Assembly: GCF_015709455.1 (NCBI RefSeq)
Contig: NZ_JADNQW010000002.1
Span: 1 to 64,000 of the forward strand
Length of the DNA: 64,000 nucleotides
DNA from: Methylosinus sp. H3A
Lineage (GTDB): Bacteria; Pseudomonadota; Alphaproteobacteria; Rhizobiales; Beijerinckiaceae
Direction of reading: 5' to 3'
Shown here: piece after piece, positions 1 to 64,000 of the stretch
Numbering within the stretch: position 1 is the first letter of the stretch
How the letters are laid out: each line of letters starts with the position of its first letter
Translations under genes and position numbers: made by a program
The notes under the pieces: generated by a model
What the model was told of the DNA's origin: nothing
Seen by the model: only the letters and a program-made list of their open reading frames with translations
Database searches by the model: none

Positions 1-425
1 ACCACTATCGTTCCGTTGTTCTCGAATTGCAGAGATCCTCTCAGCGTCTCTCCGGTCGTCAACTGCGACTTGAGGTCGATCACCATGAGATGATAGCCGC
101 CTTCACGAAAATCGACCGTGGAATCCGCAGGAATGTCGAGCCCTTTTGCGAGTGGACGCATTCGTCCGACGCCATCGGCGACGCTCATTTGGTGGAGCTC
201 GACATGATCGGCGCGCTCCGCTTGCGCGCCGACAATCCTGTCTGCTCGACCCGAGTTTCGTATGGTCACATAGCATGCCCCGATCGTCACTCCTTTCGGA
301 GTCGTCGCACACCATGGATTCTCGATCTCGATAGAGGTCGGCGCCGCGATGCTTGTACCGTTGAAGGCGATAGCGAGCGTGAGCGTCGCGAGACGCGTCA
401 TACGCACGACGTTCTGTCGGGTCAT
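1..425 (-). CDS. PCu(A)C-family periplasmic copper chaperone, 3' end off the window
   Basis: On the reverse strand this reads as a secreted protein of the PCu(A)C (DUF461) family, which carries Cu(I) in the periplasm and supplies cytochrome oxidase or copper stores. The N-terminus has arginines followed by a hydrophobic stretch (TRLATLTLAIAFNG) ending near SIAA, a plausible Sec signal. The mature part starts IEIENPWC and has the family landmarks GACYVTIRNSG, VELHQMSVADGVGRMRP and GGYHLMVIDLK, so the His/Met copper ligands (H, M, then H-x-M) are all visible. The chosen start is the upstream ATG of two in-frame ATGs eight codons apart, since it gives a better positively charged n-region. About 141 codons are present and the gene runs off the left edge without a stop. 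The IE context of a copper chaperone is compatible with a methanotroph but does not prove it. Confidence 0.85.
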   Translation of the reverse strand, partial: MTRQNVVRMTRLATLTLAIAFNGTSIAAPTSIEIENPWCATTPKGVTIGACYVTIRNSGRADRIVGAQAERADHVELHQMSVADGVGRMRPLAKGLDIPADSTVDFREGGYHLMVIDLKSQLTTGETLRGSLQFENNGTIV

Positions 426-756
426 GATGGGGATTTTCGCGAGTGCGTGACGGGCATAGACTGGCCTGACTATTCGTATAGCGTTGATTGTCCGCAAATT
501 CGGCGCCATGTCGTCGGCCGCGGCGTATTTGTCGAATTCGTATATGGACGACACATCGCCGAGCTCGCTCCGCATAAATTTCGAACGATCACGGTGCTAT
601 TGCGCATGCCAAAATGACGATAGCGTCGCGTAATGGGCAGAAAGATGAACGCTTTGATTTCGTCTATCGTTCAGTTTCTACACGCGACGTCTCGCCGCAG
701 GCACATTCATTTCGACGTCGATGTGTGATGGCAATTATTGTTAGAGCGGGCTGCGA
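426..756. other. Intergenic region without recognisable gene
   Basis: This stretch lies upstream of the copper chaperone and before the IS630 scrap. Open frames here have no recognisable motif and look like shadows. It presumably holds the chaperone promoter, but I see no convincing -35/-10 pair or operator. Confidence 0.4.
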
Positions 757-1026
757 TCAAGGTGGATCATATCGGCAAGCGGCGAAGTAGTTTGCGCATT
801 GTGCAGGTTCGAAGATGCCGGGGCTATAGGGCGGGAGATAGCGCAACTCGGCGCCCGCGGCCTCGATCAACTCTTCGACCCGTGGCCCCTTGACCCAGCG
901 CACGGCGCTGGCGATGCCGACTTCGAAACGTTTCGCCGCCGCGTTGCGCGACAGCCCTCCAGAGACGACAGCTTCCACCACTTGAACCGCGCCGGATATC
1001 CCGTGGCCCGGCTCGAGGTCTCGTGA
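757..1026 (-). pseudogene. IS630-family transposase remnant, internally deleted
   Basis: The reverse-strand reading joins an IS630-type N-terminal helix-turn-helix (VVEAVVSGGLSRNAAAKRFE, then SAVRWVK) directly to the family's C-terminal block (EELIEAAGAELRYLPPYSPG). In a full IS630 transposase about 200 residues, with the first two catalytic Asp, lie between these two blocks. The central DDE domain is therefore deleted and the element cannot be active. Upstream, the open frame continues into about 60 residues that I do not recognise. No terminal inverted repeats or target duplication could be assigned. Confidence 0.7.
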
Positions 1027-1196
1027 CGCGATTGCCTCGGTATGCGCCCATGCCTCGGCGTCGGCAATCGCCTGACGTCGAATTGCGCCCGCCACGCATC
1101 GATATGGCTTAATTCTTGCTTGTTGATTCGCTACAGGAGCCAGGCGCCGTGCTTGCCGCTCCACAAACGCGCGGCCTCGCCCTCGAATAGCGGAAC

Positions 1197-2291
1197 ATGT
1201 CAGGCGCATCGTCGGATTCGGCCAAGGAGCCCAATGACCAGATCGAGCCCGTCAACGCCAGCGACGGGTCTGCTGTGGCGAGTCCGCTCGACTTTTCAGG
1301 TTCGTTGCTCGGCTTTTCGGAGAATTCCGCGGGATCGGCGCAGCCGATGGATGAGCCATCGCCAGAATTGGCGCTAGAGACAGCCGATCTCTCCGACGCG
1401 CTCTGCGCCGAAATCGCGCCCATTTCCTTTGGCGACCGCGTCTTCTTGTTCGAGTCCGAGGCCGAGGCTTGGCGCTACGCAATCGAGACGATGCGGCGTC
1501 ACCATCGGATCGTCGGCCGTCCAAAGCGGCGCCGGCTCATCGTCTGCGCCGGAGCTTCGGATGGGGCCGGAGGCTTGCCCCCCGGCTTGGAAGACGACAG
1601 CGAAGTCACACTGCTCCAAACCGACGATGCGGGCGTATTGGCCACGGCGATCGACAATAGGACCGCTGGAATTCTGATCGCTCCGGTGCGGACGAAAGCC
1701 GGTTTCGAGGTTGTCCCCGGAGGGCTGCTCGCCCGCTTGCGCGAGACAGCGGACGAATATGGACTTATCCTCGCTTTCGACGAGAGCTTTTGTGGCCTCG
1801 GTCGCTCGGGCATGCTGTGGGCGCATGAATGGACGGGCGTGACCCCGGATGTGATGGTCGTCCTTCATCGGCATGGAAACGCCCCGCCGCTGGCCGCGTT
1901 GATCGCCACGCAAAAATTGGCGCGCGGGGCGCCGGGCCGTCCGCCCCTCGTCGATCGGGCGGCGCTTCTGACAGGGCGCGCCCTCGTGGATGGGCTGGCG
2001 ACTCCGGGCTTTCTGGAACGCGTGCAGAATCGAAGCTGGCGTCTCGAAGACCGGCTCGCAGAGTTGTTCTATAAGCGCCGCGGAGCGTTCACGGCGCTGG
2101 GCGGCATTGGCCTGATGCAGTGCCTGGAATGCCCCGGAGAGGCGGAGCCGATGCGCGCGATGCTGGCCGAACGCGGGCTCCTCACCCGCGCCATGGGATC
2201 GTTCCTCGGCCTATTTCCTCGGCTCACGGTCGAGGAAAGCGAAATCGACGCGGCGGTATCCATCATCGACGAGGTTTGCGCGGTGAGCTGA
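1197..2291 (+). CDS. Degenerate class III aminotransferase-like protein lacking the PLP lysine
   Basis: The 364-residue protein aligns by eye with the acetylornithine/ornithine aminotransferase family (PLP fold type I). Recognisable blocks are DRVFLFESEAEAWRYAIETM (family: DRVFFTNSGAEANE), LILAFDESFCGLGRSGMLWA (family: FDEVQxGxGRTG) and GVTPDVMVVLHRHG. In active members the last block continues as A-K-G-x-G-G-G and supplies the Schiff-base lysine. Here the segment is VLHRHGNAPPLAA with no lysine, so PLP catalysis by the usual mechanism is unlikely. The Asp that binds the pyridine nitrogen (FDE) is kept. The first 70 residues are Ser/Glu/Asp-rich and low in complexity, unlike the family. The ATG directly follows an in-frame TAG with no clear ribosome site, so the start is uncertain. 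It may be a decaying paralogue or a repurposed non-catalytic protein. Confidence 0.6.
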   Translation: MSGASSDSAKEPNDQIEPVNASDGSAVASPLDFSGSLLGFSENSAGSAQPMDEPSPELALETADLSDALCAEIAPISFGDRVFLFESEAEAWRYAIETMRRHHRIVGRPKRRRLIVCAGASDGAGGLPPGLEDDSEVTLLQTDDAGVLATAIDNRTAGILIAPVRTKAGFEVVPGGLLARLRETADEYGLILAFDESFCGLGRSGMLWAHEWTGVTPDVMVVLHRHGNAPPLAALIATQKLARGAPGRPPLVDRAALLTGRALVDGLATPGFLERVQNRSWRLEDRLAELFYKRRGAFTALGGIGLMQCLECPGEAEPMRAMLAERGLLTRAMGSFLGLFPRLTVEESEIDAAVSIIDEVCAVS

Positions 2292-2442
2292 CGGGTGGGT
2301 GCCGCCGGTCGAGGCGGATCATTCCTGTTGCGTCAGACGGAGAAGATCCATCATGTCATCATGGCGGATATCTGGATGAGGATTCCGCATGCTTGCGCGG
2401 CAGATGACGCTTGCTTTTGACAACGCTATTTCTTGAAGAATT
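2292..2442. other. Short intergenic spacer
   Basis: This spacer separates the convergent aminotransferase-like gene and the MFS remnant. I see no gene, and no hairpin with a T-run strong enough to call as a terminator. Confidence 0.35.
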
Positions 2443-2969
2443 TCACTCCCGGCTCTTTATACAATATTTTTGACAAAAATTTGCAGCGCTCGAGCCGCCC
2501 AGCATCGAGCCGAGAGGAACGCCGCAGAACATCGCCGTGACGAAAGTCGAGCGACGCCGACGGGGTGTATATTCGGCGGTGATCGCGAAGAGATTCGGAA
2601 GAGTCCCGTCGAGCCCCAATCCAGCGAGGAAGCGCAGAGTAATCAGCTCGTCGAGCCTCGTCGCCTGGACGTTCGGCAGCGACGCGGCGCCGACGAGCAG
2701 GAACACCGCTAGCATGACCGACTTGCGGCCGAATTTGTCGCCGAGCGGCCCTTGCGCCAGGACGCCCGTCAGCGATCCGAAGGAACTCGCGCCGAAGACC
2801 AGTCCGAAATCGGAGGTCGGGATATGCAGTTCGGCGGCGACGGCGGGAGCGGCGTAGGCCATGGCCCGCGCATCGAATCCATCGACCATGGCAAGCAGTC
2901 CGCAAAGCCCGACGACGATCAGCTGGCGGCATTGTCGATCGATTGCTCGATGGAGACAGTCCGATCCAT
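2443..2969 (-). pseudogene. Aromatic-acid:H+ symporter (MFS, AAHS type), frameshifted and truncated
   Basis: From the ATG at 2969 the reverse strand reads MDRTVSIEQSIDNAAS and then stops. A different frame resumes a few bases on with CRQLIVVGLCGLLAMVDGFD, so a frameshift lies near 2925. The rest has the MFS signature between TM2 and TM3 (GPLGDKFGRKSVMLA) and the AAHS-type motif LRFLAGLGLDGTLPN. The family carries aromatic acids such as benzoate, 4-hydroxybenzoate or protocatechuate with protons. Homology ends after about five of twelve membrane segments, near 2480, where the frame runs into unrelated sequence. Two independent lesions make this a pseudogene. No truncating IS end is visible at the break. 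Confidence 0.8.
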
Positions 2970-3226
2970 TTACTGCTCTCGATTTCGTAGAGGCGCGTCT
3001 TCATCCATTGACGCAACCGACTGCGCCCGTGAAACATCGGTCGCCTGCGCTCGAGTCCCTACTACGACGCTCGACGTCGGCGCGGGTCAATAATCGAATT
3101 CGAGCCGCAGCGTTTCACGATCGCGCATTTCGGAGGGCGATTGGCCGATGCCTCCGTAGACAAAATTTGCGACACGACCGCGATTTTCTGTCGCCTACGA
3201 AGTCCGTAGAATCGGGTTATAAACTA
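2970..3226. other. Intergenic region between the MFS remnant and IS427-type copy A
   Basis: This is the upstream region of the broken transporter and the left flank of the IS. A reverse-strand frame ending near 3088 (GRVANFVYGGIGQSPSEMRD) reads like the tail of a protein, but I cannot assign it to a family. Nothing else is supported. Confidence 0.3.
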
Positions 3227-4057
3227 GGCTCAGGACTCATTGATTGAGATAGAAGGCGACAGCGGCGGCGATGCATATGGCGGAGAAGAAGGCGTGCGCG
3301 CATCGATCGTAACGGGTGGCGATGCGCCGCCAGTCTTTGAGCTTGGCGAAGAGGTTCTCGATCTTATGACGTTGCCGGTAGAGCGCCTTGTCGTAATCGA
3401 GAGGCTTCTTACGGCTCTTTGTCGGCGGAATGCAGGGCTCGGTCCGCGTTCCGCGAGCGCTCGCCGAAACCAGTCGCTGTCGTAGCCGCGATCTGCGATC
3501 AGGGCCGAGGACGGCGGCAGCGCGTCGAGCATCGGCCTCGCGCCTTTGTGATCGCTCATCTGCCCTTCGGTCAACATCATGACAAGCGGCTTGCCGGCGC
3601 CGTCGCAAACGACGTGGAGCTTGGAGTTCAGCCCGCCTTTCGTGCGGCCGATACAGCGGGAAAGAGCCCCTTTTTTAGGAGGCTCGCCGCCGTCCGATGC
3701 GCTTTCAGATGAGTGGAGTCGATCATGATCCGCTCCGGCTTCGGCCCTTCTCCCGCGAGCGCGGCGAAGATACGATCGAAGACGCCGAGCCGGCTCCAAC
3801 GGATGAAGCGATTGTAGAGCGTCTTGGGCGGCCCATACTCCTTCGGGGCGTCCTTCCATTGCAGGCCATTCTTGATGACCTAGACGATCCCGCTGACCAC
3901 GCGGCGGTCGTCCACCCGCGGCACGCCGTGCGCCAAGGGAAAGTGAGGGGAAATTCGCGCCATCTCCGCTTCGCTCAGCAAAAACAAATCACCCATCAAA
4001 GCCTCCATTTCGGAGACCTTGAATCACGCCTCACTCCAAATTAATAGGTCCTGAGCC
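3227..4057 (-). mobile_element. IS5 family, IS427-group element, copy A (inactive)
   Basis: The element is bounded by inverted repeats beginning GGCTCAGGAC at both ends and flanked on each side by TA, the expected small target duplication for this group. It is 831 bp long and one base shorter than copy B at 41837-42668, otherwise nearly identical. The transposase runs on the reverse strand. Copy A is dead and copy B appears functional, which gives a direct record of decay. Confidence 0.88.
3237..4008 (-). pseudogene. IS427-type DDE transposase of copy A, nonsense and frameshift
   Basis: The protein would be a two-frame IS5/IS427 transposase: an N-terminal DUF4096-like part (MGDLFLLSEAEMARISPHFP) and a catalytic DDE part reached by frameshifting in an A-run (CCTAAAAAAGG). 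Compared with copy B, a TAC codon is TAG here in the block reading GIVxVIKNGLQW, which stops the first frame. A single G is missing in the codons for AERGTEPCIPP, which throws the last third out of frame. Substitutions such as Leu to Pro in the RPMLDAL block are also present. No functional product is expected. Confidence 0.88.
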
Positions 4058-4087
4058 TAGAGTCCGGCCGATTGCAGGACGGACACG

Positions 4088-4354
4088 ATGAAGAAGAAAC
4101 GGTTCACGGAAGAGCAGATCATCGGGATTTTGCGGGAGCAGGAAGCCGGCGCGAAGGCGGCGGACCTCGCGCGCAAATACGCTATTTCGGAGACGACGCT
4201 CTACAATTGGAAGGCCAAATTCGGCGGGATGGACGTTTCCGAGGCCAAGCGACTGAAGGCGCTGGAGGAGGAAAACGCGCGTCTGAAGAAGCTCTTGGCC
4301 GATCAGATGCTCGATGCGGCGGCGATGCGTGAGCTTCTGGGAAAAAAATGGTAG
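4088..4354 (+). CDS. IS3-family transposase OrfA
   Basis: An 88-residue HTH protein. The N-terminus MKKKRFTEEQIIGILREQEA, then ADLARKYAISETTLYNWKAK, is the classical IS3 OrfA helix-turn-helix that recognises the terminal repeats. It is followed by a leucine-zipper region (RLKALEEENARLKKLLAD) used for oligomerisation with OrfAB. The frame overlaps orfB by seven bases at an A7 run. It appears intact, but its partner OrfB is broken, so transposition in cis is not possible. Confidence 0.9.
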   Translation: MKKKRFTEEQIIGILREQEAGAKAADLARKYAISETTLYNWKAKFGGMDVSEAKRLKALEEENARLKKLLADQMLDAAAMRELLGKKW

Positions 4355-4629
4355 GGCCCGGCGTCAAGCGCGACGCGGTCGCGCACCTTCGGGCCGTCAT
4401 GGGTCTGTCGGAACGTCGGGCCTGCCGGATCGTCGCGATCGATCGCAAGACGGCGCGCTACGCGTCGAAGCGTCCGGCCGACGCCGAGCTTCGCGCCGAG
4501 CTGCGTGATCTCGCCAATGCGCGTCGGCGCTTCGGCTACCGGCGGCTGTTCGTCTTGCTTCGTCAGCGGGGCGAGCTCTCGGGCAAGAACCGCATCTATC
4601 GGCTCTACCGCGAGGAAGGGCTGACGGTG

Positions 4630-5924
4630 GGGACTGTCAGGAATCTTGTGTGCGGGGCCGGGTTTCCATCACGCCGCGACGAAGCGATCGTCGAACATGA
4701 TGGCGAATTGATTTTTCGCCTCGCACCATTCGCGCGGCGCCATTTTCCACTCCCCGGCGACTTGGCGCAAGACGAGATAGAGGAGCTTCATCGCCGCATC
4801 GTCAGTCGGAAAATGCCCTCTCGTCCGCACGGCGCGCCGCAGCTTCGCGTTCAAGGATTCTATGGCGTTCGTCGTGTAGATGATCCGCCGTACCGCGATC
4901 GGAAAGGCGAAAAACGGGATGACCTGCTCCCAATTGCGCCGCCAGCCCTGCGCGATCGACGGATATTTCTTGCCCCAATGGCCGCCGTCGAAGGCCTCCA
5001 ACGCCTCTTTGGCCGCCTCGGCGGTCGGGGCGCGATAGATCGTCTTCAGCGCGGCGGCGATCGCCTTGCGGTCCTTGTATGAGGCGAATTCCATCGAGTT
5101 TCGAATGAGATGCACGATGCAGGTCTGCACGGTCGTCTGCGGAAACACCGCATTGATCGCCTCCGGAAAGCCCTTCAGGCCGTCGACCACGGCGATCAGT
5201 ATGTCGCCGACGCCGCGGTTCTTCAGCTCGTTCATCACCCGAAGCCAGAATTTGGCGCCCTCCGAGGTCTCGATCCAAAGCCCCAGAATGTCCTTCGTTC
5301 CGTCCGGCGTGACGCCGAGCGCCACATAGACGGCCTTGTTGCGGACCAGGCCTTCGTCGCGGATTTTGACGCGCAGCGCGTCGAAGAAAACCAAGGGATA
5401 CATCGCCTCGAGCGGCCGGTTCTGCCATTCGGCGACGGTCTCCAGCACGGCGTCGGTGACTGTCGAGATCAGATCGGGCGAGACTTCCAGGCCGTAGAGC
5501 TCGAGCAAATGGCCCTGGATCTCGCGCACCGTCATGCCGCGCGCATACATCGACACGATTTTCTCGTCGAAGCCGGGAAAGCGGCGCTGATAGCGCGCGA
5601 TCAGCTTGGGATCGAAGCTCCCCTCCCGGTCCGCGGGACCCTGATGTCGATCTTCGACGTCTCGGTCAGCACGGTCTTCTTCGAATAGCCGTTGCGGTGG
5701 TTCGCCTTGCCCGCCGCCGCTTCGCTCTCGAGATGGTCGTCCATCTCCGCGTTCAGAACCCGTTCCGCCAGCGCCTTCTTCAGCTCATCGAACAAGCCAT
5801 CCTTGGAAAAAACCTCCTTCGGATCGCGTCCCGACAGCAATTGGTCCAATGTGCCCTTCTTGATCGCCATAGCCCGCCTCCTGCGGTTCTACTATGGCCC
5901 ACACACAAGATTCCTGACAGTCCC
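4630..5924 (-). mobile_element. IS256-family element, copy A, with 9-bp target duplication
   Basis: The ends are perfect inverted repeats beginning GGGACTGTCAGGAATC. The flanks carry a direct repeat CTGACGGTG (4621-4629 and 5925-5933), the 8-9 bp duplication expected for IS256. At 1295 bp it is two bases shorter than copies B and C. One missing C frameshifts the transposase and the other is just inside the right end. This copy has clean flanks, unlike B and C. Confidence 0.93.
4669..5870 (-). pseudogene. IS256 (mutator-type) transposase, copy A, frameshifted
   Basis: The sequence matches the 400-residue transposase of copies B and C except for one missing C in the codons for [11 protein letters not shown]. 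The N-terminal 80 residues ([20 protein letters not shown] onward) are therefore separated from the catalytic region, where the frame reads VPRTGRGAS and stops. The catalytic part keeps the mutator-type DDE blocks ([37 protein letters not shown]). It also differs by a serine for proline in HLIRNSMEF. The copy is inactive in cis but could be mobilised in trans. Confidence 0.9.
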
Positions 5925-6596
5925 CTGACGGTGAGGAAGCGCCGCGCACGCCGCCGCGCCGTGGGAACACGGGCGCCGATTGTCGTCGAGGCGAAGCCGA
6001 ATGCCCGATGGTCTCTCGACTTCGTGCACGACCAGCTCGCCAGTGGCCAACGATTCCGCATCCTCAACATCGTCGACGACGTAACGCGTGAATGCCTGGC
6101 GGCGATCCCGGACACATCGATCTCCGGCAAGCGGGTGGCGCGCGAGCTGTCGGCGCTGATCGAAAGGCGCGGCAAGCCCGGCATGATCGCTTCCGACAAT
6201 GGGACCGAGTTCACCTCGAACGCGGTCCTGTCCTGGTCGGAGGAGAACAAGGTGGAGTGGCACTTCATCATGCCGGGCAAGCCGATGCAGAACGGTTTTT
6301 GTGAGAGCTTCAACGGCCGCATGCGGGACGAGCTGCTCAACGAGACGCTGTTCTTCGGGCTCGACCATGCGAGAGAGAAAGTTCGCTCTTGGGTTCACGA
6401 TTATAACCACAGGCGCCCGCACTCTTCCCTCGGCTATGCGACGCCGGCGGACTATGCGGCCGCGCTCACCGCAACAGGCGATCGGCTGCGCAACCCCGAC
6501 CAGCTCCGCCGATCGCCTGTTGCTCACCCCACGCCCGCGGGCGTATCAACCGCCGGGACTCAACTCGCCGCTGGATGAAACTTCGGGGGCACGTCA

Positions 6597-6897
6597 CTCC
6601 TGATTCGCAGCGAGAATCCTCGCCGCTGTCAGGCAGAAAATCCACTCAAGCCACTGTCCGAATTTCCGAGGCCGGCTCTGGCGATTGCGGTCAAAGCGCT
6701 CAATCGTATGTGTGAGCTCGGTCAGGCACAGTTCGTTCGCCTCGCATAATCACCGCGCCAAATGGCGAATTCCGTCCCAACGCGCCTCCCTGCAACAACG
6801 CCGCACATGATGACAGGAAGGACTCATGATTGTCATTATGAGATCCATAAGAGAACGGGCCAGGTGGCATCCTCAGTCATTAGTATTCCGTAAACAG
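6597..6897. other. Intergenic region downstream of the IS3 element
   Basis: A short forward reading near 6610-6750 (NPRRCQAENPLKPLSEFPRP) resembles a degenerate protein tail of unknown family. The rest, toward the end of the unknown protein gene, is AT-richer. I see no intact gene. Confidence 0.3.
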
Positions 6898-8277
6898 TCA
6901 AGCGCTTTGCAAGATCGTTGGCGGTTTTCGTGTTAGCGTTACGCCGTTAACGGCAAGCGCCCCCACGCCATGTGTGACTATGAGCAAAAACTCGATTCCC
7001 TCAACGCGACTTTCCAGCTCGAACTCAACCTCGCAGAGCGCATTCCCTGTGGTCTGGCGTGCGCTCGTCTCGAAAATGAGCGCTTCGATGGACCGGGCAC
7101 CACAGTCGGCGCTCACTTTAAATTGAATGTGCAGCCCTTTGGCGGCAGAACCTGATAGAACCAAGCGATAGACGCCTGAGCCAAGCGAGATATGAGGTCC
7201 AAACTGGAAGACTCCGCCGGCCGGATGTTCCTTTGCGGTCAGGGCACCCTCAGGGGATAGCTCCGCGTATGTTGATCGCAACGATGACGCCGCGATCCAG
7301 GCGGGCCCTTTTGCCAATAGGAAATCAGTCCAGGAAACGACTCCTGAGCGCCTGTCCCTGCCTTCGGGCTTGGCATCTCCTGTGGGGACAATTCTTCCCT
7401 TTTCAAAGGGAAAAATAATCTTCTGGACGCGGTCGAGAACGTTTAAGACATCTGGCGTGTCGGGTTTCCGCAGGGAAATGCGTTGCTCAACGCCCCTATG
7501 GAATATTTTCTGCCGGGCACCTGCGACGATTTCCACGAGACGAATTGGTTCGAGCGCACCGAGCGCGTCACTGTTCGAGACGAGTGCCTGGCTGATCGCC
7601 ACACCCAGTCTTTGCTTTGAGAGCGACGCGGGCTCGCCGATTTTATCGGCGAGCAGACCGAGAACTTCGCATAATTCAATGCTGCCTCCGGCCCCAAGAA
7701 TTTCGTTGGTAAGGCGCGAATAAAATGCCTTGTCGAAATCCGTGGGCGCAGTGAACTCAAGGAACGCCTTGAGAGGAGCATAGGCTTTGTTGTGAGCGAG
7801 CTGCAGCAAGAGCCGCTCGAGCGCCCGATGGTCACCCGGGAAAACCAGATAGGAGAGAGCAAAGAAGTACAATGAATTCTGTTCATTGCCCATGCTTCTG
7901 ATCTGCTCGGCCAGCTCGCCGTGCTTCAAGTCGGCGGCCAGTTCCGGAAACATCGACATCGAGTCGGCGAAGCGGCGGGCAATCGAGATCGCGTCGGAAA
8001 GGCGCACCCACGAAAGATCACGGGCGAAGTGGGAGACAGCCCGGCTGGCGACCTCCAATCTGTCTACTCTGCTCCACAGGGTCCATATGAGAGCCAGCCT
8101 TGAATCATCTGCGATCTGCTCGATCAACGTAAAGGCGTCTATGAAATCTTTTCCCGGCGCGTCGGTTGGCGGCCAGACCTGCAGACGTGCAAACAGGTCT
8201 TCTCGATAGGCGCTCGACCGTAGCGCGCGTTGCTTGGCGTCTAGACTGACGTTCATGAGTTCCGTTGCATCGCTCAT
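6898..8277 (-). CDS. Protein of unknown function next to the triple glycosyltransferase
   Basis: A 459-residue protein starting MSDATELMNVSLDAK. This start is preferred over an upstream in-frame ATG because GAGGG lies seven bases ahead of it. I do not recognise a named family. Residues 20-300 look all-helical with leucine-rich helices, perhaps a repeat-type scaffold (FFALSYLVFPGDHRALERLL). The last 120 residues look like a beta-sandwich (GVFQFGPHISLGSGVYRLVL, then VEFELESRVEGIEFLLIV), a fold often attached to carbohydrate-active proteins. There is no signal peptide or membrane segment. It follows the glycosyltransferase gene on the same strand after a 293-bp gap, so a role in the same surface glycan is likely but only inferred. 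Confidence 0.55.
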   Translation of the reverse strand: MSDATELMNVSLDAKQRALRSSAYREDLFARLQVWPPTDAPGKDFIDAFTLIEQIADDSRLALIWTLWSRVDRLEVASRAVSHFARDLSWVRLSDAISIARRFADSMSMFPELAADLKHGELAEQIRSMGNEQNSLYFFALSYLVFPGDHRALERLLLQLAHNKAYAPLKAFLEFTAPTDFDKAFYSRLTNEILGAGGSIELCEVLGLLADKIGEPASLSKQRLGVAISQALVSNSDALGALEPIRLVEIVAGARQKIFHRGVEQRISLRKPDTPDVLNVLDRVQKIIFPFEKGRIVPTGDAKPEGRDRRSGVVSWTDFLLAKGPAWIAASSLRSTYAELSPEGALTAKEHPAGGVFQFGPHISLGSGVYRLVLSGSAAKGLHIQFKVSADCGARSIEALIFETSARQTTGNALCEVEFELESRVEGIEFLLIVTHGVGALAVNGVTLTRKPPTILQSA

Positions 8278-8570
8278 TGAGGTCCCTCGCCACGCTGGGC
8301 CGGGAATTACCATCCCGGGGGCCGAAATAGTAGGCGCAATAGCCGTGCTTCCGCCGGCTAGGCGCAATGGATTTTAGAAGAGCAGAGAATTTAACATCTT
8401 TACCTCCAGGTGAGACATTCGTGCGCCTCTTCTTTAACCCGATTTTGGAAACGCGAAAAATCCGCAGAAACTCACCCTGGAAATCTGCTCGCGCTTGATT
8501 TGTTGGCTTCCGCAACCGACACTTGGTTCGGCACCTAGGATGAGGGGATCTGGCACCAAGCGCGCCCGCA
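8278..8570. other. Leader region between the glycosyltransferase gene and the unknown protein gene
   Basis: No full gene is seen. On the reverse strand a strong ribosome site (GGAGG) precedes a seven-codon frame, MLNSLLF then stop, at 8374-8397. It could be chance or a leader peptide for the downstream gene. No clear terminator or promoter was found. Confidence 0.3.
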
Positions 8571-11500
8571 TCAGACGACGAGGATAGGTAGATCGTTCTG
8601 CACGAATTCATCCAGCGCCAAAATCTGGTCGACTACGTCGCGGCGCGTAACAGATCCTGAGCGAATCTGGCGTATTAACGCCGCGTATTCGGTCTGCGTC
8701 GGCGGGCGCATGAGCAATTTGTAATACACGTCGAAAACGAACTCGTCGTCTTCCTTGGTCAGATCGGCGAAGGAGACCGTCCACACTGCGCCGTGGTTTC
8801 CGTCTCCGTGCCTGGACATTTTCGCGCGGTATTCCCTCGTCTCATCCTTGGCCATGATCTCGTCCACGATCTCGGCTTTGGTCCGCAGCCGATTTTGCAA
8901 CAGGTCGCCATAAGTCCGTACCTCATCCCTGTCGGCGTCACGCCCCAGAACGCGATGAAAGGCGATCCTTACGAATTCCTCCGCTTGAAGCCCGACCAGG
9001 ATATTCTGCACCATGTCCGGCAAAGCCGGCGGCGCTTCGACCGATTTTTTCGACGACGTGCGCGCGCCAGTCACAGCGGCCCCGTGTCGGTCTTCGTAAA
9101 GTCCCAAGATCATGTTTGACAAGCGTTGGCCGATACAAGGCCAATTGTGCTCTGACAACCATTTCGCCTGATTGGCTGAAAGGTGCTCGCACGCGTCTGG
9201 CTCCTCCAGCAGCCGATGTACGCCGTCAGCGATATCCTGAGGTGATGCGCCCGGGAGGAACTGGACGCAGTCCGCAACGTCATCAAAAATGGCCAGCGGC
9301 GTCGTGAGCACCGGCCTGAGCGAAGATATGCCCTGCCTAACGGCGGCACTCGAGGACTCCTTGGTGTCCTGATAGGGAAACACCACGCAATCTGCAGCAG
9401 ACAGCAGCAGCAGCGCCTCGTCTATCTCAAGATAGTCGCTGATCAATATGACATTATTCTTAATCCCTAGACTCTCGATAAGTTCGACGCATTTGACCCG
9501 CTCTGCTTCCGAAAGTGGATCTGGAAACTGGGAGTTTAGAAGCAGCAGCAGCGCCTTTGGATAGTGTCTTCTTAACAACATGCTGAAAGCTAGAATTAGT
9601 TCTGGAATTCCTTTCTTTGGTAACATAAAGCCGAAACTGCCGACAATGGGCGTAAATCCATCCAGGCGAAGTAACTGTCGCACCGTCGCATATTTCATCG
9701 GTACCGGCGAGAGCGCGCCCTGTGGAATCTTAACCACATTGTTGATAAGGCCATAACACTTGAGACGATTGACGTCCTCGATGGAATGTACAACAAGCCG
9801 CGTTGCGCGCGCTAAGCTCCCCGCGGCGTGGGCGATCGACTCGGGAATGCCGTTAATTGTAGTTTCCGCGGTCTTGTGAAAAAAGACATGAGTGTCTACG
9901 CCACCAGCTTCGAGCCGGCTTACTGCCGTACCGAGCTGCTCGATGGTTTGGAAGCCATAGTTGTATTGAAAGACGGCTACGTCATAACCGCCCCTCAATA
10001 TGTTTTCAACCAGCTGGTCCAAAGATCCGTTTCGATCCGTCCAGCATCGCACGACGTTCGATGCGTCCGAGCGTTGATCCTTTAAGTGATTCGCAAAGAT
10101 GTCGATTTCAAATGAGTCTTTTGCCAGATTAGAAATAAGGTGCTCGGAATAGGATGCTATTCCGCACCGAGTATTCCAGGTTGAAACCCACGCTAGCTTC
10201 AGCTTGGGCATTTGTTTTCTCTCCCCTACCAGATCGTCAACGAAAAGACTCACAGCCGCCGCGGTTTTGTCCCAGGTCAGATCCGACGCGGTTTTCATGC
10301 CATCGGCGACCCTCGCCTCCGTTTCATTTTTCGCAGCCCTCCGAAACAGTGAGCGCATCTTCACGGCGAGGTCGGAGACGTTTGGCCGAACCCACATGGA
10401 TTCCCCACCCCTCAGATGACTTTCGGACGATTCAAACACGTAATCTAGCAGGATAGTGTTATTGTCGTTGCAGAAGTCCAGATGCGCTGAGTGTCGGGTT
10501 GTTATGAGAGGTATGCCAAGAAAGAGTGCTTCAGCCGCAGGGAGATTGAACCCTTCGCCACGCGTCGGCAGTACCATCACGTCTGCTGCACTATAAAGCC
10601 GGGCCATCTCCTCGTCCGTTAGATCTTCGAAAAGGATCTTAACAGCCGGCTCGTGGCCACTGCCTTTCACAATCTTTTCATAGAGCACTTCGACAATATT
10701 ATTAGGATGGCGATAAGTCTTTATGATCAGTTCAACATTATCGCTTCCACTGAAGGCCGCAACATAAGCAGACAGCAGCTCCTCCACGCCTTTGCGCGCC
10801 ATGCCGGAGGAGACGTGCAAAAAAGTGAAGGGATCTTCATGCCGCCGCGACAGCCCGTTTTTCCTGCGGGAGAAATCACGCGGATCGAGCCCACATCCGC
10901 ACACCGCGATTGGCGTGCGGATGCCCGAATTGCGACAGATGCGCTGACCAAACTCACTCGCAACAATCACGCCGTCGAGATAACGGTTTATCAGTTGCAC
11001 CAACTCGTTTGGAACGTCGCTTTCTTCCCAGAAAAAGAACGCGAGGCGTAAATCGCCCAACATCCCCGCCGGCCGCAGCGGATACATGTTACGGATCGAG
11101 ACTACCGCCGCTTCCGAATTTGTCGCCGGCATCCCAAGCAAAGGCTCGATCTCTGGATGCGCATTGAGACCCTTTGTGTCGAGAACATATCCCGGGATGC
11201 CTTCGGCTGGAACGAGAGCCGCCTCAATGCCAGGGATGCGACCGAGCGCAATGCCGAGGTTCCGGTTGACGATAGCGAGACTGTAGGAAGTCTCGCATGG
11301 ACCTTCAATGATAAACTGTCTTGAAATATTGCTGTGTTGGTCCGGAGACGTTCCGCAGATTGGGTCGAGACCCACCACAACCTCCGCCGGCAGATGCGGC
11401 AATAGGAAGTCCAGCAATTTTGTTGCAAGGACGTTGCGATCAAAGGTACGCAGCCGCTCTCGTTGGCGTCGAATCACCTTTCGCCGATAGCTGCGATCAT

Positions 11501-12977
11501 ACAACAGGGGATCGAGTGCCTCTGCGATTTCTTCCGGGCTCGTGGATCCGAGCTTAATTCCCGCGGAGCCGAGCGTCTCGCCGACGGCTGTTCCCGCAAG
11601 CGCTACCACCGGCACGTCGAAAGTCATCGCCTCAAGGAGCGGCACCCCGAAGCCCTCATGCTCGCTAAGCGAGAGATAGACGTCGGCGGCACGGTAATAT
11701 CCGAAGAGATCCTGATCGGACACGTGGCCCACAACGTGAATGCGATCCCTGAAAGCGGAGGCCTCTATTGCCTCCAGCAGCCGCGCGGCGTAGCCCTCGC
11801 TGTGATCGAAATGGCCGATCAGTGTGAGATGGAGCGGATAGTCAAAGCGGTCCGCATATTGGTCCATAAAACGGACGAGATTGAGCTGTCCCTTGTTGGC
11901 GCAAATTCGGCCTACGAAGAGAATCTGATATCGCGGCTTATTGAAATAATGGAAGGCGGGATTATATGGCGCGCTGCGCAGCGGCGCGAAGTCTTTGAGA
12001 AGTGGAATGACTTTGACATCCTCATACCCGCGCCGCGTCAATTCCCGCGCATTATAGGCAGAGTCGGCGATGGCGTCGTCTATCATGCCACTAAACTCTT
12101 CGAGTTGCTTTAGGCCCTGCAACGCATAATGGCGGAAAGGTGACCCTTCGGTGAAGAACGAGGGTGGCGTGATGTTATGATAAAGTAAAACTTTGCGGCA
12201 CTTCAGCTTCTGCAGCATGGGCATGATGTCATGCCCCATCGAGTGGTGAATGATCAGGAGATCATCCTCCTTCGGCACGAATTCGTGAATCAGCCCGAGC
12301 CGGTCTGCAAGGCGTGGATCCCGATGTTCGACGAATATCTTCGAGCCTATCCCGAAATCCGCGAGTATGGATTGGATATAAAATAACGAATTGGTGACGG
12401 CGTCTCCGACACTGGAGCCCGAGTGGAACTGGAAAACCCGGGCAGAACTCTCAAGTTTTAAGACCTGTTCAGGAACAGACGGCAGTTCCACCGTTACGCA
12501 GGCCGGCTCAAGCGAGGACGCCACTGCTTCCGCGATCGACTGCCTTACCGGCGGCATGATGGGCCACTCTCGCCGACCTACCACCTGACGTATTCTCTGG
12601 AGGAGCGATTTGCCGCGCGAAATGTCGAACGTTACGGGGCTCCCGTCCGGAAAAACCTGCTCGCCAAGCTTGATGCTTTCGGGCCCGGAGATGAAAATTT
12701 CGACCTTCAGGTTCGCGACCGTAGCCTGTTCCATCACCTTAGAGGGGTGAAATTCGATATCGAAAGCGCATGCGCCTTGCCGCGCCTTTCCAGCCCGCGC
12801 AAGGTCCACGCGATAGATATTTGCGGCGAATGTCCCGACGAGAAGACCATTCGCGAAGACATCAACCGACACGGGATTTTCCCGATCGCCGTTGTCAGCA
12901 ACCCAGCCGCGCAGCCGATTTAGCGAGAAACCATCGAAATTTCCTTCAAGTTTCTTGCGCCGCTTTTTTGGTCGCAT
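8571..12977 (-). CDS. Giant multidomain glycosyltransferase: three GT4-type domains plus C-terminal DUF4214-like repeats
   Basis: A 1468-residue protein. Residues 15-80 form a small beta-sandwich (RGWVADNGDRENPVSVDVFA) seen at the N-terminus of some large glycosyltransferases. Three GT-B domains of the GT4 type follow. Domain 1 (about 180-530) has FVGRICANKGQLNLVRF and the retaining motif SEHEGFGVPLLEA. Domain 2 (about 560-920) has LHVSSGMARKGVEELLSAY and PTRGEGFNLPAAEALFLG. Domain 3 (about 925-1295) starts WVSTWNTRCGIASYSEHL and has GSFGFMLPKKGIPELI, but the usual E-x7-E is altered to DTKESSSAAVRQG. Residues 1333-1460 hold two DUF4214-like repeats (FHRVLGRDADRDEVRTY and YYKLLMRPPTQTEYAAL). 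It probably adds several sugars to a cell-surface polysaccharide or S-layer glycan in the cytoplasm. GGAAGGA sits before the ATG. Confidence 0.85.
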   Translation of the reverse strand: MRPKKRRKKLEGNFDGFSLNRLRGWVADNGDRENPVSVDVFANGLLVGTFAANIYRVDLARAGKARQGACAFDIEFHPSKVMEQATVANLKVEIFISGPESIKLGEQVFPDGSPVTFDISRGKSLLQRIRQVVGRREWPIMPPVRQSIAEAVASSLEPACVTVELPSVPEQVLKLESSARVFQFHSGSSVGDAVTNSLFYIQSILADFGIGSKIFVEHRDPRLADRLGLIHEFVPKEDDLLIIHHSMGHDIMPMLQKLKCRKVLLYHNITPPSFFTEGSPFRHYALQGLKQLEEFSGMIDDAIADSAYNARELTRRGYEDVKVIPLLKDFAPLRSAPYNPAFHYFNKPRYQILFVGRICANKGQLNLVRFMDQYADRFDYPLHLTLIGHFDHSEGYAARLLEAIEASAFRDRIHVVGHVSDQDLFGYYRAADVYLSLSEHEGFGVPLLEAMTFDVPVVALAGTAVGETLGSAGIKLGSTSPEEIAEALDPLLYDRSYRRKVIRRQRERLRTFDRNVLATKLLDFLLPHLPAEVVVGLDPICGTSPDQHSNISRQFIIEGPCETSYSLAIVNRNLGIALGRIPGIEAALVPAEGIPGYVLDTKGLNAHPEIEPLLGMPATNSEAAVVSIRNMYPLRPAGMLGDLRLAFFFWEESDVPNELVQLINRYLDGVIVASEFGQRICRNSGIRTPIAVCGCGLDPRDFSRRKNGLSRRHEDPFTFLHVSSGMARKGVEELLSAYVAAFSGSDNVELIIKTYRHPNNIVEVLYEKIVKGSGHEPAVKILFEDLTDEEMARLYSAADVMVLPTRGEGFNLPAAEALFLGIPLITTRHSAHLDFCNDNNTILLDYVFESSESHLRGGESMWVRPNVSDLAVKMRSLFRRAAKNETEARVADGMKTASDLTWDKTAAAVSLFVDDLVGERKQMPKLKLAWVSTWNTRCGIASYSEHLISNLAKDSFEIDIFANHLKDQRSDASNVVRCWTDRNGSLDQLVENILRGGYDVAVFQYNYGFQTIEQLGTAVSRLEAGGVDTHVFFHKTAETTINGIPESIAHAAGSLARATRLVVHSIEDVNRLKCYGLINNVVKIPQGALSPVPMKYATVRQLLRLDGFTPIVGSFGFMLPKKGIPELILAFSMLLRRHYPKALLLLLNSQFPDPLSEAERVKCVELIESLGIKNNVILISDYLEIDEALLLLSAADCVVFPYQDTKESSSAAVRQGISSLRPVLTTPLAIFDDVADCVQFLPGASPQDIADGVHRLLEEPDACEHLSANQAKWLSEHNWPCIGQRLSNMILGLYEDRHGAAVTGARTSSKKSVEAPPALPDMVQNILVGLQAEEFVRIAFHRVLGRDADRDEVRTYGDLLQNRLRTKAEIVDEIMAKDETREYRAKMSRHGDGNHGAVWTVSFADLTKEDDEFVFDVYYKLLMRPPTQTEYAALIRQIRSGSVTRRDVVDQILALDEFVQNDLPILVV

Positions 12978-13055
12978 GCGAAATCCTTCCAGGCAAGTCT
13001 TTTCCTACCACTAAAAGAATTGGCAGCGCTTTTCAACTCCCACGCCAAGCGGGTG

Positions 13056-13297
13056 CAGGGCGGAGTCATAAATTGTCAATGCGTTGGGCTTGCGGATCGA
13101 TTCTGTTGGCGGCCCTGAGGGAGGCCGGCGGTGGGCGCGAATTTTCTGGATCATATCAAAGTCGTCGAAGATGGTCGCATTCCGGGGATGACGAGCTATC
13201 CTCTGGACGAGGTTCTGCTGACGATCCTCATCGGCCTACTGTGCCGGATGGAGGACTTCGACGAGTTCGCCATGTTCGGTGAGGAGCAGATCGACGG
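13056..13297 (+). pseudogene. ISAs1-family transposase 5' fragment, cut by IS6
   Basis: The frame from the GTG at 13131 reads FLDHIKVVEDGRIPG and SYPLDEVLLTILIGLLC. This is the N-terminal DDE_Tnp_1-associated domain typical of ISAs1 transposases (family: ledpRrpgkvrYPLdeiL). It ends at FGEEQIDGV where the IS6 terminus begins. The sequence CAGGGCGGAG about 75 bp upstream is a plausible ISAs1 left terminus. The catalytic domain is absent from the window. Confidence 0.7.
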
Positions 13298-13555
13298 GGT
13301 TCTGATGCAAACGGCGCGAGAGAGGCATAATTGTATGTGCAAGGCACGACGGCGCTGGGGTAATGGACGATGCTGAACGTAGACGATCTTTTCAAAGGCC
13401 GGCATTTCGACCGTGAGATCATCGTTCTCTGCGTCGATGAGACCTACGTCAAAATCAAGGGCCACTGGGTCTATCTCTACCGCGCCGTCGATAAGGCGGG
13501 AAAGACAGTGGATTTTTTGCTGCGCGCGAAGCGAGATGTCGGCGCCGCCAAAGCG
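13298..13555 (+). mobile_element. IS6-family element, 5' half (partner of 59477-59758)
   Basis: The left terminus GGTTCTGATGCAAACGG is IS6-like. The transposase start [20 protein letters not shown] is followed by an in-frame deletion of about 60 codons joining LCV to [17 protein letters not shown]. The fragment ends ...GCCAAAGCG exactly at the left end of IS256 copy B. The matching 3' half, starting CCAAAGCG when read in the same sense, abuts IS256 copy C at 59758. The two halves together with one IS256 copy make a standard insertion with an 8-bp duplication, CCAAAGCG. Confidence 0.88.
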
Positions 13556-14852
13556 GGGACTGTCAGGAATCTTGTGTGTGGGGCCATAGTAGAACCGCAG
13601 GAGGCGGGCTATGGCGATCAAGAAGGGCACATTGGACCAATTGCTGTCGGGACGCGATCCGAAGGAGGTTTTTTCCAAGGATGGCTTGTTCGATGAGCTG
13701 AAGAAGGCGCTGGCGGAACGGGTTCTGAACGCGGAGATGGACGACCATCTCGAGAGCGAAGCGGCGGCGGGCAAGGCGAACCACCGCAACGGCTATTCGA
13801 AGAAGACCGTGCTGACCGAGACGTCGAAGATCGACATCAGGGTCCCGCGGGACCGGGAGGGGAGCTTCGATCCCAAGCTGATCGCGCGCTATCAGCGCCG
13901 CTTTCCCGGCTTCGACGAGAAAATCGTGTCGATGTATGCGCGCGGCATGACGGTGCGCGAGATCCAGGGCCATTTGCTCGAGCTCTACGGCCTGGAAGTC
14001 TCGCCCGATCTGATCTCGACAGTCACCGACGCCGTGCTGGAGACCGTCGCCGAATGGCAGAACCGGCCGCTCGAGGCGATGTATCCCTTGGTTTTCTTCG
14101 ACGCGCTGCGCGTCAAAATCCGCGACGAAGGCCTGGTCCGCAACAAGGCCGTCTATGTGGCGCTCGGCGTCACGCCGGACGGAACGAAGGACATTCTGGG
14201 GCTTTGGATCGAGACCTCGGAGGGCGCCAAATTCTGGCTTCGGGTGATGAACGAGCTGAAGAACCGCGGCGTCGGCGACATACTGATCGCCGTGGTCGAC
14301 GGCCTGAAGGGCTTTCCGGAGGCGATCAATGCGGTGTTTCCGCAGACGACCGTGCAGACCTGCATCGTGCATCTCATTCGAAACCCGATGGAATTCGCCT
14401 CATACAAGGACCGCAAGGCGATCGCCGCCGCGCTGAAGACGATCTATCGCGCCCCGACCGCCGAGGCGGCCAAAGAGGCGTTGGAGGCCTTCGACGGCGG
14501 CCATTGGGGCAAGAAATATCCGTCGATCGCGCAGGGCTGGCGGCGCAATTGGGAGCAGGTCATCCCGTTTTTCGCCTTTCCGATCGCGGTACGGCGGATC
14601 ATCTACACGACGAACGCCATAGAATCCTTGAACGCGAAGCTGCGGCGCGCCGTGCGGACGAGAGGGCATTTTCCGACTGACGATGCGGCGATGAAGCTCC
14701 TCTATCTCGTCTTGCGCCAAGTCGCCGGGGAGTGGAAAATGGCGCCGCGCGAATGGTGCGAGGCGAAAAATCAATTCGCCATCATGTTCGACGATCGCTT
14801 CGTCGCGGCGTGATGGAAACCCGGCCCCGCACACAAGATTCCTGACAGTCCC
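13556..14852 (+). mobile_element. IS256-family element, copy B, intact
   Basis: This 1297-bp element has perfect inverted repeats GGGACTGTCAGGAATC and an uninterrupted transposase. The left flank is CCAAAGCG and the right flank TCAACCTG, so it has no target duplication of its own. The expected partner CCAAAGCG is found, inverted, next to copy C. It therefore looks like one boundary of an inversion. Confidence 0.93.
13611..14813 (+). CDS. IS256-family (mutator-type) transposase, copy B
   Basis: A full-length 400-residue transposase, normal for the family. Catalytic-domain landmarks are [13 protein letters not shown] (first Asp), [20 protein letters not shown] (second Asp, then [13 protein letters not shown]) and [20 protein letters not shown], which carries the catalytic Glu. 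The ATG follows AGGAGGCGGGCT in the conserved leader. Its translation is identical to copy C, so transposition or gene conversion was recent. It could supply transposase in trans for the frameshifted copies A and D. Confidence 0.95.
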
Positions 14853-15180
14853 TCAACCTGGCGCGCCGAGTAACAGTCGAGCGTCGTGCCGCGGGCCACG
14901 ACCTCTCACAGCCCGAGAGAACCCCGCAGGAGGAGCTCGCGAACCCGTCGCTGACGCAGCCGAATCGCAAGGGCGAGCCGGATGCCCGGAAACAGTTCGT
15001 CTATCCTCGAAACTGGAAACGACAGCTTCCGGTTCAAGGACAGCTCGGCGAAGGCGGACAAACCTGCAAAGGAGAAGACCAAAACTTGACGACCGACTGA
15101 CCCGCAAGCCATCTTCAACCCGGGTCACTTCTCAACGGAAATCCTGGGTCAAATCTCGACGGAAATCGACATCCTCATGG
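14853..15180 (+). mobile_element. Probable IS21-type terminal remnant
   Basis: The stretch ends with two tandem repeats (GGGTCACTTCTCAACGGAAA and GGGTCAAATCTCGACGGAAA) of the type found at IS21-family termini. Before them a forward frame (QPERTPQEELANPSLTQPNR) stops just ahead of the repeats and could be the tail of an element-borne gene. I cannot recognise IstA or IstB domains, so the assignment rests on the end repeats only. It forms the right flank of IS256 copy B. Confidence 0.4.
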
Positions 15181-15204
15181 TCTCGTCGGTTGCCGGTCGG
15201 AGCA

Positions 15205-16095
15205 TCACCGGGCTCTTCTGCTGACGAGCACGACGCCGGCAAGAATGAACAGGAACGCGAAGGGAAGGATCGCCGGGAATGCTTCGCCCAAAAAGGCGAC
15301 CGCCAGAAGCTTTCCGGCGCCGGCGCTGATCCAGCCAATCTGGCTGACGCCTATCGGACCGCTATGCTTCTGGAGAGCGAAGAAGAGTGCGTAGGTAGCG
15401 GCGATGATCGTCATTTGCGCCGCCAGCAGCGCCGACGCGCTCTCGTCCCATGTCTCAGGGTTAAGTGGGATATCGGTGAAGACTGCATATACGCCCGTAA
15501 TCGCGGCTGCGGCCAGAAGCATGATCGGCGCGAGCAGACGAGGCGACGCGTTTCCGGGCCAGTCGACAGTACGATAGATGTTCCCCGTTGCGACAATGAC
15601 GGGAACTGTCAAAGCGATGCCCGTCCAGATCCAGCCGCCATCCACGCCGCCCGGCCGTGAAGCTGCGAGCAACGCCGCGCCGCCGAGACCTAGTGTCATG
15701 CCGGCTGCGCCCTTTGTCGAAAAGCGATCGAGCCGCAGCGGCACGGCCAGCCCATAGGTCAGCAAGGGCGGAAAAGCAAGGCACAGCGAGACGAAGCCGG
15801 CGCCCACATGCGGAATCGATAGGAAGGAAAGCATGTTCGGCAAGGCGAAGCTCAGAAGACCAGATAGGAGCCCATAGCGCAGGAGCGCGGCGGATAGCTT
15901 CAGCCGCTCCGCCGTGGCGCATGCGACCGCGACGAGCACCAAGCCTCCACCGAGTGCGGACCATAAGAGAAACGCGATGGGATGCCAGCCGGAACGGATG
16001 GCTAAACCAGCAATCACGATGGTCACGCCGACCAGCCCGCCAGTTGAAACCAGGCAGAAGAAACCTTTCAGCGACGCTGGAGCTGGCGCTTTCAC
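15205..16095 (-). CDS. EamA/DMT-family permease
   Basis: A 296-residue membrane protein with about ten hydrophobic segments in two repeated halves, the layout of the drug/metabolite transporter (EamA) superfamily. The second half has AAQMTIIAATYALFFALQKH and FLGEAFPAILPFAFLFILAG, where the conserved glutamate of EamA proteins falls (GEAFP). The start is a GTG with GGAGGAG eight bases upstream. Members export amino acids, metabolites or take up small solutes, and the substrate cannot be told from sequence. It stands alone between an IS21-like remnant and an IS6-type scrap. Confidence 0.8.
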   Translation of the reverse strand: MKAPAPASLKGFFCLVSTGGLVGVTIVIAGLAIRSGWHPIAFLLWSALGGGLVLVAVACATAERLKLSAALLRYGLLSGLLSFALPNMLSFLSIPHVGAGFVSLCLAFPPLLTYGLAVPLRLDRFSTKGAAGMTLGLGGAALLAASRPGGVDGGWIWTGIALTVPVIVATGNIYRTVDWPGNASPRLLAPIMLLAAAAITGVYAVFTDIPLNPETWDESASALLAAQMTIIAATYALFFALQKHSGPIGVSQIGWISAGAGKLLAVAFLGEAFPAILPFAFLFILAGVVLVSRRAR

Positions 16096-16127
16096 CGCGC
16101 TCCTCCAGCCGGGCGAGGAGAGCCGTG

Positions 16128-16220
16128 ATGACTTTGTCGTCCCTCGTCGAGAAGCCGAACCGCCGCACCAAAGAGGATTTCAAGTGGCGTCATTTCAAGG
16201 CTCGGCTCATTATCCATTTC
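16128..16220 (+). pseudogene. Fragment of a different IS6-family transposase
   Basis: The short frame MTLSSLVEKPNRRTKEDF, then KWRHFKARLIIHF, matches the N-terminus of a distinct IS6-type transposase subgroup (family: DFKWRHFxxxIIL). After about 30 residues homology is lost. No terminal repeat was found. The call depends on a short match. Confidence 0.4.
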
Positions 16221-16271
16221 GAGAAATCAGTGACAGTTCAGACGGCGCCCGGCTACGATCATAGAATCGCC

Positions 16272-16715
16272 TCATATGCCTTGAGCGCCACAAAGCACTA
16301 CTCGCCAACCATCGGGATCTTCGAAGGTGAGACCTCGGTCGAGCCAATAGGGGTTTTCGGGGTCGACAGGTTCATTGCCCGATCGGATCAGTCGGTCGCG
16401 CAGGCTCGCGAGTTGTTGAGCGTCTGGAATATACAGGACCAACAAGTTGTCCCGACTGGGGGCCGGGCATGGGCTCCCGGCGCGGTGCTGTGTGAATTCC
16501 AGATGATAGGCCCGACCGGGAAGGCCCAACATGAGGCCATCGTATCCACTATGATCGGTAAATCGATATAGCTCAGCCAGCCCCAAACCGTCGCGATAGA
16601 AAGCCACCAATGCTTCGAGTTGATCGGTTGGACGCGCAATCCTCACTTGCGCAATGTCGATACTCCCTGGGAACTTCATGGGTTCATTAGATGCGATGGT
16701 GAAATCGGTGTTCAT
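16272..16715 (-). CDS. VOC-superfamily (glyoxalase/bleomycin-resistance fold) protein
   Basis: A 147-residue protein with two beta-alpha-beta-beta-beta modules. The first is VRIARPTDQLEALVAFYRDG, with GLMLGLPGRAYHLEFTQH. The second begins NLLVLYIPDAQQLASLRDRL and ends GLTFEDPDGWRVVL. Candidate metal ligands are His in YHLEF and the acidic residue in FEDPDG, although the usual first His is replaced (AQVRIA). The family includes glyoxalase I-like enzymes, dioxygenases and drug-binding proteins, and the function here is unknown. It stands alone upstream of the LysR/operon block. Confidence 0.8.
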   Translation of the reverse strand: MNTDFTIASNEPMKFPGSIDIAQVRIARPTDQLEALVAFYRDGLGLAELYRFTDHSGYDGLMLGLPGRAYHLEFTQHRAGSPCPAPSRDNLLVLYIPDAQQLASLRDRLIRSGNEPVDPENPYWLDRGLTFEDPDGWRVVLCGAQGI

Positions 16716-17040
16716 CAGTTATGCTCCACAATATTTAACCGCCATAGGCGCCGCCAGTGACGCAATCGAGAGTAACGGGACGTCCGAGCACGCCGGTCGA
16801 GCAGCAGGGACGGGATTATTTGACGACGAATGCCACTCCAGCCGAGTTCGTGCGATAACTCCTTTACTACGCCGCTCGGCCGATGAGCTGCGAGACGGCG
16901 TCTTTTTCGCGTTCGGCAGTCTAGTATGTCGAGCGTCGAGGTTCGAGGCGATTCGACGCCGAGTCAGGCAATACGACTCTTCTCGAAATTGCCGCGCCTC
17001 GGTCATCTGTGGTCGCCTTCGACGCTGGACACGGCCTTGT
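16716..17040. other. Intergenic region between VOC gene and LysR gene
   Basis: No gene or repeat is recognised. It should contain the VOC gene promoter, and the AT-rich stretch just upstream of its ATG (ACAATATTTAACC on the forward strand) is the likeliest position. Confidence 0.35.
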
Positions 17041-18003
17041 TCACATCACGCTCGAAATAGTTCGCCCACAGTCCGCATCGATGCGGCTTGGCATGGTGGG
17101 AAGGGTAGGAGGCTCGGAATCTTGCACTGCGTCGCGGAAGATTGCGACGAGATCGAGAATCTGGCGCACTTGTTCCAAATGCTCTCCATAGCCGATGTTG
17201 AGCTGGACGATGCGGCTGCGTCCCGCCGCCAGGTTCAATGGACGCAGCCGCCCCGATGCGAGTTCGTCGCGAATGCAGTGCTCTGGAAGCCACGCGTAGC
17301 CCTGGCCATCGGCGACGAGGGCGACCGATGTCGTAAGGTGGCTGACCGTCCAGCGCTGACGTGAGCCGAGCCATCCGCTGTCCGCTCCCCGCAGGCCGGA
17401 GTCGCTCATTACGACCTGACGATGATCCTTGAGCAATTCATGCGTGAGCAGGCCGAGCTGATGCAGGGGATGGCCCGCGGCGGCCACACAGATGAAACGC
17501 ACCGAGAGCAGAGGCTCGGCGACGATACGGCCGGGAAGATAGCTCGCTATGCCGATCTGCGCGCGTCCTTCCTCGAAGGCTTCGCTCGCGCCCGACAATG
17601 CCGTTTCGCAAACCCGTACCGATAGCCTCGGGTAGAGAAGCGAATATTGGTGGAGTGCGTTCAAGAGAATCGGCTTGGGAAAAATAATATCGATTGCGGC
17701 CGTAATCTCGCCCTCGGAGCTAGGATCGAAACCCGAGCAGAAGTGCTCGATTTGCGTCGCATGGCCAATGAGCTCCCGTGCGCGAGGAAAAATCATTTCG
17801 CCGGTCTTGGTCAGGGTCGCCCGTCGTCCTTCGATCGCGAAGAGTTCTTGGCCCAGGCATTCCTCCATTTTGCGAACGGCGTGGCTGACCGCCGACTGCG
17901 TCTTGCTCAATCGTTCGGCCGCTTGATGAAAACTTCCGTGCCGTGCCGTGGCGACGAACACGCGCCATTGCTCGAGCGTGATTTTCGTCATCGCCTGTTT
18001 CAT
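17041..18003 (-). CDS. LysR-type transcriptional regulator
   Basis: A 320-residue LTTR. The N-terminal winged helix reads ITLEQWRVFVATARHGSFHQ, then AAERLSKTQSAVSHAVRKME. The C-terminal effector domain spans roughly residues 90-300. The start MKQAMTKI is chosen because GAGAGGAG lies eight bases upstream; an upstream in-frame ATG would add 16 Arg-rich residues without a ribosome site. The gene lies 135 bp downstream of the thioesterase gene on the same strand. It may be the last gene of the 18-25 kb operon or its pathway regulator with its own promoter. Confidence 0.88.
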   Translation of the reverse strand: MKQAMTKITLEQWRVFVATARHGSFHQAAERLSKTQSAVSHAVRKMEECLGQELFAIEGRRATLTKTGEMIFPRARELIGHATQIEHFCSGFDPSSEGEITAAIDIIFPKPILLNALHQYSLLYPRLSVRVCETALSGASEAFEEGRAQIGIASYLPGRIVAEPLLSVRFICVAAAGHPLHQLGLLTHELLKDHRQVVMSDSGLRGADSGWLGSRQRWTVSHLTTSVALVADGQGYAWLPEHCIRDELASGRLRPLNLAAGRSRIVQLNIGYGEHLEQVRQILDLVAIFRDAVQDSEPPTLPTMPSRIDADCGRTISSVM

Positions 18004-18138
18004 GTCGATACTCCTCTCACGCCGGCATCGAATTGGCGCTCTCGCGTTCACTCGACGACCTCGAACTGAAATATTTATGTCATCGTGATCGATCGGCTTT
18101 CAAAATCAGTGTGAGTAGAGACTCGAAATTTGGCGGCC

Positions 18139-18618
18139 TTACGACGCCGCGCGCTCGACAACACCGTTTGCGTCCGGAACGAGAATGGTCTGCCGCACTC
18201 GCGCCTTGGAAATCTGCGCCGTTGCGAAAGGCGTGTGTGCGCCACCGACGCCGACGCGTATGGCGGCGACCGAGGTGAAAATCATCCTGCGTCCTGCTCG
18301 GATCACGCTGGCTTGAAATTCCGCGATCGAATCGCGGGGCATCGGCGTCAGGATCGAGACCGCCATGTTCGTGCTGACCGCATATTCGTCAGGAGCCAGC
18401 AGAGGCAAAGTCGCGAGCATGCTGGTGACGTCCAGCATGGCGTAGGTCACGCCGCCATGCAGGCAGCGGCTCAGATTGTCGATGGCGGGGGTGACGACCA
18501 GTCGACAACGGCAGCGACCGGCTTCCTGCTCCAGCAGCTCCAGGCCGCAATAGCGCTGAAAGTCGTGCATGAGGAGCGCTCGGCTATGCAGGCGCGCATG
18601 ATCGGATATGTTGGTCAT
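18139..18618 (-). CDS. Hotdog-fold acyl-CoA thioesterase (PaaI-like), operon gene 6
   Basis: A 159-residue 4HBT/hotdog thioesterase. The motif LSRCLHGGVTYAMLDVTSML includes the HGG turn and the acidic residue (Asp) on the central helix that act in PaaI-type hydrolysis. The substrate is an acyl-CoA. The ATG overlaps the stop of the acyl-CoA dehydrogenase gene (ATGA), so the two are translationally coupled. As the last catalytic gene of a CoA-based operon, its inferred job is to release the free acid or to clear dead-end thioesters. Confidence 0.85.
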   Translation of the reverse strand: MTNISDHARLHSRALLMHDFQRYCGLELLEQEAGRCRCRLVVTPAIDNLSRCLHGGVTYAMLDVTSMLATLPLLAPDEYAVSTNMAVSILTPMPRDSIAEFQASVIRAGRRMIFTSVAAIRVGVGGAHTPFATAQISKARVRQTILVPDANGVVERAAS

Positions 18619-19700
18619 TCCGGTCTCCGTTCGAGTGAGCGAGCGATGATTTCGTTCATCACCTCGGTCGTGCCGCCGCCGATGGCGACGAGAGGGGCGT
18701 CGCGCAGGCTTCGCTCGGCGAGCGAAGGAGACACGCAGCCGGCCGCCCCGTGCAATCGAACCGCGATCTGCGCCGCGAATGCGAAGGCTGCGGTCGCCGC
18801 GTTCTTGGCCATCGCCACCTGGACTTCGCCGTCCTCGACGGTCGTCCGATCCACGAAATGACGGGCCATGGCGACGGCCGTGTGCAATTCGGCGAGAGTC
18901 TGGCGAACATGCGTCATGGCGATCAAAGGCGCGTTGCGAATGAGGCGGCTTCGGCTGTGCTTCAAAACGGCGGCGCTCACGACCTCGGCGGCGCTCGCCG
19001 CCGAGATCGCCAGATTGAGCCGCTCTCGCGTCAAGGCGCCGCGCAGGATTCGGCCGCTCCGGTCGGGGGCGGCGATCAGCCGCGCGCGGGCGTTCGCGAA
19101 GCGGATGGCCGCGAGTGGAAGGCAGCGCCAACCCGACGGCTCGAGAGGATATCCGATAATCTCCGCTTGCGGCTGCTCGACCAGGAAGAGGCCGAGGCCA
19201 TCGGGCGCACGTGCGCCGAGGACTAGGCAGTGGGCGCGCGCTCCATTGCAGATGAAGCGTTTCTCGCCGGTGATCCGCCACGCGCCGTCGGCTCCGAGCG
19301 CGGCGCGTGCGTCGAGCGCGGTCAGATCGGAACCGGCGTCCGGCTCGGTGAGGGCGAGGGCGATGATGCGCGCGCCCGCCAGCACATCGGCGATGACGGA
19401 TCCGAACGCCTCCGCTCCCGCCGATGCGAGGATCGACAGGCTGACGAAGTGCGAGCAGAGCCCTACCGCCAGCCCCTGCGATCCGCCGCGGGTGACTTCT
19501 TCGAGCAACATTCGCATCCGGGTCTGATGAATAGGCGGAACAGGCCCCGGAACGTCGCCGAGCGAGAGCAGGCGAGCCGCTCCCGCTTCGGCGTGCAGGC
19601 TCGCCGGATAGGCCCCGGCGCGTTCCCAGGCGTCGATATTCGGTTCGACACGCTCCGCGACGAAGGCGCGAAGCGCGGTCTGAAACATTTCGTCGTCCAT
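18615..19700 (-). CDS. Acyl-CoA dehydrogenase family protein, operon gene 5
   Basis: A 361-residue flavoprotein of the acyl-CoA dehydrogenase family, somewhat shorter than the usual 380. Blocks seen are ALALTEPDAGSDLTALDARA (FAD-contacting loop), WRITGEKRFICNGARA, and the C-terminal RLHGAAGCVSPSLAERSLRD with IGGGTTEVMNEIIARSL. Such enzymes make alpha,beta-unsaturated acyl-CoA and pass electrons to ETF, although some in biosynthetic clusters act as oxygenases or reductases. The start MDDEMFQ overlaps the monooxygenase stop (TGATG). A dehydrogenase is an odd partner for an HMG-CoA synthase/hydratase pair unless the branched acyl-CoA is further oxidised. Confidence 0.87.
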   Translation of the reverse strand: MDDEMFQTALRAFVAERVEPNIDAWERAGAYPASLHAEAGAARLLSLGDVPGPVPPIHQTRMRMLLEEVTRGGSQGLAVGLCSHFVSLSILASAGAEAFGSVIADVLAGARIIALALTEPDAGSDLTALDARAALGADGAWRITGEKRFICNGARAHCLVLGARAPDGLGLFLVEQPQAEIIGYPLEPSGWRCLPLAAIRFANARARLIAAPDRSGRILRGALTRERLNLAISAASAAEVVSAAVLKHSRSRLIRNAPLIAMTHVRQTLAELHTAVAMARHFVDRTTVEDGEVQVAMAKNAATAAFAFAAQIAVRLHGAAGCVSPSLAERSLRDAPLVAIGGGTTEVMNEIIARSLERRPE

Positions 19701-20824
19701 CAGAAAACCGTGGTTTCGGCGAGGCTTCTGAATTTCGTCAGCCGGTCCCGTAGCGCGTCGTTCGTCACCGAGCCCTCCTCGCGAAAATAAAACAGATCGG
19801 TCAGATCGCTCATGACCTCGAGCATCTCGCGCGAACGCAGCCGCACCCTGCGTGAATAGCGGCGCAGAGCGCTCGTGATGTCCGCGTCGCAATTGCAGAC
19901 GAGCGATTGAGCGAGAGCGAAGCCGTTCTCGAGGCCGAGCGTGAAGCCGTAACCGAGCGTGGGCAGCATGGCGTGCGCGCTGTCTCCGAGGAGCGTCACC
20001 CGGCCGCGGTGCCAGTTCTCGATATGCTTTATCGCGTGCAGGCGATTGTGGAGCATCGATTCGGGCGGCGTCGCGTCGACCATCGCCGGAAGAGGGTCGG
20101 CGATGTCGGCGATCGCGGCGCGAATTCCGTTCTTGTCGAGCAGCGGCCGATCGAGATGCCGATAGGCGTAGAACCAGTAACGCAGAGATCGGCTCTCATC
20201 GAGCGGATAGGTCACCACCCGAGCGCTGTCGTAGGTGAAGATCTGGCATCGGTCGCCGAGCAGCGCCGGATGCGCGAATTCGACGATGCCGCGGCAGGCC
20301 GCGACGCCCGTGTCGGCGACGATCGCCTCCGGGGCGACGGCGCTGCGCACCCGGGAGAAAACGCCATCGGCTCCGACGACGACATCGAAGCGACGTGAGA
20401 GCCCATCGGTGAAGTCGACCGTCACGCCATTCTCGTCCTGCGAGATCGACTCGCATCCGGCGTCGGCGGTGATGGCGTGAGCGTCGAGAGCGTCGCGCAG
20501 CATGCCGAACAACCGCTTGCGCGGGAACATCATCGCCGGCGCGGGAAACTCGAATCCTTCGAGCCGCACCGGCTGGCTGTGGATCAGTTTGCCGCGCCGG
20601 TCGAGCGTGTCGAGAAACTCGATCGGCTGACCGGCCGCCAGCAGACGATCGTCCCCGAACATGAAGCGCAGCACCTGCACGCCTTGCGGCCAGACATAGA
20701 TTCCCGAACCCGTGTCGCGCGGCCCGTCGCCGCGCTCGTATACCTCCGCTCCGACCCCGAAGCGTTTCAGGAGCAAGGCGAGGGCGAGGCCGTTGAGCCC
20801 CGCGCCGATGATTCCGATTTTCAT
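19700..20824 (-). CDS. FAD-dependent group A monooxygenase, operon gene 4
   Basis: A 374-residue flavoprotein hydroxylase of the PHBH/UbiH/salicylate hydroxylase type. The Rossmann fingerprint is GIIGAGLNGLALALLLKRFG. The DG motif is VVVGADGVFSRVRSAV and the GD motif is VTLLGDSAHAMLPTLGYGF. These bind FAD and NAD(P)H for hydroxylation with O2. The substrate is unknown. The start ATG overlaps the asparagine synthase stop by four bases. The enzyme implies an aromatic or activated carbon substrate, or an N-/C-hydroxylation step, in the pathway. Confidence 0.88.
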   Translation of the reverse strand: MKIGIIGAGLNGLALALLLKRFGVGAEVYERGDGPRDTGSGIYVWPQGVQVLRFMFGDDRLLAAGQPIEFLDTLDRRGKLIHSQPVRLEGFEFPAPAMMFPRKRLFGMLRDALDAHAITADAGCESISQDENGVTVDFTDGLSRRFDVVVGADGVFSRVRSAVAPEAIVADTGVAACRGIVEFAHPALLGDRCQIFTYDSARVVTYPLDESRSLRYWFYAYRHLDRPLLDKNGIRAAIADIADPLPAMVDATPPESMLHNRLHAIKHIENWHRGRVTLLGDSAHAMLPTLGYGFTLGLENGFALAQSLVCNCDADITSALRRYSRRVRLRSREMLEVMSDLTDLFYFREEGSVTNDALRDRLTKFRSLAETTVF

Positions 20825-22782
20825 GCCATCTCCTCCATGACGAGATTTTCCGTGGCGCCGCTTGTTTCACTGTTCATGCGGAAGCGCCGCTGCATCAGAC
20901 AGAGGCTGGCGATTTCCATGAACATCGGATCGAGCAGCGCCTGCTGGTCCGGCGGCAGGCCCGGCAATTCCGCGAGGGCCCGACGCACCAGTTTGGCGTC
21001 GAAGAAGGGTAGATCGAACAACGCGTCGCCGTGCAGCGCGTCGCGAACGAGCTGCGAGAGCCGGTCGTCATGACGCAGCATCGCCGGGGGCGCCCGGAAA
21101 TAGTGCTTCTTGCGCTTGTAGAGCGCCTCGGGGAGGAACGGACGCATCGCCTCGCGGAAGATATGCTTTTCCGTGCCTCCTTTGATCTTGAGCCAGACCG
21201 GAAGCCTACAGGCGTATTCGGCGACATGATGGTCCAGCAACGGCACTCGCCCTTCGACGCTGTGCGCCATCTCCATGCGATCGCCGAGCGTCGTCAAAAC
21301 GAAATTGGGTAGAAAGCTCTTGGCCCAAAGATACATCGAGCGATGCACCGGATCGCGGCCGGCGAGCCGGTGATGCGCCGTTCCGTTGTAGAAGCGTCGA
21401 TAGGGTCCGATCCCCGACCAGCGCCGCCTCGTCTCGCCGCCGTAGAGTGCTTGTAGAGCGCCGAACCAGCTCGACTGATTGTCGATCCAGGATACGCCGT
21501 GCCCGAGTTGCGCCGTCATCCAGGTCGCATCCGACGGAAGGCGTTCGCGCGCATAGCCGGCCTCGCTCGCCTTCAGCTTCGAGCGCAGCTCCTCGACGAC
21601 GTCGCAATCTTGATGCTGCGCGTTGTAGAGCAGCATGTCCCGCCGAAAATGCGGGTAACCGGCGAAAATCTCGTCGGAGCCCTCGCCGGTGAGCACGACT
21701 TTGAAACCGGCGTCCCGCACCGCTCGGCTGAGAAGATATTTGGCGACGCCATGCGCGTTGAAGAACGGCGTTTCATTGTGCCACAGCGCGTCGTCGAAAT
21801 TGTCGGCGAGATCATTCTGCGTCACGGGAATCGAGCAGAAGCGCGCGCCGGCGTGAGCCGCGGCCTGCTCGGCGAAGCGCCGTTCGTCATGGGCCTCGGA
21901 GTCGACGAAGGAGAGGTTATAGGCGTCGAGCGGAGCGCCGCTCAGATGCGTCGCGCATCCGAGCATCGCCGAGGAATCGATTCCGCCGCTGAGATAGATG
22001 GCGACCGGCACATCCGACCGCAAGCGCAAGCGCACCGCTTCGAGAATTTTCTCCCGCAGTCCGGCGACCGCCTCCGCTTCGTCGAAACGATCGTTGTCGA
22101 GCGAATCCGCGGAACTGAAATCGAGATCCCAATAGGTCTGCTCGCGCAATCCGCTCGGCGTCGCGGTGACGAAACGCCCGGGCGCGACGCTGCGGACTTT
22201 TTTGAACAGCGTCTGGTTCGAGAGATAGAAGCCGCGTGAGACATAGGCGTCCTCGTCCCAGATGGCCGGCACGCCGGCCGCCAGCAGCGCCTTGATCTCG
22301 GAGCCGATATAGATCGCTCCCTCGTGTTCGGCGATGAACAGCGGCTTGATCCCGAAGCGATCGCGCATGGCGACGAGTTGGCGTTCGTTCGCGTCGTAGA
22401 GCACGAGCGCGAACTCTCCGCGCAGGCGCTCGAGGCCCGCCGTGCCGAATTCGCGATAGAGATGCAGCGCGATCTCGCTGTCGCTTTCTGTGCGGAAAAC
22501 GCAGCCGCGGGCGCGAAGCTCGTCGCGTATGCGCTCGAAATCGTAAAACTCGCCATTGACGATCAGATGGATCGAGCCATCCGCGGAGGCGATCGGCTGC
22601 CGTCCGTTGCCGAGGCCTATGATGCTGAGCCGCGCGTGTCCGAATGCGACGTTCCCTCGCGGATCGATCCAGACGTCTCGTTCGTCTGGTCCGCGATGGC
22701 GAATGGCGGCCAGACCATCGAGAATTTTCGCGCGCGCCACAGGACGCGGACCGCTGTCGTAAATTGCCAAAAAACCACACAT
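20821..22782 (-). CDS. Asparagine synthase (glutamine-hydrolysing) family amidotransferase, operon gene 3
   Basis: A 653-residue AsnB-type protein. Starting at MCGFLAIYD puts Cys2 as the N-terminal nucleophile, and AGAGGAA lies about ten bases upstream. The class II glutaminase domain covers about 1-210 (HRGPDERD, NGEFYDFERIRDEL, FGIKPLF). The synthetase domain has the PP-loop YLSGGIDSSAML and LTGEGSDEIFAGYPHFRRD, and is complete to the end. Housekeeping AsnB makes asparagine. In biosynthetic clusters this family amidates carboxylic acids such as malonyl units. The embedding in a CoA-thioester operon favours the second role, by inference. It follows the hydratase gene after 48 bp. Confidence 0.9.
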   Translation of the reverse strand: MCGFLAIYDSGPRPVARAKILDGLAAIRHRGPDERDVWIDPRGNVAFGHARLSIIGLGNGRQPIASADGSIHLIVNGEFYDFERIRDELRARGCVFRTESDSEIALHLYREFGTAGLERLRGEFALVLYDANERQLVAMRDRFGIKPLFIAEHEGAIYIGSEIKALLAAGVPAIWDEDAYVSRGFYLSNQTLFKKVRSVAPGRFVTATPSGLREQTYWDLDFSSADSLDNDRFDEAEAVAGLREKILEAVRLRLRSDVPVAIYLSGGIDSSAMLGCATHLSGAPLDAYNLSFVDSEAHDERRFAEQAAAHAGARFCSIPVTQNDLADNFDDALWHNETPFFNAHGVAKYLLSRAVRDAGFKVVLTGEGSDEIFAGYPHFRRDMLLYNAQHQDCDVVEELRSKLKASEAGYARERLPSDATWMTAQLGHGVSWIDNQSSWFGALQALYGGETRRRWSGIGPYRRFYNGTAHHRLAGRDPVHRSMYLWAKSFLPNFVLTTLGDRMEMAHSVEGRVPLLDHHVAEYACRLPVWLKIKGGTEKHIFREAMRPFLPEALYKRKKHYFRAPPAMLRHDDRLSQLVRDALHGDALFDLPFFDAKLVRRALAELPGLPPDQQALLDPMFMEIASLCLMQRRFRMNSETSGATENLVMEEMA

Positions 22783-22830
22783 GATCCTATTCCTCTCCGG
22801 TGCGAAACGCATTCGAGGGAACGAAAAAAA

Positions 22831-23646
22831 TCAATCTGTCGCCGCCGGCGCCGCGAGCCAGGCGGGCGGCCGCCTGCCCAGGAACGCCGCCATGCCTTCA
22901 TGCGCCTCGGATGTGGTGCGGAGCCTTGCGATCAACCGGCGATTGGCGATCGTCTCCGCGCCGAGATTGTCTCGCGCCTGCAAGCGATCGAGGAGCGCCT
23001 TGCATTCGCGTAGCGCGACCGGACCACAGGATGCGATGGAGTCGAGGAGCGCTCTCGTTCGCGCCTCGAGCGCGGCCGCGTCGAGCACTTCGTGGACGAG
23101 GCCGTCCTCGAGAGCCTGGACCGCGTCGAAAGCCTCCGCCGCGAGGAAACGGCGCCGCGTCCGGCGCAGCCCGATGGCGCGGACCACATATGGGCTGATC
23201 ACGGCCGGCACGAGTCCGAGCAGGGGCTCGCTGAAACGGAAGGTCGCGCCCGTCTCGGCGAGGACGACGTCGGCGCAGCACAGCAGGCCGATCCCGCCGC
23301 CATAAGCGCAGCCCTGGGCTTTGGCCACGAGCGGAGCGGGGAGACCGGCGAGCGCGCCGAGCGCGGCGTCGAGACGCTCCGCGTCGAGGATGTTTTCGTC
23401 ATCCGACAATTCGGCGGCGCGCCGCATCCAAGCAAGGTCGGCGCCTGCGCAAAAATGCCTGCCTTCGGCGGTCAGGAGGACGGCGCGAAGCGCGCCGTCG
23501 CTGGCGAGCTCGGCGCAACCCTTTGCGATCGCATCGAGCATCGCCTCGTCGAGGGCGTTGCCGCGCTCCGGCCGCGCGAGGCGCAATTCGCCGATCACGG
23601 AGCCGTTGCGCGTGGTCGAGCGCGTGACGTGGACGGGCTGCGTCAT
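22831..23646 (-). CDS. Enoyl-CoA hydratase family, methylglutaconyl-CoA hydratase-like, operon gene 2
   Basis: A 271-residue crotonase-fold protein. The oxyanion-hole segments are RHFCAGADLAWMRRAAEL and AQGCAYGGGIGLLCCADVV. The block FSEPLLGLVPAVISPYVVRA and the following FDAVQALEDGLVHEV closely resemble bacterial LiuC-type methylglutaconyl-CoA hydratases, which keep one of the two crotonase glutamates (here Glu140) while the other is Gly. LiuC enzymes interconvert HMG-CoA and 3-methylglutaconyl-CoA. Placed four bases after an HMG-CoA synthase gene, it most likely dehydrates HMG-CoA. That direction is inferred, as known from the myxobacterial alternative isovaleryl-CoA route. Confidence 0.85.
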   Translation of the reverse strand: MTQPVHVTRSTTRNGSVIGELRLARPERGNALDEAMLDAIAKGCAELASDGALRAVLLTAEGRHFCAGADLAWMRRAAELSDDENILDAERLDAALGALAGLPAPLVAKAQGCAYGGGIGLLCCADVVLAETGATFRFSEPLLGLVPAVISPYVVRAIGLRRTRRRFLAAEAFDAVQALEDGLVHEVLDAAALEARTRALLDSIASCGPVALRECKALLDRLQARDNLGAETIANRRLIARLRTTSEAHEGMAAFLGRRPPAWLAAPAATD

Positions 23647-23650
23647 CGCT

Positions 23651-24841
23651 TTACGCCACGGCGTTGAGCTGGAGGTTGCGGGTGGCCGCGTAGACGCGGC
23701 GCTGCGCCTCGATCGCGGCCAGACGATAGCGTCCCGCGGTCTCCTCCGGGCAGACCCGATCTTCCGCCGATTTGGTGGAATTGTAGAACCAGGCCACATA
23801 GGTCGCGTAATCGATTTCGCGCCGCCCAGCGAGCAGAGCGCGATGGGCGCGCGTGCGCAAATGGCCGCGGTAGCCCTTGCGCACCGTCGCGGCGAAGAAC
23901 TCCCCGACCGAGCCGCTGCCATAGCTGAACAGGCCGATGTTGCGGCCGCCGAGATCCTCGGCGCAATTATCGAGCAAGGAGGCCAGGGCGATGTAGAGCG
24001 AGGCCGCATAGGTGTTGCCGATCTGGCGGCCGTAGGTCTGGCTCTCGGCGTAGCTCGTTTCGTCGAGATGGTCGGCGTCCGCGCCGGCCGCTTCACGCAG
24101 GGCGACGAAGGCCTTTTTCGACATTTTGGTGAAGGGCTGGTGGAAGCAGAGCTTTTCGATCGCGGCCAGCGGCAGGCCGTCCTTGCGACGAAAATCCGCA
24201 TAGGCTTCGCGCAAGGAGCGCAGATAGACGTCGATCGACAGCTTGCCGTCGACATAGGCGGCTTCCCGATGGTTCGGGCGCCAGAAATCCATGACGTCGA
24301 AGCTGAACAGGCCGCTCTGCGGATGAATCTCGACCAGGCTCGGGTTTTTGGCGATCACCATCGCGACGGCGCCCGCCCCTTGGGTGCATTCGCCTTCCGA
24401 ATTGCGCTCGTAGCGCGCGATGTCGGAGGCGATCACCAGAACTTTTTCGCTCGGCCGGTGACGCACGAGGTCGCACGCGAATTGGAGGCCCGCGGTGGCG
24501 CTGTAGCAGGCCTGTTTGAATTCGACGACGCGGCAGTTCGGGTTGAGCCCGAGCACGCCGTGAACGAACATCCCCGCCGATTTCGACTGATCGACGCCGC
24601 TCTCGGTGGCGAAGATCACCGTGCTGATGCGTTCGCGAACGTCATCGGTCAGAACCGGCGCGACGGCGTTGGCCGCCATGCTCACGATGTCTTCGTCCGG
24701 CGAGGGGACCGCCATTTGTTCCTGGCCGATCCCTTGGAGGTATTTGGCGGGATCGATGCCGTGCCGGTGGGCGAGATCCTCCAGCGGGTAGAAGAAACCT
24801 GGCGAGTAGATCGAGATGTCGTCGATTCCTACCGTTGTCAT
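23651..24841 (-). CDS. Bacterial-type hydroxymethylglutaryl-CoA synthase, operon gene 1
   Basis: A 396-residue thiolase-fold enzyme. Numbered from MTTVGIDD, the catalytic set is Glu80 (FATESGVDQSKS), Cys112 (FKQACYSATAGLQ) and His234 (CFHQPFTKMSKKA). These sit one residue from Glu79/Cys111/His233 of Staphylococcus MvaS, so the active site is complete. LFSYGSGSVGEFFAATV near the C-terminus is also typical. It condenses acetyl-CoA with acetoacetyl-CoA or an analogous beta-ketoacyl substrate. Alphaproteobacteria of this kind normally make isoprenoids by the MEP route and no other mevalonate gene is in the window, so a specialised-metabolism role, as with PksG-type beta-branching enzymes, is likely. 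The upstream ATG (MKGRD) is a less likely start. Confidence 0.9.
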   Translation of the reverse strand: MTTVGIDDISIYSPGFFYPLEDLAHRHGIDPAKYLQGIGQEQMAVPSPDEDIVSMAANAVAPVLTDDVRERISTVIFATESGVDQSKSAGMFVHGVLGLNPNCRVVEFKQACYSATAGLQFACDLVRHRPSEKVLVIASDIARYERNSEGECTQGAGAVAMVIAKNPSLVEIHPQSGLFSFDVMDFWRPNHREAAYVDGKLSIDVYLRSLREAYADFRRKDGLPLAAIEKLCFHQPFTKMSKKAFVALREAAGADADHLDETSYAESQTYGRQIGNTYAASLYIALASLLDNCAEDLGGRNIGLFSYGSGSVGEFFAATVRKGYRGHLRTRAHRALLAGRREIDYATYVAWFYNSTKSAEDRVCPEETAGRYRLAAIEAQRRVYAATRNLQLNAVA

Positions 24842-25291
24842 GTCTCTGCCCTTCATCTGTTCGAACGATCTGACGCGAGCTCGATGAGCGCGCTACCAAG
24901 CTGAAGCTTAAATCGTTTTGCGCGTCGTTTTTAATAAAACTGTCAAAAACCGAATTTCTATTCGGTCACCCCAATTTATGCGGGCATCCAAAAAGGAACA
25001 CGGCGGCGCGCTGATCCATTCACTGCTTCAGCTTGCCCAGCGACTTCGCTCTTATCGCACGTTGATATCGTTAATAGGTAATCAAATTTTTTCACTATTG
25101 TACACGATATTTATACTGCCCGGATTTCCGTGGGAATTGACGTTCTTTTCATAAAAAAACCATAATATGTTAACTCGCTAGTCTGATCACCGACTTAGAA
25201 GAATATTACAATTTTGTCTTCCAAAACGAGAATAATCGATCTGCGACTTCGTGGGCGGGGCCCTGAAACGTTTCGGGCTTCGAAGGAGGCG
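24842..25291. promoter_or_regulatory. AT-rich upstream region of the HMG-CoA synthase operon
   Basis: This 450-bp gap separates the RND gene stop from the operon start. It is much richer in A+T than its neighbours, mainly 25040-25200, and has no convincing gene. It should hold the operon promoter. On the reverse strand a TTGACA hexamer (24938-24943) lies next to a perfect inverted repeat. The base shift may mark a transfer boundary. Confidence 0.45.
24950..24965. promoter_or_regulatory. Inverted repeat, candidate operator of the HMG-CoA synthase operon
   Basis: CCGAATTTCTATTCGG is a perfect 6-bp inverted repeat with a 4-bp spacer, about 110 bp upstream of the first gene and beside a TTGACA hexamer on the reverse strand. 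It could bind the LysR regulator encoded at the other end of the operon. That pairing is only inferred. Confidence 0.4.
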
Positions 25292-28200
25292 CTACGCCGC
25301 CGACGCCGACCGCTCGTCCTCGAGCGGCCGTCCACGGTGGTCCTGAGCGAGAAGCGAATAGATCGTCGGCAGCACAAGCAGCGTGAACAGCGTGCCGACC
25401 AGCATGCCGGCCACCACCACGACGCCGATGGCGAAGCGGCTCGCACCGCCGGCTCCGGCGGCGAAGATCAGCGGAAAAAGTCCTGCGACCATCGCCGCCG
25501 TCGTCATCAGGATCGGGCGTAGCCGGATGCGCGCCGCTTCGACGACGGCGGCGTGGCGGTCGAGACCGTCACGCCGCTGCAACTCGTTCGCGAAAGCGGT
25601 CATCAATATGCCGTGCTTGGAGATGAGGCCGACGAGCGTGATGAGGCCGATCTGCGTGAAGATGTTCAGCGTGGCATAGCCGAGCCAAAGCGGCAGGAGC
25701 GCCCCGAATACGGAGAGGGGCACGCTGACCAGGATCACGAGCGGGTCACGAAAGCTCTCGAACTGCGCCGCCAGCACGAGGAAGATCACCACGAGCGCGA
25801 GGCCAAAGGCGACGGTGAGCCGATCGCCTTCGGTGACATATTGGCGAGACTCTCCGAGCCATGCCGTTGCAAGACCCACGGGCAGGTCGCGCGCCTGCCG
25901 CCGTAGGAACGTCACGGCCTGCCCCATGGTTACGCCCGGCGCCAGGACGGCGGAAATGGTCGCCGCGTTCATCTGATCGTACTGTCCGAGCTGGTTCGGT
26001 TCGGCGCGTTCGGACGCCTCGACGATCGTGTCGAGAGGGAGCAGGGCGCCGGACGTCGATCGCACATGGAAACGGCCCAGGCCCGCCGCGTCGGCGCGGA
26101 ACCGGCGTTCGACCTGCGGGATCACGTCATACGACCGTCCACGTAACTCGAAGCGGTTGACGTATTTTTCTCCGACGAGAGTGGCCAGCGTGGTGGCGAC
26201 GTCCTCCATCGTCAACCCGAGGTTGTTCGCCTTGGAGCGGTCGATCGTCAATGTCGAGCCCGGCTTGTTCCACGACAAATCCGTGTCGACCACCGCGAAC
26301 AGGCCGCTCGCTCGCGCCGTTTCGGCGATATGTCCGCTCACTTCGTACAATCGGTCGAACTCGCTCGGTCCAAACAGCACCATCTGCACGGGCAGGCCAG
26401 GCGTGGTGGGCAGAGCCGGCAGCAGAAAGGCGAACACGCTCAGCCCGGGATTTTGCGCTCCATCTGCTTGCAGCTCCGCCATGATGGTCGCCGCGCTGCG
26501 TTCGCGTTTGCTCCAGGTTGCGAGGTTGACGCCCGCGAAAACGCCATGCGGACCGGGTTCGGTCTGGCTCGAGCCGCTCAACACCCAGGTCGTGTCCGTT
26601 TCCGGCAGTCGTCGGAACGCGGCTTCGAGCCGGGAGGCGTAGCGCTCGGTGTAGTCGAGATTGGCGTAGCGGGGACCCTTGGCGACCTCCATCACCGTAC
26701 CCTGATCCTCGCTCGGCGCGAATTCGCGCTTCACGCCGAGATAGAGCGCGGCCGTGCCGGCGACCGTCGCGAGGCAGACGGCGATCATCAGCGGCCGCAC
26801 GCGGAGCGTCGCTTTCAGCAATGCGCCGTAGGCGTCGGCGAGGCGCGCAAATCCATGCTCGATGGCCGCCGTGATCCGGCCTTCGGATATCTGCGGCCGT
26901 AGGAGCAGCGAACTCATCATGGGCGACACGCAGAGCGCAACCACGCCCGAAACGACGACCGCCCCCGCCAAAGTGAAGGCGAATTCGCGAAACAGCGATC
27001 CGGTCAACCCCTGCATCAGGCCGATCGGAGCGTAGACCGCGGCGAGCGTGATCGTCATCGCGATCACCGGGCCGACGACTTCGCGCGCGCCCCGCAGCGA
27101 CGCTTCGAAAGGTCCGGCCCCGTGTTCGATATGCCGATGAATGTTTTCGACGACGACGATGGCGTCGTCGACGACGAGGCCGATCGCCAGCACCATGGCC
27201 AGCAGCGTCAGGAGATTGAGGCTGAAGCCGGCCGCCAGCATCAGCGTCGCTGCGCCCACTAGCGACAAGGGAATTGTGACGATGGGAATGAGCACGGCTC
27301 TTCCAGAGCCGAGGGAGAGGAAGATCACGATGACGACGATGATCGCAGCTTCCACCAGCGTGTTTTCGACTTCGCGCAGCGCGGCCTCGACGAAGCGCGC
27401 CACATCGAACACGTTCTGGATATCCATGCCGACGGGCTTCGAGCGTTCGAGCTGTGGTAGCAGGGCCGTCACGTCGCGCACGATTTCGAGCGGGTTCGCC
27501 GCGGGCGCGCCGTTGACGGCGATCACCACGGCGGGGCGGCCGTTGATCAGCGCGGATTGTTCGTAGTTCTGCTCGCCGATGTCGATGACGGCGACGTCCT
27601 CGAGACGCACCAGTCCGCCGGCGCCGGCCTTGATCACCAATTGCCGGAACGATTCGGGATCCTGTGTGTCCGTATTGGCCGCGACTGCGACGGCGGTGAG
27701 CGGCCCTTTGATTTGGCCGGCGGCGATCTGCACATTGTTGCGTGACAGGGCTCGGGAGACTTCGGCCGCGGTGATGTCGCGTCCGGCGAGCTTGTCGGGG
27801 TCGAGCCATATGCGCATCGCCAGATTGCGGCCGCCCATGATCTGGGCCGAGGCCACGCCGTTGACGGATGTCAGCAGCGGTTGGGCCGCGCGCACGGCGT
27901 AGTCCGTCATGATCGGAGCGGGCAGCGTCTCGCTCATCAGCGCGATATACATCACCGCCGTGGGATCGTCCGTTATCTTGTCGATGATCGGATCGAAAGC
28001 CTCTCGCGGCAGCAGATATTTGACCTGTTGCACCTTGGCCATGATCTCGGCCAGCGTACGATCGGGATTGGCCTCAAGCTTGAGGCGGGCCTTGATCAGA
28101 CTCTTTCCCTCGGTCGAGATCGACGTCATATATTCGATCCCGTCGGCGGTCGAGATCGCTTGCGCGAGGGGCGTCGTCACGAAGCCCTGCATCAGTCGCT

Positions 28201-28366
28201 GCGAGGCCCCGGGATAATTGGTTTCGACCGTGATCGCCGCGCTCTGCAGCTTGGGATATTGCCGGATCGGCAGGGAGAGCAGCGACCATACGCCTGCGAG
28301 CAGGATGAGGAGACTGACGACCGTGGCGAGAACCGGCCTTCTCACGAAGATGTCGGTGAAAACCAC
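25292..28366 (-). CDS. RND multidrug efflux permease (HAE1/AcrB type), quinone-linked module
   Basis: A 1024-residue inner-membrane RND pump. The N-terminal TM1 reads FVRRPVLATVVSLLILLAGV, followed by a large periplasmic loop. The TM4 motif LAIGLVVDDAIVVVENIHRH keeps both proton-relay aspartates. TM10 has TLVGLISKHGILMTAFANEL with the conserved lysine. It pumps hydrophobic compounds to a TolC-like channel using proton motive force. The membrane fusion protein gene is 12 bp upstream. No outer membrane factor gene is in the module, so a channel from elsewhere must be used. Confidence 0.93.
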   Translation of the reverse strand: MVFTDIFVRRPVLATVVSLLILLAGVWSLLSLPIRQYPKLQSAAITVETNYPGASQRLMQGFVTTPLAQAISTADGIEYMTSISTEGKSLIKARLKLEANPDRTLAEIMAKVQQVKYLLPREAFDPIIDKITDDPTAVMYIALMSETLPAPIMTDYAVRAAQPLLTSVNGVASAQIMGGRNLAMRIWLDPDKLAGRDITAAEVSRALSRNNVQIAAGQIKGPLTAVAVAANTDTQDPESFRQLVIKAGAGGLVRLEDVAVIDIGEQNYEQSALINGRPAVVIAVNGAPAANPLEIVRDVTALLPQLERSKPVGMDIQNVFDVARFVEAALREVENTLVEAAIIVVIVIFLSLGSGRAVLIPIVTIPLSLVGAATLMLAAGFSLNLLTLLAMVLAIGLVVDDAIVVVENIHRHIEHGAGPFEASLRGAREVVGPVIAMTITLAAVYAPIGLMQGLTGSLFREFAFTLAGAVVVSGVVALCVSPMMSSLLLRPQISEGRITAAIEHGFARLADAYGALLKATLRVRPLMIAVCLATVAGTAALYLGVKREFAPSEDQGTVMEVAKGPRYANLDYTERYASRLEAAFRRLPETDTTWVLSGSSQTEPGPHGVFAGVNLATWSKRERSAATIMAELQADGAQNPGLSVFAFLLPALPTTPGLPVQMVLFGPSEFDRLYEVSGHIAETARASGLFAVVDTDLSWNKPGSTLTIDRSKANNLGLTMEDVATTLATLVGEKYVNRFELRGRSYDVIPQVERRFRADAAGLGRFHVRSTSGALLPLDTIVEASERAEPNQLGQYDQMNAATISAVLAPGVTMGQAVTFLRRQARDLPVGLATAWLGESRQYVTEGDRLTVAFGLALVVIFLVLAAQFESFRDPLVILVSVPLSVFGALLPLWLGYATLNIFTQIGLITLVGLISKHGILMTAFANELQRRDGLDRHAAVVEAARIRLRPILMTTAAMVAGLFPLIFAAGAGGASRFAIGVVVVAGMLVGTLFTLLVLPTIYSLLAQDHRGRPLEDERSASAA

Positions 28367-28378
28367 GGCGCCCTCGCT

Positions 28379-29572
28379 CTAATGCAAAGATTTGGAATGC
28401 GGAGATTTGGCGGCGAGCGACGCGCCGTCCGACGGTCGCGGCGAAACAGACCTGACCCTCAGGCCAGGCGACAGCCGCAACTGGCCGCTGGTTACGACGA
28501 TGTCGCCGTCCGTGAGGCCGGAGAGGATCGCGACGCGACTGTCGACTCGCCGCCCGGTCTCGACGACCACTTGCTCGACGCGTCCCTCGCCGTCGGCGCC
28601 GATGTCGCGCACGATGAAAGCCGTCTTGGTCGACGCGTTCGCCAAGACGGCGGTCTCCGGCACGGTGACGACGCCGTTTTCCGGCGTGAGGCTCAGCGTC
28701 GCCGTCGCATAGAGTCCCGGCCGCATTTGCCGGTCGTGATTGGCGATCCTGGCGCGGAGCGCGACATTGCGCGTGCCGCGATCGACCTGCGGCTCGATCG
28801 TCTCGAGCTTGGCGACGAAGCGCCGTTTGGCGACGGCGTCCGTGGCGATCTCCACTGTTTGTCCGACGACGAGGTCGCCCAGATAGCGTTGCGGCACGGC
28901 AAAATCGATAAAGAGCTCGTCCAGATCGGTCAGCGTGGCGATCGCGTCGCCAGGATTGAGATATTGTCCGAGATCGACGTTCCGCACGCCGAGAATGCCG
29001 GAGAACGGCGCGCGCACGGTCCGTTGCGCGATCGCGGCTTCGCTCGCGGCGACCATGGCGCTCGCGCGGTCGAAGGCGGCCTGACGATTGTCGACCTCGG
29101 CCTGGGAGGACGCGTTATGCCGATTCAATTCCGTCGAACGCTGCAATTGCAACCGGGCCACGGTCTCCTCGGCGCGATTTTGCGCCAGCTCCGCCTGTTG
29201 CGGCTTGCTGTATAAGTCGATGGCCGGCATGTCGGCGGCGATCCGTTCGCCGCCGTGAAAATGGATAGCGACGACGCGTCCGCCGACCTCAGGCGTCAAC
29301 GTCACCTGCCGGACCGCCCGCAGCGACCCCACGGCCGTGACGCTGCGCGGCAATGGGCCGGCCGACGCGGCGGCGGTCTCTACCGTGACGGCCGGCGAAG
29401 ACGGGGCGAGGGCCCCTTCTCGCAGCGACGCGGGCGCCTTGCCGCCGGCATAGACAGCCGCCGCGAGCGCGAGACCGGCCGCCGTGAGTGACCCAAATCG
29501 TAAACCTCCCCGCATGACGCTAGAGCCTCCATCCGCAGGAAGTTTCGGTCCCTGAGCGCCTGAAAGCGTCAT
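28379..29572 (-). CDS. RND efflux periplasmic adaptor (membrane fusion protein)
   Basis: A 397-residue HlyD/AcrA-type adaptor. After a leader with a hydrophobic stretch ([19 protein letters not shown]) come the lipoyl half-motif ([19 protein letters not shown]), a coiled-coil hairpin (about 120-190), the second half-motif [20 protein letters not shown], and the beta-barrel block [14 protein letters not shown] (here RQMRPGLY). The ATG overlaps the wrbA stop by four bases. It bridges the pump and the outer-membrane channel. A shorter start at MRGGLRFG, 19 codons in, would give a more standard signal anchor. Confidence 0.9.
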
Positions 29573-30168
29573 GAGGCCAGCTTCGCCGCAATCTCGGCGA
29601 CGAGCCGCCCCTGGAAGCGCGCGCCGGCAAGTTCGTTCTCCGTCGGCTGGCGCTTGCCGTCGCCGCCAGTGATCGTGGTGGCGCCGTAGGGACTGCCGCC
29701 CGTCACTTGGTCTGTCGCCAATTGCCCTTGGAAGCTGTACGGCAAGCCAACTACCACCATGCCGAGATGCAGAAGATTGGTAACGATCGAGAACAAGGTC
29801 GTCTCCTGGCCGCCATGCTGGCTTGCCGTGGAGGTGAACGCCGAACCCACTTTTCCGTTGAGCGCGCCGCGCGCCCACAGGCCGCCGGTCCGATCCAGAA
29901 AGGTCGCCATCTGCGCCCCGATCCGGCCATAGCGCGTTCCGCAGCCGATGATGATCGCATCGAACAGTTCGAGCTCTTCCACCGTGGCGATCGGCGCTTT
30001 CTGGTCGATCTTGTATCCGGAGTCGCGAGCGACGGCTTCCGGAACCGTCTCAGGCGCGCGTCTCAAGGAGGCCTCCGCTCCAAAGTCGCGAGCGCCCGCC
30101 GCGATGGCCTCCGCCAACTTCTCGATATGGCCGTAGGTCGAATAATAGAGAACGAGAACTTTCGGCAT
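29569..30168 (-). CDS. wrbA: NAD(P)H:quinone oxidoreductase, WrbA type
   Basis: A 199-residue flavodoxin-fold protein. The FMN phosphate loop is [38 protein letters not shown] and [19 protein letters not shown] are hallmark WrbA segments that bind FMN and the quinone. It reduces quinones by two electrons to hydroquinones, avoiding radicals. It is the first gene of wrbA-MFP-RND, so the module should sense, reduce and export quinone-like or aromatic electrophiles. Confidence 0.92.
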
Positions 30169-30248
30169 AACGCCTCCAAAGTCGAATGCTACGCGTGATT
30201 TCTAGCGCCGCATGCGCTTGTCAGAAAGCGGATTGGGTGGCACACCTC

Positions 30249-30264
30249 GTTCCAATGTTGGAAC
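30249..30264. promoter_or_regulatory. Operator-like palindrome between wrbA and the LysR gene
   Basis: GTTCCAATGTTGGAAC has perfect 7-bp arms with a 2-bp spacer. It ends eight bases before the LysR start codon and lies in the divergent wrbA-lysR spacer. The T-N11-A core typical of LTTR boxes can be read in it. It is a good candidate for autoregulation and divergent control. Confidence 0.6.
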
Positions 30265-30271
30265 GAAAATC

Positions 30272-31186
30272 ATGCAGAACCTCAATGATCTCTATTATTT
30301 TGCGAAGGTCGCGGAACACGGCGGTTTTTCGGCCGCCGCACGAATGCTCGGCATGCCGAAATCGACGCTCAGTCGCCGCATCAGCGTCCTGGAGGAGCAA
30401 CTCGGGGTGCGGCTGATCCAGCGCTCGGGAGGTCGTTTCGCGCTGACCGAGGTCGGTCAAAAATACGTTCGCCATTGCGCCGGGATGATCGCCGAGGCTG
30501 AGGCCGCCAGGCAGGTCGTCGAGGAAACGCGGATCGAACCGTCAGGCCTTTTGCGGGTAAGTTGTCCGATTGCTCTGGCGCAGAGTCGCGTCTCGGGAAT
30601 CATCTCGCGTTTTTTATTGGCGCACCCGCGCGTGGTGGTTCAATTGATCGCGACCAATCGGCCCGTCGACCTCATCGAAGAGGCGATCGACGTCGCGCTC
30701 CGAGTGCGCTTTCCGCCACTCGAAGATTCCGTTCTGGTCATGCGAACGTTGGCCAAGAGCGCGCAGATCATCGTGGCGCAGCCCGCATTGCTGGAGCGCT
30801 TGGGACGGCCCATCGCGCCGATGGATTTGGGGCGTTTCGACAGCATGGATCTGACGCGAGCGACCGCCAGGCATGTCTGGGAGCTGACCGACTCCGACGG
30901 GCGAGCCGTCTCGGTCCCGTTCACGCCCCGCTTCGTTACCGACGACATGGTCACTCTGCGCCGCGCCGCCATGGATGGGGTCGGGATCGTGCAATTGCCC
31001 GAATATCTCGTGAGAGACCATCTCGAGCAGGGGTTCCTGGAGCCGGCGCTGTCTGACTGGACACCACGGACGGGAATTATTCACGCGGTCTTTCCTTCGC
31101 GTCGCGGCCTCGCCCGGACGGTGCGCGGATTTGTCGATTTTCTCGCTGAGGAACTCAAGGCCGACTCGGTGGTCAGCTGCGTCTGA
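30272..31186 (+). CDS. LysR-type regulator divergent from wrbA-RND
   Basis: A 304-residue LTTR starting MQNLNDLYYFAKVAEHGGFS, then AAARMLGMPKSTLSRRISVL (winged helix). The effector domain follows, with GLLRVSCPIALAQSRVSGII and DVALRVRFPPLEDSVLVMRT, typical of the CrgA/aromatic-responsive branch. The chosen ATG lies just after the palindrome; an earlier in-frame ATG would start upstream of the operator. The divergent layout suggests control of wrbA-MFP-RND in response to an electrophile or quinone. Confidence 0.9.
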   Translation: MQNLNDLYYFAKVAEHGGFSAAARMLGMPKSTLSRRISVLEEQLGVRLIQRSGGRFALTEVGQKYVRHCAGMIAEAEAARQVVEETRIEPSGLLRVSCPIALAQSRVSGIISRFLLAHPRVVVQLIATNRPVDLIEEAIDVALRVRFPPLEDSVLVMRTLAKSAQIIVAQPALLERLGRPIAPMDLGRFDSMDLTRATARHVWELTDSDGRAVSVPFTPRFVTDDMVTLRRAAMDGVGIVQLPEYLVRDHLEQGFLEPALSDWTPRTGIIHAVFPSRRGLARTVRGFVDFLAEELKADSVVSCV

Positions 31187-31276
31187 CGGAGTTCCTCGAG
31201 CTTTGGCTCAAGACCCGAGTAAGTATCCCCCAGCAAAGTGCAGGGCTATCGCATATAAGCAAAGGGTTCAAAAAAT
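31187..31276. other. Short spacer after the LysR gene
   Basis: No gene is present. It runs from the LysR stop to the IS6 terminus. I see no clear terminator. Confidence 0.3.
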
Positions 31277-31606
31277 GGTTCTGGGATAAACGGCGCAAGA
31301 GAGGCATAATTTCGTGGGCAAGGCACGACGGCGCCGGGGTAATGGACAATGCTGAACGTAGACGATCTTTTCAAAGGCCGGCATTTCGACCGAGAGATCA
31401 TCGTTCTCCGCGTGCGGTGGTATTTGCGATACAAGCTCAGCTTTCGAGATCTCGTGGAAATGATGGCCGAACGCGGCTTATATTTGGCTCATACGACCAT
31501 CATGCACTGGGTCCAGCGCTACGTTCCCGAGTTTGAAAAGCGAGGGAACCGCTTTGCGCGCCAGGCCGGAGGATCGCGGCGCGTCGACGAGACCTTACAA
31601 ACGGCT
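31277..31606 (+). pseudogene. IS6-family transposase, 3'-truncated fragment
   Basis: The left terminus GGTTCTGGGATAAACGG and the frame from 31349 ([20 protein letters not shown], then RWYLRYKLSFRDLVEMMAER) match the IS6 copies at 13.3 and 40.1 kb. Here the segment deleted in the 13.3-kb copy is present. Homology stops after GSRRVDET, where the IS110 remnant begins, so the catalytic core after the first Asp is lost. Confidence 0.85.
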
Positions 31607-31612
31607 TGACGT

Positions 31613-31847
31613 AGGCCGGCGGAATCAACCTTACGCGATGCCCGAACTTGCCGATCTCTCGGCCGCAGAAATACGGCCCTCCACAAGCTTCCATGGGCCA
31701 CGACGCACGGCAATTGGGCCGCAAAGAATTCCAGCACCTGCGCTCGCCGTAGTTTCTTGCGGAAAATGACGCCCCCCGACGAATCGGCGCCATGAGCTTG
31801 AAAAACATTCTTCGCCAAATCCAATCCAATAGTGCTAACTTTTTTCA
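31613..31847 (-). pseudogene. IS110-family transposase 5' fragment, frameshifted
   Basis: The reverse strand reads MKKVSTIGLDLAKNVFQAHG, the DEDD-type N-terminus of IS110/IS1111 transposases with its first Asp. It continues to AQVLEFFAAQLPCVVA. After a frameshift another frame continues with MEACGG and REIGKFGHRVRLIPPAYVKP, a standard IS110 block. It ends where IS6 sequence begins. About 80 of some 340 residues remain. Confidence 0.8.
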
Positions 31848-31861
31848 TGGACGCCTCCCTC

Positions 31862-32433
31862 GAGTGAGATTTAACACCTCCACTCTGGCACATCGAGACC
31901 GAATTACGCCGTGACAGGGGATGCGCCGCCGGCAGGATCGGAACCCAGGCATCTCGTCCGAGCGGAACGGCATTTCTGGCCGGAGATGGGTTGAGAACGA
32001 CGCCGAGATCGATTGATCCCGCCGCGAGCCAGGCCTCCGCTTCCATGTCGTCGGTTTCGAGCGGCACGAGGTCGATACCCGGATGGAGCGTGCGAAAACG
32101 CCGAAGCAAGGGCGGAAGGACCGTGGCAAAGACGCTTGGAAACCCCGCCAGACGAATGGCGCTGGTCTCCTCGCCGATCAGCGCCATTGCCTCCCTTTCG
32201 ATCGCCTCCAGATGCGAGAGCGCCGTACGCGCGTGTTCGAGCGCGCGCTCCCCAAAGGCCGTCAATTCGACACCCCGTGGCTGGCGGATGAGCAGTTTCA
32301 CTCCCAGGCTCTCTTCGAGTGCGGCCAGGGCTTGGCTCATCCCCGATTGGGTGACGCCGAGCTTGTCCGCGGCTGCGGTGAAGCTGCCGACCTCGGCGAC
32401 GGCGATCGGGCTCTGGAGTTAGGTCAGGTTCAC
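31862..32433 (-). pseudogene. LysR-type regulator, nonsense mutation and 3' loss
   Basis: From a GTG at 32433 the frame would read VNLT-stop-LQSPIAVAEVGSFTAAADKL, then GVTQSGMSQALAALEESLGV. A TAA sits where the family has a Gln or similar codon at residue 5. The effector domain runs through RLAGFPSVFATVLPPLLRRF and is cut after HPLSRRNSV, where the IS110 fragment follows. Only about 180 of 300 residues remain. It is divergent from the GST gene, so it may once have controlled it. Confidence 0.75.
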
Positions 32434-32534
32434 AGTAGGTGAGCTTATATCAGAAAAATATATCAGTAATTTTTATTATGTCACGGGACCTGCCAATGTG
32501 CGTGGCGACCTACCCCCTCAGCGAGGCCCCAACG

Positions 32535-33152
32535 ATGAAGCTCTATTTCGCGCCCGACACCTGTTCGCTCTCACCGCACATCGTGCTTCAGGAGCTCGGA
32601 CTGCCCTACGAACTCGTACGCGTGAACAATCGGACAAAACGCACATCTGCGGGAGAGGATTTCCTCGCCATCAATCCGAAAGGCTATGTCGCGGCACTCG
32701 AACTCGATACCGGCGAGGTTTTGACCGAAGGACCGGCCATCGTTCAGTATTTGGCCGACCTGAAACCGGAGGCGGGATTGACTCCGGCCCCTGGCGCCCT
32801 GGACCGGGTTCGGCTCCAGGAATGGCTCAACTTCATCACCAGCGAGGTTCATGCCGGATCGAGCCCGCTGTTCAACCGAGCCTTACCGGAGGAGGCGCTG
32901 GTGATCTTCCGCGATCGGCTGTACCAGCGCCTCGACTTCATCGAGGTGAACCTCACATCACTGGACTATCTGATGGGGGACTGCTTCACGGTCGCCGACG
33001 CCTATCTTTTCACCGTGCTCGGCTGGATGAAGGGCTTTTCGATCGACCTCGACCGTTGGCCGGCGATTGCGCTCTACATGCAGCGGATCGACGCGCGGGC
33101 GTCCGTCCAAGCTGCTTTGGCACGGGAGGCGGAGATTCCTCCGGTGGAATGA
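32535..33152 (+). CDS. Glutathione S-transferase, bacterial beta-class-like
   Basis: A 205-residue GST. The thioredoxin-like N-terminal domain starts MKLYFAPDTCSLSPHIVLQE with the beta-class Cys10-Ser11 pair. The glutathione-binding turn is LTEGPAIVQYLADLKPEAGL, and the helical domain includes YLMGDCFTVADAYLFTVLGW, the N-capping box. It conjugates glutathione to electrophiles or reduces disulfides and peroxides. The start was set at the ATG after GAGGCCCC; longer in-frame starts add an unrelated segment. The regulator upstream on the other strand is dead, so expression may be constitutive. Confidence 0.92.
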   Translation: MKLYFAPDTCSLSPHIVLQELGLPYELVRVNNRTKRTSAGEDFLAINPKGYVAALELDTGEVLTEGPAIVQYLADLKPEAGLTPAPGALDRVRLQEWLNFITSEVHAGSSPLFNRALPEEALVIFRDRLYQRLDFIEVNLTSLDYLMGDCFTVADAYLFTVLGWMKGFSIDLDRWPAIALYMQRIDARASVQAALAREAEIPPVE

Positions 33153-33219
33153 CGCGCAAGTTTGACTTCGACCCATTGATCGGAGAGCGGTCAGCGGACA
33201 CGGCGCGCGGCAGAGAAGA

Positions 33220-34131
33220 TCAGGAAGCGTCGTCTCGTCGGAACTTTCCCGGCGCACAGCCTACGACCCGCCGGAAGGTCGTGCTGAAGGCCGCTCCGGA
33301 TTCATAGCCGATGGAAAAGCCGATCGCCCCGACACTGTCGTTCGTTCGCTTGAGCCGTTCAGCCGCGAGCACCATGCGCCAGCGGATGAGATAGTCCAGG
33401 GGCGGTTGTCCAACCGCTTCTCGGAAGCGCGCGGCGAAAGTGCTGCGCGACATGCCGGCGATGGCTCCCAGTTCCGCAAGCGTCCAGTGGCGAGCGGGCT
33501 CGGCGTGCATGGCGCCGAGCGCTCTCGTCAGCCGGGGATCGGACAGCGCCGACAACCATCCGGCGGGTTTTTCCGTCCCGGAGGCGAGCCAGAGTCGCAA
33601 GACTTGCAAGAGCATGATCTGGGCGAGGTGCTCCACCATCAGCATGCCACCTGGAGGCCGATCTTTCAGTTCCGCAGCCAGTTGCTCCAGCGACCAGCGC
33701 AGAACGGCAGCCTGGTTCGAGGCGTCACGCACATGAACGATGGCCGGCAAGGCCCCGAACAACATTCCGGCATGATCGCCCTCGAAAGAAAAACGGCCGC
33801 CGATCAGGAAGAAGTCGCCGCCGCCGTTGCAGGTCGCGATGCCGTCGACAGCCTGATCATAGATCGTGGGAGATTCGATCGGGGGCAATGCGAGGTCCGT
33901 CGCGAAGAGGAACGGACGGCCGCGCGTCAGCAGGAAGCAGTCGCCGGCTTCGATCCGTCGCGGATCAGGCTCCCCATCGACCTGGACCCAACAGGCGCCG
34001 CGCATGACGGCGTTGAACTTGATGCCTTCATGTGGGGGAAATCGGATCGCCCACTCACCACCGGCATCAAGGCCCGCGCTGATCGCGCTTTTCGGCTTCA
34101 GAAGCGACAGAACATCGGACAATGGGTCCAA
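33220..34131 (-). CDS. AraC-family regulator with cupin_6 sensor domain
   Basis: A 303-residue regulator. The N-terminal cupin-like half (AGGEWAIRFPPHEGIKFNAV, EAGDCFLLTRGRPF) belongs to the cupin_6 subgroup. The C-terminal AraC domain has the two helix-turn-helix motifs WTLAELGAIAGMSRSTFAAR and SVGAIGFSIGYESGAAFSTT, ending FRRVVGCAPGKFRR. It is divergent from the SDR gene 120 bp away. This type usually activates a neighbouring oxidoreductase gene, so the SDR is its likely target. Confidence 0.92.
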   Translation of the reverse strand: MDPLSDVLSLLKPKSAISAGLDAGGEWAIRFPPHEGIKFNAVMRGACWVQVDGEPDPRRIEAGDCFLLTRGRPFLFATDLALPPIESPTIYDQAVDGIATCNGGGDFFLIGGRFSFEGDHAGMLFGALPAIVHVRDASNQAAVLRWSLEQLAAELKDRPPGGMLMVEHLAQIMLLQVLRLWLASGTEKPAGWLSALSDPRLTRALGAMHAEPARHWTLAELGAIAGMSRSTFAARFREAVGQPPLDYLIRWRMVLAAERLKRTNDSVGAIGFSIGYESGAAFSTTFRRVVGCAPGKFRRDDAS

Positions 34132-34253
34132 GGCGAAAATCCAGACGATCGAGAAGGAAAATCAGATCATACGACATGGATCGTGCGGGTGCCACGGGTC
34201 ATCCTTTCTGGGAGCAAACATACGGGCGAAACCACACCTCTCGGAGAGACACC

Positions 34254-35219
34254 ATGATCGACCATCAGAAACCGCTCGGGTCCGGTTTTGGGGCAAGAAG
34301 CACAGCGACGGATGTTCTCGCCGATATCGATCTCGCCGGTAAACGCGCAATCATCACCGGAGGGTATTCGGGGCTTGGCCTGGAAACGACCAGGGCGCTC
34401 GCCGCATCGGGAGCCCAGGTCGTCGTTGCCGCGCGCAATCCAGTTGCAGCGGCGGTAGCCACGAAGGACATCGTCGGCGTGACGGTCGAGCCGTTGGAGC
34501 TTTCGCACCTCGACAGCGTGCGCGCCTTCGCCGAGCACATCCTCACCGGTGGCCAACACATCGATATTCTGATCAACAACGCCGGCATCATGGCCTGCCC
34601 GGAGGCGAGGGTAGGACAAGGCTGGGAGGTGCAGTTCGCCACCAATCACCTCGGACATTTCGCGCTGACAAACGCGCTCTGGCCGCTGCTCGAAGGTGGT
34701 GCACGTGTCATCTCGGTCTCATCGGCCGGCCACCACAACTCACCGATCATCTGGGACGACCTTCATTTCATTGGCGGTTACGACAAATGGCGCGCCTACG
34801 GCCAGTCGAAGACGGCGAATGCGCTCTTCGCCGTCCATCTCGGCCGACTTGGGCGCGAGGCCGACGTGCAGGCCTTCTCGCTTCATCCCGGAAAGATCTT
34901 CACGCCGCTCCAGCGGCATCTGGTGCAGGCGGAGATGATCGCCGAGGGCTGGCTCGACGCGAGCGGTGCGCCAGCCGATCCGACCTTCAAGACGCCAGCC
35001 CAAGGCGCGGCGACGCAAGTTTGGGCCGCGACCTCGCCGATCCTCGACGGTCTTGCCGGTCTCTATTGCGAGGATTGCGATATTGCCGTGCGCGCCGAGA
35101 CTACAAATCAACCGTTCGTCGGTATTCGAGATTACGCCGCCGATCCCGATCAGGCCGAGCGGCTCTGGACGCTTTCCGCCGAACTCACTGGCATCGATGC
35201 CTTCGATGCATCGAGGTGA
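34254..35219 (+). CDS. Short-chain dehydrogenase/reductase
   Basis: A 321-residue SDR. The cofactor loop is IITGGYSGLGLETTRALAAS (TGxxxGxG type), then DILINNAGIMACPEA (NNAG), ISVSSAGHH (catalytic Ser) and WRAYGQSKTANALFAVHL, with Y-x-x-x-K. The protein is longer than classical SDRs and resembles retinol-dehydrogenase-like oxidoreductases that prefer NADP. The ATG at 34254 follows GGAGAGAC; an upstream ATG would add 44 unlike residues. Its divergent AraC partner suggests substrate-induced expression, perhaps of carbonyl detoxification. Confidence 0.92.
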   Translation: MIDHQKPLGSGFGARSTATDVLADIDLAGKRAIITGGYSGLGLETTRALAASGAQVVVAARNPVAAAVATKDIVGVTVEPLELSHLDSVRAFAEHILTGGQHIDILINNAGIMACPEARVGQGWEVQFATNHLGHFALTNALWPLLEGGARVISVSSAGHHNSPIIWDDLHFIGGYDKWRAYGQSKTANALFAVHLGRLGREADVQAFSLHPGKIFTPLQRHLVQAEMIAEGWLDASGAPADPTFKTPAQGAATQVWAATSPILDGLAGLYCEDCDIAVRAETTNQPFVGIRDYAADPDQAERLWTLSAELTGIDAFDASR

Positions 35220-35398
35220 TGCCATGCGGGTGGGCGGCGCCAAAGAGCGTGACAGGAGCGAAGTCGCCGCGCTGGGGAAAAAAACCTATTCATTTCATCT
35301 GTCTCCCGCCCGCGGTTCAGGAGAACGGAAGGCCGGGAAGTTCAGCTGTTACAAACAGAAATTCCCTTGTGCAGCCCGGCTTCCTGTCGCTGCACCGC

Positions 35399-35563
35399 CT
35401 ATTTCAATACGGCCAGGGCCGGCTCGATCAGCGCCTCCAGTTCCGCTCGCGTCGCGCCATCCCGTGCCTGGAAGGAGATGGCCTACAGAATGCCGTGATA
35501 GAAGGCTGCGAGCTGCGCGACGTTCGTGCCCGTCGGCAGCCAAGTGAGGATGACGCGGAAGAC
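35399..35563 (-). pseudogene. TetR-family regulator, C-terminal remnant
   Basis: The reverse strand reads PTGTNVAQLAAFYHGIL-stop-AISFQARDGATRAEL, then EALIEPALAVLK-stop. This is the ligand-domain tail of a TetR-family regulator (TetR_C_16/PsrA-like style). A TAG replaces what is normally a Gln codon. The HTH half is missing. The remains lie between the SDR gene and an IS1595 tail. Confidence 0.6.
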
Positions 35564-35599
35564 CCTCCTAAAGCGAGAATTCCTGACACGAAAAGTTGC

Positions 35600-36058
35600 T
35601 CACGCAAAATTTGCACCGCAACCCTTCGTCACGCCGACACCCCCGCGATTCTCATCCAGATTGACGCTGGACTCTCACCTTGTTTGGCGCGCGGCAAGCT
35701 CGCCGGCGCAGCGCTCGAGAGTGGCGCCGCTGTCGTCTCCGATGGACTGAACTGTTTCGCCGCCGTGACGGACGTCGGCTGCAGGCACACCGCAATCGTC
35801 ACAGGGTCGGGAGCGAAAGCTGCAAAAACCCCGGCCTTCAAATGGGTCAACACCGCCCTCGGCAATATCAAGGCGGCGATCGTCGGAACCTATCGAGCCG
35901 TCGGGAAGAAACATCTCCCGCGCTACCTCGCCGAATTCGAATACCGTTTCAATCGGCGATACGATCTCGCCGACATGATCCCGCGCCTCGCCGTCGTCGC
36001 GACAGCAACAGCCCCGATGCTCTACCGCCTCCTCAAGCTGGCGGACTTTCAGCCGTAA
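35600..36058 (+). pseudogene. IS1595-family transposase, C-terminal remnant
   Basis: The forward frame contains GKLAGAALESGAAVVSDGLN, with a catalytic-type Asp. It ends WVNTALGNIKAAIVGTYRAV, then YLAEFEYRFNRRYDLADMIP. The YLAEFxYRFNRR signature is characteristic of the ISXO2-like domain of IS1595 transposases. The N-terminal zinc-finger and the first half of the catalytic domain are absent. No left terminus is present. Confidence 0.8.
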
Positions 36059-36108
36059 GCAGGAATGCCTTTGTCACGGGACTGTCAGCATATCTGATCG
36101 CCTTTCCG

Positions 36109-37056
36109 CTACTTCGGTCCGGTCAGCATCTTGTGAAGGACGCCCGCGAATCTGTCGAACCGCGCCGAACCATTGCGGATCGCGAGCACCAGTCGAATGT
36201 TCGGCACGGTGGGGAGCCCAACGTCTTTGGACATGATCGCATGATCGGGGCCGACCGCGCTCTTCGGGAGTATTCCCACTCCCAACCTCGCGCTGATGGC
36301 CGAGCGGACATTTTCGTAGGATGCGCTTGAATAGGCGATCGAATATTTAACGCCCGTCGTCTCCAGCGACTGAATCGCCGCGCGCCGATAGGCGCAGCCG
36401 TCTGGAAAGGTGACGAGCGGTAGCTCACAGCTCGGATCAAAACGATATCTCTCGCGGGCGACCCAGAGCAGCGGCTCCTCACGAATGACCCGCATATTAC
36501 ACTCACAGCCAACGCGGTTGTCCTCCGCCATGTCCTTGTAGAGAACGATATCCAGCGCGCCTCTGGAAAATTGTTCTTTCAATTGCTCCGACAGGCCGGA
36601 AACGACTTCGACGCGCAGATTGGAATTGCTCTCGACGGAGCGTGCGACGAGGGAGTTCAAATGCTCGACCTCGAAGTCGTCCAAGACACCCAGCGCGATC
36701 CGGTCAGATGCATCCTGCTGTCTCATGATCCCTACCGTGTCGTTGAGCTTCACCAGAATCTCACGCGCCGGTCCAATGAAGCGATGGCCATCCTCGGTCA
36801 GTCCCGCGAAGTGGCCGCGATCACGCACGACGAGCACGCATCGAAGAATGTCCTCCAACCTTTTGAGGCCCTGCGTGATCGCCGACTGTGAGCGCGCGAG
36901 TTCGTTGCCGGCACGCTGAAAACCGCCATGGTCGCTGACCGCCACGAAAGCTCGAAGATGCTCGAGCGTGATCCTACGATCTCCCATGATCGCATCCGAT
37001 CGCGCGCGGTCGTTCTGCAAATCGCTCATGCTCGCCTCATATGCTGTCGATGACAA
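36109..37056 (-). CDS. LysR-type regulator divergent from the EamA-SAM enzyme-PLP operon
   Basis: A 315-residue LTTR with the winged helix ITLEHLRAFVAVSDHGGFQR and SQSAITQGLKRLEDILRCVL. The effector domain includes RIALGVLDDFEVEHLNSLVA. The first 23 residues are an unusual acidic/polar extension; a start at the internal Met before GDRRITLEHL is also possible. It is divergent from the permease gene across about 90 bp, a classical LTTR arrangement, so it is the likely pathway regulator. Confidence 0.88.
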   Translation of the reverse strand: MSSTAYEASMSDLQNDRARSDAIMGDRRITLEHLRAFVAVSDHGGFQRAGNELARSQSAITQGLKRLEDILRCVLVVRDRGHFAGLTEDGHRFIGPAREILVKLNDTVGIMRQQDASDRIALGVLDDFEVEHLNSLVARSVESNSNLRVEVVSGLSEQLKEQFSRGALDIVLYKDMAEDNRVGCECNMRVIREEPLLWVARERYRFDPSCELPLVTFPDGCAYRRAAIQSLETTGVKYSIAYSSASYENVRSAISARLGVGILPKSAVGPDHAIMSKDVGLPTVPNIRLVLAIRNGSARFDRFAGVLHKMLTGPK

Positions 37057-37149
37057 GGCATATTAGGCGCACTTATATCGCCCGCAAATTACTAATTTTA
37101 CTGCAAATGCCCATTCGCCCATAGTTCTTCACAACTCGCGAGGCTCGTG
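37057..37149. promoter_or_regulatory. Divergent promoter region, LysR / EamA operon
   Basis: This spacer is AT-rich (TTACTAATTTTACTGC) between two divergent starts. It must contain both promoters and a LysR site, but I cannot fix their boundaries. Confidence 0.45.
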
Positions 37150-38016
37150 ATGTTGCGGAATTCTCTCTCTGTTCTAGTGCTCGCCTTCAGCGCAATTTGG
37201 AGTTCAGCTTTCGTAGCCGGAAAGATAGCTCTCCGCGATTACGATCCTTTCACGGTGCTGGTCGTCCGCTTCACGATCGCGTCGCTCCTTCTCGGCGTGC
37301 TCGTCGTCGCCACGCGACCGAAGCCGAATAGGAACGCTGTCGAGACAGGCGTTCTGCTCGGCCTGTTGAACAACTGCGCATATCTTGGTCTGACGTTCTA
37401 TTCGCTGAACTATATCTCGCCCGTTCTAGTCGTCGTCATCGTCAGCTGCGCACCATTTTTCACTCTGCTGCTGTCTTGGCTTTTCGAGAGCGAAGCGATG
37501 TCGCTTCGACAGGCGGCGGGCATAGCGCTCGGATTTTCGGGCGTACTCCTCGCCACCGGCATCGATTTCGGGGAGATCGCGAGTCTCACGGGCATTGCTC
37601 TCGCCATTTTGGGAACTGCCTCGTTCTCATTGGCGACGGTGCTGTTCCACGCGCGAGCACAGCACTATCCGATCGATCAGTTGAATCTCTGGCAGTCCGT
37701 GACCGGCGCCGTTGTCCTGTTGCCTATCGCCTATTTCTTTGGAAGACCTTTGATCGCGCCGACGACCGAGAGTGCTGCGGCCATTCTCTATCTCGTGATC
37801 GTGGTGACGATCGGCGGCATGGGACTGTGGCTACTGCTCATAAGACTGACCGGCGCCGCCATGGCGTCGTCCTACCACCTCCTCAATCCATTTTTCGGCG
37901 TCGTTCTATCCGCTCTCGTGCTCAAGACGCCGTTACGCATTCTCGATTTTTCCGGCGCTGCGATCGTCGCGAGCGGCTTGGCGCTGGTTATTTCAGCCCC
38001 AAGAAAGAAGGAGTAA
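37150..38016 (+). CDS. EamA/DMT-family exporter of the PLP/SAM gene cluster
   Basis: A 288-residue permease with ten predicted membrane segments in two EamA repeats (IWSSAFVAGKIALRDYDPFT and GALVLLPIAYFFGRP-like second half). The family includes exporters of cysteine, O-acetylserine, threonine and related amino acids. Start is ATG at 37150, directly after an in-frame GTG. The next gene follows after four bases, so the three genes form an operon. Its inferred job is to export the product of the two downstream enzymes and so give self-protection. Confidence 0.88.
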   Translation: MLRNSLSVLVLAFSAIWSSAFVAGKIALRDYDPFTVLVVRFTIASLLLGVLVVATRPKPNRNAVETGVLLGLLNNCAYLGLTFYSLNYISPVLVVVIVSCAPFFTLLLSWLFESEAMSLRQAAGIALGFSGVLLATGIDFGEIASLTGIALAILGTASFSLATVLFHARAQHYPIDQLNLWQSVTGAVVLLPIAYFFGRPLIAPTTESAAAILYLVIVVTIGGMGLWLLLIRLTGAAMASSYHLLNPFFGVVLSALVLKTPLRILDFSGAAIVASGLALVISAPRKKE

Positions 38017-38020
38017 TACG

Positions 38021-38992
38021 ATGACCATTACCGCAATAGATTCTCGTATCAGTGTTTCACCAACCGATTTCTTCGAGCTGCCTACCGTGCTGCGCATACG
38101 TGACTCGCTCGAGATCGGCCTGACCGATCGCTCCTATCTCCCCAAGTCGAGCGATCTTCGCAGCGACTGGGTCGCCAGCGTTGCGACGCCGGCATTCAAA
38201 GCCCTTGCGCAAACGGGCGCCTCCGTCCCGCGCTTCTGCACGATCGGCACGGGAGCCGGGTTAGACGCCCTCGCCGCAATAGAGATCCTCAAATCCGATA
38301 CGGTTGCTTTCACCGATCTTCATCAGGACGTCGTCGATCGCGCGCGCCACAACATTCTCGACAATCTGCGCCCCGATGTTCGGGTCGAACTCATCTCCGG
38401 GGCAGGGGACATTCTCGCGCCTCTCGCCGGCGAGGCCGTCAATTTCGACGTCATCTACGAGAATCTTCCGAACATCCCCCTGTCCGAGGCGGGGGACATC
38501 CGAGATGGACAAACCAGCTCGACCTTCATCGCGAAGCGTTCGGAGCCTATTCCGAAGTTCGCGGAACAATATCTCATTACGCTGCACTATCTCGCGCTCG
38601 AGCAAGCTCGTCCGATGTTGCGCTCTGGCGGGCGCGTACTGTCTTCCATCGGCGGCCGCGTTCCGCTCCGGCAAATCTTGAATCTCGCAGAGCATACAGG
38701 TTACCGCGGCAACATCCTCACCTACACATGGAAGCGACAGTCTGAACCGGAAGAGGTGATCGGAGGCTATGCCGCATGGGAGGCGCGCGGACACGGCCCG
38801 TTCCATTTCTATCCGGCGAGCATTCTCGCAGAGACCTTCGATGGCATGTCGGTCCATGCAGCCGGAGCACAGGCGCTCGCGATCGAGGCCGCTCTCTCCA
38901 GCCACGAGATCACGGCGACTGAAGCCCTGATCCAATTGCGCGCCGGCCAGGATATCGGCCACACCGTCGGCATTCTCGAATCGGTCAAGTGA
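38021..38992 (+). CDS. Class I SAM-dependent methyltransferase-fold enzyme
   Basis: A 323-residue protein. SAM-binding motif I is RFCTIGTGAGLDALAAIEIL (residues 71-90), followed by VAFTDLHQDVVDRARHNIL. The motif IV position reads FDVIYENLPNIPLSE where N5-glutamine methyltransferases have NPPY, so the catalytic NPP is altered to NLP. The N-terminal 60 residues are a small extra domain as in PrmC-like enzymes. It may methylate a small amino acid, or use SAM in another way, such as the cyclising enzymes AzeJ/VioH that share this fold. The product is unknown. It sits between an exporter and a PLP enzyme, eight bases before the latter. Confidence 0.82.
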   Translation: MTITAIDSRISVSPTDFFELPTVLRIRDSLEIGLTDRSYLPKSSDLRSDWVASVATPAFKALAQTGASVPRFCTIGTGAGLDALAAIEILKSDTVAFTDLHQDVVDRARHNILDNLRPDVRVELISGAGDILAPLAGEAVNFDVIYENLPNIPLSEAGDIRDGQTSSTFIAKRSEPIPKFAEQYLITLHYLALEQARPMLRSGGRVLSSIGGRVPLRQILNLAEHTGYRGNILTYTWKRQSEPEEVIGGYAAWEARGHGPFHFYPASILAETFDGMSVHAAGAQALAIEAALSSHEITATEALIQLRAGQDIGHTVGILESVK

Positions 38993-38999
38993 GGACTCC

Positions 39000-40043
39000 A
39001 TGCGACTGCAATCGTTTATTGGCGGCACGCCGCTGCTCGAGCTGACGACGCTCGATATTCCCCGTCACGTGCGGATATTTGCCAAGCTGGAGTTTCTCAA
39101 TCCCGGCGGCAGCATCAAAGACAGAGTGGTCAGCTACATAACGGACGACGCCGAGCGGCGCGGCGTCTTGCGTTCCGGTTCGACCATCGTCGAAAATACG
39201 TCGGGCAACACGGGGGCAGCGATCGCGATGCTCGCGGCGATGCGCGGCTACAAGGCCATTCTCACCATGCCGGACAAAGTGAGCAAGGAGAAGCAGAATG
39301 CGCTCACGGCGATGGGTGCCGATGTCGTCGTTTGTCTCACTTCCGCCCCGCCGGACAGCCCGGGACATTATGTGGCAACCGCGCGCCGCATACATGCGGA
39401 GACCCCGAACTCGTTCATGCTGAACCAATATGACAATCCGCTCAACGCCGAAGCTCATTTTCGATCGACAGGCCCGGAGATATGGGCGGCGCTCGGCAAG
39501 CAGATCAGCGCATTCGTCGCTTCGGGAAGCACGGGAGGGACGATTTCTGGAATCGGCCGCTATCTTCGCGCGAAAAATCCGGCGATCGACATTGTTCTGC
39601 TCGACCCATTAGGCTCAATCTACCACAAATATTTTCATCAAGGAGTAGTCGATCCAGGACAGATCGCGCCCTATCACGTCGAAGGCGTCGGCGAAGACCA
39701 TTTGGCAAAGTGCATGGATTTTTCCGTCCTATCGGACGTCCTTCAATTCAGTGATGCAGACGCTTTCGCCACTTGCCATCACCTCGCACGCTCGGAGGGT
39801 TTGCTGTGCGGCGGCAGTTCGGGCGCAAACGTGTGGGGCGCCGTACAACTCGCACGCCGGATGAAAGAACCTGGAAGTATCGTGACCGTTCTTCCAGATA
39901 ATGGCGTGAAATATATTTCCAAAATTTACAACGATGAGTGGTTGGTGGACCATGAGATGCGACCCTTCCGTGACCCCGGCAGGCCGGTCCCGAAACGAGA
40001 CGCGAGTTTCGTCGCGGATAAGCATCTGATGCCAAACCTCTGA
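39000..40043 (+). CDS. Cysteine synthase/cystathionine beta-synthase family PLP enzyme
   Basis: A 347-residue fold-type II PLP enzyme. The Schiff-base lysine is Lys40 in LEFLNPGGSIKDRVVSYI. The substrate loop is VENTSGNTGAAIAMLAAMRG. The phosphate-binding loop is SGSTGGTISGIGRYLRAKNP and the pyridine-nitrogen loop SEGLLCGGSSGANVWGAVQL. All catalytic parts are present. The enzyme performs beta-replacement on an activated serine or cysteine. Being the third gene of an exporter operon argues against a housekeeping CysK role and for synthesis of an unusual amino acid. Confidence 0.9.
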   Translation: MRLQSFIGGTPLLELTTLDIPRHVRIFAKLEFLNPGGSIKDRVVSYITDDAERRGVLRSGSTIVENTSGNTGAAIAMLAAMRGYKAILTMPDKVSKEKQNALTAMGADVVVCLTSAPPDSPGHYVATARRIHAETPNSFMLNQYDNPLNAEAHFRSTGPEIWAALGKQISAFVASGSTGGTISGIGRYLRAKNPAIDIVLLDPLGSIYHKYFHQGVVDPGQIAPYHVEGVGEDHLAKCMDFSVLSDVLQFSDADAFATCHHLARSEGLLCGGSSGANVWGAVQLARRMKEPGSIVTVLPDNGVKYISKIYNDEWLVDHEMRPFRDPGRPVPKRDASFVADKHLMPNL

Positions 40044-40084
40044 GAGACCAACTCACGGTCGTGGGATTCCCGACTTGGCGAATA

Positions 40085-40786
40085 GGTTCTGGTGCGAACG
40101 GCGTGAGCGGGACATAATCCGTCGGAGGGCGGAACCGGACTCTGGGGTTATGGGCATGCTGAGCGTGGACGATCTTTTCAAAGGACGCCATTTCGACCGC
40201 GAAATCATCGTTCTCTGTGTGCGCTGGTATCTGCGATACAAGCTCAGCTTCCGAGACCTCGTGGAAATGATGGCGGAGCGCGGCTTGTCGGTTGCCCATA
40301 CGACCATCATGCGCTGGGTTCAGCGCTACGTTCCGGAATTTGAAAAGCGATGGAATCGTTTCGCGCGCCAAGTCGGCGGATCGTGGCGCGTCGATGAGAC
40401 CTACGTCAAAATCAAGGGCCACTGGGTCTATCTCTACCGCGCCGTCGATAAGGCGGGAAAGACAGTGGATTTTTTGCTGCGCGCGAAGCGAGATGTCGGC
40501 GCCGCCAAAGCGTTTTTCCGTCGTGCGTTCGCGCGCCACGGACGGCCGCCGCGCAAAATCACTCTCGACGGATATCAGGCGTCACATCGGGCGGCGCCCG
40601 CCATGCGGCGATCACGATCGCCGGCGTCGAACTCATGCATCGCATCAGGAAGGGTCAATTCGCGCTGAGCAGATTTAGAGCCGCCGGGACGACTGCGCCC
40701 GAAATCTGGAGTGCGGTGCTCGCTGCTTGATCCTAACGAACTGCCGGACCCATCGCGTAGCTATCGGCAATAATTGCACCGCAACC
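40085..40786 (+). mobile_element. IS6-family element with internal deletion
   Basis: Termini are GGTTCTGGTGCGAACGG and, at the right, the complement of GGTTGCGGTGCAATTATT. The 702-bp element is shorter than the usual 780-820 bp because about 50 codons are missing from the transposase. The same deletion is in the split copy at 59.5 kb. The flanks (GGCGAATA and GTTTGAAT) do not form an 8-bp duplication. Confidence 0.88.
40156..40730 (+). pseudogene. IS6-family transposase with catalytic-core deletion
   Basis: The frame is normal from [20 protein letters not shown] through [20 protein letters not shown] (first Asp) to RKITLDGYQASH (second Asp). It then shifts. The C-terminal block reappears in another frame as AAITIAGVELMHRIRKGQFA. 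The region missing between them normally contains the conserved Glu and the KYLNN/DHR segment. The product is inactive. Confidence 0.88.
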
Positions 40787-40810
40787 GTTTGAATCATATG
40801 CGAGCGTCAG

Positions 40811-41818
40811 ATGCCGTACCATCGATCGCCTTTCCTGGCCGCCTGTTTCGCGATAATCTCCGCGTTGACAGCCGTTCCATCCGCGACAAGAGCTGCGGCG
40901 AACTCTGGTGCCGCGCAAAGCGTGCCCTTAGATCAGGCGACGGTCAGGAAGGTGATCGGAGGTATCGTCGTCGAGTTGCGCGAAGGTTATGTGTTCCCGG
41001 ATAGGGGAGTCCAGGCGGCAGATGCGCTGGAGAAGGCATTGGCTGAGAACACCTATGCTGGCGTAACCGATCCAGGCAAGTTTGCGGTGCAACTGACCGA
41101 CCAACTCCGGGCGATCACCCAGGATAGCCATATGAGGGTGATCTTCGGCTCGCCGTTCCGTAACCAGCCTCCGCCTTCCGCGCCGCAGGATGCCGACTTT
41201 GAGGTGAAGCGGCTAGACGGCAATATCGGATACATCCACTTGGTGCGGTTCGTTCCGCCCGCGGTCTTTAACCCGGCAGCCGATGACGCCATGCGCAACC
41301 TGTCGGACACCGCCGCGCTCATCATCGACATGTGGGACAATGGCGGCGGTCATCCGGCGTCTGTAGCCTACCTTGCCAGTTTCTTCCTCGATCCGGGCCA
41401 GCGCGTTCACATCAACGACCTCATCTGGCGCAATCGTGGGACTTCGACTTTCAAAACGGAGTCGTTTTGGAGTTCACCGACACCGGTAAGCTATCTCGGC
41501 AAGCCCGTCTATGTGCTGGTTGGCCCAAAGACTTATTCGGCCGGTGAGGAGTTTGCCTACGACCTACAAGTGCTCAAACGCGTGACCGTGATTGGGGAAA
41601 AAACCCGCGGAGGTGCGAACCCAGGCGGATTGAAGGAGATCGGTTCTGACCTCTTCGTTGTCGTGCCCACTGGCAGGGCGGAAAACCCTACCGCGCACGA
41701 CAATTGGGGAGGTGTCGGGGTAAGTCCTGACGTTCAGGCTGCACCTGAGGTCGCTCAGGAAACAGCCGTAGCCTTGGCAATGGGCAAGCCAGTTACGCCG
41801 TTGCCTGCTCAGCAATAA
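40811..41818 (+). CDS. Exported S41-family (Tsp/C-terminal processing) peptidase
   Basis: A 335-residue protein. The leader SPFLAACFAIISALTAVPSA predicts Sec export with cleavage near TRAAA. The catalytic core spans about 135-310: GYIHLVRFVPPA, IIDMWDNGGGHPASVAYLAS, and VGPKTYSAGEEFAYDLQVLK, with Ser243 as the nucleophile in the S-A-G-E-E-F motif seen in IRBP/tricorn-like S41 proteases. No PDZ domain is present. The N-terminal 100 residues resemble the helical domain of retinol-binding-type members. It probably degrades peptides in the periplasm. It is isolated between two IS elements. Confidence 0.88.
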   Translation: MPYHRSPFLAACFAIISALTAVPSATRAAANSGAAQSVPLDQATVRKVIGGIVVELREGYVFPDRGVQAADALEKALAENTYAGVTDPGKFAVQLTDQLRAITQDSHMRVIFGSPFRNQPPPSAPQDADFEVKRLDGNIGYIHLVRFVPPAVFNPAADDAMRNLSDTAALIIDMWDNGGGHPASVAYLASFFLDPGQRVHINDLIWRNRGTSTFKTESFWSSPTPVSYLGKPVYVLVGPKTYSAGEEFAYDLQVLKRVTVIGEKTRGGANPGGLKEIGSDLFVVVPTGRAENPTAHDNWGGVGVSPDVQAAPEVAQETAVALAMGKPVTPLPAQQ

Positions 41819-41836
41819 CTGGCTGATAGAGGCTTA

Positions 41837-42668
41837 GGCTCAGGACCTATTAATTTGGAGTGAGGCGTGATTCAAGGTCTCCGAAATGGAGGCTTTGATG
41901 GGTGATTTGTTTTTGCTGAGCGAAGCGGAGATGGCGCGAATTTCCCCTCACTTTCCCTTGGCGCACGGCGTGCCGCGGGTGGACGACCGCCGCGTGGTCA
42001 GCGGGATCGTCTACGTCATCAAGAATGGCCTGCAATGGAAGGACGCCCCGAAGGAGTATGGGCCGCCCAAGACGCTCTACAATCGCTTCATCCGTTGGAG
42101 CCGGCTCGGCGTCTTCGATCGTATCTTCGCCGCGCTCGCGGGAGAAGGGCCGAAGCCGGAGCGGATCATGATCGACTCCACTCATCTGAAAGCGCATCGG
42201 ACGGCGGCGAGCCTCCTAAAAAAGGGGCTCTTTCCCGCTGTATCGGCCGCACGAAAGGCGGGCTGAACTCCAAGCTCCACGTCGTTTGCGACGGCGCCGG
42301 CAAGCCGCTTGTCATGATGTTGACCGAAGGGCAGATGAGCGATCACAAAGGCGCGAGGCTGATGCTCGACGCGCTGCCGCCGTCCTCGGCCCTGATCGCA
42401 GATCGCGGCTACGACAGCGACTGGTTTCGGCGAGCGCTCGCGGAACGCGGGACCGAGCCCTGCATTCCGCCGACAAAGAGCCGTAAGAAACCTCTCGATT
42501 ACGACAAGGCGCTCTACCGGCAACGTCATAAGATCGAGAACCTCTTCGCCAAGCTCAAAGACTGGCGGCGCATCGCCACCCGTTACGATCGATGCGCGCA
42601 CGCCTTCTTCTCCGCCATATGCATCGCCGCCGCTGTCGCCTTCTATCTCAATCAATGAGTCCTGAGCC
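41837..42668 (+). mobile_element. IS5 family, IS427-group element, copy B (apparently intact)
   Basis: An 832-bp element with termini GGCTCAGGAC and a TA target duplication on each side (41835-41836, 42669-42670). Both halves of the transposase are open up to and after the A-run, so it can be active by programmed frameshifting. It is the reference against which copy A lesions were read. Confidence 0.9.
41886..42658 (+). CDS. IS427-type DDE transposase, two frames joined by programmed frameshift
   Basis: The first frame reads MEALMGDLFLLSEAEMARIS, then KNGLQWKDAPKEYGPPKTLY, the IS5/IS427 N-terminal part, and includes MIDSTHLKAHR with the first Asp. It runs into AASLLKKGLFPAVSAARKAG and stops. 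The second frame continues from the run CCTAAAAAAGGGGC with RCIGRTKGGLNSKLHVVCDG, SALIADRGYDSDW (second Asp) and QRHKIENLFAKLKDWRRIAT (Glu). A -1 or +1 slip on the A6 run would join them, as in related two-frame IS427 elements. Confidence 0.88.
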
Positions 42669-42724
42669 TAAGCCTACTGCGCAAAAATCCTGACATTCGA
42701 GGCGAAATTCCATATAGTTCTGGG

Positions 42725-43190
42725 ATGACTACGGCGCATTTGATCCATGGATATTTAGGAGCTGGCAAAACAACATTTGCGAGCGCCCTGGAAAAAGAAG
42801 TGGCAGCAGTCCGTTTCACTCATGATGAATGGATGCAAAAGCTATACGGCGATGATCCTCCGGCAGAACAGTTCGCCAACTACGCAGAGCGAGTTTCGAA
42901 GGTTATGGAGGAATTGTGGACCCGGTGCCTTCAAATTGGGGTGGACGTTGTTCTCGACTTCGGCTTCTGGTCAAGGAGGGAACGGGATAGAGTCCGATCT
43001 GTTATTTCAGGCTTCGGAGCTGATTGTCGCCTTTATCGCCTTTCATGCTTCGACGACGAGGCATGGAAGCGCATCGAGGCGCGTAATCCGAAACTTGATT
43101 CCAAGCCTCTATATAGCACGGAACACATTCGAGGTACTGAAATCACGATTTGAACCCTTGTCTGACGACGAGAGCCGAATTGAGGTGTCC
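42725..43190 (+). pseudogene. AAA-type P-loop kinase (zeta/chloramphenicol-phosphotransferase-like), frameshifted
   Basis: The frame begins MTTAHLIHGYLGAGKTTFAS with a Walker A P-loop, then VVLDFGFWSRRERDRVRSVI, typical of AAA_33 kinases. At about 43110 the frame shifts; the original continues in the next frame as SLYIARNTFEVLKSRFEPLS to the tail. The remaining open frame ends prematurely after 142 residues. A P-loop with a partial lid may still be made, but the C-terminal substrate segment is lost. Confidence 0.75.
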
Positions 43191-43304
43191 CGGAATTCTT
43201 AACATTCACGACAAAACCGCCATCATTGAAAGGCCGCGGACATTTCTGTCGCAAGAGCCAGACGCAAAAGTCCGGGTTTTGTGACTGGATATTTGCAACA
43301 AAAG

Positions 43305-43742
43305 TCACGCTGCCAGTGACACGTCCTCGGTCTTCCGCTGCACCAGTGCCCAGATGTGGCCGAAGGGATCGAAGATCGAGGCTACGCGACGGCCGGTCGT
43401 GTCAGTCTGGATTTCGTCGCGGATCACGGCCCCGGCGGCGAGGGCACGCTGCATAGCGCCATCAATGTTGCCAACCTTGAGCTGGAAAATCGTGCTGACG
43501 GCTCCGGGTGCTTTCGGGAAGAACGGGCCGCCGTAGGAGGTCGTTTTTTCGCGGTTCGGATTGGAGCCTGCCACCCATACCGGCAGATTTCCGAACCGCA
43601 TTTCGACAGCCGCCAGAACGCCGTCAAGGTCATAGGTATCCACTTCCTGCGCACCAAAGGCAGCCGTATAGTAATTCGCGGCTTCTCGTTCCCGCCCATG
43701 TTCAACGAACAAAGAAAATTCAACGCTGATATCTTCGGTCAT
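43305..43742 (-). CDS. PhnB-like VOC-family protein
   Basis: A 145-residue protein of the PhnB/3-demethylubiquinone methyltransferase-like VOC group. It has VEFSLFVEHGREREAANYYT, VEMRFGNLPVWVAGSNPN and VASIFDPFGHIWALVQRKTE, the last a fixed C-terminal motif. Function in this group is mostly unknown. The start MTEDISVE is chosen over a longer frame because homology begins there. It is isolated between damaged genes. Confidence 0.85.
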   Translation of the reverse strand: MTEDISVEFSLFVEHGREREAANYYTAAFGAQEVDTYDLDGVLAAVEMRFGNLPVWVAGSNPNREKTTSYGGPFFPKAPGAVSTIFQLKVGNIDGAMQRALAAGAVIRDEIQTDTTGRRVASIFDPFGHIWALVQRKTEDVSLAA

Positions 43743-43841
43743 TTGGCCCTCGCTTGTTCGATCTGAATCACATCTCCAAGATACCCGAAACTTGGCCAAA
43801 CCAATGGCATCGAGCAACGAGGGCGCAAAATTTGCGACAAG

Positions 43842-44422
43842 CTAAGACGAGGCGATATCCTGCCAGCCGTGAAACAACGCTCTTGTTTCCGCCTCGAATG
43901 CAAAGTAGCAGCCGCCACCCGATATAGGTTGTCCGCGTTTCCTCGATATCGGTTCGCCCATGAGATCGCACAGAAGGAGCGTGCCGACTCCGCCGTGAGA
44001 GAAAATGCAGATGTTGCCTCCACCCTTTCGGCTCGCGACGCAATCCTCCACAGCTCCCCTGATCCGAGTCTGGGCATCAATCGCTCTCTCCCATCCAAGA
44101 ACGCCTCGAGCGGGCTGTCGAAGAAGCGAGCCACTATCTACCAGAAGCTGGGCGGTTCGAGGTATCCGTTCGATGAACGATCATTCTCACCGAGGCGCGC
44201 GTCGATCTTAAACGCAAGCTGCCGCTCCGCCTTCAGTGCTTCAGCGCAATCCGTCGCCTTCCGCTCGCTGCTTGTAAACACATCGCTCACGCTCGAGAGT
44301 TCAGGACGTGCGCAGAACGACTTGATGCGGGACCATCCTCTTTCCGAAAGTTGCCAGTCAGGCACGGGAATATCCGGATCGATGATAACTTCAGGATGGG
44401 TGGCGAAGTAGATGATTGTCAT
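43842..44422 (-). pseudogene. Histidine phosphatase family protein with frameshifts
   Basis: Reading the reverse strand, the first frame starts MTIIYFATHPEVIIDPDIPV, with the histidine of the phosphatase T-H-P variant of R-H-G. It continues to the ELSSVSDVFTSSERKATDCA block. It then breaks near 44140. A second frame has FFDSPLEAFLDGRERLMP. A third has GGGNICIFSHGGVGTLLLCD, with the second catalytic His. At least two frameshifts prevent a full product. Confidence 0.8.
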
Positions 44423-44776
44423 TCTGTTACCAATCTATTACCAATGTTGTTGTTGCAAAACTCCCAACTTTTTCGTTCGAGTATTGCGTCTGATGTTTTC
44501 TGCATCGCAGAATAGCGATTTTCGCGGTAGAATCCAGCGGATCATCGTGTTCACTCCACGCCCTGCTTCAAGGTAGGGTGATGGAGTAGAAGCATTGCCT
44601 GTCATCGTCGCTCACGGTCCGCCGGCCCCGCCGATTTCCCTCTACGGCCCGATATTCCCGCCGATTGCCGTATGACCGCAAGCGGCATGGCGAACCGCCG
44701 TTTCCACTCCATCGCCTGACATTGTTGCCGCCTAAAACAGCCGATCGCCGCACGGCGTCCGGCGGTAGGGCTTACG
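44423..44776. other. Gap with a repeat at the left edge of the resistance module
   Basis: No gene is seen. The right half contains a GC-rich direct repeat also found at 50.15 kb (next entry). The left half (44430-44560) is less GC-rich and holds the upstream region of the phosphatase remnant. Confidence 0.35.
44600..44680 (+). repeat. Boundary repeat, copy 1 (left edge of resistance module)
   Basis: The core GTCCGCCGGCCCCGCCGATT and a second CGCCGATTGCCG match the copy at 50109-50225 (GACCGCCAGCCCCGCCGATT ... CGCCGATTGCCG) in the same orientation. The weaker 5' part (TGTCATCGTCGCTCACGG) matches that of the other copies. The repeat may be a module boundary or a dispersed repeat of the donor. 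Confidence 0.5.
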
Positions 44777-45667
44777 CTACGCTTGTTCAGCTATTATTCT
44801 GGCGACACTCGCTAAAACGCTCTCCTGCGCCGTAGTGGAGCCTGGCGCGCTTCCGAGATAGGCGGCGACCACGATCGGCTCACGGCCGGGCGTCCAGATC
44901 ACACCAATATCGTTGGTGGAAATTCCCTCCCAAGTGCCGGGCTTGTTCGCTATGCGCCAACCGGCAGGCAGTCCGACGCGCAAGCGTCGCGTGGCCGCGT
45001 CCTTGGCCTCGACCATCCAACTCGTCAACCTTGCACGCGACGCTTCGGAAAGGGCGTCGCCCAATAGCAGCCGGCGCAATGTCCCGACCATGGCGCGGGG
45101 CGTCGTCGTATCGTGCGTTTCGCCCGGCTTTACGACATTGAGCGCCAATTCGAAGAGATCGGACCGCGTGACATGATCGCCGAGGGATCGCAGATAGGCA
45201 GTAAGAGCTGTCGGGCCGCCAAAACTGGTCAGCAACAGATTGGCGGCGGTGCTGTCGCTGACGGTGATAGCCGCCTCGCAAAGCGCCTCGATCGACATGC
45301 CTTCACGGCCGACATGAGGTTGGGTCGCCTTGTAAGGGGTCACCAAGTCACGCTCGGTGAAGACGATGCGCCGGTCGAGCCTTTCCTTTCCGAGGTCGAC
45401 GCGGGCCAGGACATGGGCGACGGCCAGCGCCTTCATTGTGCTGCACATGGCAAAGCGCTCGTCGATTCGGTTACCCATGATCCGACCGGTCGCACTATCC
45501 AATACGGCCACCCCCAACCGCCCACCGCTGCGCGCTTCGAGCTCCTCGAGCTCGGCTTCGATGCCTCGAGGGCTGCTTAAGGCATTGGAAGAGGTCAACA
45601 GCGGTGCTGCGACAGCCATTGTCATCGAGGCGATTGCGGTGCGACGGGTCAGGATTGGAGAAGACAT
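44777..45667 (-). CDS. Class A beta-lactamase with unusual motifs
   Basis: A 296-residue serine beta-lactamase. The leader contains twin arginines (ILTRRTAIASMTMAVAAPLL), suggesting Tat export to the periplasm. Motif 1 is FAMCSTMKALAVAHVL (S-x-x-K with the nucleophile Ser70 equivalent). The Ser130 loop is VSDSTAANLLLTSFGG, SDS instead of SDN. The omega loop has Glu-L-A-L-Asn in SDLFELALNVVKPG (Glu166/Asn170 equivalents). Motif 3 is KPG in IANKPGTWEG where most have KTG or KSG. Cys69 is present but no Cys238 partner is obvious. The core is complete and the gene is probably functional; substrate range is unknown. Confidence 0.9.
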   Translation of the reverse strand: MSSPILTRRTAIASMTMAVAAPLLTSSNALSSPRGIEAELEELEARSGGRLGVAVLDSATGRIMGNRIDERFAMCSTMKALAVAHVLARVDLGKERLDRRIVFTERDLVTPYKATQPHVGREGMSIEALCEAAITVSDSTAANLLLTSFGGPTALTAYLRSLGDHVTRSDLFELALNVVKPGETHDTTTPRAMVGTLRRLLLGDALSEASRARLTSWMVEAKDAATRRLRVGLPAGWRIANKPGTWEGISTNDIGVIWTPGREPIVVAAYLGSAPGSTTAQESVLASVARIIAEQA

Positions 45668-45713
45668 GCAGTTTCCATACTATGTGCCCATTCCGGTGAA
45701 AGGATGATACCTC

Positions 45714-46283
45714 TTGAAGAATCGACTTGTCGTGATTTCCGGCTGTTCGGGCGCAGGGAAGTCGACCCTCCTGGCCGAGTTGAGGGCTCGCGGCCATGTT
45801 GTCGTGGAAGAACCCGGTCGCCGCATCATCGCCGAGGAAACGGCCAGCGGTGGCGGCGCATTGCCGTGGGGCGATCTCGTGATGTTTCTGCGTCGCGCGA
45901 TCGACATGGCGCTGGCGGACCACGTGGCGGCGGTGGAGCATAAGGGCTGGGTGTTCTTCGATCGCGGCATTGTCGACGCAGCATCGGCATTGGAAGCTTT
46001 GACCGGCGAACCGGTCCTGCGTCCGTTGTGTATGACGCATCGCTATCATCGCCGCGTATTCATGGCGCCGCCTTGGCCCGACATCTATGTGACCGAAACG
46101 GATCGCAAGCACGGGTTCGATGCGGCAGTGGTGGAGTATCACCGCCTCATGGAGACCTATCCGGCACTGGAGTATGAGGTGTTGGACCTGCCGAAGAGCA
46201 CTACGGCGGCGCGTGCCGATTTCGTGCTGGCCTCCCTGGATGGCATGAACGCGGCGGACGGACGAAGCCAAGCGGCGTCATAG
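45714..46283 (+). CDS. AAA_28-type ATPase/kinase
   Basis: A 189-residue P-loop protein: KNRLVVISGCSGAGKSTLLA (Walker A), then VVVEEPGRRIIAEETASGGG and WVFFDRGIVDAASALEALTG with an acidic DR pair. It resembles AAA_28 nucleotide kinases of unknown substrate. The start is TTG, with AAAGGA about eight bases upstream. It is divergent from the beta-lactamase gene across 46 bp, so their promoters overlap. A role as a resistance phosphotransferase is possible but not shown. Confidence 0.78.
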   Translation: MKNRLVVISGCSGAGKSTLLAELRARGHVVVEEPGRRIIAEETASGGGALPWGDLVMFLRRAIDMALADHVAAVEHKGWVFFDRGIVDAASALEALTGEPVLRPLCMTHRYHRRVFMAPPWPDIYVTETDRKHGFDAAVVEYHRLMETYPALEYEVLDLPKSTTAARADFVLASLDGMNAADGRSQAAS

Positions 46284-46345
46284 GACTGTAGCGCAGACGT
46301 AGTTCTCATCTTTGTCGGACATGGCCCGCCGTCGCGCGGGCTACC
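46284..46345 (+). repeat. Boundary repeat, copy 2 (after the AAA gene)
   Basis: This begins right at the AAA gene stop with GGACTGTAGCGCAGACGTAG, TTCTCATC and CATGGCCCGCC. It aligns with GGGCTATAGCGCAAACCTAG (copy 3) and GGGCTATAGCGTAAACTTGT (copy 4). It is the most diverged of the four. Confidence 0.4.
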
Positions 46346-46545
46346 GCGCAAAGACAGTTCATGCCGGAACCAGCTTACCGCAACGTTCGCAAAGAAGTAT
46401 TGCCCATATTCGTGCGGACCTTGCAAAAAATCCAAATATTCCTATTTTGAGCGCGATTAACTTCGAAAATTGGAGACACCATCGACATGGACTTGAACCT
46501 CGCCGCCTTCACCCCCCTTGGTTTCGCTGCGAGAAGTTCTATCCC

Positions 46546-48129
46546 ATGCCTGCATCCGTCTCTCTGTCCGGCCTGTCCTGGTCCACTCCTGACGGCACGC
46601 CACTTTTCACTGACGTCAACCTGACCTTCGGCCCTGAATGCACCGGAATCGTCGGACGCAACGGGACCGGCAAGAGCACGCTTCTGCACCTTATCGCAGG
46701 CGATCTGCAACCGGCCTCGGGTCAGGTGCGGGTCACCGGCTCCATTGCAATGATGCGGCAGGACGCGATAGAGCGCCCGGATGAGACCATTGCCGATCTC
46801 TTCAGTGTTGCTGACGCGCTCCATCTGCTTGACCGGGCCGAGGCGGGACTTGCAGATGCCGCCGAACTAACCGACGCGGACTGGACACTGTCCGAGCGGA
46901 TCGAGACCGCGTTGTTGCGTTGCGGCCTTTCCGTCGAGCCGCAGACCCCGATGATAACGCTCTCTGGTGGCCAGCGCAGCCGCGCAGCACTTGCCGCATT
47001 GATCTTTGCCGAGCCGGATTTCCTGTTGCTGGATGAGCCGACGAACAATCTCGACCGTGTTGGGCGCAGGGCGGTGATCGACCTTATCCGAGGCTGGACC
47101 GGCGGGGCGATCATCGTCAGCCATGATCGCGAGCTTCTGGAGGAAATGGACGCCATTGTCGAACTAACGTCGCTCGGCGCGACCCGTTATGGCGGGAACT
47201 ACAGTGCTTTCCGGCAACGGAAGGATGGCGAACTGGACGCGGCTGCGCGCGGCCTGGTCCATGCGGAGAAGACCCGCGTCGATGTCGCTCGCCGCGCGCA
47301 ACAGGCCGCCGAGCGCAAGGCCCGCAAGGACAGCGCCGGACATAGGGCGCGGGCGAAGGGCGATCAACCGAAAATCCTGATGGATGCCGCTAAGGGCCGG
47401 GCCGAGGCTTCGGGCGGAGCCGGCGCCCGCTTGCGCGATGCCCAGCGCGAGGCGGCAGACGAGGCCCTGATCGCCGCCCGTGAGAAGGTCGAGGTCCTGC
47501 AACCCCTGCGTATGGACATTCCCTCGACCGACCTTCCGCCCGGCAAGACGGTGCTGCGGCTGGACGGTGTGAGCGGCGGATATGATCCCGACCGCCCTGT
47601 TATTCGCGATCTGTCGCTGACTATTACCGGCCCCGCGCGTATCGTCATTGCCGGGCCGAACGGCAGCGGAAAGACCACGCTTCTTAAAATGATCACGGGT
47701 CAGATCGAGCCGCAGCGCGGGCTGGTGGATCTGATGGTTCCGTTCGCGCTGCTGGATCAGCATGTGGGGTTACTCGATCCGGCGCGGACCCTGCGCGAGA
47801 ATTTCCTGCGCCTGAATCCTGCGGCGGATGCCCATACGGCCCATGTGGCGCTGGCCCGCTTTGGCTTCCGCGCAGGCGACGCCTTGCGCCGCACGGGCGA
47901 ACTGAGCGGAGGCGAGCGCCTGCGCGCGGGTCTCGCCTGCGCCCTTGGGGCCGTGCCGCCACCCATGCTGCTGATCCTGGACGAGCCTACCAATCACCTT
48001 GATCTCGACAGCATCGCGGCGCTGGAAGTCGCGCTGGCGGCCTATGACGGGGCGGTTCTGGTGGTCAGCCATGACGAGGCATTTTTGACGGCGCTGCGCC
48101 CGAACAGCGCCATTGAGTTGCCGGGATGA
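46546..48129 (+). CDS. ABC-F family ATP-binding protein
   Basis: A 527-residue soluble protein with two ABC nucleotide-binding domains and no membrane segment, the ABC-F layout. Domain 1 has GIVGRNGTGKSTLLHLIAGD, signature LSGGQRSRAALAALIF and LLLDEPTNNLDRVG. Domain 2 has IVIAGPNGSGKTTLLKMITG, signature ELSGGERLRAGLACAL and LILDEPTNHLDLDSI. The linker (about 235-330) is Ala/Arg/Lys-rich and charged. ABC-F proteins work on the ribosome, and many protect it from macrolides, lincosamides or phenicols. The start is the ATG at 46546, where homology begins; 260 bp of leader precede it and could hold an attenuator. Confidence 0.92.
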   Translation: MPASVSLSGLSWSTPDGTPLFTDVNLTFGPECTGIVGRNGTGKSTLLHLIAGDLQPASGQVRVTGSIAMMRQDAIERPDETIADLFSVADALHLLDRAEAGLADAAELTDADWTLSERIETALLRCGLSVEPQTPMITLSGGQRSRAALAALIFAEPDFLLLDEPTNNLDRVGRRAVIDLIRGWTGGAIIVSHDRELLEEMDAIVELTSLGATRYGGNYSAFRQRKDGELDAAARGLVHAEKTRVDVARRAQQAAERKARKDSAGHRARAKGDQPKILMDAAKGRAEASGGAGARLRDAQREAADEALIAAREKVEVLQPLRMDIPSTDLPPGKTVLRLDGVSGGYDPDRPVIRDLSLTITGPARIVIAGPNGSGKTTLLKMITGQIEPQRGLVDLMVPFALLDQHVGLLDPARTLRENFLRLNPAADAHTAHVALARFGFRAGDALRRTGELSGGERLRAGLACALGAVPPPMLLILDEPTNHLDLDSIAALEVALAAYDGAVLVVSHDEAFLTALRPNSAIELPG

Positions 48130-48140
48130 CCGTTTTTCCC

Positions 48141-48169
48141 CGCGAGCGGTCGCGTCAAGATCGCTCGCG
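48141..48169 (+). terminator. Hairpin after the ABC-F gene
   Basis: CGCGAGCG and CGCTCGCG form a perfect 8-bp stem around a 13-base loop, followed by TTCTTC. It lies 12 bases after the ABC-F stop. The T-run is weak, so it may act as a partly efficient terminator. Confidence 0.55.
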
Positions 48170-48193
48170 TTCTTCACAAAGGTGTCGCGCCCG

Positions 48194-48262
48194 AGAGGGC
48201 TATAGCGCAAACCTAGTGATCATCACTATCGTTCGTGGTCGCCACCCTGCCGATTGCCATGC
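48194..48262 (+). repeat. Boundary repeat, copy 3 (after the ABC-F gene)
   Basis: GAGGGCTATAGCGCAAACCT, then CATCACTATCGTTCGTGG and GCCACCCTGCCGATTGCC. The first block is nearly identical to copy 4 after the marR gene. Position and orientation relative to the preceding gene are the same in copies 2, 3 and 4. Confidence 0.5.
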
Positions 48263-48325
48263 AGAAGGAGGCTCGGGCGGCGGGTGCCCAATTCGAAGAA
48301 ATAATTGGGCCGACAGGCGAGTCGT

Positions 48326-48346
48326 AAAAGGGCCGTAGCAAGGCCC
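48326..48346 (-). terminator. Terminator of the reverse-strand MFS gene
   Basis: On the reverse strand GGGCC-TTGCTAC-GGCCC is followed by TTTT, a standard intrinsic terminator directly downstream of the MFS stop. On the forward strand it also lies beyond the ABC-F gene and could stop convergent transcription. Confidence 0.6.
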
Positions 48347-48352
48347 CTATCA

Positions 48353-49498
48353 TCAGAGGGGAAGGAAGAGACGGTCGCCGGGACGAAAGCGCGCGGCGAT
48401 GAGCGCGAGCGCAAGGCACAATCCCGCCATTAACCACCATGCCGGGGTGAGGTCCGCCAGATGCTGGCGCAGCAGTCCAGCAACCAGCGGCAGCGCGGCC
48501 GCCAGGACATAGCCGCCGCCCTGGACGAAACCGGCGAGCGCGCTTGCCTGATCGGGATCCTCACCGTGATCCATTGCGACGATCAGCGAGAGCGGGAAGA
48601 GCGCGCCAATGCCGAGCCCCGCCAGCGACGCCGCCGCCCATGCAAGCTGCAGTGGCGCGACGCAGAGGCAGAACATTCCCGCCAGCAGCGCTGCAATTGC
48701 AGTGAACAACACGGCGCGACGATCCGGCGATCGATCGATCCATAGCGACACGGCAAAGCCTGCGACCACCTCCGCCAGTGTGACGGCTCCGAGCATCGCG
48801 CCGGCCGCCTGCTCGGACCAGCCGAGCTGGGTATAGAAGGGCGGCAGCCAGGCGAGGACGAGCGTATAGGCCCCCGTGCCGAGGCCGAAAAAGAGCATCA
48901 ACAACCAGGCGCGCGGCGCACGGTGCACCGAGCGGCGTTACACCGATCTCACAATCCCTTGCGACCCCTGCGCCACCAGAAGCCAGATGCCCAGCCCGAG
49001 GAGAGCTGGCAGCGCCCAGATGCCCAGCGCGGTCGGCCAGCCCCAGACCTGCCCGATCCAGGCGCAGGCCGTACTGGATATTAACGCTCCTCCCATGATC
49101 GCGGTGGAGTAGAAGCCCATCTGGCGTCCACTGTGTACACCAGCCCGGCGGCGGATGACGCCCGGCATCAACGCCTGGTCGATGGCGATGCCGACACCGC
49201 CGATGATGGCGGTCAACACCAGCGCCACTGCCTGCGGCCATACCCAGCGGGCCAGGCAGGCAAGGAGAATGAGCACGACACCGGAGGCGATGCCTGCCCG
49301 CTCTCCCATCCATCCGCGCAGCTACGCCGTCCCCAGCAGGCAGATGCCCATCAACAACACCGGGAACGTGGTCAACAGACTCGCGCCGATGTCGCCAAGG
49401 CCCGTGTCGCTCTGGATCGCGTCGAGCAGTGGGCCGACCGAGGCCAGTGCCGGGCGCAGATTGATGCCGACGAGCAGGATTGCGGCCAGAAACAGCAT
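48353..49498 (-). pseudogene. CynX/NimT-type MFS transporter, nonsense and frameshift
   Basis: The reverse strand starts MLFLAAILLVGINLRPALAS, then LLTTFPVLLMGICLLGTA-stop. A TAG interrupts at about residue 64 (family: GAxAxRL), and the same frame continues LRGWMGERAGIASGVVLILL. Near 48935 the frame shifts and goes on as MHRAPRAWLLMLFFGLGTGA, then YTLVLAWLPPFYTQLGWSEQ to the end. N-terminal INLRPALASVGPLL is the CynX family signature. The full gene would have about 380-390 residues. It is divergent from marR and was presumably its target. Confidence 0.82.
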
Positions 49499-49562
49499 CC
49501 GACCTGATGTTTCGGACGGTCTCCGCGCGTTATGCCCTTGTCAGGGTCGCCGCTTCCGATAT

Positions 49563-49580
49563 TATCTCTATATAGAGATA
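49563..49580. promoter_or_regulatory. MarR-type operator, perfect 18-bp palindrome
   Basis: TATCTCTATATAGAGATA is a perfect palindrome in the 100-bp spacer between the divergent MFS and marR genes. It overlaps a possible -10 for the MFS gene, and a second palindrome lies just to the right. This is the expected arrangement for MarR autorepression and repression of an efflux gene. Confidence 0.75.
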
Positions 49581-49585
49581 TATAT

Positions 49586-49597
49586 CTTGACGTCAAG
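49586..49597. promoter_or_regulatory. Second palindrome CTTGACGTCAAG with a -35-like hexamer
   Basis: CTTGACGTCAAG is a perfect 12-bp palindrome containing TTGACG on both strands. It could supply the -35 for the MFS promoter and may be a second MarR half-site pair. It sits only four bases before the likely marR start region. Confidence 0.5.
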
Positions 49598-49601
49598 CTA
49601 G

Positions 49602-50120
49602 GTGCGCGAAATGGACAGGGCTGCAATGGCTGCGGAACAATGGGCCCGAGAACGGCCGGATATCGATACTGGACCGATGGTGCTGCTGGGACGGCTGGGT
49701 GAAGCGGCGCTGTTGATCGCGCGGGATCGGCTCAATCCGCTATTTGCAGAATTCGGCCTGCAACCCGGCGAGTTCGACGTACTGGCGACGCTCCGGCGCA
49801 GTGGCGCACCGTATGCGCTCACGCCCACCGCGCTCTATGAAGCAGCGATGATCTCATCGGGAAGCATGACCAATCGTATCGACCGACTGGAGAATGCCGG
49901 GTTGGTCGAGCGGAGGTCCAATCCAGCGGATAAACGGGGAACGTTGGTGGCGCTTACGGCCGATGGTCTGGCGTTGATCGATCGCACGGTAGAGGCTCAC
50001 ATCGCAAATCAGCAAAGCATCGTCAGTGGTCTGAATGAGCAGGAGCGAGGCCAGCTTGCTGTGCTCCTCGGCAAACTGATCCGATTGCAGCAGAACGCTG
50101 GCGGCGTTAGAGGGCTATAG
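49602..50120 (+). CDS. MarR-family transcriptional regulator
   Basis: A 172-residue winged-helix regulator. It has LLIARDRLNPLFAEFGLQPG, FDVLATLRRSGAPYALTPTA and SGSMTNRIDRLENAGLVERR, with the wing SNPADKRGTLVALTADGLAL. This is the standard MarR fold of dimerisation helices and wing. GTG at 49602 or ATG at 49611 are both possible starts; there is no strong ribosome site. It likely represses itself and the divergent MFS gene. The MFS target is dead, so it is a relic regulator or works elsewhere. Confidence 0.88.
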   Translation: MREMDRAAMAAEQWARERPDIDTGPMVLLGRLGEAALLIARDRLNPLFAEFGLQPGEFDVLATLRRSGAPYALTPTALYEAAMISSGSMTNRIDRLENAGLVERRSNPADKRGTLVALTADGLALIDRTVEAHIANQQSIVSGLNEQERGQLAVLLGKLIRLQQNAGGVRGL

Positions 50121-50225
50121 CGTAAACTTGTTCTCATTATCATCGGGCGTGGACCGCCAGCCCCGCCGATTTCACGCTATGATGCGATTTTCCGCGCGAT
50201 GCCTACCCATCACCGCCGATTGCCG
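50109..50225 (+). repeat. Boundary repeat, copy 4 (right edge of resistance module)
   Basis: It overlaps the marR stop: GAGGGCTATAGCGTAAACTT, then CATCGGGCGTGGACCGCC, AGCCCCGCCGATTTC and CACCGCCGATTGCCG. The first part matches copy 3, the later part matches copy 1. It is the only copy with both halves well preserved. Confidence 0.5.
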
Positions 50226-50578
50226 CATAGGCGATCCAGGGAGAAATTTGAAACGATGTTGTTGGTAAAGACCGCCTGACCCACGACGGCGCGGTAATTC
50301 CCGACCGCAATCCAATTCAAAATGGGATCGACCACCAAATAGAGATGGTCCCGCGCCGGCAGGATCCTCGCTGCGATTTCAGCCACGGACGAGGAGCATG
50401 AGGCGGACATCGAAATCCGGCGTATCGAAGCCGGATTGGATTTACGCCGATTTCGCAATGCCGACGTATCAAGTCGTCCAAGACCTAGAGATCGCCAGCA
50501 TTCGCGCGATGCGCCGGCGTCGCCGTCGATGAGGCTCGAACCTCAGCGAGGCCTGCGCCCGTTTTGGACGGGCTACCT
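50226..50578. other. Gap between the resistance module and the RND operon
   Basis: A forward frame (EIEIRRIEAGLDLRRFRNAD) and a reverse frame of 82 residues cover parts of it; neither shows a family motif. No terminator was seen downstream of the RND gene. Confidence 0.3.
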
Positions 50579-53500
50579 TCACCATGAGTGCTCGCTCGAT
50601 ATGTCCCGCGCCACGGGAGCTCGAGGCTCGACAATTCGGTTCGGTCTGATCCGAAAAGCGCTCGAGACCGAGACGAAGAAAGCCGGTACGAAAAAGATTG
50701 CCAGAAGCGCCGCGCTGAGCATGCCGCCGACGACCGCCGTGCCGATCGCGATGCGGCTGGCCGAACCCGCGCCGGTCGCGAAGACGAGAGGCAGAGTCCC
50801 GGCCACGAAGGCGATGGACGTCATCAAGATCGGCCGCAGCCTCTCTCCGGCGGCGGCGATCGCGGCCTCCACCAGCGTGGCTCCATTGTCGAAGAAAGCT
50901 TTTGCGAATTCGACGATGAGGATCGCGTTCTTCACCGCGAGGCCGACCGTCGTGAGAAGGCCGACCTGAAAATAGACGTCATTGGCCAGTCCGCTGCTCA
51001 ATGTCGCCACGATCGCGCCGATGACGCCGAGCGGAACGACCAGTATGACAGAAAGAGGGATCGCCCAGCTCTCGTAGAGAGCGGCGAGACAGAGCAGCAC
51101 GACCGTCAGGGAGATGGCGTATAGCGCGGCTGTCTGCGAGCCGGATTTCTGTTCTTCATAGGAGAGGCCGGTCCATTCGTAGCCGACGCCCGGAGGAAGC
51201 TTCTCGATGAGGCGTTGCATCGCCGCCATGGCTTCACCCGTGCTATGGCCGGGCGCGGGAGCGCCGAGAATCTCAAAGGATGTGAGACCATTGTAGCTTT
51301 CCATTTTTTGCGGGCCCAATGTCCATGCGCCGTCGAGGAAGGCGTCGAACGGAACCATTTTGCCCGACGAGTTGCGCACGTGCCAACGCGCGAGGTCGCT
51401 CGGCGCCATTCGCGAAGCCGTGTCGCCCTGGACATAGACCTGCTTCACGCGTCCCGATCGCAAGAACTGATTGACATATTGCGAACCGAGAGCGCCCTGT
51501 ATGGTCGCGTTGAGGTCGCTCACCGAGACGCCGAGCGCGTTGGCTTTTTCGCGGTCGATCTTCAGCCGGTACTGGGGCGCATCTTCGAGCCCGTTCGGGC
51601 GCACGCCGGCAAGAGCGACGTCCTGCGCCGCCATTCCGAGCAATTGATCGCGCGCAGCGAGAAATTTGTCACGCCCGAGTTGGCCCCGGTCTTCGAGCTG
51701 AAGGTCGAAGCCCGTCGCATTGCCGAGCTCCATCACGGCCGGCGGCTGGAAAACGAAGACTCGGCCGTCGCGGCTCCCTGCAAAATGTTGCATCGCGCGA
51801 CCGGCGACAGCTGCGCCGCTCTGTCGTGGGCTGGGTCTTTCCGACCAATCCTTCAGCTTGATCGCCGCGAAACCGGCGTTCTGGGCCTGACCGGCGAAAT
51901 TGAATCCCGAGACGGTCAGCACCGATTCCACATTCTCCTTTTCGGCGGTCAGCAGGTAATCGGCCAGCTGCTTGTTCAATGCCGCCGTTTGTTCGGCGGT
52001 GGCTCCAGGCGGCATCGTCACTTGGCCGAAGAGGAGCGCCTGATCCTCGTCGGGAAGAAAGCCGGTCGGGATTCGGTTGAACAACACCACCGCCGCCACG
52101 GTGATCGCCATGAAGATCAGCCGGAACGCGCGCGGGCGCGCGATCAGATTGTGGACGCCGTTCTCGTAGCGCTCGGTGAGGCGAGCGAATGCGCGATTGA
52201 ACCATGCGAAGAAGCCGGCCCTGGGACCGTTTTCCCGCGCCGGCTCTTTCAGCAGCGCCGCGCAGAGAGCCGGGGTGAGAATCAACGCGACCAGCACGGA
52301 GAGCGCCATCGCCGACACGATCGTGACCGAGAACTGACGATAGATCACGCCGGTCGAGCCGCCGAAAAAGGCCATCGGCAGAAACACCGCCGAAAGCACC
52401 AGAGCGATGCCGAGGAGCGCTCCCGATATCTCGTCCATCGACGCGCGCGTGGCGTCTCGCGGCGACAAGCCCTTTTCGCTCATGAGCCGCTCGACGTTTT
52501 CGACGACGACGATGGCGTCGTCCACGAGGAGGCCGACGGCGAGCACCATTGCGAGCATCGTCAGCGTATTGATCGAATAGCCGAAGGCGGCGAGCACGCC
52601 GAATGTGCCGAGCAGCACGATCGGCACCGCGATCGTCGGAATGAGCGTCGCGCGAAAGTTTTGCAGGAAGACGAGCATGACCACGAAGACCAGCGCGACG
52701 GCCTCGAAAAGCGTCTTCACCACCTCCTCGATGGAAAGCGTGATGAAGGGCTCGGTGTCGAGCGGATAGGCGAGTTTAAGGCCGGGAGGGAAAAATGTTT
52801 CGAGACGGTCCAGCTCGGCGCGCACGGCTGCTTCCGTGGAAAGCTGGTTGGCTCCCGGGGCGAGCTTGAGCGCGAGAGCGCCGAAGGGCTTGCCGTTATA
52901 GAGCGATGCTGTCGAATAGGACTGCGCGCCGATCTCGACGCGCGCGACGTCCCTCAATCTCACCTGTGAGCCGCTCGGATTCACTTTGAGCAAGATGTTC
53001 TCGAATTGCTCGGGCGTTTCGAGTCGGGCCGGCCCGATGATGGCGGCGTCGAGCCGATTGCCTCGGCTGGCCGGCAGTCCGCCGAGCTCTCCTGACGAGA
53101 CTTGCACATTCTGCGCGGTGAGCGCGCTCGTGACATCGCCGACGGTCAGCGAATATTTGTTGAGCTTGTCCGGATCGAGCCAGATGCGCATGGCATATTC
53201 GGATCCGAACGAGGTGAAGTCGCCGACGCCGGTGATGCGCGTCAACGGATCCTTGAGGTTGGAAGAGACATAGTCGTCGATGTCGATGGCCGACATCGCG
53301 CCGTCCTCGGAATAGACGCCGACGATCATCATGAAGCTTTTGACGGATTTGTTGACCTTGATCCCCTGCTGGGTGACCTCGGTCGGCAGATTCGGCTGGG
53401 CGAGAGAAAGCTTGTTCTGAACTTGCACCTGCGCGATGTTCGGATCCGTGCCTTGCACGAATGTCAGGTCGATTTCCATCGATCCATTCGATTGGGCGGT

Positions 53501-53740
53501 CGAAAGAAGATATTCCAAGCCATCGAGGCCGGACATTTGTTGGAGAATGGGTCTGACCACCGTATCCATGACCGTCTGAGCGGAGGCTCCCGGATAGGTG
53601 ACCGTGATCGAGATTTGAGGCGGAGCGATGCTGGGATATTGCGCGATCGGCAACCGAAAAATCGAGATGCCGCCGAGCAGCATCACGATCAGGCCGAGCA
53701 CCCATGCGAAGACCGGACGGTCGATGAAGAAACGTGACAT
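50579..53740 (-). CDS. RND multidrug efflux permease, AcrB/MexB-like
   Basis: A 1053-residue RND pump with standard HAE1 architecture. TM1 is MSRFFIDRPVFAWVLGLIVM. The TM4 motif LAVGLLVDDAIVVVENVERL has both relay Asp, and TM10 has VGLAVKNAILIVEFAKAFFD with the conserved Lys. The periplasmic porter has DPDKLNKYSLTVGDVTSALT. It exports drugs, solvents or detergents through a TolC partner not encoded here. The membrane fusion gene precedes it by 24 bp. Confidence 0.94.
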   Translation of the reverse strand: MSRFFIDRPVFAWVLGLIVMLLGGISIFRLPIAQYPSIAPPQISITVTYPGASAQTVMDTVVRPILQQMSGLDGLEYLLSTAQSNGSMEIDLTFVQGTDPNIAQVQVQNKLSLAQPNLPTEVTQQGIKVNKSVKSFMMIVGVYSEDGAMSAIDIDDYVSSNLKDPLTRITGVGDFTSFGSEYAMRIWLDPDKLNKYSLTVGDVTSALTAQNVQVSSGELGGLPASRGNRLDAAIIGPARLETPEQFENILLKVNPSGSQVRLRDVARVEIGAQSYSTASLYNGKPFGALALKLAPGANQLSTEAAVRAELDRLETFFPPGLKLAYPLDTEPFITLSIEEVVKTLFEAVALVFVVMLVFLQNFRATLIPTIAVPIVLLGTFGVLAAFGYSINTLTMLAMVLAVGLLVDDAIVVVENVERLMSEKGLSPRDATRASMDEISGALLGIALVLSAVFLPMAFFGGSTGVIYRQFSVTIVSAMALSVLVALILTPALCAALLKEPARENGPRAGFFAWFNRAFARLTERYENGVHNLIARPRAFRLIFMAITVAAVVLFNRIPTGFLPDEDQALLFGQVTMPPGATAEQTAALNKQLADYLLTAEKENVESVLTVSGFNFAGQAQNAGFAAIKLKDWSERPSPRQSGAAVAGRAMQHFAGSRDGRVFVFQPPAVMELGNATGFDLQLEDRGQLGRDKFLAARDQLLGMAAQDVALAGVRPNGLEDAPQYRLKIDREKANALGVSVSDLNATIQGALGSQYVNQFLRSGRVKQVYVQGDTASRMAPSDLARWHVRNSSGKMVPFDAFLDGAWTLGPQKMESYNGLTSFEILGAPAPGHSTGEAMAAMQRLIEKLPPGVGYEWTGLSYEEQKSGSQTAALYAISLTVVLLCLAALYESWAIPLSVILVVPLGVIGAIVATLSSGLANDVYFQVGLLTTVGLAVKNAILIVEFAKAFFDNGATLVEAAIAAAGERLRPILMTSIAFVAGTLPLVFATGAGSASRIAIGTAVVGGMLSAALLAIFFVPAFFVSVSSAFRIRPNRIVEPRAPVARDISSEHSW

Positions 53741-53764
53741 CGATGGAATCCCCTCGGCGAAACG

Positions 53765-55078
53765 TCAGGACGGTTTGTCGGCGCGGATTGCCGCGTCTTC
53801 GACTGCGATGGGTTGAACGACATCGCCCGGACGTATGTTCTGCAATCCGTCGACGATCACGCGCTCGCCCGCGCGAAGGCCGCCGACGACGATCCATTGA
53901 TCGCCGATCGCTTGACCGGTTTGTATGATGCGCAGGCTCGCCTTGTTGTCGTCTCCGATCAGTAGGACGGTCGCGTCTCCATGCGTATTGCGCGAGACTG
54001 CTTGCTGCGGTATCAGAACGCCGTTTCGATCCACCCCTTCCTGAAGGGAGGCATGCACATACATGCCCGGCAACAGGAGGTGTTTAGGGTTGGGGAAAAT
54101 CGCCCGCATGAGAACCGTGCCCGTCCCCTCGTCGACGGTGACCTCCGAAAACTGCAGCTTTCCCGCGACATCGTATGTGCTGTTGTCTTCGAGCTTCAAA
54201 GTGACCTTCGCGGCGCCACGGCCGACGCTTTCGATCTCGCCGCTCGCCAGCGCCTTCCGCAGACGCAATAGCGTCGTCGCCGATTGCGTCACGTCGACAT
54301 AGATCGGGTCGAGCTGCGTGACCGTCGCGAGGACATTGCTCTGATTGGCGGTCACGAGCGCGCCCGGCGTGACTGTGGATCGACCGATACGGCCGGAGAT
54401 GGGCGCCAGAACTTTCGTATAGGAAAGATTGATCTTCGCCTGGGAGATGCTCGCTTTGGCGATGGCGATATCGGCCTCCGCTTGTTGCGCCGCGGCCACG
54501 GCGTCCTCGACGTCTTGCTTGCTCACGGCTTTCATGGAGGACAGCGCCTTGTAACGAGCGGCTTTCGCGTTTGCCGCTTGGAGAGTCGCCTGATTGCGCG
54601 CCAATGTGGCGACCGCGCTGTCATAGGCCGCTTGGTAGAGAGCCGGATCGATCTGATAGAGTTGCTGGCCTTCTTTGACTTGGCTGCCCTCTTCGAAAAG
54701 CCGTTTCAGGACGACACCATTGACCTGGGGCCGCACCTCTGCGGTCAGGACGGCGGTCGTGCGGCCAGGCAACTCCGTCACGCGCGTGATCGGTTGGAGA
54801 TGGACGACGACATAGCCCGCCTGCGCAGGCGGACGCGCCGGCTCTGCGGCCAGCGCTTGTTCGCAGCTCGCAGCGACCGCCATAGAAAGCAGCGCAAAGA
54901 AAGCGCCGAACAGGCCTGCTGCGGCCGATCGCGAAATCCGTGCTTCAGAATTCGTGACGATCAAGGGCGACGAAGGGATTCGGCGATGCGTCGGGATCAT
55001 GTGCGGCTTTGCTCGAGAGAGTGCGGAAAACATGGCATTTTTTCGTGGTGGGGCTTCGGAGAAGCCGAGGCCCCTCAT
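53765..55078 (-). CDS. RND efflux periplasmic adaptor, AcrA/MexA-like
   Basis: A 437-residue adaptor. After a hydrophobic export segment (SAAAGLFGAFFALLSMAVAA, with a Cys two residues later, SCEQ, that could be lipidated) come ITRVTELPGRTTAVLTAEVR, PQVNGVVLKRLFEEGSQVKE, the coiled coil (about 145-215), VLAPISGRIGRSTVTPGALV and the barrel block LLLPGMYVHASLQEGV. The ATG at 55078 overlaps the tetR stop (ATGA), which supports this start even though internal Met16/Met27 would give shorter leaders. Confidence 0.92.
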   Translation of the reverse strand: MRGLGFSEAPPRKNAMFSALSRAKPHMIPTHRRIPSSPLIVTNSEARISRSAAAGLFGAFFALLSMAVAASCEQALAAEPARPPAQAGYVVVHLQPITRVTELPGRTTAVLTAEVRPQVNGVVLKRLFEEGSQVKEGQQLYQIDPALYQAAYDSAVATLARNQATLQAANAKAARYKALSSMKAVSKQDVEDAVAAAQQAEADIAIAKASISQAKINLSYTKVLAPISGRIGRSTVTPGALVTANQSNVLATVTQLDPIYVDVTQSATTLLRLRKALASGEIESVGRGAAKVTLKLEDNSTYDVAGKLQFSEVTVDEGTGTVLMRAIFPNPKHLLLPGMYVHASLQEGVDRNGVLIPQQAVSRNTHGDATVLLIGDDNKASLRIIQTGQAIGDQWIVVGGLRAGERVIVDGLQNIRPGDVVQPIAVEDAAIRADKPS

Positions 55079-55743
55079 TCAGCGCCTTTCTGGGCCTCCG
55101 CGGGCGATCCGCGGTTGAGCGGCGCCGAAACGGCTCGACCGAACATGTCCGCGAACTGTTCCAGAAGCCGTCTCGTCATTTCGGGTGAGGTCTCGAGAAC
55201 CTCGCGATGGACGAACCCCAGCTCGAAGCCCAGGCTCAGCAGCATTTCGGCGGCGGAGCCGACATCGAGATCAGCTTCGGCAATTCCAGCATGGACATAG
55301 AGAGCGAGCCGCGACTCGAGGCCGCTCCTGATATCTTCACGGATCCAGATGCGGTTGAAATGCGCCTTGAAGGCTCGATCGAGCAGGGCTCTCGAGATCA
55401 CGATGCGAATTCGGTCCGAACGTTCCGAGATTTTCTCGACCGCATGTGCGAGCATCTCGCGCGCTTCTTGCGCCATGGTCGAACAAAGCGGGCGCCCCAG
55501 GAAGAGCGCCGCGTCGGAGCGGTCATCCTCCTTGTCGAGAACCGCGAGCAGCAGGCCTTCCTTGCCGCTGAAATATCGCTGGATCAGGGCCTCCGAGCAT
55601 CCTGCCGCGTCGGCGATGGCGCGCGTCGTCGCTCCCTCGTAGCCGCATTCGGCGATCGCCGTCGCTGCGGCGGCGATCAGAGCGTCGCGAGTGGCTTGGC
55701 GGTCGCGGGCTCGCGGCTTGCGGACCATGTCGGTGGAGTGCAT
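55075..55743 (-). CDS. TetR-family repressor of the RND operon
   Basis: A 222-residue regulator. HTH: RDALIAAAATAIAECGYEGA, TTRAIADAAGCSEALIQRYF, SGKEGLLLAVLDKEDD. The remainder is the ligand domain. The start MHSTDMVRKPRARDRQ follows GAGGGA; an ATG ten codons earlier would lie inside the operator. It is the first gene of tetR-MFP-RND and coupled to the MFP gene by a 4-bp overlap, so repressor and pump are co-expressed and autoregulated. Confidence 0.9.
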   Translation of the reverse strand: MHSTDMVRKPRARDRQATRDALIAAAATAIAECGYEGATTRAIADAAGCSEALIQRYFSGKEGLLLAVLDKEDDRSDAALFLGRPLCSTMAQEAREMLAHAVEKISERSDRIRIVISRALLDRAFKAHFNRIWIREDIRSGLESRLALYVHAGIAEADLDVGSAAEMLLSLGFELGFVHREVLETSPEMTRRLLEQFADMFGRAVSAPLNRGSPAEAQKGAE

Positions 55744-55752
55744 GTCGTCCCT

Positions 55753-55780
55753 CAAGTAAGTAAGTGAATACATACATACA
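55753..55780. promoter_or_regulatory. TetR operator candidate with tandem 4-mers
   Basis: The reverse strand holds (GTAT)3 followed by TC and (ACTT)3, an imperfect inverted repeat of the form AxGTAxGTAx. It lies just upstream of the tetR start. Such a repeat can accommodate two TetR dimers. Confidence 0.5.
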
Positions 55781-56007
55781 GCGCATGGGCTGTCGGGTCA
55801 AGAGCCTCGGCGCTAGAAAACACGGGCAAGTTCGCGCTATCGCGGCAGGTCGGAAACGCCAAGGTTGTTCGACGCTGGTCGGCTCGGATCAGCGGGCGCT
55901 GCCGCCGGTCTCGACGGCAGCCTCTCTCGAGGTCCGAGATCGTTCAACGCCCGCCGCGCAGCGGCGGCGGACCGACAAGCGGCCGATGGGGGCCTGGCCG
56001 TCGACGA

Positions 56008-56655
56008 TCAGCTCTCTCGGAAAGGCTCCGCCGGAGCATAGGCGGCGAGAAAAACGCCAACTCCGGTGGCGATCGCGCGGTTGCGCTCGGTCGCCGACAA
56101 TGCCGACTCGTCGCCGAGCATGGCCCGCAACTGAAGGTCGCCACGGATCAGGCCGATGAAATGCTTGGCGACGTCGCGGGGAGCGGACCGGCGGAGCGAG
56201 CCCGCCGCCATTGCGGTTTCGAACACCTCCGCCAGTCGCGCCATCAGCCTGTCCGGCCCGTTCTCGTAAAAGAGCTTGCCGAGTTCGGGAAAGCGCCGGG
56301 CCTCGGCTGCGACGATCCGGTTCGTGGCCACCACGTCGGGCGACAGCAAGAGATCGAGCACCGCTCCGGCGAGACGCTCCATTTTGCTTCTCAAATCCGC
56401 GGCGCCCGTCAGCCCTGACACCAGGCCGGATGAAAACCGGTCGCCGGCCGACCAGATCACAGCCGTGAACAGTTCATCCCGGCTGCCATAATGCGCATAG
56501 AGCGTCGCCTTGCTGACGCCGGCTTCCTGGGCGATCGCCTCCATCGTCGTTTCGGCGAAGCCCCGGCTGAGAAACAGCCGGTGAGCCGCCTCGACGATGC
56601 GCTCGACCGTACGCGGTCCTCTCGTCCTGACTTTCGGCCTGCCGGGCTCCGCCAT
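56008..56655 (-). CDS. TetR/AcrR-family regulator, AefR-like
   Basis: A 215-residue regulator. HTH: RTVERIVEAAHRLFLSRGFA, ETTMEAIAQEAGVSKATLYA, HYGSRDELFTAVI. The C-terminal part (RDVAKHFIGLIRGDLQLRAM) fits the TetR_C_7 group. The start MAEPGRPK follows GAGGATCGC; upstream in-frame ATGs would begin inside the palindromic operator. It is divergent from the nitronate monooxygenase-like gene. Confidence 0.88.
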   Translation of the reverse strand: MAEPGRPKVRTRGPRTVERIVEAAHRLFLSRGFAETTMEAIAQEAGVSKATLYAHYGSRDELFTAVIWSAGDRFSSGLVSGLTGAADLRSKMERLAGAVLDLLLSPDVVATNRIVAAEARRFPELGKLFYENGPDRLMARLAEVFETAMAAGSLRRSAPRDVAKHFIGLIRGDLQLRAMLGDESALSATERNRAIATGVGVFLAAYAPAEPFRES

Positions 56656-56681
56656 TGCGATCCTCATTCTATATCTGTAAC

Positions 56682-56697
56682 TGAACGACATCGTTCA
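56682..56697. promoter_or_regulatory. TetR operator palindrome
   Basis: TGAACGACATCGTTCA has perfect 7-bp arms around CA. It is 27 bp upstream of the tetR start and in the spacer with the divergent monooxygenase gene, so it can control both. Confidence 0.7.
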
Positions 56698-56873
56698 CTA
56701 GTTGACGGTTAGGTTGGATATTGATAGCCTTTTGCGATGAAAATAGAAAACCAACCCGTTCACTTAGACGGGGCGCGATGTTTCCGAAGAGAGGGTCGCG
56801 ACGCGGAGACACACTGCGCGCGCCCGTCAAATCCCACAAACGACGCCGTCGTCAGGCTAGGCGAGAGGGGATC

Positions 56874-57821
56874 ATGAGCAATGTTGTCTGCGACAAGCTC
56901 GGCATTCGCTATCCGATCCTGCAAGGGCCGATGGCCTGGGCGTCGGACAGCAGGCTCGCCGCGAGCGTTTCCAACGCCGGCGGGCTGGGGATCATGGGGC
57001 TCGGCTTCTGCCCGCCGGCCGTCTTCGAGGCCGAGATCCGCGCGGCTCGGGCCCTGACGGAGGCGCCCTTCGGCGTCAACATCATCACCTGCCTGCCCGA
57101 CGCCGACAAGCTGCTGGAAATCACCCTGCGCCAAGGAATCAGGGTCGTCGAGATCGAGACGTTCCCCGCCTATTTCGACACGCTTCCGCGTTACGTCGAA
57201 GCGCTCAGGAGCCACGGCGCCGCGACGATCGGCAAGGCGTCCTCGGTGTCGGAAGCCAAAGTGTTCGAAGCGGCAGGGGTCGATTTCGTGTCGGTCAAGG
57301 GGTACGACGGCGGCGGTCACATCTTCGGCTTCACCGGCACGTTCACTTTGATCCCTCAGGTGGTCGACGCCGTTTCCATCCCCGTGATCAATTCGAGCGG
57401 CGTCGCCGATGGACGCGGCGTCGCCGCTTCGTTCATGCTCGGCGCCGCCGGCGTCGAGGTCGGAAGCCGCTTCCTGGTGGCCGAGGAATGCCCGATCCAC
57501 GCCAACTACAAGAACGCCATCGTCGCCGCCGGGGAAGGCGACACCGTTCTGACCGGCGTCAGCGCCGGCGACGGGGTGCGCGGCATCCGCAACCGGCTGA
57601 CGGATGAAATGCTGCGCCTCGAACGGGAACTGCCGCCCGAAGAGGCCGCGGAGCGCATCCGCGAGATCGGTCGTGGCGTCTTGCGCGGGGCGGCCGTCGA
57701 CGGCGACGTCGAGAACGGCAGCCTCGTCGTCGGCCAGAATCTCGGGCTGCTCGACGCCATCTTGCCGGCGAGCGTCATCATGCAGGAATTGATCGCCGGC
57801 TATTCGAGGGTCGCGCCTTGA
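56874..57821 (+). CDS. Nitronate monooxygenase / FabK-like FMN enzyme
   Basis: A 315-residue TIM-barrel FMN protein of the 2-nitropropane dioxygenase family. It has LGIRYPILQGPMAWASDSRL, AGGLGIMGLGF, APFGVNIITC, VKGYDGGGHIFGFTGTFTLI and INSSGVADGRGVAASFMLGA, which bind the FMN phosphate (GGHxG and SGGIxxG-like). Class I members oxidise nitronates such as propionate 3-nitronate, others are enoyl-ACP reductases. GAGAGGGG precedes the ATG. The divergent TetR palindrome suggests it is inducible. It may detoxify nitro compounds. Confidence 0.88.
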   Translation: MSNVVCDKLGIRYPILQGPMAWASDSRLAASVSNAGGLGIMGLGFCPPAVFEAEIRAARALTEAPFGVNIITCLPDADKLLEITLRQGIRVVEIETFPAYFDTLPRYVEALRSHGAATIGKASSVSEAKVFEAAGVDFVSVKGYDGGGHIFGFTGTFTLIPQVVDAVSIPVINSSGVADGRGVAASFMLGAAGVEVGSRFLVAEECPIHANYKNAIVAAGEGDTVLTGVSAGDGVRGIRNRLTDEMLRLERELPPEEAAERIREIGRGVLRGAAVDGDVENGSLVVGQNLGLLDAILPASVIMQELIAGYSRVAP

Positions 57822-57990
57822 GCAAGGGAGCTCGGCAGGCTCGACCTGCTCCGCAAACGAGCGTCCGGGGAGACGAGTCGGCGTTTCCGCCGCCCGGTGG
57901 CCGCCAGTCGAGCGACGAGGCGTTGCCGCCATGGCCTGGACCGATGTCGTAGCGAGCATCCGATCACGCGGCATCGAGCGGAGAAAATCC

Positions 57991-58308
57991 ATGAAGACCT
58001 ATGAAATGCGCATCTACACGCTGAAGTCCGCCGAGGCCGCCACGGCCTATCGCAAGATTTGGATCAAGCATATCGAAAGCCTGAAAGTCTTCGGGATCGT
58101 CACGCATGGCGTGTTTACCGTCGCGAGCGATCCGGCGAAAGTCGTCGCGCTCGTCGACTATCCCGAAGGCGTCGATTCCAAGGCGGCCTCGGATCGCTAT
58201 ATGGCCAGCGATCTGTTCAAGGCGGACATGGCGGGTTTCGACATCGCTTGGCTCTCCTGCGTGGAGACGGTATTGCTCACCCCCGAAAAATTCTCTCCTC
58301 TCCGGTAA
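57991..58308 (+). CDS. NIPSNAP-family protein
   Basis: A 105-residue ferredoxin-like alpha/beta-barrel protein: MKTYEMRIYTLKSAEAATAY, VFTVASDPAKVVALVDYPEG and DLFKADMAGFDIAWLSCVET. The family name comes from NIPSNAP; members often sit beside flavin oxidoreductases in aromatic or terpene breakdown. The GGAG site before the ATG sets the start. It follows the monooxygenase gene by 170 bp on the same strand, so co-transcription is likely. Confidence 0.85.
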   Translation: MKTYEMRIYTLKSAEAATAYRKIWIKHIESLKVFGIVTHGVFTVASDPAKVVALVDYPEGVDSKAASDRYMASDLFKADMAGFDIAWLSCVETVLLTPEKFSPLR

Positions 58309-58419
58309 CGGAAGCCTTTAAATCGCTCCCGACACCTTCCAGCGTCTGAAAGACCAATTTGAGCCGGCTAAGCCAGACGAGGATCAAGTGGAGACGTGGG
58401 CCACTAGAGATGCAAAACT
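58309..58419. other. Short spacer after the NIPSNAP gene
   Basis: No gene, repeat or clear terminator seen before the hydrolase remnant. Confidence 0.3.
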
Positions 58420-58600
58420 CGTCGCGCGCCGCTGGATCGGACTGGGCGAAGTTCTCGCTATAGGGAACGAAATGACCCCAGGGTAGCGTCACAAATTTCT
58501 GTGGTTCGCCAGCCCGTTCGAATGCCTGGCGCGAGGCCCCGATTGGCGTCAGCATAAGCGAAAACATCTTCTCCATTTGCAGAACGGCAACACGACGGAG
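58420..58600 (-). pseudogene. Alpha/beta-hydrolase C-terminal remnant
   Basis: The reverse strand reads SLMLTPIGASRQAFERAGEP, then QKFVTLPWGHFVPYSENF, with the G-H-F of a typical catalytic-His loop near the end of alpha/beta hydrolases (family: LPGGHFDPY). The N-terminal part with the nucleophile is absent. Boundaries are approximate. Confidence 0.5.
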
Positions 58601-58819
58601 GGACATCCGGCAGCCGCTACATGACGCCCGGCCCGGGAATGTCGCCTTTCGGCGTAACCCGACGTTGGGCCTATCGGCGCGACAGGTCTGCAAGGGGTCG
58701 TGTGTCACGAGCGCGCCGTCGCGAGTATCGGTGGCGCTCAACTGTACGAGAGATGAAGGAGGGCCCTTCGAGTTCGGCAATCAGGTGCTGATCTCAAGCC
58801 ACCGCAAGCTGCTTCGGTC

Positions 58820-59032
58820 ATTCGATGGGCGCGCCGCAAGTTCAAGCGGATGCGGCATCAGACCAAAGGGGCGCGAGATTGGTTCGACCGGCTACGTCGG
58901 GCGAACCCCGAGCTCTTCGCCCACTGGCATCTATGTCATGGCAACGGCCGAACATCGGGAGCCGTGTGAGTCGAGAGGTTCATGCACGGTTCTGGGAGCG
59001 CCCGGGGGTGAAACTCCTCCGGGCGACTCGAC
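58820..59032 (+). mobile_element. Group II intron 3' end (maturase tail, domains V and VI)
   Basis: The frame IRWARRKFKRMRHQTKGARD, then WFDRLRRANPELFAHWHL and a stop at 58967-58969, matches the C-terminal part of group II intron-encoded reverse transcriptases. Directly after it, 58959-58992 folds as domain V: GAGCCGTG... / ...CACGGTTC around the loop TCGAGAGGTTCA. Domain VI follows as a GC-rich hairpin (CCCGGGGG / CTCCTCCGGG) up to the CTCGAC boundary near 59032. The RT domain and the rest of the ribozyme are missing, so this is an inert fragment. Confidence 0.8.
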
Positions 59033-59108
59033 AAAAGGGGGCGTTCGATCCTTCCTGCTCTCGAACCCGGTTTATTGACATAGCGAACCCAATGGGTTAC
59101 GTCGTTTT

Positions 59109-59440
59109 ATGCAAACGGCGGCGGAAACCCCGACCTTCACGCGGCAGGCGGAGGAACTTTTCGACGCGGATGAGAAGGCCGAACTCATCTCCTTCCTTGC
59201 CGAAAACCCGTTCGCCAGCTCCGTGATCCCTAACACCGGCGGAGTGCGCAAAGTGAGATTTACGGCTCCGGGGAGAGGCAAACGTGGCGGCGCGTGGGTG
59301 GTCTACTTTTTCTCGATGATTTGATCCCGCTTTACGCGCTGCCGATCTACCCGACGAACGAAAAGCCGATCTGCCCCCCGAGAAATCGGGCCGCCGCGAC
59401 GCTCGACGAGGCGATCAAGGCTGCGAGGAAGAAGAGATGA
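59109..59440 (+). pseudogene. RelE/HigB-like toxin, frameshifted
   Basis: The first frame, MQTAAETPTFTRQAEELFDA, then GGVRKVRFTAPGRGKRGGAW, matches the RelE-superfamily Gp49-like toxin (family: IRKLRWAxxGRGKSGGARVI). It stops after VVYFF. A T-run (TTTTT) there hides a one-base frameshift. The continuation in the next frame is DDLIPLYALPIYPTNEKP and ends KAARKKR, stopping in an ATGA overlap with the antitoxin start. A toxin product is therefore not expected. Confidence 0.78.
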
Positions 59441-59476
59441 CCGCGTTCGGAAAAGACCTGATCCAGTCTCTTGGCG
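59437..59476 (+). pseudogene. Antitoxin gene (HigA/XRE type), 5' stub cut by IS6
   Basis: The ATG overlaps the toxin stop. The frame reads MTAFGKDLIQSLG, a usual antitoxin N-terminus, and is then replaced by the IS6 terminus GGTTGCGG. The helix-turn-helix part is missing from the window. Loss of the toxin by frameshift would have allowed loss of the antitoxin. Confidence 0.6.
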
Positions 59477-59758
59477 GGTTGCGGTGCAATTATTGCCGAT
59501 AGCTACGCGATGGGTCCGGCAGTTCGTTAGGATCAAGCAGCGAGCACCGCACTCCAGATTTCGGGCGCAGTCGTCCCGGCGGCTCTAAATCTGCTCAGCG
59601 CGAATTGACCCTTCCTGATGCGATGCATGAGTTCGACGCCGGCGATCGTGATCGCCGCATGGCGGGCGCCGCCCGATGTGACGCCTGATATCCGTCGAGA
59701 GTGATTTTGCGCGGCGGCCGTCCGTGGCGCGCGAACGCACGACGGAAAAACGCTTTGG
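59477..59758 (-). mobile_element. IS6-family element, 3' half (partner of 13298-13555)
   Basis: On the reverse strand this starts CCAAAGCGTTTTTCCG and continues through the same deleted transposase region as the 40.1-kb copy, base for base over 282 bp, to the terminus GGTTGCGGTGCAA. Its IS256-proximal edge is CGCTTTGG on the forward strand, the complement of CCAAAGCG at 13548-13555. It is the missing right part of the element split at 13.5 kb. Confidence 0.9.
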
Positions 59759-61055
59759 GGGACTGTCAGGAATCTTGTGTGCGGGGCCGGGTTTCCATCA
59801 CGCCGCGACGAAGCGATCGTCGAACATGATGGCGAATTGATTTTTCGCCTCGCACCATTCGCGCGGCGCCATTTTCCACTCCCCGGCGACTTGGCGCAAG
59901 ACGAGATAGAGGAGCTTCATCGCCGCATCGTCAGTCGGAAAATGCCCTCTCGTCCGCACGGCGCGCCGCAGCTTCGCGTTCAAGGATTCTATGGCGTTCG
60001 TCGTGTAGATGATCCGCCGTACCGCGATCGGAAAGGCGAAAAACGGGATGACCTGCTCCCAATTGCGCCGCCAGCCCTGCGCGATCGACGGATATTTCTT
60101 GCCCCAATGGCCGCCGTCGAAGGCCTCCAACGCCTCTTTGGCCGCCTCGGCGGTCGGGGCGCGATAGATCGTCTTCAGCGCGGCGGCGATCGCCTTGCGG
60201 TCCTTGTATGAGGCGAATTCCATCGGGTTTCGAATGAGATGCACGATGCAGGTCTGCACGGTCGTCTGCGGAAACACCGCATTGATCGCCTCCGGAAAGC
60301 CCTTCAGGCCGTCGACCACGGCGATCAGTATGTCGCCGACGCCGCGGTTCTTCAGCTCGTTCATCACCCGAAGCCAGAATTTGGCGCCCTCCGAGGTCTC
60401 GATCCAAAGCCCCAGAATGTCCTTCGTTCCGTCCGGCGTGACGCCGAGCGCCACATAGACGGCCTTGTTGCGGACCAGGCCTTCGTCGCGGATTTTGACG
60501 CGCAGCGCGTCGAAGAAAACCAAGGGATACATCGCCTCGAGCGGCCGGTTCTGCCATTCGGCGACGGTCTCCAGCACGGCGTCGGTGACTGTCGAGATCA
60601 GATCGGGCGAGACTTCCAGGCCGTAGAGCTCGAGCAAATGGCCCTGGATCTCGCGCACCGTCATGCCGCGCGCATACATCGACACGATTTTCTCGTCGAA
60701 GCCGGGAAAGCGGCGCTGATAGCGCGCGATCAGCTTGGGATCGAAGCTCCCCTCCCGGTCCCGCGGGACCCTGATGTCGATCTTCGACGTCTCGGTCAGC
60801 ACGGTCTTCTTCGAATAGCCGTTGCGGTGGTTCGCCTTGCCCGCCGCCGCTTCGCTCTCGAGATGGTCGTCCATCTCCGCGTTCAGAACCCGTTCCGCCA
60901 GCGCCTTCTTCAGCTCATCGAACAAGCCATCCTTGGAAAAAACCTCCTTCGGATCGCGTCCCGACAGCAATTGGTCCAATGTGCCCTTCTTGATCGCCAT
61001 AGCCCGCCTCCTGCGGTTCTACTATGGCCCCACACACAAGATTCCTGACAGTCCC
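59759..61055 (-). mobile_element. IS256-family element, copy C, intact
   Basis: A 1297-bp element in inverse orientation to copy B with perfect ends. Flanks are CGCTTTGG (left) and AGCTGCCG (right), so it has no own target duplication. It forms the second end of the proposed inversion. It separates IS6 sequence from IS66 sequence. Confidence 0.93.
59798..61000 (-). CDS. IS256-family (mutator-type) transposase, copy C
   Basis: Full-length, 400 residues, with translation identical to that of copy B. All mutator-type catalytic blocks are present ([37 protein letters not shown]). Identity of two 1.3-kb repeats in inverse orientation makes this pair a strong recombination site and an assembly hazard. 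Confidence 0.95.
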   Translation of the reverse strand: MAIKKGTLDQLLSGRDPKEVFSKDGLFDELKKALAERVLNAEMDDHLESEAAAGKANHRNGYSKKTVLTETSKIDIRVPRDREGSFDPKLIARYQRRFPGFDEKIVSMYARGMTVREIQGHLLELYGLEVSPDLISTVTDAVLETVAEWQNRPLEAMYPLVFFDALRVKIRDEGLVRNKAVYVALGVTPDGTKDILGLWIETSEGAKFWLRVMNELKNRGVGDILIAVVDGLKGFPEAINAVFPQTTVQTCIVHLIRNPMEFASYKDRKAIAAALKTIYRAPTAEAAKEALEAFDGGHWGKKYPSIAQGWRRNWEQVIPFFAFPIAVRRIIYTTNAIESLNAKLRRAVRTRGHFPTDDAAMKLLYLVLRQVAGEWKMAPREWCEAKNQFAIMFDDRFVAA

Positions 61056-61427
61056 AGCTGCCGCGCATCTCCGGCAAATCGAAATTGGCCGAGGCGATCC
61101 GCTACGCCCGATCGCATCGAGCGGTCCTCGGACTCTTTCTCGACGACGGCCGCGTCGAAATCGACTCCAATATCGTCGAGCGGGCAATCCGGCCGCAGGC
61201 CATCACGCGCAAGAACTCACTATTCGCCGGGTCCGTTGGCGCTGGGCGGACGTGGGCTTTCATCGCCACCATGCTTCAGACTTGCAAAATGAACGGCGTC
61301 GATCCCTACGCCTGGGCGCAGCAGGCCCTCGAACGAATCGCCAACCGATGGCCCAACAAGAACATCGAGGCGCTCATGCCCTGGAATTTCAAGCCCACCG
61401 AGTGAACGGCGCCGGGTGTGCGCTTAC
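61056..61427 (+). pseudogene. IS66-family TnpC C-terminal remnant
   Basis: The frame reads LPRISGKSKLAEAIRYARSH, then FLDDGRVEIDSNIVERAIRP, RKNSLFAGSVGAGRTWAFIA and TMLQTCKMNGVDPYAWAQQA, ending in PWNFKPTE. This is the IS66 TnpC C-terminal half with the last catalytic Glu (SNIVERAIRP). The terminus GTGTGCGCTTAC at 61416-61427 is the IS66 end (complement GTAAGCG). The 5' part is missing at the IS256 copy C junction. Confidence 0.85.
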
Positions 61428-61534
61428 GTTGCAACGCCCAAATCCTCTCAAACAGGAGGCCAATAACGCGACCTCGCGGCTCCCGCCGCGATAGCGGCTT
61501 CGTTCAATCCCGAGTCAATCGGTCGGATTCCGTA
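61428..61534. other. Short spacer
   Basis: No gene is seen. It separates the IS66 terminus from the nucleotidyltransferase stop. Confidence 0.3.
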
Positions 61535-62881
61535 TTACGTCACAATCTCAAGCGCAATGAGCGCACCTCGGACCAACCGGTGTCCAGCGGAAAGTTCTCC
61601 GATCGCCACGACAGCGGTCTCCGGAAGTCTTGCGGAATCACTCGCTAATGAATACCCTAATTCGAAAGCTGCGCGATACCCATCCTCTTCAACATCCAGC
61701 CTTTTTTGCATTACGTGTGTGGTGCCTGTCGTATGGCGAGCCGCATCGTCGAATGAAACTTGGAAACAATGATCTCCAAAGGAAATGAAAGCAGCGACCG
61801 GCGCAGCTAACGCATCACTAGTATACATAGAAATTTCGAACCACGTAGTCTCAGAAAAGCATATTGCGACGTCAACTTTAGTGATATTGCCATGTAGATG
61901 GATAATATCTCCCGCGCCTGAAGACAAACGCACTTCTTTTGCCCGCAAAATAGAGTTGCATGGAATACGTCGCACCATCGATGTCGCCGATAGCTTTCCC
62001 AAAAGCAAGTCGCTCAAAGTTACGCGAAACTTAAACGAAAATCCATACCAGACGTATGCTACATAATCATGTTCTGAATAAATGTTAGGGACAATCGAAT
62101 GAGCATCAATTATTTTTAACAAATGATCGTCCCGGGTGAGCGCGAAGATATAACTCGCCACAATGTGGACCTGATCGGCTGCGCCAAACATATTCGTAAG
62201 CCGAATAAACGCGGTCTTATCGAATGATGGTAAACTACATAATTTGTGTATATATAAAAGCTCCTGGAGCCTTATCCTTGTTCGGTGATATAGCCATGGA
62301 ATGAACAACCGGATTAGGTCACGGTACAGATGTGTGATTTGAATGAAAGCAGCCATCGCAACATCAAGATATGCGCACTCCGCCGTACAAAGATGTCTAT
62401 GAGCATGAAGCTGTTCGTATTGAATTTTCCATAACTCAACGTTCGCAGAATGGTAATGTACAGAGGTACCCGGAAGGAATTCATTTATTCCGAGAGACGC
62501 GCCCACGCTGGTCCAAACGGGGAAAAATTTATGGAAATCAAAGCGATTTCCGTTGACTTGAACGTTGATCACTTCATGTTGAACCGGAGCTTTATACTCA
62601 TGGGCATCGGCAATCAGACGCGGGATTGAAAGACTTGCATCGGGATCGGATAGAATTAAATCAGAATCTCCCGACCACCCGACGAAAAACAGGTCGTCCG
62701 CCAGATGGGCGACAGTGGTGCCTTTCAGTAGGATAAAACCTTCCCCAGCCGCGGGAAGTTGAGCTAAGAAATTTCTTAACGCCACGTGTTTTGCCTGGTA
62801 ATGCCAAATATCATGTGTGTATTCCGCCGAAAGCTTGCAAAATAGATCAGACAAATCGTCTGTCAGTTCGGTTTGCAGCAA
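61535..62881 (-). CDS. Nucleotidyltransferase-family (NTP_transf_5-like) protein
   Basis: A 448-residue protein of lower GC than its surroundings. The block LPAAGEGFILLKGTTVAHLA, then DDLFFVGWSGDSDLILSDPD, matches the uncharacterised nucleotidyltransferase family NTP_transf_5 (family: LLKGxALA ... SDxDLLV), with DSDL as the metal-binding acidic pair. Residues 125-270 are mixed helical. The last 110 residues look like a beta-sandwich. The open frame has only a TTG at its 5' end, overlapping the stop of the small upstream gene by 19 bases, so translational coupling is likely. The role may be in surface glycan or peptide modification. Confidence 0.65.
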   Translation of the reverse strand: MLQTELTDDLSDLFCKLSAEYTHDIWHYQAKHVALRNFLAQLPAAGEGFILLKGTTVAHLADDLFFVGWSGDSDLILSDPDASLSIPRLIADAHEYKAPVQHEVINVQVNGNRFDFHKFFPVWTSVGASLGINEFLPGTSVHYHSANVELWKIQYEQLHAHRHLCTAECAYLDVAMAAFIQITHLYRDLIRLFIPWLYHRTRIRLQELLYIHKLCSLPSFDKTAFIRLTNMFGAADQVHIVASYIFALTRDDHLLKIIDAHSIVPNIYSEHDYVAYVWYGFSFKFRVTLSDLLLGKLSATSMVRRIPCNSILRAKEVRLSSGAGDIIHLHGNITKVDVAICFSETTWFEISMYTSDALAAPVAAFISFGDHCFQVSFDDAARHTTGTTHVMQKRLDVEEDGYRAAFELGYSLASDSARLPETAVVAIGELSAGHRLVRGALIALEIVT

Positions 62882-63033
62882 GCGGGCGATGGCAATGCCA
62901 ACGACCCGGTGATCAATGCAAACCGAACGTAATGTGGCTCTAGTCCTTTATCCGGCGCGCCGCTGCTCTCGACGTCGGACAACCAAACTATGAAGCGCTC
63001 CAGTGGCGCTTTGATTTCGAACGATTTTGGCAT
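62863..63033 (-). CDS. Small protein (56 residues) overlapping the nucleotidyltransferase-like gene
   Basis: A short gene starting MPKSFEIKAPLERFIVWLSD and ending ALPSPACCKPN. It has an excellent ribosome site, TAGGAGG, nine bases before the ATG, which is the main reason to believe it. No family is recognised. Its stop lies inside the start of the next gene. It could be a small partner of the nucleotidyltransferase-like protein, or the true N-terminus of that protein separated by a frameshift. It lacks the acidic residue expected at ring position in a lasso core, so a lasso precursor is unlikely. Confidence 0.5.
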   Translation of the reverse strand: MPKSFEIKAPLERFIVWLSDVESSGAPDKGLEPHYVRFALITGSLALPSPACCKPN

Positions 63034-63321
63034 TAAAATCAACCTCCTATCTAATGATGAAACTAGGCAAAAGGTAACCCGCGTGGCAGGCAAACGAAGC
63101 TGTCCGGTCATTCGCCCCAGATTATCACTGCTCAAGCGGGTGCTTCAGATACCTTTTTTTAAAGACATACAGGTGTCTTCGGACACGTTCAAGCGTCATT
63201 CGCCGCGTTGCATGTCGGGCTAAAAGCCGGGCTCTGGAGCAAGTTTGCATTCCGCTGAGGATAGCGTCAGCGCGACGATCGTCCGAAAAGGTCAACCGTG
63301 TCGCGATGAGTTTAAAAACAC
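63034..63321. other. Intergenic region upstream of the small gene
   Basis: AT-richer than average near 63120-63180, where the small gene's promoter is likely to lie. No further gene or repeat found before IS256 copy D. Confidence 0.35.
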
Positions 63322-64000
63322 GGGACTGTCAGGAATCTTGTGTGTGGGGCCATAGTAGAACCGCAGGAGGCGGGCTATGGCAATCAAGAAGGACACACTG
63401 GACCAATTGCTGTCGGGACGCGATCCGAATGAGGTTTTTTCCAAGGATGGCCTGTTCGATGAGCTGAAGAAGGCGTTGGCGGAACGGGTTCTGAACGCGG
63501 AGATGGACGACCATCTCGAAAGCGAGACGGCGGCGGGCAAGGCGAACCACCGCAACGGCTATTCGAAGAAGACCGTGCTGACCGAGACGTCGAAGATCGA
63601 CATCAGGGTCCCACTGGACCGGGAGGGGAGCTTCGATCCCAAGCTGATCGCGCGCTATCAGCGCCGCTTTCCCTGGCTTCGACGAGAAAATCGTGTCGAT
63701 GTATGCGCGCGGCACGACGGTGCGCGAGATCCAGGGTCATTTGCTCGAGCTCTACGGCCTGGAGGTCTCGCCCGATCTGATCTCGACGGTCACCGACGCC
63801 GTGCTGGAGACCGTCGCCGAATGGCAGAACCGGCCGCTCGAGGCGATGTATCCCTTGGTTTTCTTCGACGCCCTGCGCGTCAAAATCCGCGATGAGGGCC
63901 TGGTCCGCAACAAGGCGGTCTATGTCGCGCTCGGCGCCACGCCGGACGGAACGAAGGACATTCTGGGGCTTTGGATCGAGACCTCGGAGGGCGCCAAATT
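63322..64000 (+). mobile_element. IS256-family element, copy D, partial and frameshifted
   Basis: The left terminus GGGACTGTCAGGAATC is intact and the element runs off the window. The transposase starts [20 protein letters not shown], with several substitutions relative to copies B and C. One base is inserted in the codons for RRFPGFDEK (now [10 protein letters not shown]), shifting the frame. Further synonymous changes make it the most diverged of the four, hence the oldest. Left flank is AAAAACAC. Confidence 0.9.
63377..64000 (+). pseudogene. IS256 transposase, copy D, frameshifted and partial
   Basis: The frame is normal to [11 protein letters not shown], then a one-base insertion shifts it. 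The original frame continues with [15 protein letters not shown] residues (a Thr replaces Met in RGMTVRE) and [20 protein letters not shown] to the window edge. It is not functional, but the terminal repeats could respond to transposase from copies B or C. Confidence 0.9.

What the first reader, a model, noticed from the sequence alone, without database searches (positions are those of the whole stretch)
18139..24841. Six-gene operon built on HMG-CoA: candidate undescribed biosynthetic pathway
Six genes overlap or nearly touch in one direction: an HMG-CoA synthase with full Glu/Cys/His active site, a LiuC-type hydratase, an AsnB amidotransferase, a FAD monooxygenase, an acyl-CoA dehydrogenase and a hotdog thioesterase. 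HMG-CoA synthase plus LiuC is known to give 3-methylglutaconyl-CoA (alternative isovaleryl-CoA route of myxobacteria, and PksG/PksH-type beta-branching). Here no decarboxylase, polyketide synthase or carrier protein follows; instead amidation, hydroxylation and dehydrogenation genes do. A small amide such as a 3-methylglutaconyl- or glutarimide-like compound is one inference. I know no characterised cluster with this gene set.
Basis: partly seen in the sequence, partly recalled or inferred. Interest (0 to 1): 0.82.

Follow-up and report, generated by a model that had tools for sequence, protein, structure and literature searches.

The report
HMG-CoA pathway to a quinone-like pyridine
A relative of methane-eating bacteria carries a set of genes, found here and there in other bacteria, that probably turns a common cell building block into a small nitrogen-ring compound that behaves like a quinone; we found no description of such a route.

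Summary
The six-gene minus-strand operon is real, intact and tightly packed. It is also conserved: 14 AsnB-bearing loci in Methylosinus, Methylorubrum, Methylobacterium, Pseudomonas, Shewanella, Photobacterium, Vibrio and one unnamed relative. It is not primary metabolism: the genome has no HMG-CoA reductase match, has Dxr of the MEP route, and has two other full asparagine-synthase matches. The cluster is wider than reported, with an RND pump, LysR genes and a WrbA quinone reductase. In 13 of 14 loci a quinone- or hydroquinone-handling enzyme of one of three families sits nearby; 0 of 23 control HMGS loci, mostly Actinomycetota, have one. The window's WrbA is the only one in its 5.38-Mb genome. 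The monooxygenase is closest in fold to urate hydroxylase HpxO and tropone monooxygenase TrlE. Best reading: HMG-CoA to 3-methylglutaconyl-CoA, amidated by the AsnB-like enzyme, closed to 2,6-dihydroxy-4-methylpyridine, hydroxylated to a trihydroxypyridine/azaquinone. Quinone-like cyclic amide: likely. Exact structure: about 0.4. The dehydrogenase step stays unexplained.

The parts
23651..24856 (-). HMG-CoA synthase (TIGR01835); presumed to make HMG-CoA; start may be 24841
   Evidence: groups with the HMGS of the other clusters on one side of a branch with support 96/95
22831..23646 (-). enoyl-CoA hydratase of LiuC/AtuE-like type; presumed dehydration of HMG-CoA to 3-methylglutaconyl-CoA
20821..22782 (-). 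AsnB-like glutamine amidotransferase starting MCG; presumed amidation of the free carboxylate
19700..20824 (-). class A FAD monooxygenase, HpxO/TrlE-like; presumed ring hydroxylation
18615..19700 (-). acyl-CoA dehydrogenase; catalytic Glu apparently in the LCAD/isovaleryl position; role unknown
18139..18618 (-). hotdog (PaaI-like) thioesterase; release or cyclisation presumed
17041..18051 (-). LysR regulator; a homologue is found in 13 of 14 loci
25292..28366 (-). RND efflux permease; homologue in 8 of 14 loci
28379..29497 (-). RND periplasmic adaptor (HlyD-like); start approximate; homologue in 8 of 14 loci
29569..30168 (-). WrbA NAD(P)H:quinone oxidoreductase, the only TIGR01755 match in the genome
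30212..31186 (+). second LysR regulator, divergent from wrbA; M. nodulans pMNOD02 also has a LysR-type gene divergent from wrbA (homology of the two not tested)
24857..25291 (-). gap of 435 bases between the RND gene and HMGS, probable promoter region; a simple scan showed no shared inverted repeat

Best explanation
This is a dedicated, patchily distributed pathway for a small redox-active N-heterocycle built from HMG-CoA without a polyketide synthase or peptide synthetase. HMGS makes HMG-CoA and the LiuC-like enzyme dehydrates it to 3-methylglutaconyl-CoA. The AsnB-like enzyme turns the free carboxylate into an amide. The amide closes on the thioester, alone or helped by the hotdog thioesterase, giving 4-methylglutaconimide, which is the tautomer of 2,6-dihydroxy-4-methylpyridine. 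The FAD monooxygenase hydroxylates that ring to 2,3,6-trihydroxy-4-methylpyridine, which interconverts with its azaquinone. WrbA (an AzoR-like enzyme and/or a glutathionyl-hydroquinone reductase in other lineages) keeps the producer safe from the quinone form, the RND pump exports it and LysR proteins regulate it. Shown by sequence: the gene set, intact reading frames, presumed active-site residues, conservation, company of quinone enzymes, absence of HMG-CoA reductase and of carrier genes on the contig. Inferred: every reaction, the order, and the structure. The acyl-CoA dehydrogenase step is open: oxidation of the CoA-bound chain, or TdaE-like oxygenation. My sub-estimates: specialised pathway 0.9; amidated HMG-CoA-derived unit 0.75; quinone-like product 0.65; this exact ring 0.4.
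Confidence: 0.42

Rival explanations
1. An unoxidised amide or imide: the pathway stops at a 3-methylglutaconamide or a glutarimide-like compound. The monooxygenase and dehydrogenase make minor modifications.
For: AsnB-like enzyme directly after HMGS and LiuC in the operon; the Shewanella locus has a degenerate monooxygenase.
Against: The closest solved relatives of the monooxygenase act on aromatic or enolic rings, and quinone-handling enzymes accompany 13 of 14 loci.
Confidence: 0.17
2. The acyl-CoA dehydrogenase is an oxygenase like TdaE. It oxidises and cleaves the CoA ester, and with the monooxygenase and thioesterase-like protein gives a different oxidised small ring, for example a hydroxylated five-membered lactam or methylmaleimide-type electrophile.
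For: Tropone pathways hold a TdaE acyl-CoA-dehydrogenase-like dioxygenase and a thioesterase-like TdaD (PMC8283759), and the monooxygenase here is as close in fold to TrlE as to HpxO. Electrophile detoxification would also suit glutathione-using enzymes.
Against: The dehydrogenase keeps a Glu (E227 in P0005 numbering, 10 of 10 rows) aligned with ordinary dehydrogenases, and the fold rows shown are mostly classical acyl-CoA dehydrogenases. In that paper TdaD processed neither substrate tried. No TdaE sequence was compared.
Confidence: 0.2
3. A catabolic operon for branched acyl-CoAs (leucine, terpenoid or similar) that happens to hold these families.
For: LiuC, acyl-CoA dehydrogenase and thioesterase families occur in catabolism; G043 keeps the core without HMGS.
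Against: HMGS condenses and AsnB-like amidotransferases build; an RND pump, patchy distribution (3 of 199 relatives, own included; 3 of 398 Pseudomonas, centre included) and plasmid carriage fit a specialised product.
Confidence: 0.06
4. Primary metabolism: HMGS for mevalonate and AsnB for asparagine.
For: Family names only.
Against: No HMG-CoA reductase match in a genome rated 100% complete, Dxr present, two further full AsnB matches with higher scores.
Confidence: 0.01

Closest known systems
Piericidin pyridone formation (PieD amidotransferase, PieC cyclase, PieE FAD hydroxylase)
   Same: Amidotransferase makes an amide, ring closes to a pyridone, FAD monooxygenase hydroxylates the ring (PMC9112059, passages).
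   Different: The chain, a beta,delta-diketo acid, comes from a modular PKS; here it would be HMG-CoA-derived and close on a thioester. No carrier domain on this contig.
Karnamicin cluster (KnmC asparagine synthase, KnmB1/B2, KnmD, KnmA4)
   Same: Holds an asparagine synthase, acyl-CoA dehydrogenase, thioesterase and an HpxO-like pyridine hydroxylase; unstable trihydroxypyridine core (PMC9838390, passages).
   Different: Its pyridine comes from a PKS-NRPS, and KnmC acts in a later transamination step, not in ring closure, as far as the passages tell; no HMGS or LiuC in the gene list seen.
Tropone/tropolone tailoring (TdaE, TdaD, TrlE)
   Same: Acyl-CoA-dehydrogenase-like flavoenzyme, thioesterase-like protein and TrlE-type monooxygenase (PMC8283759, passages; PDB 8rqh).
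   Different: Carbon ring from phenylacetate catabolism; amidation and HMGS are not part of it as I know it.
Nicotine pyridine pathway (2,6-dihydroxypyridine 3-hydroxylase)
   Same: Same predicted reaction on the unmethylated ring; product oxidises to a blue dimer (PMC6122326, PMC3891541, passages).
   Different: Catabolic; 21% identical over 348 aligned residues in the fold comparison; the ring is not built.
HMGS/ECH beta-branching (PksG/PksH) and alternative isovaleryl-CoA pathway (AibA/AibB)
   Same: HMGS followed by a crotonase (recalled).
   Different: No carrier protein on the contig; the one CoA_trans match lies on another contig.

Membership tests
HMG-CoA synthase (TIGR01835) | score over the curated cut-off | tested here: met
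   476.4 bits against 360.35
HMG-CoA synthase (TIGR01835) | Glu/Cys/His active site | tested here: met
   E85, C117, H239 invariant in 12 of 12; roles recalled
Mevalonate pathway | HMG-CoA reductase in the genome | tested here: not met
   PF00368: 0 matches; Dxr present
Polyketide beta-branching cassette | carrier protein in the cluster | tested here: not met
   0 of 22 PP-binding matches on contig C2
Alternative isovaleryl-CoA pathway | AibA/AibB pair (CoA_trans family, recalled) beside HMGS and LiuC | tested here: not met
   single CoA_trans match, on contig C5
3-methylglutaconyl-CoA hydratase (LiuC) | equivalog score | tested here: inconclusive
   related equivalog 209.7 bits against 426; ECH_1 met
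Glutamine-dependent AsnB family | N-terminal Cys nucleophile and TIGR01536 score | tested here: met
   421 against 267.1 bits; an MCG start, found by searching for that string, in 12 of 12 full rows read plus one partial; row L003 failed by a frame slip of my script
Class A flavin monooxygenase | fold | tested here: met
Flavin hydroxylase of N-heterocycles (HpxO, NicC, DHPH type) | closer to these than to other class A enzymes | tested here: inconclusive
   HpxO ties with TrlE; phenol hydroxylases rank above NicC and DHPH
Flavin hydroxylase of N-heterocycles (HpxO, NicC, DHPH type) | activity on a hydroxypyridine | not testable with these tools
   needs an assay
TdaE-type flavin dioxygenase | TdaE-specific active-site residues | not tested
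   no TdaE sequence at hand; the paper says classical dehydrogenases lack them
Piericidin-type hydroxypyridine pathway | amidotransferase plus FAD ring hydroxylase | tested here: met
   families only
Piericidin-type hydroxypyridine pathway | PKS scaffold | tested here: not met
   no carrier domain on the contig

The most novel reading that the evidence does not exclude
HMG-CoA is the direct carbon skeleton of an unknown class of bacterial 4-methyl-azaquinone metabolites, made by six enzymes with no carrier-bound steps, carried by relatives of methanotrophs, pseudomonads and vibrios, with lineage-specific quinone reductases as self-protection and a variant that feeds the same four-enzyme core from another acyl-CoA.
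Probability: 0.35. Interest if true: 0.78.

Novelty: new variant of a known kind. Interest (0 to 1): 0.62.

Why it matters
HMG-CoA is known (recalled) as the mevalonate precursor and as a source of beta-branches. A carrier-free route from it to a redox-active pyridine would add a precursor to natural product chemistry, explain an HMGS in a genome without mevalonate, and give a signature (HMGS-LiuC-AsnB-FMO-ACAD-TE) that searches built on carrier-based enzymes might pass over. It predicts exact masses and a self-protection gene, so it can be tested quickly.

Tried and rejected
Primary metabolism (mevalonate, asparagine) was tested and rejected. Beta-branching and the alternative isovaleryl-CoA route were tested and not supported. 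A shared operator was sought in 450 bases upstream of HMGS in 12 loci with a simple inverted-repeat scan; I saw none in common. The 36%-identical monooxygenase in G433 lies in a 20-kb stretch with no match to the other five queries, so it was not counted as a cluster. Of 11 plasmid records with an AsnB match only M. nodulans (72.6%) was followed; the ten others (cyanobacteria 43-45%, Sinorhizobium 35-36%) were not looked into. Of the three Pseudomonas genomes, the surroundings of two (L051, L052) were not read. The PLP-enzyme gene at window 39000-40043 was compared with those beside the G043 core and beside Xenorhabdus HMGS: 41% and 28% identity; I read that as ordinary family likeness and left it out. 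The idea that L042 adds its ring to alanine, as in mimosine, rests only on a PLP enzyme and an ATP-grasp gene there and was not pursued.

Literature: ten searches of the open PMC library showed no paper on this gene set in the listings, which were cut (25 of 92; 8 of 18; 15 of 51); two searches returned nothing. I saw passages of six papers (PMC8283759, PMC9112059, PMC6122326, PMC3891541, PMC9838390, PMC11964084) and only the listing of PMC9636800 (caprazamycin 3-methylglutaryl unit). Subscription papers are not held, so 'not described' is limited to this.

Absence from a structural list: no TdaE entry appeared among the 50 rows; that shows nothing about membership.
Full report
WHAT IS THERE. 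The window is positions 1-64000 of contig C2 of a 5.38-Mb genome whose HMGS is 95% identical to that of Methylosinus sp. Ce-a6; the genome that I take to be Ce-a6 is listed as of the same genus (G004). Six minus-strand genes run from HMGS at 24856 to a hotdog thioesterase ending at 18139. All are open and the spacings are +4, +48, -4, -1 and -4 bases. Curated models name HMGS (TIGR01835) and the AsnB family (TIGR01536) over their cut-offs; the other four are above Pfam cut-offs for enoyl-CoA hydratase, FAD monooxygenase, acyl-CoA dehydrogenase and 4HBT thioesterase.

NOT PRIMARY METABOLISM. The genome has no HMG-CoA reductase match, has Dxr of the MEP route, and has two other full-length TIGR01536 matches scoring higher than this one (501 and 499 against 421 bits). 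None of the 22 phosphopantetheine carrier matches lies on this contig, and the only CoA_trans match (the family of the AibA/AibB decarboxylase, recalled) lies on another contig.

CONSERVATION. A scan of the species genomes for close HMGS relatives gave 36 loci. Eleven have AsnB beside HMGS (L003-L007, L010-L015), two have HMGS and LiuC only (Xenorhabdus, Photorhabdus), 23 have neither. With the window, Methylobacterium nodulans plasmid pMNOD02 and genome G043, 14 loci carry AsnB. Twelve of 14 hold all six families within the stretch seen, counting the divergent Shewanella monooxygenase. L015 ends inside AsnB, but a 49%-identical monooxygenase begins near the start of another contig of that genome. 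G043 lacks HMGS and LiuC in the locus, and its genome gave no HMGS match. LiuC is inside the operon in 8 loci and displaced within about 10 kb in 5, where it is about 40% identical. In a tree of 38 HMGS rows the 13 cluster rows and the two Xenorhabdus/Photorhabdus rows stand on one side of a branch with support 96/95; the latter two lie inside that set (97/93 and 95/91), which suggests that they come from such a cluster and lost or never kept the rest.

The distribution is patchy: the monooxygenase at E up to 1e-60 is in 3 of 199 relatives, own genome included, in 2 of 398 genomes of the phylum, own genome included, the other being a lone gene, and in 3 of 398 Pseudomonas genomes, one of which was the chosen centre.

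THE WIDER CLUSTER. Beside the core lie LysR (13 of 14), an RND permease and adaptor (8 of 14 each), a DsbA-like protein (9 of 14), and quinone-handling enzymes in 13 of 14: WrbA in the window, L003, L004, M. nodulans and L012-L015; an AzoR-like protein plus a glutathionyl-hydroquinone-reductase-type transferase in L006, L007, L010, L011; the latter alone in L005 (the queries came from the window and L006). The window's WrbA is over two curated cut-offs (319.9 against 141 and 302.6 against 132.5 bits). The L006 AzoR-like protein matches FMN-dependent azoreductase models below cut-off (96.4 against 188). The L006 transferase finds YqjG (3r3e) and a glutathionyl hydroquinone reductase (4uss) in the PDB. 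The 23 control HMGS loci (396,250 bases) have no match to any of these queries at E 1e-8, but 17 of them are Actinomycetota, one Bacillota and five Pseudomonadota, so the control is weak. The window's WrbA is the only TIGR01755 match in its genome. Three families with one kind of job, in Alphaproteobacteria, Vibrionaceae, Pseudomonas and Shewanella, point to a product that cycles between quinone and hydroquinone.

MECHANISM. The simplest route that I see with an amidotransferase and a ring hydroxylase acting on 3-methylglutaconyl-CoA is closure of its terminal amide to 2,6-dihydroxy-4-methylpyridine, then hydroxylation. Piericidin gives the logic (amidotransferase, closure, FAD hydroxylase; PMC9112059). 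Karnamicin gives a pyridine hydroxylase whose closest relative is HpxO, and an unstable trihydroxypyridine; its cluster also holds an asparagine synthase, an acyl-CoA dehydrogenase and a thioesterase, but its ring comes from a PKS-NRPS and its authors did not find the HpxO residues in their enzyme (PMC9838390). Nicotine breakdown shows the unmethylated 2,3,6-trihydroxypyridine oxidising to a blue dimer (PMC6122326, PMC3891541). The dehydrogenase is unexplained. G043, which keeps AsnB-FMO-ACAD-TE with other partners, suggests that these four work as a unit, so the dehydrogenase may act on a CoA ester after or around amidation. TdaE, a dehydrogenase-like dioxygenase of tropone biosynthesis, is a precedent for oxygen chemistry by this fold (PMC8283759), but its defining residues were not compared.

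VERDICT. Observation confirmed; interpretation improved. A dedicated pathway with an HMG-CoA-derived, amidated unit is well supported by gene content, not by chemistry. A quinone-like product is likely. The exact azaquinone is a testable guess.

Noticed in passing
L042 9689-17972: G043 has AsnB-FMO-ACAD-TE without HMGS or LiuC, followed by a MATE-like transporter (by eye), a PLP enzyme (PALP) and an ATP-grasp gene: a variant of the core with another feed and possibly an amino-acid-linked product.
   Followed up: partly
L008 240-2213; L009 9995-11962: Xenorhabdus and Photorhabdus keep an HMGS-LiuC pair from the same HMGS group with no AsnB in the stretch seen; the best monooxygenase in the Xenorhabdus genome is 27% identical and Photorhabdus has none at E 1e-20.
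   Followed up: partly
L005 13212-14342: The Shewanella monooxygenase in an otherwise full cluster has lost FAD-site residues, so it may be inactive or changed in role.
   Followed up: no
L012-L015, AsnB: The SGGID string of the synthetase domain, present in the other AsnB rows read, was not found in these four rows.
   Followed up: no
L043 and L044: The cluster lies on plasmid pMNOD02 of Methylobacterium nodulans, with an IS110-like transposase gene between the thioesterase and LysR genes.
   Followed up: partly
window 13611-14813 and 59798-61000: Two transposase ORFs of the same length and same opening residues, on opposite strands (the first is Mutator family by Pfam); a shorter similar ORF is at 4669-5556.
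   Followed up: no
window 38021-40043: A 323-aa ORF without Pfam match directly before a PALP-family PLP enzyme, next to an EamA transporter: perhaps another small pathway.
   Followed up: no
window 50579-55078: A second RND efflux permease (PF00873) with an upstream ORF at 53765-55078, unrelated to the finding.
   Followed up: no
window 8571-12977: A 1468-aa ORF with glycosyltransferase group 1 domains and DUF4214.
   Followed up: no
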